Below are positions 1-23,205 of a DNA stretch of 23,205 bases, piece after piece (the first letter of the stretch is position 1; the number at the start of each line of letters is the position of its first letter). Both the position numbers and the translations under genes were made by a program. The notes under the pieces were generated by a model, which saw nothing but the letters and a program-made list of their open reading frames with translations, was not told the DNA's origin and ran no database searches. The DNA lies in the IMG/VR virus record IMGVR_UViG_3300023184_000538, positions 1 to 23,205 of that record. One strand, 5' to 3'. The DNA is from a virus.

Positions 1-1
1 G

Positions 2-253
2 TGGAATACGCACTCCAGGTACTGCTTTATTAAGCCAATGAAGCAGAAGGATTCGGTTATAAACAAGAACAGTAAGGAGGAGCCACTGATGGGTACCATT
101 GTCTATATAAATCAAGAGTTGCTAGATCTCGGTCTAAGCATTGGAGATGAGATCTCGTTTGAGCCAGACAGTGAGTACCCATTCTATATAAATGATGAGA
201 AGTTGTACAGGATGACCACCAAAAACATTACAATCAAATGGACCACAACATAA
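2..253 (+). CDS. GroES-like co-chaperonin, 3' end of gene (5' partial)
   Basis: The frame is open from the first bases of the window to the TAA at 251-253, so the ATG at 38 is probably internal and the real start lies upstream. The visible 83 residues follow the GroES (Cpn10) order: an entry strand RYCFIKPM, a short loop, KEEPLMGTIVYIN (compare the family pattern with G-x-V-V-x-V-G), then LGLSIGDEISF and a hairpin ending YINDEKLYRMTTKNITI, which matches the family's VGD-x-V-x-F and I-x-G-x-x-Y-x-I-x-x-x-x-I pattern. GroES rings cap chaperonins; phage versions (T4 gp31 is the known case) help the host chaperonin fold the capsid protein, which would suit a place beside the head genes. The mobile-loop region looks short. 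The gene overlaps the next by 16 bases. Recognition is by pattern only; another small beta-barrel protein is possible. Confidence 0.5.
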   Translation, partial: WNTHSRYCFIKPMKQKDSVINKNSKEEPLMGTIVYINQELLDLGLSIGDEISFEPDSEYPFYINDEKLYRMTTKNITIKWTTT

Positions 254-510
254 TAAAACAAAAGATTATTGCTGCTGGATACAAGGCTGTAAATGAACTA
301 ATAAAGGTTGCAGAGGACGAGATTATAACTGGTATGGAGACAGACCTGTCTGCGGACAAACTAAAGAACGCGGCAGCTACGAAACGCTTGGCTATCGAGG
401 ATGCCTTCCAGATACTTAATAGGATAGAGCAAGAGAACGACAAACTTACCGAAGAGGTCAAGGTGTCAGAACCTAAAATACAGGGATTTGCAGAAAAAAG
501 ATCAAAATAA
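238..510 (+). CDS. Small helical protein before TerL, candidate small terminase
   Basis: This 90-residue protein starts at an ATG inside the upstream gene (16-base overlap) and ends inside the candidate TTG-start version of the terminase gene (23-base overlap). It is almost entirely predicted helix, rich in Ala, Glu, Lys and Ile, with a charged heptad-like stretch from about residue 55 (AFQILNRIEQENDKLTEEV) that could form a coiled coil. The segment LSADKLKNAAATKRLAIEDA resembles small conserved proteins I remember from marine Bacteroidota phages. Its position directly before the large terminase is where small terminase subunits (DNA recognition, coiled-coil oligomerisation) usually sit, and the size and helicity fit. 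No DNA-binding helix-turn-helix is obvious, so the function is an inference from position. Confidence 0.55.
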   Translation: MDHNIIKQKIIAAGYKAVNELIKVAEDEIITGMETDLSADKLKNAAATKRLAIEDAFQILNRIEQENDKLTEEVKVSEPKIQGFAEKRSK

Positions 511-2734
511 TCTATATACTAGGCTTAGCGAATTACTTCCAGCTAATACCATACACATGAAGAATAAGGCCAAGTCTTGGGCCTATGGTTATGACGAGAA
601 GCACGATCTGGTTGTTATATCTAAGGACGGAACCATCGGTGACATATACGAGATAAACGGTCTCAATATAGCGCTGCCATCCGTCCCAAAAATTGTGTAT
701 AAAAGGGACGAGAAGAAGGAGAATCAGTACTGGGAACCAGCTGACTATCCTAGGGAACTATCAAATATAAAGTCTATATTCCAGTGGCACACGATGTCAA
801 AGGAGTTCAAGGCTAAGTGGGTTGACTACATAGAGGGAGAGTTTGACCGTAGGGAGAACGGGTTCTTCTTCAAGAATAACGGGATAGATACGTACATAAC
901 TGGTTCTCAGTACATGTACCTACAGTGGACAAAGATTGACGTTGGACTTCCAGACTTTAGGGAGGCTAACAGGATATTCTTTATATTTTGGGAGGCGTGC
1001 AAGGCTGACGACAGGTGCTTCGGTATGACCTACCTGAAAATCAGACGTTCTGGTTTCTCGTTCATGGGATCAAGCGAGCTGGCTAATATAGGAACACTTG
1101 CAAAGGATGCAAGACTTGGCATACTGTCAAAGACTGGTAACGATGCCAAGACAATGTTTACTGACAAGGTTGTACCTATTGTGAACAACTACCCGTTCTT
1201 CTTCAAGCCGATACAGGATGGTATGGACAAGCCTAAGACAGAATTAGCGTTCAGGGTTCCTGCGTCAAAGATTACAAAGAAGAACATGTACGAGGATGGT
1301 GATGTTGAGATCGAGGGCCTTGACACCACAATTGACTGGAAGAACACAGGAGACAACTCTTACGATGGTCAGAAGCTACAGCTACTGATACATGACGAGA
1401 GCGGTAAGTGGCTAGCACCAGATAACATCCTGAACAACTGGAGGGTTACCAAGACATGTCTACGATTAGGTAGCAGGATAATCGGTAAGTGCCTAATGGG
1501 ATCAACGCCTAACGCTCTTGCAAAGGGAGGATCTAACTTCAAGAAGCTGTACGAGGACTCAAACATAAAGACAAGGAACAACAACGGACAGACTAAGTCT
1601 GGTATGTACTCGCTGTATATACCGATGGAGTGGAACTTTGAGGGGTACATAGACATCTACGGTATGCCAGTGTTCAGAGAGCCAGCAAAGCCAGTGCAGA
1701 GTATAGATAAGTCTATGATAAAGACTGGTGCAGTTGACTACTGGGAGAACGAGGTAGAGTCACTTAAGTCTGACGCTGATGCCCTTAACGAGTTCTACAG
1801 GCAGTTCTCTAGGACAGAGTCTCACGCGTTCAGGGACGAGAGCAAGTCATCCATATTCAACCTAACAAAGATATACCAGCAGATAGACTACAACGACTCT
1901 CTTATAAAGGACAGGGTTCTGACTCGTGGATCTTTTAGTTGGTACGAAGGAAAGAAGGACACAAAGGTTGTATGGACACCAGACACAAGGGGAAGGTTCC
2001 TAGTATCCTGGATACCAAGTAACCAGATGCAGAATAACGTCATCAATAAGAATGGGATGAAGTACCCAGGTAACGACCATATCGGTGCGTTTGGTTGTGA
2101 CCCTTATGACATATCTGGGACAGTTGGTGGTGGTGGATCTAACGGATCACTTCATGGACTCACTAAGTTCAATATGGACGACGCACCTAGTAACCACTTC
2201 TTCCTTGAGTACATAGCAAGGCCACAGACCGCAGAGATATTCTTTGAGGAGGTACTGATGGCGTGTGTGTTCTATGGCATGCCTATACTTGTTGAGAATA
2301 ATAAGCCAAGGCTACTGTACCACCTAAAGAACAGGGGTTACAGGGGATTCTCTATGAACAGGCCAGACAAGCACGTAACGAACCTATCTAAGACAGAGAA
2401 GGAACTAGGAGGTATACCCAACTCATCTGAGGACGTTAAGCAGTCACACGCGGCTGCAATTGAGTCATACATAGAGAAGTACGTAGGACTAGATATGGAG
2501 GGAACGTACAGGGACTCTGACGAGATGGGCGACATGTACTTCACAAGAACTATAGAGGAGTGGGCCAAGTTTGATATTAATAATCGTACAAAATTTGATG
2601 CCGCAATTAGCTCTGGACTAGCTATAATGGCTAATCAAAAGAATGTGTACCTTACGGCAAAAAAAGAATCGAAATTAAGCATTACCTTTGCGAAATATAA
2701 TAATAACGGAAGATATAGTGAAATTATAAAATAG
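488..2734 (+). CDS. terL: Terminase large subunit (packaging ATPase and nuclease)
   Basis: This is the packaging motor that translocates and cuts phage DNA. The ATPase domain shows a lambda-gpA-like deviant P-loop KIRRSGFS at residues 184-191, with the lysine at its start and phenylalanine where the usual Walker A lysine would be. It is followed by Walker B LLIHDE with D303 and E304, and by motif III MGSTPN at 337-342. The nuclease domain follows, with GCDPYD (D538) as the likely first metal ligand. About 748 residues and the sequence RRSGFSFMGSSE...ILSKTGNDAKTMF match crAss-like terminases as I know them. The start is uncertain: TTG at 488 gives the length above, while ATG at 557 would give 725 residues; the conserved region begins only after the ATG (KSWAYGYDEKHDLVVISK). 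The last roughly 50 codons switch to AAA-rich use next to the homing endonuclease. The stop codon overlaps the next start by one base. Confidence 0.93.
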   Translation: MQKKDQNNLYTRLSELLPANTIHMKNKAKSWAYGYDEKHDLVVISKDGTIGDIYEINGLNIALPSVPKIVYKRDEKKENQYWEPADYPRELSNIKSIFQWHTMSKEFKAKWVDYIEGEFDRRENGFFFKNNGIDTYITGSQYMYLQWTKIDVGLPDFREANRIFFIFWEACKADDRCFGMTYLKIRRSGFSFMGSSELANIGTLAKDARLGILSKTGNDAKTMFTDKVVPIVNNYPFFFKPIQDGMDKPKTELAFRVPASKITKKNMYEDGDVEIEGLDTTIDWKNTGDNSYDGQKLQLLIHDESGKWLAPDNILNNWRVTKTCLRLGSRIIGKCLMGSTPNALAKGGSNFKKLYEDSNIKTRNNNGQTKSGMYSLYIPMEWNFEGYIDIYGMPVFREPAKPVQSIDKSMIKTGAVDYWENEVESLKSDADALNEFYRQFSRTESHAFRDESKSSIFNLTKIYQQIDYNDSLIKDRVLTRGSFSWYEGKKDTKVVWTPDTRGRFLVSWIPSNQMQNNVINKNGMKYPGNDHIGAFGCDPYDISGTVGGGGSNGSLHGLTKFNMDDAPSNHFFLEYIARPQTAEIFFEEVLMACVFYGMPILVENNKPRLLYHLKNRGYRGFSMNRPDKHVTNLSKTEKELGGIPNSSEDVKQSHAAAIESYIEKYVGLDMEGTYRDSDEMGDMYFTRTIEEWAKFDINNRTKFDAAISSGLAIMANQKNVYLTAKKESKLSITFAKYNNNGRYSEIIK
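2683..2690 (+). promoter_or_regulatory. Weak candidate promoter (-7 box) for the homing endonuclease
   Basis: TACCTTTG fits the Bacteroidota -7 consensus TAnnTTTG and is the same octamer as the one before the GNAT gene. It lies inside the last codons of the terminase gene, 43 bases before the endonuclease GTG. No -33 TTTG is seen at the usual distance, and a chance match in coding sequence is quite possible. Confidence 0.15.
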
Positions 2735-3408
2735 TGGCATATTTATATAGACATATTAGATTAGATAAAAATATACCATTCTACATAGGAATAGGTATAG
2801 ATAGTAATTACTATAGAGCTAATTCTAAAAAAAGTAGAAATGATCACTGGAATAAAATAGTAAATAAAACAGAATACGAAGTAGAGATACTATTTGAGCA
2901 CGAAGATTATAATTTTATAAAAGAGAAGGAAAAAGAATTTATATTTTTGTATGGTAGAAAAGATACCAATAATGGGATGTTAGTTAATAAGACTGATGGT
3001 GGAGATGGTTGTTTAGGATTAATTCATTCAGATGAAGCTAAATTAAAAATGAGTATTCCAAACAAAGGAAAAATAATTTCTGAAGAACAAAAGAGAAAAG
3101 TTTCTGAATTTCATAAAGGAAAAATTGTAAGTAAAGAAACAAGGTTAAAAATGTCAGAGGCTAGAAAAGGAGATAAAAATTCAAGATACGGTAAAACTAT
3201 TTCTGAAGATACTCGTAATAAAATGATAAGTTCTGCAAGAAGAGGTTCTGAAAATGTTACTGCAAAACTAAGTGAAAATGATGTAATATCTATTAGAAAA
3301 ATGTACAAAACTAAAAAATATACTTATTTAAAATTAGCTGAAATTTATGCAATTTCAAGAAGTAATATAAAATCTATATTAAACAGAAATACTTGGAAAC
3401 ATATATAA
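2734..3408 (+). CDS. Free-standing GIY-YIG homing endonuclease with NUMOD3 repeats
   Basis: This nuclease probably cuts phage genomes that lack it, so that repair copies the gene across. The GIY-YIG domain occupies residues 3-92: YLYRH (3-7, the GIY strand), FYIGIG (16-21, the YIG strand), candidate conserved arginines R28 and R35, likely catalytic glutamate E66 in the pattern E-x-x-F-I, and the late asparagine N85 in LVNKTDGGDG. Residues 97 to about 165 hold several short NUMOD3-type DNA-binding repeats, each ending in a GK or RKG turn. The C-terminus (KLAEIYAISRSNIKSILNR) reads as a helix-turn-helix. The start is GTG, overlapping the terminase TAG by one base, and the domain begins at once so no earlier start is needed. 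The stop abuts the portal ATG directly. The gene is much richer in A+T and in AAA lysine codons than its neighbours, a sign of recent arrival. No intron surrounds it. Confidence 0.88.
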   Translation: MAYLYRHIRLDKNIPFYIGIGIDSNYYRANSKKSRNDHWNKIVNKTEYEVEILFEHEDYNFIKEKEKEFIFLYGRKDTNNGMLVNKTDGGDGCLGLIHSDEAKLKMSIPNKGKIISEEQKRKVSEFHKGKIVSKETRLKMSEARKGDKNSRYGKTISEDTRNKMISSARRGSENVTAKLSENDVISIRKMYKTKKYTYLKLAEIYAISRSNIKSILNRNTWKHI

Positions 3409-5844
3409 ATGAAAGACGTAAAAATAAATATACCTGAGACTGCATTTCCAGATCAGTTTGCTTCAGATAAACAAAAAGAATCTTACGAATACGGATTACA
3501 GATTGGTAACGCTATCTCTTACGAGTGGTTCAGGAAAGATAACCATAACTCAAGATTTTATAATCAGTGGGGGGACTTCCATAGATTAAGACTATACGCA
3601 AGGGGAGAGCAGTCAGTGGCCAAGTACAAGAACGAGATGGCTGTTGATGGCGACCTTAGTCATTTAAACCTAGACTGGACTCCAGTACCTATCATACCTA
3701 AGTTTGTTGATGTTGTTGTTAACGGAATGAATGACAGACTGTTCAAGGTTAAGGCATACGCACAGGATTCGATATCACTACAGAAGAAGACCAAGTATCA
3801 GGACATGATACAGGCAGACATGCTATCAAAGGATATATTAACTGGCATTAAGGATAATCTAGGTGTTGACGCGTTCGACACAAATCCAGATGAGTTACCA
3901 GAGAACGACGAGGAACTTGCTCTATACATGGAGCTTAAGTACAAGCCAGCGATAGAGATTGCTGAGGAGGAGGCCATCAACACTGTACTAGACCAGAATA
4001 ACTACAACGAGACAAGAAAGAGGATAGACTATGACATTGCCACACTAGGAATAGGTGTTGCAAAGCATATGTTCCTTCCAGGTGCTGGTGTAAAGATTGA
4101 GTACGTAGACCCAGCAAATGTTGTACATAGTTACACAGAGGATCCAAACTTCAAGGACTGCTTCTACTGGGGAGAGATCAAGACAGTTCCAATAACGGAG
4201 CTTGTAAAAATAGATCCTAGCTTAACTAATGAACAACTTGAAGAGATTTCTAAGTATAGTCAGTCTTGGTATAACTACTACAATTCATCCCAGTTTTATA
4301 ATAACAGCCTCTTTAGCAAGGACTCTGCTACACTGCTATATTTTAACTATAAGACGACCAAGAATATAGTATACAAGAAGAAGAACCTAGACAATGGTAA
4401 CTTCAAGATAATAGACAAAGAAGACACGTTCAATCCTCCACAGGAGATGATGGACGAGGGTAACTTCGAAAAGATTGAGAAGAGAATAGACGTGTGGTAC
4501 GATGGTATCATGGTCATGGGAACTAATATAATGCTGAAGTGGGAGCTGTCAAGGAATATGGTAAGACCTAAGTCTGCATCTCAGCGTGCGATACCAAATT
4601 ACGTAGCAGTTGCACCAAGGATGTACAAGGGAGCCATAGAGTCACTCGTTAAGAGGATGATACCGTTCGCTGACCTTATACAGGTTACTCACTTAAAACT
4701 ACAGCAGGTCATATCTAAGGTTGTACCTGATGGTGTATTCATTGATGCCGATGGTATCAACGAGGTAGACCTTGGAACTGGATCAGCATACACACCAGAG
4801 GACGCACTCAGACTATACTTCCAGACTGGTAGTGTTATCGGTAGGAGCTACACAGGAGATGGTGAGTTTAATAATGCAAGGGTTCCTATCCAGGAGCTTA
4901 ACTCTAATAGTGGACAGGCCAAGATATCTAGCCTTGTAGGAAGTTACAACCACTACCTAGGAATGATTAGAGATGTTACAGGACTTAACGAGGCACGTGA
5001 CGGCTCTATGCCAGATCCAAACTCTTTGGTTGGTGTACAGAAACTAGCAGCACTTAACTCAAACACAGCTACAAGACACATACTAGAGTCTAGCTTATAC
5101 ATTACAAGGACTCTATCTGAAGCTATATCTTATAGGGTTGCTGATATACTAGAGTACTCAGACTTTAAGGACGAGTTCATACTTCAGATTGGTAAGTACA
5201 ACGTGAGTATACTTGAGGACATAAAGGATCTTCATATATACGACTTTGGTATATTTATAGAGGTTGCTCCAGATGAGGAAGAGAAGGCACAACTAGAGGC
5301 TAACATTCAGATGGCTCTATCTAGAGATGCTATTTATTTAGAGGATGCAATAGACATCAGGGAGATTAGAAACCTTAAGCTGGCTAATCAGTATCTTAAA
5401 CTTCAGAGAAAGAAGAAGGAGGACACGGTTCAGAAGAACCAACAGGCTCAGCAACAGATGCAGGGTCAGATACAACAGCAGTCTCAACAGGCGGCAGCTC
5501 AGAATAATTTACAGGCCATACAGGCAGAGACACAGTCTAAGATGCAGATCAAGCAGGCTGAAGTTGGTTTTGATATTGAGAAATTGAAACAAGAGGCTCA
5601 GCTTAAGATGGAACTTATGAGGATGGAGTTTGATCTACAGATGCAACTAAAAGGCGTTGAGACAGAGCAACTTAATCAGAAGGACACACTTAAGGAGAAG
5701 GCAAAAGATAAGAGAATAAGCATACAGAATACACAACAATCAAAGTTAATTGACCAGCGTAAGAATAACCTTCCACCTGTAAACTTTGAATCGAATGAGG
5801 ATAGCTTGGACGGATTCGATATGGCTGAATTCGAACCAAGATAA
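3409..5844 (+). CDS. Portal protein
   Basis: The 811-residue protein is the twelve-subunit ring at one capsid vertex through which DNA enters and leaves. The call rests on its position after terminase and before scaffold and capsid genes, its length (typical of crAss-like portals) and the conserved stretch RLYARGEQSV...LSHLNLDWTPVPIIPKFVDVVVNGM at about residues 63-107. The middle, about residues 390-560 (MYKGAIESLVKRMIPFADLI, then DVTGLNEARDGSMPDPNSLV), resembles the stem/tunnel region of long portals. From about residue 665 the protein becomes a glutamine-rich helical tail (QQAQQQMQGQIQQQSQQAAA) with coiled-coil character, ending in an acidic segment SNEDSLDGFDMAEFEPR; this probably forms the barrel inside the head. 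The ATG directly abuts the upstream stop. The first roughly 50 codons are AAA-rich like the neighbouring endonuclease, then AAG predominates. Confidence 0.88.
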   Translation: MKDVKINIPETAFPDQFASDKQKESYEYGLQIGNAISYEWFRKDNHNSRFYNQWGDFHRLRLYARGEQSVAKYKNEMAVDGDLSHLNLDWTPVPIIPKFVDVVVNGMNDRLFKVKAYAQDSISLQKKTKYQDMIQADMLSKDILTGIKDNLGVDAFDTNPDELPENDEELALYMELKYKPAIEIAEEEAINTVLDQNNYNETRKRIDYDIATLGIGVAKHMFLPGAGVKIEYVDPANVVHSYTEDPNFKDCFYWGEIKTVPITELVKIDPSLTNEQLEEISKYSQSWYNYYNSSQFYNNSLFSKDSATLLYFNYKTTKNIVYKKKNLDNGNFKIIDKEDTFNPPQEMMDEGNFEKIEKRIDVWYDGIMVMGTNIMLKWELSRNMVRPKSASQRAIPNYVAVAPRMYKGAIESLVKRMIPFADLIQVTHLKLQQVISKVVPDGVFIDADGINEVDLGTGSAYTPEDALRLYFQTGSVIGRSYTGDGEFNNARVPIQELNSNSGQAKISSLVGSYNHYLGMIRDVTGLNEARDGSMPDPNSLVGVQKLAALNSNTATRHILESSLYITRTLSEAISYRVADILEYSDFKDEFILQIGKYNVSILEDIKDLHIYDFGIFIEVAPDEEEKAQLEANIQMALSRDAIYLEDAIDIREIRNLKLANQYLKLQRKKKEDTVQKNQQAQQQMQGQIQQQSQQAAAQNNLQAIQAETQSKMQIKQAEVGFDIEKLKQEAQLKMELMRMEFDLQMQLKGVETEQLNQKDTLKEKAKDKRISIQNTQQSKLIDQRKNNLPPVNFESNEDSLDGFDMAEFEPR

Positions 5845-5848
5845 TTAG

Positions 5849-5856
5849 TAACTTTG
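5849..5856 (+). promoter_or_regulatory. Promoter -7 box before scaffold and capsid genes
   Basis: TAACTTTG is an exact match to the Bacteroidota -7 element TAnnTTTG. It lies in the 29-base gap after the portal gene, 17 bases before the scaffold ATG, which implies a leader of roughly 10-15 bases that is almost all A and T. A clear -33 TTTG is not visible; TTCG at 5830-5833 is the nearest candidate, with a short spacer. It would give the scaffold and capsid genes their own strong late transcript. Confidence 0.5.
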
Positions 5857-5873
5857 CAAAAAAATTAAATCAA

Positions 5874-6959
5874 ATGGAAAATTTCACAGTTAGAGACGTA
5901 GGTGTCTCTGAGCAAAAGTCTATTCAAGAGGTAGAACAGCAGTTGTTAGATCAACACGAGGAGAAGTTTAGTCAGGATGTTCAACAGGATGAGCCGATCA
6001 TTGCAAATGAACAGATTGAAAAGGATGAACTGAAGGACGAGGATGTACTATCGTACATTAAGAACAGATACAATAAGGAAGTAAACTCAATTGATGAGTT
6101 ATTTCAAAAGAGGGAGGATACAGAAGAGTTGCCAGGCGACGTATCTGCATACTTCAAATATAAGAAAGAGACTGGACGTGGGATAGAAGACTTTGTTAAG
6201 TTAAACAGGGACTACGACTCAATGGATTCAGACTCATTGTTGGCAGAGTACTACTCACAGACAGATGAAGATCTGGACGAGGAGGATATCGCTTATATGA
6301 TTGAGGACAAGTTCTCGTACGACGAGGACCTAGACGATCCAAAAGATATCAAGAAGAAAGAACTCGCCAAGAAGAAAGAGCTTGCTAAGGCCAAGAAGTA
6401 CTTTGAGGATTCAAAGGAGGCGTACAGGATACCAGTTGAGTCAGCTGGAGGTCTTGTCTCTGATGATGAGAAGGAGACTTACAACGCCTACAAGAAATAC
6501 GTTCAAGATTCGCAGAGTCAACAAGAAGAAAATTACAGAAAATCTGAGTATTTTCAAAAGAAGACGGAGGAGCTTTTCTCTGATGATTTCAAAGGTTTTG
6601 ATTTCGTTATAGGAGATAAGACAGTTAAGTTTTCACCTGGAGATGTTAAGGAGACTAAGAAAATTCAATCAGATGTTTCAAATTTCATATCTAAGTATAT
6701 AGATGCGAATGGAATGATATCTGATCCTGTTGGTTACCACCGTTCATTAGCAGCTGCTATGAACCCAGAGAAGATGGCCACGTTCTTTTACGAACAGGGC
6801 AAGGCTGAAGCGTTATTAGATAATGCAAGAAAAATTAAGAACATTGACATGGATACCAGGAGTACTCCGCAGTCAATCAGCCAGTCTGGTTTTAAAGTTG
6901 TAGCTACTGACAGTGATAGCGGAAGAGGATTAAGAATAAAAAGTAATAGGAACAATTAA
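5874..6959 (+). CDS. Probable capsid scaffolding protein
   Basis: The 361-residue protein sits between portal and major capsid protein, the classic scaffold position. It is very acidic in residues 1-155 (for example DQHEEKFSQDVQQDEPIIAN, and TDEDLDEEDIAYMIEDKF) and then basic and helical (IKKKELAKKKELAKAKKYF, about residues 159-177), with a long charged helical middle. The C-terminal region, residues 240-361, is more ordered and ends in a basic tail with SGRGLRIKSNRNN. Acid-rich helical proteins with a basic C-terminus that binds the capsid protein are the norm for scaffolds, which line the procapsid and leave or are degraded on maturation. No protease motif is seen. The ATG follows an A-rich leader without a Shine-Dalgarno sequence. 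A head-decoration or internal head protein remains possible. Confidence 0.65.
   Translation: MENFTVRDVGVSEQKSIQEVEQQLLDQHEEKFSQDVQQDEPIIANEQIEKDELKDEDVLSYIKNRYNKEVNSIDELFQKREDTEELPGDVSAYFKYKKETGRGIEDFVKLNRDYDSMDSDSLLAEYYSQTDEDLDEEDIAYMIEDKFSYDEDLDDPKDIKKKELAKKKELAKAKKYFEDSKEAYRIPVESAGGLVSDDEKETYNAYKKYVQDSQSQQEENYRKSEYFQKKTEELFSDDFKGFDFVIGDKTVKFSPGDVKETKKIQSDVSNFISKYIDANGMISDPVGYHRSLAAAMNPEKMATFFYEQGKAEALLDNARKIKNIDMDTRSTPQSISQSGFKVVATDSDSGRGLRIKSNRNN
6351..6386 (+). repeat. Tandem 18-bp repeat in the scaffold gene (KKKELA x2)
   Basis: Two adjacent 18-base units (6351-6368 and 6369-6386) share their first eleven bases and encode the same six residues, KKKELA, at residues 160-171; a degenerate third unit (KAKK) follows. 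The later codons differ only at silent third positions, so the duplication is old enough to have drifted but is conserved at the protein level. It lengthens a basic helix. Confidence 0.75.
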
Positions 6960-6970
6960 AACACAAAAAA

Positions 6971-8392
6971 ATGCCAGCACAAGTAGCCAGTACCCCAGGG
7001 TACGCATTACAGCCAAGCGCAACGAGACAAACTCTTGCGACAAATTACATCACTGACTTCAACTTCTTGAATCAGTACCTTCCAGACACGTACGAAAAAG
7101 AATTCGAGCGTTATGGAAATCGCTCAGTAGCATCTTTCTTAAGAGCTGTTGGAGCTGAGATGCCATCTACATCAGACCTTATCAAGTGGGCTGAACAAGG
7201 GCGTCTACACACTAAGTACGTAAACTGTGCCTCTGGAGCAGCAGCTGGAGCTGACACTGCAACAATCACAGTTTCTGACACATTGATCCCATCTTCTAAC
7301 CTTTCTGGTACCGCTAGAATTGCGTTTAAAGTTGGTCAAACAGTATTGATCTCTGACAACGCGTCTTCAAAATCAAACAAGGGTATCATCACAGCTGTAT
7401 CTTCTTCTGCTAACACATTTGATGTTGCATACTACGCAGCTGCAGGCCAAACATTTGCAGCTACAGATACTGTAAGTTGTTTTGTTTACGGTTCTGAGTT
7501 CAGAAAAGGAACAGAAGGAATGGTTCAGTCTGTTGAAGCATCTGACTCTATCTTCTCTAACAACCCAATCATCATCAAAGAGAAGTACGCTGTTACTGGA
7601 TCTGACATGGCTCAGATTGGATGGATTGAGGTTACAACTGAGAATGGAGCTACAGGATTCTTGTGGTACATTAAATCAGAGCACGAAACTCGTTTGCGTT
7701 TCGAGGATTACTTAGAGATGTCTATGATCGAGGCAGTTCCTGCTGAGGCAGCTTCTGGAGCTATTGCTACTACATCTGTAGGAAACAAAGGATCTGAGGG
7801 TATGTTCTATGTTATCGGAAACAGAGGTAACGTATTCAGTGGTGGTAATCCAACCGCATTGTCTGACTTTGATGAGATCATCAAGAGACTTGACAAGCAA
7901 GGTGCTATCGAAGAGAATGTGTTGTTCATCAACCGTCAGTTCTCTTTTGACATTGACGATATGTTAGCAGCTCAAAACTCTTACGGATCAGGTGGTACAT
8001 CTTACGGTTTGTTTGATAACGACAAGGAGATGGCATTGAACTTAGGGTTCACAGGTTTCCGTAGAGGTTATGACTTCTACAAGACTGACTGGAAGTACTT
8101 AAATGATGCAGCCCTTAGAGGTGGTATCGTTGGTGGTGCTATCAATGGTGTATTAGTTCCAGCTGGATCTACTACAGTATACGATCAGGTTCTTGGTAAA
8201 AACGCTAAACGTCCATTCTTACACGTACGTTACAGAGCTTCTGAGACAGAAGACAGACGTTACAAGACTTGGATCACAGGTTCTGCAGGTGGAGCACAAA
8301 ACTCTAGCTTAGATGCAATGGAGGTTCACTTCTTATCTGAGAGAGCTTTATGTACATTAGGAGCTAATAACTTCTTCTTGTTCACAAACTAG
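6971..8392 (+). CDS. Major capsid protein
   Basis: The 473-residue protein follows the scaffold gene by 11 bases and has the length of crAss-like capsid proteins, which adopt the HK97 fold. The N-terminus FNFLNQYLPDTYEKEFERYG and FLRAVGAEMPSTSDLIKWAE (about residues 26-80) is the segment conserved in this capsid family as I know it. Residues about 83-172 are Ser, Thr, Ala and Val rich (DTATITVSDTLIP, KVGQTVLISDN) and look like a beta-barrel insertion. The C-terminal half includes GNRGNVFSGGN, FINRQFSFDIDDMLAAQNSY and HFLSERALCTLGANNFFLFT. Codon use differs from its neighbours: arginine is mostly CGT here but AGA or AGG elsewhere, and AAC and TTC are favoured, as expected for the most abundant virion protein. 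A strong terminator follows. The A-rich leader carries no Shine-Dalgarno sequence. Confidence 0.88.
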   Translation: MPAQVASTPGYALQPSATRQTLATNYITDFNFLNQYLPDTYEKEFERYGNRSVASFLRAVGAEMPSTSDLIKWAEQGRLHTKYVNCASGAAAGADTATITVSDTLIPSSNLSGTARIAFKVGQTVLISDNASSKSNKGIITAVSSSANTFDVAYYAAAGQTFAATDTVSCFVYGSEFRKGTEGMVQSVEASDSIFSNNPIIIKEKYAVTGSDMAQIGWIEVTTENGATGFLWYIKSEHETRLRFEDYLEMSMIEAVPAEAASGAIATTSVGNKGSEGMFYVIGNRGNVFSGGNPTALSDFDEIIKRLDKQGAIEENVLFINRQFSFDIDDMLAAQNSYGSGGTSYGLFDNDKEMALNLGFTGFRRGYDFYKTDWKYLNDAALRGGIVGGAINGVLVPAGSTTVYDQVLGKNAKRPFLHVRYRASETEDRRYKTWITGSAGGAQNSSLDAMEVHFLSERALCTLGANNFFLFTN

Positions 8393-8405
8393 AATAAATA
8401 GTTAG

Positions 8406-8436
8406 GGATGCGGCGGTAATCGCCGCATTCTTTTTA
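8406..8436 (+). terminator. Rho-independent terminator after the capsid gene
   Basis: A ten-pair stem (8406-8415 with 8421-8430, core TGCGGCG with CGCCGCA, one G-T pair) closes a five-base loop and is followed by five T. It ends the capsid transcript 14 bases after the stop codon, so genes downstream are probably expressed at a lower level or from other promoters. Confidence 0.85.
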
Positions 8437-8455
8437 ATAAATTAAATCACATCAA

Positions 8456-9190
8456 ATGAAAAATCAAGCAGTAGATAAGATCTACATTCTAAAGGGAGAC
8501 TCAACTCCACTTACTTACATGTTGTCATCAAGAAACACACGTAGAGCACCTCTACTTCACTTCGATGGAGCATCAAATAGGGCATTACGTTATGCCGTAA
8601 ATCAAAAATCACCATTCGAGGAAGAACAGGATGGGAACTCTATACTAGAGCCAATTGTCTTTGTTGATGGGGCACTAATTGTTCCTAAAACAAATCCAGT
8701 TCTACAACAATTCTTATCTCTACACCCAGGGTATGGAGATGTCTTCGAAGAGGTTAACAATGAGCAGAATGCCGCAAGCGATATCGAATACTTTAATGCA
8801 GAACTAGACGCTCAGTTAGCAGCTAGAGAGTTAAATGTTGAGATGTTAGAGGCTGTGGCCAGAGTTTTATTAGGGGCAAACATCGAGAAGATGTCAACAG
8901 CAGAGCTTAAGAGAGACGTGTTTGTTTACGCAAGGTCGTACCCATCAGACTTCTTAAATATGCTTAATGACCCAATGTTAAAGTTGCAGAATACCTGCGC
9001 TAAGTTCTTTGAATACAATGTAATTGTTATGAAGAATAAGGACAGAGACATCTACTTTAACTTACCACAAAACAAGAAGAAGATACTTACCGTTCCATAT
9101 GGAGAGGATAAGAACTACATACTGGCATCATACCTTCAGACAGACGAAGGGATTGAGATCCTTAAGTTACTAGAAAATAATATCAAGTAA
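8456..9190 (+). CDS. Conserved phage protein of unknown function, after capsid gene
   Basis: The 244-residue protein has no transmembrane segment or catalytic motif I can name. Two blocks look conserved with proteins placed just after the capsid gene in marine Bacteroidota phages and some T4-like marine phages, as far as I remember them: RALRYAVNQKSPFEEEQDG (about residues 42-60) followed by FVDGALIVPKTNPVLQQFL, and MSTAELKRDVFVYARSYPSD (about 145-164) followed near the end by LTVPYGEDKNYILASYLQTD. The middle (NAASDIEYFNAELDAQLAARE) is helical. It is bracketed by an intrinsic terminator on each side, so it forms a one-gene segment fed by read-through from the capsid transcript or by a promoter I cannot see. 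A head-completion or assembly role is a guess from position only. Confidence 0.7.
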   Translation: MKNQAVDKIYILKGDSTPLTYMLSSRNTRRAPLLHFDGASNRALRYAVNQKSPFEEEQDGNSILEPIVFVDGALIVPKTNPVLQQFLSLHPGYGDVFEEVNNEQNAASDIEYFNAELDAQLAARELNVEMLEAVARVLLGANIEKMSTAELKRDVFVYARSYPSDFLNMLNDPMLKLQNTCAKFFEYNVIVMKNKDRDIYFNLPQNKKKILTVPYGEDKNYILASYLQTDEGIEILKLLENNIK

Positions 9191-9198
9191 TTCAAATT

Positions 9199-9229
9199 AA
9201 ACACTCCAAAATAAGGGGTGTTTTTTTTT
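9199..9229 (+). terminator. Rho-independent terminator with a nine-T tail
   Basis: The stem AAACACTCC (9199-9207) pairs with GGGGTGTTT (9215-9223), with one G-T pair, around a seven-base loop; the T run covers 9221-9229. It isolates the 244-residue gene from the neck genes. The promoter box for the next unit starts only three bases later. Confidence 0.82.
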
Positions 9230-9231
9230 GC

Positions 9232-9239
9232 TATCTTTG
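9232..9239 (+). promoter_or_regulatory. Promoter -7 box before the neck and tail genes
   Basis: TATCTTTG is an exact match to TAnnTTTG and sits directly after the terminator and 15 bases before the ATG at 9255. The predicted leader is about ten bases. No -33 TTTG is found at the usual spacing; the only upstream TTTG is the end of the terminator T run, two bases before, which is too close. Confidence 0.5.
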
Positions 9240-9254
9240 TAAAAAGTTTTTAGT

Positions 9255-9947
9255 ATGATAGATTCGGTAAGAAATACGGTACTCTCTGCCGTAAATAAAA
9301 ATAATTTTGGGTACATAACTCCAGATGATTTTAATTTATACGCAAAGCAGGCCCAGATAGATATATTTGAGGACTACTTCTACCAGTACAATACCTGGAT
9401 AAACAAGATGAACAATAGACAGTCTGGCACTGGATATGCGGACATGATAAGGTTAGCTGAGGAGGTTATAGATAGTTTCTCTTCGACGTCTACTCTTGAC
9501 CCATTTGAATTAGATTCAAACGTATTCGAACTTCCTAGTGACTACTACTACGTTAACACAATAAGATACGGATCAAAGGAGATAGACAGACTATCACACG
9601 ATAAGATATTGAATTTACTTTCATCTAATCTAACATCGCCATCTACACTATATCCAGCATACACGCAGGAGGGAGACTATATTACAGTGTATCCAGATAC
9701 AATTATAACCAATGTTAAGTCTCAGTATATAAGAGTTCCAAAGGATCCAAAGTGGACATATATAATGGTAAATGGAGCACCTATATTTAATCAGAACAAT
9801 GACTATCAAGACTTTGAGTTACCTGTTACTGACGAGCCTCTGCTTGTTGCTAAGATACTTAAGTACGCTGGTCTATCTATAAGAGAGGCTGACGTGTACC
9901 AGTTTGGTAATGTTGAGCAGACTAATAATAAACAAATACAAGGATAA
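9255..9947 (+). CDS. Neck/ring-type virion protein (crAss-like)
   Basis: The 230-residue protein begins MIDSVRNTVLSAVNKNNFGYI, then TPDDFNLYAKQAQIDIFEDYF (about residues 22-42), a signature I associate with a conserved structural protein in crAss-like and marine flavobacterial phages. An N-terminal helical part is followed by a beta-rich part containing LPSDYYYVNTIRYGSKEIDRL (about 94-114) and DYITVYPDTI (about 142-151), and a helical end with FELPVTDEPLLVAKILKYAG. This helix-plus-beta layout and the position before an adaptor-like gene and the muzzle gene suggest a component of the rings that extend the portal. Which ring it is cannot be decided here. It is the first gene after a promoter; the next gene starts three bases after its stop codon. 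Confidence 0.65.
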   Translation: MIDSVRNTVLSAVNKNNFGYITPDDFNLYAKQAQIDIFEDYFYQYNTWINKMNNRQSGTGYADMIRLAEEVIDSFSSTSTLDPFELDSNVFELPSDYYYVNTIRYGSKEIDRLSHDKILNLLSSNLTSPSTLYPAYTQEGDYITVYPDTIITNVKSQYIRVPKDPKWTYIMVNGAPIFNQNNDYQDFELPVTDEPLLVAKILKYAGLSIREADVYQFGNVEQTNNKQIQG

Positions 9948-9949
9948 TA

Positions 9950-10867
9950 ATGGCATACTTAACTGGCTATCAGTACTATGAGAACTCTGGTCAAAATCCA
10001 GAGGGAGAGAACTGGGGATCCTATCAGTACACATCGTTGGATGATGTTGTGAATAACTTCATGCTGATGTACGTTGGAAATGATAAGTTAATCAATAACG
10101 TGTCTAGGTATAACGTACTGTTCCATGCAAAGAGAGGAATACAGGAGGTAAACTATGACGCGCTTAAGGAGATTAAAGTTCTTGAGATAAGCATATGTGA
10201 CGACCTTAAATTTGTACTGCCAGATAACTACGTAAACTACGTAAGAATATCATTATATAAGGACGGCATACTTCGTCCACTTACAGAGAACATTCAGACA
10301 AATTATAGCAACAGTTACCTTCAGGATAACAACTGTAGAATATTATTTGATCAGGACGGAGATATTTTAGAGGGTACCTCTATAATGGACAACGATAGGA
10401 TCACAAACCAACAGAAGACAATGTATCCTGGTGAAGGCCCATTCAGTGGAAGAGAGGGTTTTAACTATAATGGAATGTGGTACTTCGACTACCCTGTAGG
10501 CGCTAGGTTTGGTCTTAACACTGAGACTGCCAATGTAAATCCTACATACAGGATAGACAAGAAGTCTGGAGTCATAAACTTTGGATCAGGAATGGCTGGA
10601 GAGTTGTGTATACTTGAGTACGTATCAGATGGTATGGAGGAGGGTGACGACTCAAAGGTAAGTATAAACAAGATGGCAGAGGAGTTCCTATATGCTCACA
10701 TAAAGTACCAGATACTATCATCTAAGTTTGGTGTGCAGGAGTACGTTGTACAGAGAGCAAAGAAGGAGAGAACAGCCATACTAAGGAACACAAGAATAAG
10801 ACTAGGAAACATTCACCCAGGAAGACTTCTCATGAACATGAGAGGCAAAGATAAATGGATTAAATAA
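9950..10867 (+). CDS. Head-tail adaptor / ring-type virion protein
   Basis: The 305-residue protein contains SLDDVVNNFMLMYVGNDKLI, then YNVLFHAKRGIQEVNYDAL (about residues 29-72) and FVLPDNYVNYVRISLYKDG (about 86-104). This block (helices, then LP-x-DYVNYVR in a beta region) recurs in adaptor-like proteins of crAss-like and marine podoviruses. A variable loop region in the middle is rich in Asn, Gly and Tyr. The end (MAEEFLYAHIKYQILSSKFG, then AKKERTAILRNTRIRLGNIH) is helical and basic, as in proteins that plug into a portal ring. In fold and position it recalls P22 gp4/T7 gp11-type adaptors, but that is inference. The gap to the muzzle gene is only two bases, so the three neck and tail genes form one operon. 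Confidence 0.65.
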   Translation: MAYLTGYQYYENSGQNPEGENWGSYQYTSLDDVVNNFMLMYVGNDKLINNVSRYNVLFHAKRGIQEVNYDALKEIKVLEISICDDLKFVLPDNYVNYVRISLYKDGILRPLTENIQTNYSNSYLQDNNCRILFDQDGDILEGTSIMDNDRITNQQKTMYPGEGPFSGREGFNYNGMWYFDYPVGARFGLNTETANVNPTYRIDKKSGVINFGSGMAGELCILEYVSDGMEEGDDSKVSINKMAEEFLYAHIKYQILSSKFGVQEYVVQRAKKERTAILRNTRIRLGNIHPGRLLMNMRGKDKWIK

Positions 10868-10869
10868 GC

Positions 10870-13800
10870 ATGGCAAACACACTTGATTCAGCTGAAGCAT
10901 TATTCTACGCTGGGAGAATGAATAAGGACCTTGACGAAAGATTTATTAGACCAGGTGAGTACATAGACGCACTTAACATAAGAATTGGATCATCAGAGCT
11001 TGGTGCAACAACTAACTCAGACTTGGGAAGTGCTGGTGCTATAGAGAACACTAAGGGAAACACATTACTTACTAACCTTAAGTACATTAGTTATAATGAT
11101 GCCAAGTGTATTGGAGCCTATGAGGACTCAACTAACGAGACCATATACTGGTTTGTAGCTTCTGAAGATGCTGACGTTGTTGTGTCATACAATGTAAATA
11201 ATAGTGTTACTATATATCACCTAGTTGGTAACTTAAACTTCGATAAAAAGTATCTTATAAATGGCATAAATAAGATTGACGACTTATTATTTTGGACGGA
11301 TAACTTAAATCCACCAAGAAGAATAAACGTAACAAAGACTTACAATAACTTTGATGAGAGTGATATATCTGTGATAGTTGCTCCTCCAATGAGCGCTCCA
11401 CTAGTTTCATTATATAACACTCCAGGAGAGGAGAACTACATACTTGACAAGTTTATATCGTTCTCATACAGATACAAATACGACAACGGTGAGTACAGCG
11501 CGCTGTCTCAGTTTGCAGACATAGCGTTTGAGCCAGGAGAGTTTGAGCTGGACTACTCTAACTTTACAAATGTAGGGATGACAAACTCTTTCAACTCTGT
11601 TTTAGTTCAGTTTAATACTGGACCAAGGCAGGTTGTTGGTATTGATATATGCTTTAAACTATCTAACTCAACAATTATAAATGTTGTAGAGAAGTTTGAT
11701 AAGAAAAAGGAAGGGTGGTTTGATAATAAAACAGATCAGACACTTACATTCACAAACAGAAAGATATACACTACACTTCTAGAGAGTGAGCTACTAAGAC
11801 TGTACGATAATGTTCCAAGGACTGCAAAGGCACAGACATCTATCGGTAACAGGATAATGTACGCTAACTATATAGATGGTTACGATGTTGGAGAGGTTGA
11901 CTACTTACTACAGGTTATAAGCAGTGATCCAGAGGATAACTCGCTTCCAGTTGCCTATACTGATGGAGTTGATTATACAATAGACCCTGCAACAACTAAA
12001 ACTGTATCTGGGTCAAATATAAATATAGATTTTTCTAATCGTCCACTAAAGAAGAACTTTGTACTTACAATAGATTTTAACATAATAAGTAACTCGTACT
12101 CTGGAAACTCTAACTTTGATAATCCACCAACCTCTCCAGGTCCTGGATCTTCTAATAATTTCTCGTACACGTTTTCTTATTTATTGTTAAAGGACTATGG
12201 ATCAGTATACGAGTTAGCTAATAGTCAGGAGTTTAAAGATGCAGTATCTACACACAAGCCATACGCTAATGCAAATCCACCATTGTCACTTACAGATGCG
12301 TTTAATGCTGATAAGGTTCCAAAGATAGCATATACTCCATATGGTGAGTGGCTTGATATAAATAGTGGAATAACCGCTATAGATGGATCATTTAAAATAA
12401 CAGCGTCTATAGGAAGTAACATACTTGGTATACAGTGCCCTGCGGTTAAGTTTAGTACAGAGTACCCATCAGGTACATTTTTATATGGATACCAGTACTT
12501 TAATAACTCAACAACTGATGTATACTTTACAGAACTAGGAGCCAAGAAGAGTCTACATAGTAACAGGGACTATGAGGTTGCTATAGTTTATATGGATGAT
12601 TACTTGAGGAGTTCTACAGCACTTGTAGATACTGAAAATACAGTATTCATAGACTCTACGCACTCAGCTAATATAAATAATATTAGGGTAACACTAAAAA
12701 ATTTACCTCCAGTTTGGGCTACAAAGTATAAGTTTGTACTTAAGCAGTCTTTATCAACTTATGAGACAGTTTATACAAACCTATTCTTTAAAGATGATCA
12801 GGGTAATACATGGTTTAGATTAGAGGGTGATAATAGACAGAAGGTTTCTGAAAATCAGACATTAATAGTTAAGAAGGATACAGTTGGAGTTGTAAATAAC
12901 TTAACAACAACAACAGTTTTAGAGTTAGTTACTCAGTCTGAGGACTTTATAAGTAACAATGAGAATAGTAATGGAGATCTAATAACGGAACCAGCAGGAC
13001 TATACATGAGACTTAGACCATCTGGTTTTACAGCTGAGTACGATCCTGATTCGTTTAGATATGACGGAATTAAAACTAGTAGCAACTATTCTGACTATTA
13101 TTTTGACGAGTTAAATCCAGATTTTATTCCAGGAGATCCAATTGATCCAGATAATAGAAAGTATAGACCATTTGCTGTTCCAGCAGGAAGTCAAATAAAG
13201 TTTACAATTGGAATGCATAGAGACGGTTCTGGAAATCGTTGTGATGACTTCTGGTATGACTATAGTAAGACGTTCATAGCTGCTGAAGATTATGCTGATA
13301 TGTTCCAGTGGTACTTGGCTCAGGGAGTAAACTTTGATGACGGAACATTTGCTGGAGGTGAGACTCCTCCTGAAAACGTACAGTGGTATGAACTTGTAAG
13401 TTATAGTGAGCCTATGTTTAATTATAATGATAGTTGGTATGGAGAACAAGTGAGTAATTTCTTCTTTCAGGCAGAGGATATAAATATTACTCCTGGAGGA
13501 AATGTTGTTCCTGCTCAGGGACGACTTAGGTTCAGAGCTACAACTGGTATTCCTTGCTGTAGATGTAATGGAATAAATCCAAAGCACTCTAGAGTTACAT
13601 TAAACATAAGTGTACAGACTGGATCTGGGATGATTATATTTGAGACACAACCAGAGCCTTCTAACGGTGAGATATACTACGAGAACAGTCAGAGCTTTGA
13701 TATTGTTGAAGTTAGTGGATCTAAGTATCACATGAGTGGATCTGGACTATACGATCAGAATCAGACTAGTACACAGCCTGCTGTAATCGACTTAGATTTC

Positions 13801-15300
13801 TTCAACTGCTTCACGTTTGGTAACGGTGCAGAGAGTTACAAGGTAGGTGACTCACTTACAGGAGCTCCATTCTATTTAGGAAGCAGGGTTACTGCTGTAT
13901 CACAGGAGGACTTCAAGGAGGCAAACAGGTACGCAACAATAACATACAGTGGAGTTTACAATGAGGAGACAAACCTAAACAAACTAAACGAGTTCAACCT
14001 TGCACTAGTAAACTGGAAGGACTGCGAGAAGTCTTTCGGACCAATAAACGTGATACACGCAAGAAAGACGGACGTTCTAGTACTACAGGAGGATAAGATA
14101 TCTAGTGTATTAGTGTTAAAGAACTTAATTTCTGATGCTGCTGGTGGAGGTGCTATAACATCTAATCTAGAGGTACTTGGAACTCAGATAGCTAGGATAG
14201 AGGAGTACGGAATAAGTAACAACCCAGAGAGTTTCGTTGTTTACGGATACGACTCTTACTTTACTGATACTAAGAGAAACGTGGTTCTTAACCTAAAGGG
14301 TGAGGATCTTACTCCTATATCTAGTCTAGGTATGACAAACTGGTTTAGATCTCAGTTCAAGGATAGGGTTGGATACCAGAACATTGGAGGATATGATCCA
14401 TATATGAAGGAGTACATACTTTCACTTAATGAGAATCAACTTCCGTCAGATCCTATACTATATAACTGTGGCACTACAATATCACAGTACAGATTTAATG
14501 ATACGTATACGTTTGAGGTTGAGCTTGGGAATGGATTAGGAGATGTTGTTCTTGATTACAATATATTATATGGAGAGGCTCAAGTTGTTGTTAGTTATAA
14601 TGAGAATGTTGTTATAGATGAGATACTGATGTCAAGTGGTTCTTATTCATTCTATAAAGATACTCTGTTTCCTACAAAGGCACAGGTGACTGTATATGCA
14701 GAGTACGCAACATATAATATGACAATAAACTGTCCAGTAACTCAGGAGATAACAGTTGTTAGGGTTGTTCTTAACTCTGTTGATAACTTAGGAGAGACAG
14801 TACATAATAACTATAACTGGACACTTGACTCTATATCTAGTGCTTACAATACGGACTTCATAACTATGGAGGCCGACGGTGTATCGCTATACGATTCTGA
14901 CACTGGAATGTCTTCACAAGGGGTACTTCCTGCGTTTGGAAGTACAGTCAAGATGAGTTCTAATAAACTTACTGATGACACGTTTGTGTTTAATAATAAT
15001 AAATTCAAGTACCTAGTATCTGACACGCTGTACACAGAGGCCGAGATTAACTTATTACGAGGAGAACTTCTTATTCCTATTAATCCTATTATAAGTCCTT
15101 CCGCTGGAAACTATGAGACTAGTTTTGTATATGATAATCCAGATGGATATCAGTACCTGTACCTAGTGTGGGATTATTCAATAAGCACACCTATAAACCT
15201 GTGTTATGATGAAACATCTATAAATGATGTCTGTAACTGTGTTTTACCAGACTATGAAATAGCAGATTATTCAGAAACAGATTATTCAGTAACAATTTAA
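10870..15300 (+). CDS. Tail stabilization / muzzle-type protein
   Basis: The 1476-residue protein is the largest complete gene here. Its N-terminus AGRMNKDLDERFIRPGEYID (residues 14-33), then ALNIRI and GAIENTKGN, is the hallmark of the crAss-like 'stabilization' or muzzle protein that closes the bottom of the short tail. A second conserved core spans about residues 1010-1190, with YATITYSGVYNEETNLNKLN, KTDVLVLQEDKISSVL, LGTQIARIEEYGISNNPESF and IGGYDPYMKEYILS. Between them is a long Asn, Ser, Asp and Tyr rich region (about 370-1000) with a cysteine cluster CCRC near residue 895. After the core come Ig-like beta repeats (FEVELGNGLGDVVLDYNI and YNMTINCPVTQEITVVRVVL) and an acidic Tyr-rich tail. 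Codons in the conserved core end in G or C more often than in the AT-rich middle, a mosaic pattern. The role is known for the crAss family; the assignment here is by signature. Confidence 0.8.
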   Translation: MANTLDSAEALFYAGRMNKDLDERFIRPGEYIDALNIRIGSSELGATTNSDLGSAGAIENTKGNTLLTNLKYISYNDAKCIGAYEDSTNETIYWFVASEDADVVVSYNVNNSVTIYHLVGNLNFDKKYLINGINKIDDLLFWTDNLNPPRRINVTKTYNNFDESDISVIVAPPMSAPLVSLYNTPGEENYILDKFISFSYRYKYDNGEYSALSQFADIAFEPGEFELDYSNFTNVGMTNSFNSVLVQFNTGPRQVVGIDICFKLSNSTIINVVEKFDKKKEGWFDNKTDQTLTFTNRKIYTTLLESELLRLYDNVPRTAKAQTSIGNRIMYANYIDGYDVGEVDYLLQVISSDPEDNSLPVAYTDGVDYTIDPATTKTVSGSNINIDFSNRPLKKNFVLTIDFNIISNSYSGNSNFDNPPTSPGPGSSNNFSYTFSYLLLKDYGSVYELANSQEFKDAVSTHKPYANANPPLSLTDAFNADKVPKIAYTPYGEWLDINSGITAIDGSFKITASIGSNILGIQCPAVKFSTEYPSGTFLYGYQYFNNSTTDVYFTELGAKKSLHSNRDYEVAIVYMDDYLRSSTALVDTENTVFIDSTHSANINNIRVTLKNLPPVWATKYKFVLKQSLSTYETVYTNLFFKDDQGNTWFRLEGDNRQKVSENQTLIVKKDTVGVVNNLTTTTVLELVTQSEDFISNNENSNGDLITEPAGLYMRLRPSGFTAEYDPDSFRYDGIKTSSNYSDYYFDELNPDFIPGDPIDPDNRKYRPFAVPAGSQIKFTIGMHRDGSGNRCDDFWYDYSKTFIAAEDYADMFQWYLAQGVNFDDGTFAGGETPPENVQWYELVSYSEPMFNYNDSWYGEQVSNFFFQAEDINITPGGNVVPAQGRLRFRATTGIPCCRCNGINPKHSRVTLNISVQTGSGMIIFETQPEPSNGEIYYENSQSFDIVEVSGSKYHMSGSGLYDQNQTSTQPAVIDLDFFNCFTFGNGAESYKVGDSLTGAPFYLGSRVTAVSQEDFKEANRYATITYSGVYNEETNLNKLNEFNLALVNWKDCEKSFGPINVIHARKTDVLVLQEDKISSVLVLKNLISDAAGGGAITSNLEVLGTQIARIEEYGISNNPESFVVYGYDSYFTDTKRNVVLNLKGEDLTPISSLGMTNWFRSQFKDRVGYQNIGGYDPYMKEYILSLNENQLPSDPILYNCGTTISQYRFNDTYTFEVELGNGLGDVVLDYNILYGEAQVVVSYNENVVIDEILMSSGSYSFYKDTLFPTKAQVTVYAEYATYNMTINCPVTQEITVVRVVLNSVDNLGETVHNNYNWTLDSISSAYNTDFITMEADGVSLYDSDTGMSSQGVLPAFGSTVKMSSNKLTDDTFVFNNNKFKYLVSDTLYTEAEINLLRGELLIPINPIISPSAGNYETSFVYDNPDGYQYLYLVWDYSISTPINLCYDETSINDVCNCVLPDYEIADYSETDYSVTI
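15263..15289 (+). repeat. 12-bp direct repeat at the end of the muzzle gene
   Basis: CAGATTATTCAG occurs at 15263-15274 and again at 15278-15289, separated by three bases. It produces the repeated peptide ADYSETDYS at the extreme C-terminus, eleven bases before the end of the gene. Perfect identity suggests a recent slippage duplication; function, if any, is unknown. Confidence 0.8.
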
Positions 15301-15310
15301 AAATAAAAAA

Positions 15311-15748
15311 ATGGCAACAAGATCAGCTTTAACAACATTAATAAATACAAACTTACAGTCAGGTACAGGTATTACAGCAACAGAACACAGACAAGTAGAG
15401 CAGGCCATTGTAGACTCTTCAGTTCCTTATAATGTAGGGTACTTTATAATACCCGATGTAGGTTCAACAACTGGAGCATTAACAGTCAGTGGAGCATCAA
15501 GTGCAACTGCATCTGTTCCTTTTGCAAACTTGTCTAAGGTTGTGGTAGTATTTAATACAGCAATGCCAAGCACTAACTATTATGTAAGAATATTTGTAAA
15601 GTCAAACAGTAATACAGCTCAACAATTGCACAGTGTTTATACTCCTTACTTTACAAACACACTAACAACAGGATTTGATATGTATGTTAGAGAGGCATCT
15701 AACGTAGTTCAATCATTAACTTTTTATTTTGAAGCAGTACCTTTATGA
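15311..15748 (+). CDS. Small beta-rich tail or fibre protein
   Basis: The 145-residue protein opens with MATRSALTTLINTNLQSGTG and HRQVEQAIVDSS (residues 1-36), a short helical head that I recall at the start of many tail-fibre-like proteins of Bacteroidota phages, where it probably anchors to the virion. Residues 45-145 are nearly all alternating beta (VVVVFNTAMPSTNYYVRIFV, and FDMYVREASNVVQSLTFYFE) and look like one small beta-sandwich of the H-type-lectin or fibre-tip style. This suggests a receptor- or glycan-binding part of the tail. The gene follows the muzzle gene by 10 bases, with an A-rich leader, and its stop overlaps the next start in ATGA, so the two are likely to be translated together. 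Confidence 0.6.
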   Translation: MATRSALTTLINTNLQSGTGITATEHRQVEQAIVDSSVPYNVGYFIIPDVGSTTGALTVSGASSATASVPFANLSKVVVVFNTAMPSTNYYVRIFVKSNSNTAQQLHSVYTPYFTNTLTTGFDMYVREASNVVQSLTFYFEAVPL

Positions 15749-16155
15749 ATGTATATATAGACTCAGCAAATTTTTCAACGGCAACTACAGTTTATCTGGA
15801 CAGTTTGTTGACAGAGGTGGCTCCAGATGGGTACTACTCTGACACTGTAAATTATAGAAGACAGGTTGATGCTAGGCTAACAGATATAGTTTTATGTCCT
15901 GATCTGTCTCCATCTACATATCACTTCTCTAATCCAGGTAGAAATAGTTCTTCTCTAGCTTGTGCGTTTACTACGTTTACTAACACGTTTTATTCTGACT
16001 CAATAGCACTAGATTTAGATTCAGTTTTATATACTAATTCATCTTTAATTACTAGAGTAGCTGGAGGTGATCAGTGGTTTTTAGATGGAGCAGAGGGAAC
16101 AGCATACCAAATAAATAATAGTGGAGTAATAATAGATTTTTATAACTGCATATGA
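15745..16155 (+). CDS. Small structural protein with internal domain duplication
   Basis: The 136-residue protein appears to hold two related halves. The first, about residues 1-60 (VYIDSANFSTATTVYLDSLL, APDGYYSDTVNYRRQV), and the second, about 68-136 (SIALDLDSVLYTNSSL, GGDQWFLDG, then GVIIDFYNC), follow the same order: a Phe/Thr-rich strand, a Y-x-DS or LYT segment with a hydrophobic strand, a D-G turn with an aromatic, a short strand, and a final Cys. Domains of this kind sit at the C-terminus of larger tail proteins in flavobacterial phages, as I recall; here it is a separate gene. It overlaps both neighbours by four bases (ATGA), so it belongs to one translationally coupled cassette. A cell-surface binding or decoration role is inferred. 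Confidence 0.55.
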   Translation: MNVYIDSANFSTATTVYLDSLLTEVAPDGYYSDTVNYRRQVDARLTDIVLCPDLSPSTYHFSNPGRNSSSLACAFTTFTNTFYSDSIALDLDSVLYTNSSLITRVAGGDQWFLDGAEGTAYQINNSGVIIDFYNCI

Positions 16156-16943
16156 ATTATACACTAGCATATAGCGACGCATCGCAGGGATGGACATCGT
16201 TCTTCTCTTATGTACCAGAGAAGATGATAGGCATGAATAGCTACTTCTACTCTTTTAAGAATGGGAACCTGTGGAGACACAATACGAATGATGAGAGAAA
16301 TAACTTCTATGGAGTACATAATCACTCAAAGGTATCTGGTGTGTTCAATGTAGAACCAAACACTGTTAAGAACTTCAACACGTTCGTAACAAATAATGAC
16401 ACTCCATGGGACTGCACGTTCTACACGGACCTGTCTAAGGGAACAGCTTTAGCAACTCAGTTCACTGAGAAGGAGGGTAGTTACTTTGCGTACATACGTG
16501 GTGCATCAAATAACAACGACCCTAAGCTGAGATCTAACCACGGAATTGGAGTTCCAGTATCTGTGGTATCAACAGTTCCATCAGCAGTTGTGGTCACGTT
16601 CTCAGGAGACATAGGAAGCATTATCAGCACCAGAAGCCCACTAATAGATGGTGGCACTGGAGGAAGTGAGATATATGCTGGAACTATAGTGTCAAACGCA
16701 GTTACATCTACACGGTTTATAGGTGTTGTTACAGCAAGAACTTCTAAGTCTATAACGATAGACACTACTGTTTCTGGTGGTAGCATTCCACTTGTAACCG
16801 ATATGGTATTATACTCTAAGAATCTAGAGGCAGAGTCCTATGGGCTTAGGGGTTATTATATGCAGTTTGAGTTAGAGAATCAGTCAACTAGTAGAGTTCA
16901 ACTTTACAATGTGCAGTCAAGTATTTTTAAAAGTTATCCTTAA
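16152..16943 (+). CDS. Conserved crAss-like virion protein, beta-rich
   Basis: The 263-residue protein starts with DASQGWTSFFSYVPEKMIGM, then NSYFYSFKNGNLWRHN and NNFYGV (residues 9-55). This W-x-S-FFSY...NSYFYSF-x-NG-x-LWRHN pattern is a block I know from structural proteins of crAss-like and other marine phages, often as the end of a larger tail protein. KEGSYFAYIRGASNN (about 106-120) belongs to the same family core. Residues about 140-225 are a run of beta strands (VSVVSTVPSAVVVTFSGDIG, and TSKSITIDTTVSGGSIPLV) resembling a carrier or binding barrel, and the protein closes with GYYMQFELENQSTSRVQLYN. No enzyme motif is visible. The start overlaps the upstream stop by four bases (ATGA). This is the last gene of the neck and tail unit before a new promoter. 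A tail-hub or baseplate role is possible. Confidence 0.6.
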   Translation: MNYTLAYSDASQGWTSFFSYVPEKMIGMNSYFYSFKNGNLWRHNTNDERNNFYGVHNHSKVSGVFNVEPNTVKNFNTFVTNNDTPWDCTFYTDLSKGTALATQFTEKEGSYFAYIRGASNNNDPKLRSNHGIGVPVSVVSTVPSAVVVTFSGDIGSIISTRSPLIDGGTGGSEIYAGTIVSNAVTSTRFIGVVTARTSKSITIDTTVSGGSIPLVTDMVLYSKNLEAESYGLRGYYMQFELENQSTSRVQLYNVQSSIFKSYP

Positions 16944-16951
16944 AAATTCAC

Positions 16952-16959
16952 TACCTTTG
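16952..16959 (+). promoter_or_regulatory. Promoter -7 box giving an apparently leaderless GNAT mRNA
   Basis: TACCTTTG matches TAnnTTTG exactly and ends only four bases before the ATG at 16964. With the usual distance of a few bases from this box to the start of transcription, the mRNA would begin at or within a base or two of the start codon. No -33 TTTG is evident in the A/T-rich sequence upstream. Confidence 0.5.
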
Positions 16960-16963
16960 CAGT

Positions 16964-17368
16964 ATGTACATACGAAAGTTAGAGCATAGTGACTACGACG
17001 ATATACTGTCTAAGTGGTGGACAGACTGGAGATGGTTAGTTCCTCCAAGAGATTTCTTACCAGAGGATGCTACTGGTGGTCTAATTATATACGACGAGGA
17101 TGTTCCAGTTTGTGCTGGATTTGTCTACATGACAAACTCTAAGGTTGGATGGGTTGAGTTTGTGGTATCAAATAGAGAATACAGAGATAAGGAGAATAGG
17201 AAACTGTACCTTTCAACTCTTATAGACTCGTTAGGAAATATACTAAAGAGTGTCGGGGCAAAGTACACGTACGTGTCTCTAAAGAACGAGAGTCTAATAA
17301 AAATATACGAGGAGCTTGGATACGTTAAGGGATCCAATGGATGTTTAGAAATGATAAAACAATTATAG
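16964..17368 (+). CDS. GNAT-fold N-acetyltransferase-like protein
   Basis: The 134-residue protein has the size and layout of a single GNAT domain. It begins IRKLEHSDYDDILSKWW (strand 1 and helix 1), continues with the aromatic run WWTDWRW (18-24) and PPRDFLPED (27-35), then strands VPVCAGFVYMTNSKVGWVEF (47-66) and VVSNREYRD, a helix at 79-97, the strand YTYVSLKN (101-108) and motif B LIKIYEELGYVKGS. In active GNATs the loop after the fourth strand reads R/Q-x-x-G-x-G/A and holds acetyl-CoA; here that place reads NREYRDKENRKLYL with no glycine, so the cofactor pocket is degenerate. Similar genes with the same WWxDWRW...PPRDFLP block occur in structural modules of marine phages, as I recall. 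It has its own promoter and leads straight into the ejection-protein genes (one-base gap). Confidence 0.72.
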   Translation: MYIRKLEHSDYDDILSKWWTDWRWLVPPRDFLPEDATGGLIIYDEDVPVCAGFVYMTNSKVGWVEFVVSNREYRDKENRKLYLSTLIDSLGNILKSVGAKYTYVSLKNESLIKIYEELGYVKGSNGCLEMIKQL

Positions 17369-17369
17369 T

Positions 17370-18209
17370 ATGCCATTATTTACAACAGCAGCAGCAGCTG
17401 CGGGCACAGCAGCAGTTATAGCAGGAGTAGGTACAGCAGCATCAATAGGAATGAACCTATCTGCAGCTGCAAAACAGTCCAAGGCTCAGTCTGCGGCAGA
17501 GCAGGCAGCTGGAGAGGCTGCTAAAAAAGCAGAGTCAGAGTACCAGAAGGAGTTTATGGGTGGCGTACAGCTACCTATGGAGGCTTACCAGCAGGCATCA
17601 AGGGCAGAGACGGCACAGCAGATGCAGTCACTACAGGCACTACAGGAGGCAGACACACGATCTCTTGCAGCAGGTGTTGGAAAGGTTCAAGCAGAGGCAA
17701 CAAAGGGACAGGCTGAAATATCACAGCAGATGGGCAAGGATCTGTATACACTAGAGGCTGCACAGGCAGCTGAGAAACAAAAGAATAGGGATGCAATAGC
17801 TAGGATGAATGAGCAGAGAGCTATGGGAGCACAGGCTGCTGCAGCAAATGCAGAGATGGCAAAGATGAATGCTTATGCAGGTATAGGAACTAGTTTATCT
17901 GGATTAGGACAGATGGTGAGTAAGTCATCTTCTTTATATCCAAATACTGGAGATGCTCCAGATATTAGTAAAGGATTTACTGTAAACGGATCTACATCTC
18001 CACTAAGTAGTGGATTTAATCCAGCTAGTCAGTCACCAATAGGAGATAGATTTGCAACTCCTATAACCCCTACTCCTAAAGCATTTGGACCACAGAACGC
18101 ATACGGTATTTTTCAACAGTATCCTGGAGTAACTTCTCCACAACAGCAGTTGATTAATGATTTAGGATATAATCCAAATGATATGTATTCATCAGGATCT
18201 GGATATTAA
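17370..18209 (+). CDS. Internal virion (ejection-type) protein, Ala/Gln-rich
   Basis: The 279-residue protein begins with an Ala/Gly-rich hydrophobic stretch (TTAAAAAGTAAVIAGVGTAA, residues 5-24), long enough to span a membrane or to form an amphipathic insertion helix. Residues about 30-185 are one long Ala, Gln, Glu and Lys helix region (for example SKAQSAAEQAAGEAAKKAES, then AANAEMAKMNAYAGIG). From about 190 to the end it is Ser, Pro, Asn and Gly rich and probably disordered. Short Ala-rich proteins with a hydrophobic N-terminus, placed just before larger internal proteins, are typical of podovirus ejection proteins (T7 gp14-like in position and style), which leave the virion with the DNA and help it cross the cell envelope. 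It is a compositional match, not a sequence match. Gap to the GNAT gene: one base. Confidence 0.6.
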   Translation: MPLFTTAAAAAGTAAVIAGVGTAASIGMNLSAAAKQSKAQSAAEQAAGEAAKKAESEYQKEFMGGVQLPMEAYQQASRAETAQQMQSLQALQEADTRSLAAGVGKVQAEATKGQAEISQQMGKDLYTLEAAQAAEKQKNRDAIARMNEQRAMGAQAAAANAEMAKMNAYAGIGTSLSGLGQMVSKSSSLYPNTGDAPDISKGFTVNGSTSPLSSGFNPASQSPIGDRFATPITPTPKAFGPQNAYGIFQQYPGVTSPQQQLINDLGYNPNDMYSSGSGY

Positions 18210-18222
18210 TAAAAATAAATAA

Positions 18223-19743
18223 ATGGAATACTACGGATACAAGGACAGAGGCGAGGCAGGTAACCCTATAGTTGACTGGAGTAAGATTGCAAGCGACCTT
18301 ACAGCTAATCTAACAAAGATTGAAGAGGGTAGAGAGGCAAAGCGTAAGGAGATCGACGATGTTACCCAAAACTATATCGATGAGATCAATAAGGTAGACG
18401 TTGGTCACAGCCAGTCTATGGGTACGTTCATTCAGGACGCAGCCAACTCTACAAAGCAGTACACTCTAATGCAACAGAAACTTCTGAAGCAGGGTAAGAT
18501 AGACCCTAACCAGTACAAGATGAACCTGCAGAATCAGAAGGACTCATGGGCAGCATTTACTGGTGTTTCTAAGAACTGGAACGCTAACTACGACAGGTTC
18601 GTAGATCTTCAGAATAAAGGACTTGTTGGACAGCAGGCCGCAGATATGATGGAGAAACTTGGAAGTATGCAGGACCTACAGAATAAGAAGGCATACATAG
18701 ATCCAGCAAGTGGAAACCTGTACGCTGCTGAGTATGATAAGAATGGAAAGATAGACACCACAAAGTTTCAGCCTACGAGTGCTACTACTTTATTGAAGTT
18801 GATGGGAGATACACCTTTAAAGGTGAACGTAACCGCTGAGGTTGCTAAGAACAACAAGATAGCAGAGTTCAAGAGGGTTATTGGCAACAGAAGTATATCG
18901 GATCCAACCATTAGACCAGAGTATGAAAGAATGTCTGAACAGATAGCTAATAGTGTACTGTCTACAGATAGAGCAATTGGAAGCGTACTTATGGATGCTG
19001 TGGGTGGATATAAGGCTACATTTCAAACAGATCCTAAGTTATACACAGATCAAGAAAAAGAACTCTCTAAGGCAGGGAAACTAATTACATATAAGTTAGA
19101 CGGAACTGGGAACTACAACCCAGCTGACTTTACACCAGCACAGATGGAGGAGGCTAAGAAGGCTGTCAAGGACAACCTAAGGTCACAGCTTGGATACGAG
19201 GCAGAGCCTATTAAGACATCAGGTAGTGGTGGTGGATCAGATAAAGGTCCTACATGGGCTCAACAACAAAAATTTATTGAAGGTCAACCTGATTTTGGAG
19301 AGGTTATAGCTGTAAAAAATAATCAAGGAAATGTTGTAGAAGCTAAATTAGGAATCAGTAATGTTCGTATAAAGAAAGGAACTGGAGTTGAGGATGAAAT
19401 AACTGGACTTAGACTTAAAGGCGGTAAATTATTAATGGATTATACAAGATATGAAGGTTCAGAGTCACTTACTGATCAAGGATATAGAGAGACAACAAAG
19501 AAACAAACTAAACATACAATAAGTCAAGACCAGGCAGAATTATCTGCTAAATTAAAATCTTTAGGATTTAGTTCAATGTCTCAGGCAAGACAGTATCTTA
19601 AAGACCAGTCAGGTATGGTTAACTTGATGAAAGGTGCTGCTGCTGTTGCAAAAGGTCCATCAGAAGACGAGATTAAATTTTATATGAAGAAAAATCCAAA
19701 TGCAACCAGAGCTCAAATAATAGAAGGTTTAAAAAATAAATAA
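18223..19743 (+). CDS. Internal virion / cargo-type protein
   Basis: I do not recognise a specific family. The 506-residue protein is mostly helical and charged. Residues 1-150 (KIASDLTANLTKIEEGREAK, and QKLLKQGKIDPNQYKMNLQN) look like long helices, and a mixed region with YIDPASGNLYAAEYDKNGKI follows. A flexible Gly/Ser linker lies at 333-343 (SGSGGGSDKGP), then a distinct C-terminal domain begins with TWAQQQKFIEGQPDFGEVIA and includes strands around VVEAKLGISNVRIKK. The last 40 residues form a small helical segment ending NPNATRAQIIEGLKNK. Lysine codons are almost all AAG before the linker and 17 AAA to 3 AAG after it, so the C-terminal domain may have been replaced by recombination. Position between an ejection-type protein and a giant multidomain protein suggests that it is packaged in the head. 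Confidence 0.6.
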   Translation: MEYYGYKDRGEAGNPIVDWSKIASDLTANLTKIEEGREAKRKEIDDVTQNYIDEINKVDVGHSQSMGTFIQDAANSTKQYTLMQQKLLKQGKIDPNQYKMNLQNQKDSWAAFTGVSKNWNANYDRFVDLQNKGLVGQQAADMMEKLGSMQDLQNKKAYIDPASGNLYAAEYDKNGKIDTTKFQPTSATTLLKLMGDTPLKVNVTAEVAKNNKIAEFKRVIGNRSISDPTIRPEYERMSEQIANSVLSTDRAIGSVLMDAVGGYKATFQTDPKLYTDQEKELSKAGKLITYKLDGTGNYNPADFTPAQMEEAKKAVKDNLRSQLGYEAEPIKTSGSGGGSDKGPTWAQQQKFIEGQPDFGEVIAVKNNQGNVVEAKLGISNVRIKKGTGVEDEITGLRLKGGKLLMDYTRYEGSESLTDQGYRETTKKQTKHTISQDQAELSAKLKSLGFSSMSQARQYLKDQSGMVNLMKGAAAVAKGPSEDEIKFYMKKNPNATRAQIIEGLKNK

Positions 19744-19745
19744 TT

Positions 19746-22700
19746 ATGCCAGATAAAAAAATAAAGTTAGATCTAACTGGATATGTTCCTAAAAATAAAC
19801 CATCATTAGACTTAACAGGTTATGACGAATCTGTAAAAAAAAAAGTAGATTCAAAGCCTCGTTCTCAAGAGGAACTGTGGGGATCAGACTCACAACCTCA
19901 AGATTTGTATACTTCTTTGGTTACAGACGCACAGGAACCTCAACAGGAATCGGTTACTTCAGATGGGCCGCCTAAAATGAAAACATTTACTGGACTTACA
20001 CCTGAAGAGCAACAGACTCTTCAGGCTAAACCTGCTCCAGATTATATGGTTAACAAGACAAGAGAAGAAGTTAATCTTGGCAATAAAAAACCAAAGAAGA
20101 TTGAAAAAGATGCTATAGATAAAACTGTCGGATGGGTTGGAGGACTTGCCACAAAGGCAGGAGTTCCTTTATTAGAGTATGCTGATGATGTTGTTAAAGC
20201 ATCTGCAAATATATTAAGAGAAGGTGGGTTTTTTGATGATGAAATTCCTGATACTCAAACTCCAATAACAGATGCATTAAAAAATAAAGTTAAAAAAAGA
20301 GAGGGGTCAGTAGAAACAGATTCTCCTTTTGATCCAATTGAAGTTATTAAAGGAGTTGGAAATATTGCTGGTAAAATAATAAACTCATCATTAAGCCAGG
20401 ATAAAAAAAATGCTGTTATAAGAACATTAAATAACGCATCTCAAAGTTTACAAAGATATAAAGGTGGATTAGAACAAATACAATCTGAATATATGGGTCA
20501 GGATATTCCTACTCAAATAGCAGGTGGTATAGTATCATTTGTTCCAGATTTATTGGTTGCAAGTCTTCTTGATAATCCAGCTCCAGCAGAAGCAAGAATA
20601 GCTACATGGGGTAGTAAAATGTCTAAAGAGGCTGCTCCTTTAATAGAGAAATATGCTCCTAAGGCATCTAAGTTTTTACAAAAAGCAATAACTAAGGGAG
20701 GTGAATTTATAGAGGAAGGAGCTAAAGCAGGTCTAACAAAAGTAATGACCGCTAAAGGTATTACCAAAGGAATTGCAGAAGCAAAGCCAGGTGAAGATTT
20801 AACTACAGAAGGATTAAAACAAGGGGCAGAAGGATTTTTAGAAGGTCTTTATATGCACGGACTTGGTGTAATAACTGGAAAAATAACTCCAACAATATCA
20901 AAAGGAATATCAAAAGTTACAGGTGCTAATAGTGCTGTTGCATCTCTTATCACTACACCTCTAGCAAATGCAGGGGTATTTACTACAGCAAGAGCATTAA
21001 GAACAGGACTTACTGAGGGTAGGATAATAACTCCAGAAGAGGCTGCAGTTGAGGCTGGATCTGGTATTGGATTTAGTTTTCTTCATCTTGGAAGTCAGTA
21101 TAAAACACATAATGAAGCTAATCATTATTATGATAATGTGTTAAACAATAATGATGCAGATTCTTTTAGTAGAGTTATAAATGAAACTAAAGACAATTTA
21201 GATGTTGCATATAATCCAAATAGAACTGAAGCCGATACAAAAGATCTTATGGATGCTCGTGATGAATTAAAAAAAGCCATTCTAAAAGAACCTGACTTAA
21301 ATAAAAAGAAAATATTAGGAAATGAGGCTTTAAAACTTCAAAACCAGTTAGATGCATCAGTTGGTATTAAGACTATATTAGAAAATAAAGATGATATTAT
21401 TAGTTCTATAAATAGTAATGAAAAATTATCTGACGAAGAGAAGTCTTTATACACTAAAAAAACTGAAGCTATTGCAGATCATTTTGATAATTCAGAGTTT
21501 GGAATAAAGAAGAAAGAATTAAATGCAAAGATAGGTGAGGTTGAAAAACAATTGAGTCTAGCTGGAGAAGATTTTTCAAACTTAAAGAAACCATCAGATA
21601 GAGTTTCTGCTAAATTAGAAGTAGAAAAGAAAAGAAAAGAATTAGAAGCATTAAATGTAGAACTAACAGACTTAATTACAAATCAATCTGCAGTAGAAGT
21701 TGTTAAACCTGCTGAAGTTGCAGTAAAACCTACAGAAGAACAGATATTAAAAGATGTGTCTGAAGGCAATTTAGCTACATTTACATATAAAGATAAAAGT
21801 GAAGTTCCTGATGCATTTAAAGATAAAATATCTAGCGAAGGAGAAGTTAATGGAGAAAAATTTGTAAGGGTTACAGTAGCAAAATCATTAGCAGATTATG
21901 AGTTATCAAAAGCAGAAAAACCTGCAGTAGAAGAAGTTGCTCCTGCAGAAGAAGCTAAAGTAGAGCATAATGGTATTGAGTATACTAAAAATGAAGATGG
22001 TAACTGGGTTAATACTAAGACTGGAAACGAAGTAAAAGGTATAGGAGAGACTGGAAAAGAACTGATAAAAACACTTGATGAATTATCTAATCCAAAAACT
22101 GAAGCAGAAAAGTACTCAGAAGAGCTAGACCAAACTAAAGCCGATAACCCAGAAGAATATTGGTCTGTAAGTCCTGTGTCTGCAGAAGACGCAGCTAAAG
22201 GAACCATTATAGATACACCTGATGGTGCAGCTATAGTTAAGCCTGACGGTGACATCGCTGGACTGTTTAAGAAGGCTACATCAAAGGCTAAGGGTGTTGC
22301 ACAGGATCTACTTAAGAGAGCTATAGCTGCTGGAGGTAAGAAGCTGGATAACTTTGATGGATATCTAACAAAGCAGTACGAGAAGGCTGGATTCAGAATA
22401 GTATCAAGAACACCATTTAATGAGAAGTATGCAGATCCAGGATGGAATAAGGAGAAGCACGGAACACCAGATGTGGTTGCGATGATCTACGACCCAGAGG
22501 GTAAGTTAGATATACAAGAGAAGACATTTAATGATCCAGAGACTGGGTATGATGAGGCTATTGCCTACAGAGATTCGTTACTTAAACCATCACTTGAAAA
22601 TGAAATTGAGGCAATAGGAAAACTATTTGATGAGAGTGGTAGAGGATTTAATGAGTCACAGGTTGAGAATGGAAAGAAGGCTCTAGAAGATATTGTCCCT

Positions 22701-23205
22701 GGTGTTGAGTGGATTGTTCATGATACTGAAGAGTCATATAGAAAGATTGCAGGAGATAACTCTAAAGGACACTATACAAGAGACTCAGATGGTAATGTAG
22801 TTATTCATATAAATAAATCAAAAGCTGATGGAACTACTGTAGCTCATGAGGTGTTTCATGCTGTAATTTTAGATAAGATATTAAACTTAAAAGATGCTCA
22901 AGACATAACAGCTCGTATGATGAAGGCTGTATACAAGACGGCTGATCCAATATTAAGATCTAAGTTAGATGCTTTTGCAGAAATGTACCCTGACGGTATT
23001 AAGAATGAGGAGAGACTTGCTCAACTTATTGGACTTATATCTGATGGATATAAGCAGATGACTCCAGCAAACAAAAGTATAGTTAAAAGATGGCTAGACT
23101 ATTTTGCTAAGATGATTGGACGTAAGCCATTTACAGATAACGAGGTAATAGACTTACTTAATACTTTAGCTACAAAAGTTTCTACTGGTGAAGTTATTAG
23201 TGCGG
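19746..23205 (+). CDS. Giant multidomain virion protein: GNAT-like plus zinc metallopeptidase (3' partial)
   Basis: The frame stays open from the ATG at 19746 to the window end (1153 codons), so the protein is larger still. In order: a Lys-rich start with the motif LDLTGY twice (residues 8-13 and 21-26); a low-complexity segment to about 130; Gly/Ala-rich hydrophobic helices at about 255-460 (GGIVSFVPDLLVASLL), possibly membrane-active; charged coiled coil at about 480-650; Pro/Glu/Ala/Val linkers at 650-740. A GNAT-like domain at about 805-915 has KAKGVAQDLLKRAI (847-860) as motif A and QYEKAGFRIVSR as motif B. A zincin domain at about 986-1110 has HEVFH at 1034-1038 (H1034, E1035, H1038), with E1088 or E1089 as candidate third ligand. 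This layout resembles phage polyvalent proteins that are injected with DNA and counter host defences; T7 gp16-like ejection proteins are an alternative reading. The ATG lies two bases after the preceding stop. Confidence 0.75.
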   Translation, partial: MPDKKIKLDLTGYVPKNKPSLDLTGYDESVKKKVDSKPRSQEELWGSDSQPQDLYTSLVTDAQEPQQESVTSDGPPKMKTFTGLTPEEQQTLQAKPAPDYMVNKTREEVNLGNKKPKKIEKDAIDKTVGWVGGLATKAGVPLLEYADDVVKASANILREGGFFDDEIPDTQTPITDALKNKVKKREGSVETDSPFDPIEVIKGVGNIAGKIINSSLSQDKKNAVIRTLNNASQSLQRYKGGLEQIQSEYMGQDIPTQIAGGIVSFVPDLLVASLLDNPAPAEARIATWGSKMSKEAAPLIEKYAPKASKFLQKAITKGGEFIEEGAKAGLTKVMTAKGITKGIAEAKPGEDLTTEGLKQGAEGFLEGLYMHGLGVITGKITPTISKGISKVTGANSAVASLITTPLANAGVFTTARALRTGLTEGRIITPEEAAVEAGSGIGFSFLHLGSQYKTHNEANHYYDNVLNNNDADSFSRVINETKDNLDVAYNPNRTEADTKDLMDARDELKKAILKEPDLNKKKILGNEALKLQNQLDASVGIKTILENKDDIISSINSNEKLSDEEKSLYTKKTEAIADHFDNSEFGIKKKELNAKIGEVEKQLSLAGEDFSNLKKPSDRVSAKLEVEKKRKELEALNVELTDLITNQSAVEVVKPAEVAVKPTEEQILKDVSEGNLATFTYKDKSEVPDAFKDKISSEGEVNGEKFVRVTVAKSLADYELSKAEKPAVEEVAPAEEAKVEHNGIEYTKNEDGNWVNTKTGNEVKGIGETGKELIKTLDELSNPKTEAEKYSEELDQTKADNPEEYWSVSPVSAEDAAKGTIIDTPDGAAIVKPDGDIAGLFKKATSKAKGVAQDLLKRAIAAGGKKLDNFDGYLTKQYEKAGFRIVSRTPFNEKYADPGWNKEKHGTPDVVAMIYDPEGKLDIQEKTFNDPETGYDEAIAYRDSLLKPSLENEIEAIGKLFDESGRGFNESQVENGKKALEDIVPGVEWIVHDTEESYRKIAGDNSKGHYTRDSDGNVVIHINKSKADGTTVAHEVFHAVILDKILNLKDAQDITARMMKAVYKTADPILRSKLDAFAEMYPDGIKNEERLAQLIGLISDGYKQMTPANKSIVKRWLDYFAKMIGRKPFTDNEVIDLLNTLATKVSTGEVISA

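Follow-up and report, generated by a model that had tools for sequence, protein, structure and literature searches.

In phage T4, the internal proteins carry N-terminal capsid-targeting sequences that direct the protein into the virion. For T7, the N-terminal part of gp16 was found to bind and stabilise the C-terminal part of gp15; a gp15 octamer and four copies of gp16 are present in the core stack (PMC8954989). Polyvalent phage proteins and their proposed injection have already been described as well, and zincin metallopeptidases and GNATs are both named among polyvalent-protein domains by Iyer et al. 2017 (PMC5512222). How proteins are selected for injection is poorly understood in most phages.

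Here, we analysed a complete IMG/VR record of 23,205 bp (the window, i.e. the whole stretch of DNA), whose source is an Elemovirus-related Bacteroidetes podovirus. The terminase encoded in the window is 72% identical to that of MW202828 (60,850 bp, uncultured) and about 45% identical to that of the Flavobacterium phages elemo, in which the homologous locus ends with a 3694-aa 'structural protein'. The following genes are relevant to the argument:

488-2734, + strand: terminase large subunit (phrog_6681, E 3e-168)
2734-3408, + strand: homing-endonuclease-like insert
3409-5844, + strand: portal protein (phrog_6547, E 6e-146)
6971-8392, + strand: structural protein (phrog_13704)
10870-15300, + strand: structural protein of 1476 aa
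16964-17368, + strand: phrog_17252 protein, GNAT-like and free-standing, at the position of T7 gp13
17370..18209, + strand: 279-aa protein with a hydrophobic N-terminus, in the place of T7 gp14 / P22 gp7 (phrog_13764, virion structural protein)
18223..19743, + strand: 506-aa protein in the place of T7 gp15 / P22 gp20, ending in the tail discussed below
19746..23205, + strand: giant polyvalent protein, its 5' 1153 codons, open at the contig end

Two small structural proteins are encoded on the + strand between the genes at 6971-8392 and 10870-15300, and the nozzle-like gene is separated from the solo GNAT by short genes for putative fibres. Behind the tail nozzle gene, the window presents a cassette in the order solo GNAT, gp14, gp15, gp16, which is the order of T7 genes 13-14-15-16 and, without the GNAT, that of P22 genes 7-20-16. 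The free-standing GNAT showed a weak match to the Pfam family Phage_T7_Gp13 (E 0.13), and T7 gp13 is a protein that we take to be GNAT-like. Of the relatives, 61 have 3.5 kb or more of sequence before the giant ORF; upstream of the giant, a gp14-like protein (279-aa family) was present in 59 of these, a gp15-like protein (506-aa family) in 55 and a free-standing GNAT in 51, so that the placing of the giant behind ejection-protein genes, as put forward in the original prediction, proved to be a conserved position. HMMs of the upstream proteins gave no significant similarity to T7 gp13, gp14 or gp15. The T7 assignment of these proteins therefore rests on order, size and tags, and what we claim is a position and a likely role, not family membership.

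The giant ORF (19746-23204, + strand) starts with ATG and runs through 1153 codons with no stop up to the contig end, in agreement with the unbroken frame of more than 1150 codons noted earlier. As the window is the complete record, the gene is truncated by the contig, and since complete relatives measure about 2,000-3,900 aa, about half or more of the giant lies outside the window. A Pfam search with the giant returned no significant match. The protein is a mosaic of three stretches, each matching a different set of relatives: residues 30-97 reach up to 92% identity in a set other than L002 and L003, residues 783-1153 have their matches in a third set, and between them lies a stretch, listed here, with one hydrophobic segment near residues 254-279:

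20112..21770, + strand: residues 123-675, Gly/Ala-rich, matched only by L002 and L003 (47% identity)

Such giants usually start with a short motif in two copies followed by KKK. In the window, this N-terminal tag and the tail that precedes it are:

19660..19740, + strand: C-terminal tail SEDEIKFYMKKNPNATRAQIIEGLKNK of the upstream 506-aa protein, the proposed socket for the LDLTGY tag
19767..19784, + strand: tag copy 1, LDLTGY, residues 8-13
19806..19823, + strand: tag copy 2, LDLTGY, residues 21-26, then KKK

Relatives carry FVPPSDA, DPLG, LPSPSDVL, PPLPSGYEPI or PWEKY instead, and some have longer motifs, of around 30 residues. Comparing the first 85 residues of 68 giants with shuffles of the same residues, we observed a significant N-terminal duplication (p<=0.01) in 41, as against 1 of 68 for a control region of the same proteins; the remaining 27, including that of elemo (L038), showed no significant duplication at this threshold. 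The same test was positive for 1 of 62 gp15-like proteins, none of 52 solo GNATs and 10 of 63 gp14-like proteins, where the duplications probably come from coiled-coil repeats. In all 17 phages tested with tag patterns, each tag occurred exactly twice and nowhere else in the locus. In close relatives, the residues that directly follow the tag are 75-92% identical to those of the window, yet the tags themselves are wholly different, and where the giant is split into two genes (L032-L034) the tag is on the first. Neither tag nor tail matched a Pfam family above its cut-off, and a tblastn search of the phage collection with the FVPPSDA tag peptide found no match. The strings PWEKY, DPLGLF, FVPPSDA, DPLGLKK and LPSPSDVL were absent from the open-access literature, in which PWEQY occurred in an unrelated text.

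Each class of tag is accompanied by its own C-terminal tail on the directly upstream protein:

tag PWEKY with tail ..GYxFxGGDPxxxxNW..
tag FVPPSDA with tail WxxLKxGQTLVGPDGxTY
tag DPLG with tail YKIKGKTYTLKQLxDMGYTEEDVKSYK
tag LPxPSDxL with tail ADWKAxGWxDxQIxQGVKEGKIK
tag LDL[TS]GY (window) with tail ..NPxATRxQIIExLKNK

This pairing, which involves the start of the giant, was not expected, and we found no description of it in the open-access literature. When IMG/VR was scanned for doubled PWE[KQ]Y, 67 loci were obtained. In all of them the motif is in frame with a large ORF and lies 2-14 aa from its start, and this ORF nearly always stood behind an ORF ending in ..GYxFxGGDP..W..; one PWEKY protein belongs to phrog_770, DNA transfer protein (E 9e-64). 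In the reciprocal direction, with the GGDP-type tail alone as the pattern, at least two PW..Y motifs were present at the start of the next ORF in 62 of 70 usable loci, compared with 6 of 700 background ORFs. The tail pattern of the window itself led to two loci, both of which continue with a doubled LDLSGY. In one of the two (L368), the body of the upstream protein is like that of the L052 family and tail and tag are of the window type, a composition that suggests an exchange of both ends together.

Could tag and tail travel together only by their adjacency on the DNA, in a short cassette comprising the end of gene 15 and the start of gene 16 that is exchanged without any peptide binding? In the window, the tail codons end just 26 bases before the first tag codon, and close relatives share well-conserved flanks to either side, the pattern expected of recombination sites. 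Against this, the pairs persist where the rest of the upstream proteins is dissimilar: the head of P22 gp16 and the tail of P22 gp20 are found again in two Bacteroidetes-type loci, L024 and L025, although outside the tail the gp15-like proteins there bear no relation to P22 gp20 (body score 0.02), and the pair itself has diverged. When a permutation test on 63 distinct loci was confined to pairs whose gp15 bodies have diverged, tag and tail co-varied with r=0.50, a value reached by 0 of 5000 permutations. Ten pairs combined similar tails with diverged bodies; in every one the heads were similar too, and no mismatched class was seen, an absence among diverged genomes that cassette exchange without binding would leave unexplained. 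The T7 precedent, in which the N-terminal part of gp16 does bind the C-terminal part of gp15 (PMC8954989), also speaks against mere adjacency, and we consider this explanation unlikely. That tag and tail have stayed together across phages this distant speaks for the tag binding the tail.

We therefore favour, with a probability of roughly 0.7, the reading that phages load the last, cargo-bearing ejection protein by means of an exchangeable plug-and-socket code, in which the plug would be the short, usually doubled N-terminal tag and the socket the matching C-terminal tail of the preceding ejection protein. A limited repertoire of such pairs would move between unrelated phages, from P22-like phages to the polyvalent giants of Bacteroidetes podoviruses, and new cargo could be plugged in. 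The window ORF itself is likely to encode the last and largest ejection-type protein of its phage, in the position of T7/P22 gp16, with a tag that docks to the tail, a giant that is injected and modules that act in the host; the tag-tail pair would put the giant into the slot of the last ejection protein. During assembly, the two LDLTGY copies would bind the matching C-terminal tails of the upstream gp15-like protein, and the presence of two tags on each giant would suit a 2:1 ratio of gp15 to gp16, by analogy with the eight gp15 and four gp16 of the T7 core stack. The giant is probably a virion component that enters the host along with the DNA; the complex would leave via the tail, either ahead of the DNA or together with it. 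Once in the new host, the GNAT-fold module might acetylate a host target, and the zincin-like module might cut a host protein or else divide the giant itself into working pieces.

The first of these modules lies in the conserved C-terminal part of the window protein:

22092..22505, + strand: GNAT-fold module, residues 783-920, with KAKGVA at 847-852 (P-loop-like) and Y-x-K-x-GF at 878-883

Both motifs of the GNAT-like pair singled out earlier, KAKGVAQDLLKRAI (residues 847-860) and QYEKAGFRI (residues 877-885), sit inside this module. Structure prediction, which had been proposed as a check, bore the assignment out: AlphaFold2 modelled residues 783-920 with a pLDDT of about 90, and all 50 among the PDB matches listed were GNATs, the best with Z 9.6 and rmsd 3.2 over 121 residues. 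From this model we assign the GNAT fold with high confidence. A profile search of PDB sequences with the module gave no clear relative. The acetyl-CoA loop reads KAKGVA, not the canonical Q/RxxGxG/A; its K-G-x-A is present in most polyvalent relatives and degenerate in L030. Using tblastn and PHROGs, we matched residues 785-950 to phrog_2563 and to small phage proteins annotated as acetyltransferases. The embedded module and the free-standing GNAT at 16964-17368 belong to different GNAT-like families.

In Pseudomonas Autographiviridae, free-standing relatives of the embedded GNAT are encoded in the early region, close to the gene for RNA polymerase, and from that same phage group comes Rac of LUZ19, a GNAT that shuts off host transcription (PMC7552054). 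An action of the module like that of Rac, with acetylation leading to transcription shut-off in the host, nonetheless appears improbable to us, given the departure of the window loop from Q/RxxGxG/A and the lack of sequence similarity between Rac and the GNAT module HMM. Homology to Rac, the only characterised phage GNAT compared, was rejected (absent from the hit list; hhalign probability 0.2), and as the two are not detectably related, the mechanism of Rac can serve only as a model for the window GNAT.

The second module reaches to the end of the window:

22641..23204, + strand: zincin-like metallopeptidase module, residues 966-1153 (HExxH and predicted structure)
22845..22859, + strand: HEVFH motif, residues 1034-1038
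23010..23012, + strand: E1089, the best candidate for the third metal ligand by conservation

The zinc-binding motif HEVFH was correctly recognised in the original prediction and falls within a conserved module; from the composition of the window protein, 0.011 HExxH would be expected by chance. The acidic candidate ligand placed at residue 1088 or 1089 is there as well (NEERL spans residues 1087-1091), and conservation favours E1089 as the candidate, because it is found in every row scored at its column (two rows are gapped there), whereas E1088 is replaced by N or S in some HExxH-bearing relatives. Modelled alone, residues 966-1153 reached a mean pLDDT of 79 and a pTM of 0.71, with the predicted order helix, strand, helix, strand, strand, HExxH helix and further helices, one of which starts with the Glu pair, as expected for a zincin. 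The structural matches were mostly zincins (Z 4-6, best 6.0), among them lethal-factor-type enzymes, pro-pro endopeptidases, SprT-like proteins, IrrE and selecase, and they include the zincin-like region of N4 vRNAP (residues 2158-2366, Z 4.3). The best Foldseek hit against the PDB had E 0.11, the strongest named match in BFVD was a large polyvalent protein, and a profile search of PDB sequences gave no clear relative, with IrrE as a weak hit (E 0.027). The earlier assignment to the zincins is supported by the HExxH, the conserved distal Glu and the zincin-dominated matches; the fold, on account of Z values of 4-6, is supported rather than proven.

What would such a peptidase do? We regard it as possible, and put it forward tentatively, that its main task is self-processing, the giant being cut up either before injection or afterwards. 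Iyer et al. have proposed self-processing for polyvalent proteins generally, with the processing of P1 DdrB as the example; on the other side of the question stands N4 vRNAP, which carries such a domain and yet is packaged unprocessed (PMC5512222). The division of the giant into two genes in L032-L034 looks as though separate pieces work; on the other hand, we identified no cleavage site in the giant, and the second His is absent in some relatives of the module. Indeed, divergent relatives with HEAWE or HEIWE in place of HExxH probably lack peptidase activity, judging from their sequence, so that the predicted activity is not needed in every relative. Rather more doubtful is a role as an effector that cuts a host protein of defence, transcription or envelope. 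The predicted catalytic residues are conserved in close relatives, and the match list includes zincins that cut proteins of other organisms as well as N4 vRNAP, but many phages whose other domains mostly differ share the conserved sequence of this module, and a house-keeping role such as processing would account for that equally well or better.

Is the combination of GNAT and peptidase specific to this phage? We found the order GNAT then peptidase in about 15-25 independent contigs. Fifteen other loci on viral contigs align across both modules, although one of them (L033) is unmatched over the GNAT. Further loci with the same module order came from a second scan, in which the GNAT part served for selection. 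The loci L011-L090 were collected with a pattern that includes VAHE[VI]FH, which makes HExxH conservation among them circular. Since a single-protein scan with residues 1044-1153, intended as an HExxH-free control, returned only three loci, all already known, the GNAT-selected set (L100-L179) served as the HExxH-independent control. In this set, every strong match to the C-terminal part of the peptidase (E<1e-20) keeps HExxH.

If true, the pairing of consecutive ejection proteins would allow injected proteins to be identified from genome sequence alone and would explain how very different cargo proteins use one delivery machine; it also offers a simple binding experiment. For the window, the tag-tail pair would lend independent support to the polyvalent protein as virion cargo, for which gene position was the earlier basis.

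In comparison with known systems, the window giant belongs among the polyvalent proteins that Iyer et al. 2017 described for phages and conjugative elements, with unrelated predicted activities in one frame (the GNAT fold and the zincin-like module) of a very long phage protein near late genes, in a phage context with portal and terminase genes in the window, and with relatives that carry LPD23 and a second metallopeptidase domain (L067). As both the zincin metallopeptidase and the GNAT stand on the published list, the original suggestion of an undescribed function carries little weight as far as these two domains are concerned, and the double module is a further example of known polyvalent proteins; we found no description there of its GNAT-peptidase order in Elemovirus-like phages, nor of a doubled N-terminal tag in the passages searched (PMC5512222). 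The giant takes the same place as gp16 of T7 and P22, in the order 13-14-15-16 or 7-20-16, but is far longer and bears extra enzyme modules, and its upstream partners differ from those of T7 in lacking significant similarity to gp13, gp14 and gp15. It resembles N4 vRNAP (gp50), a giant virion protein whose zincin-like region matches our model, and differs in that the part of it inside the window showed no RNA polymerase domain. Its embedded GNAT belongs to the same family as phrog_2563 and the early GNATs of the Autographiviridae BUCT553 and Achelous, which are separate small early genes, whereas the window GNAT is part of a late, probably packaged protein. Finally, the tag resembles the T4 capsid-targeting sequences as an N-terminal peptide that would direct a protein into the virion, and is unlike them in being doubled, variable between phages and matched to the tail of a specific partner.

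Among the relatives of the zincin-like peptidase module of the giant polyvalent protein, those of a group of viral loci (L115, L118-L121, L123-L125, L140, L141 and L145) have the HExxH motif replaced by HEAWE or HEIWE, while the candidate third metal ligand of the window protein, E1089, is retained. The variant modules are probably pseudo-peptidases or have an altered metal site.

Complete relatives of the giant carry additional modules. The giant of locus L011 contains a second GNAT module at residues 1701-1789, and that of L067 an LPD23 together with a DUF6782/M78-type metallopeptidase at residues 1431-1570. At L032, L033 and L034, the giant is split between two adjoining ORFs in succession, of which the first bears the doubled head, i.e. 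the short N-terminal tag in two copies, and the second the peptidase.

The giant relative at L004 (MW202828.1, 741-12320), which likewise has a doubled motif at its N-terminus, is annotated as 'reticulocyte binding/rhoptry protein'; this label is very likely mistaken, the product being a polyvalent protein of a phage. Limnohabitans phage DC33 (L006, PQ492659.1), with a genome of 39 kb and a 3,100-aa protein containing the GNAT family of the window giant, is placed in the Inoviridae, a classification that looks wrong.

Elsewhere in the window, a homing-endonuclease-like gene (phrog_314, 2734-3408) forms an insert that separates the terminase gene from the portal gene, and its start falls within the terminase stop codon. 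Further downstream, a structural protein of 1476 aa (10870-15300) is preceded by two small structural proteins, an arrangement that resembles the layout of the crassvirus ring and muzzle genes.
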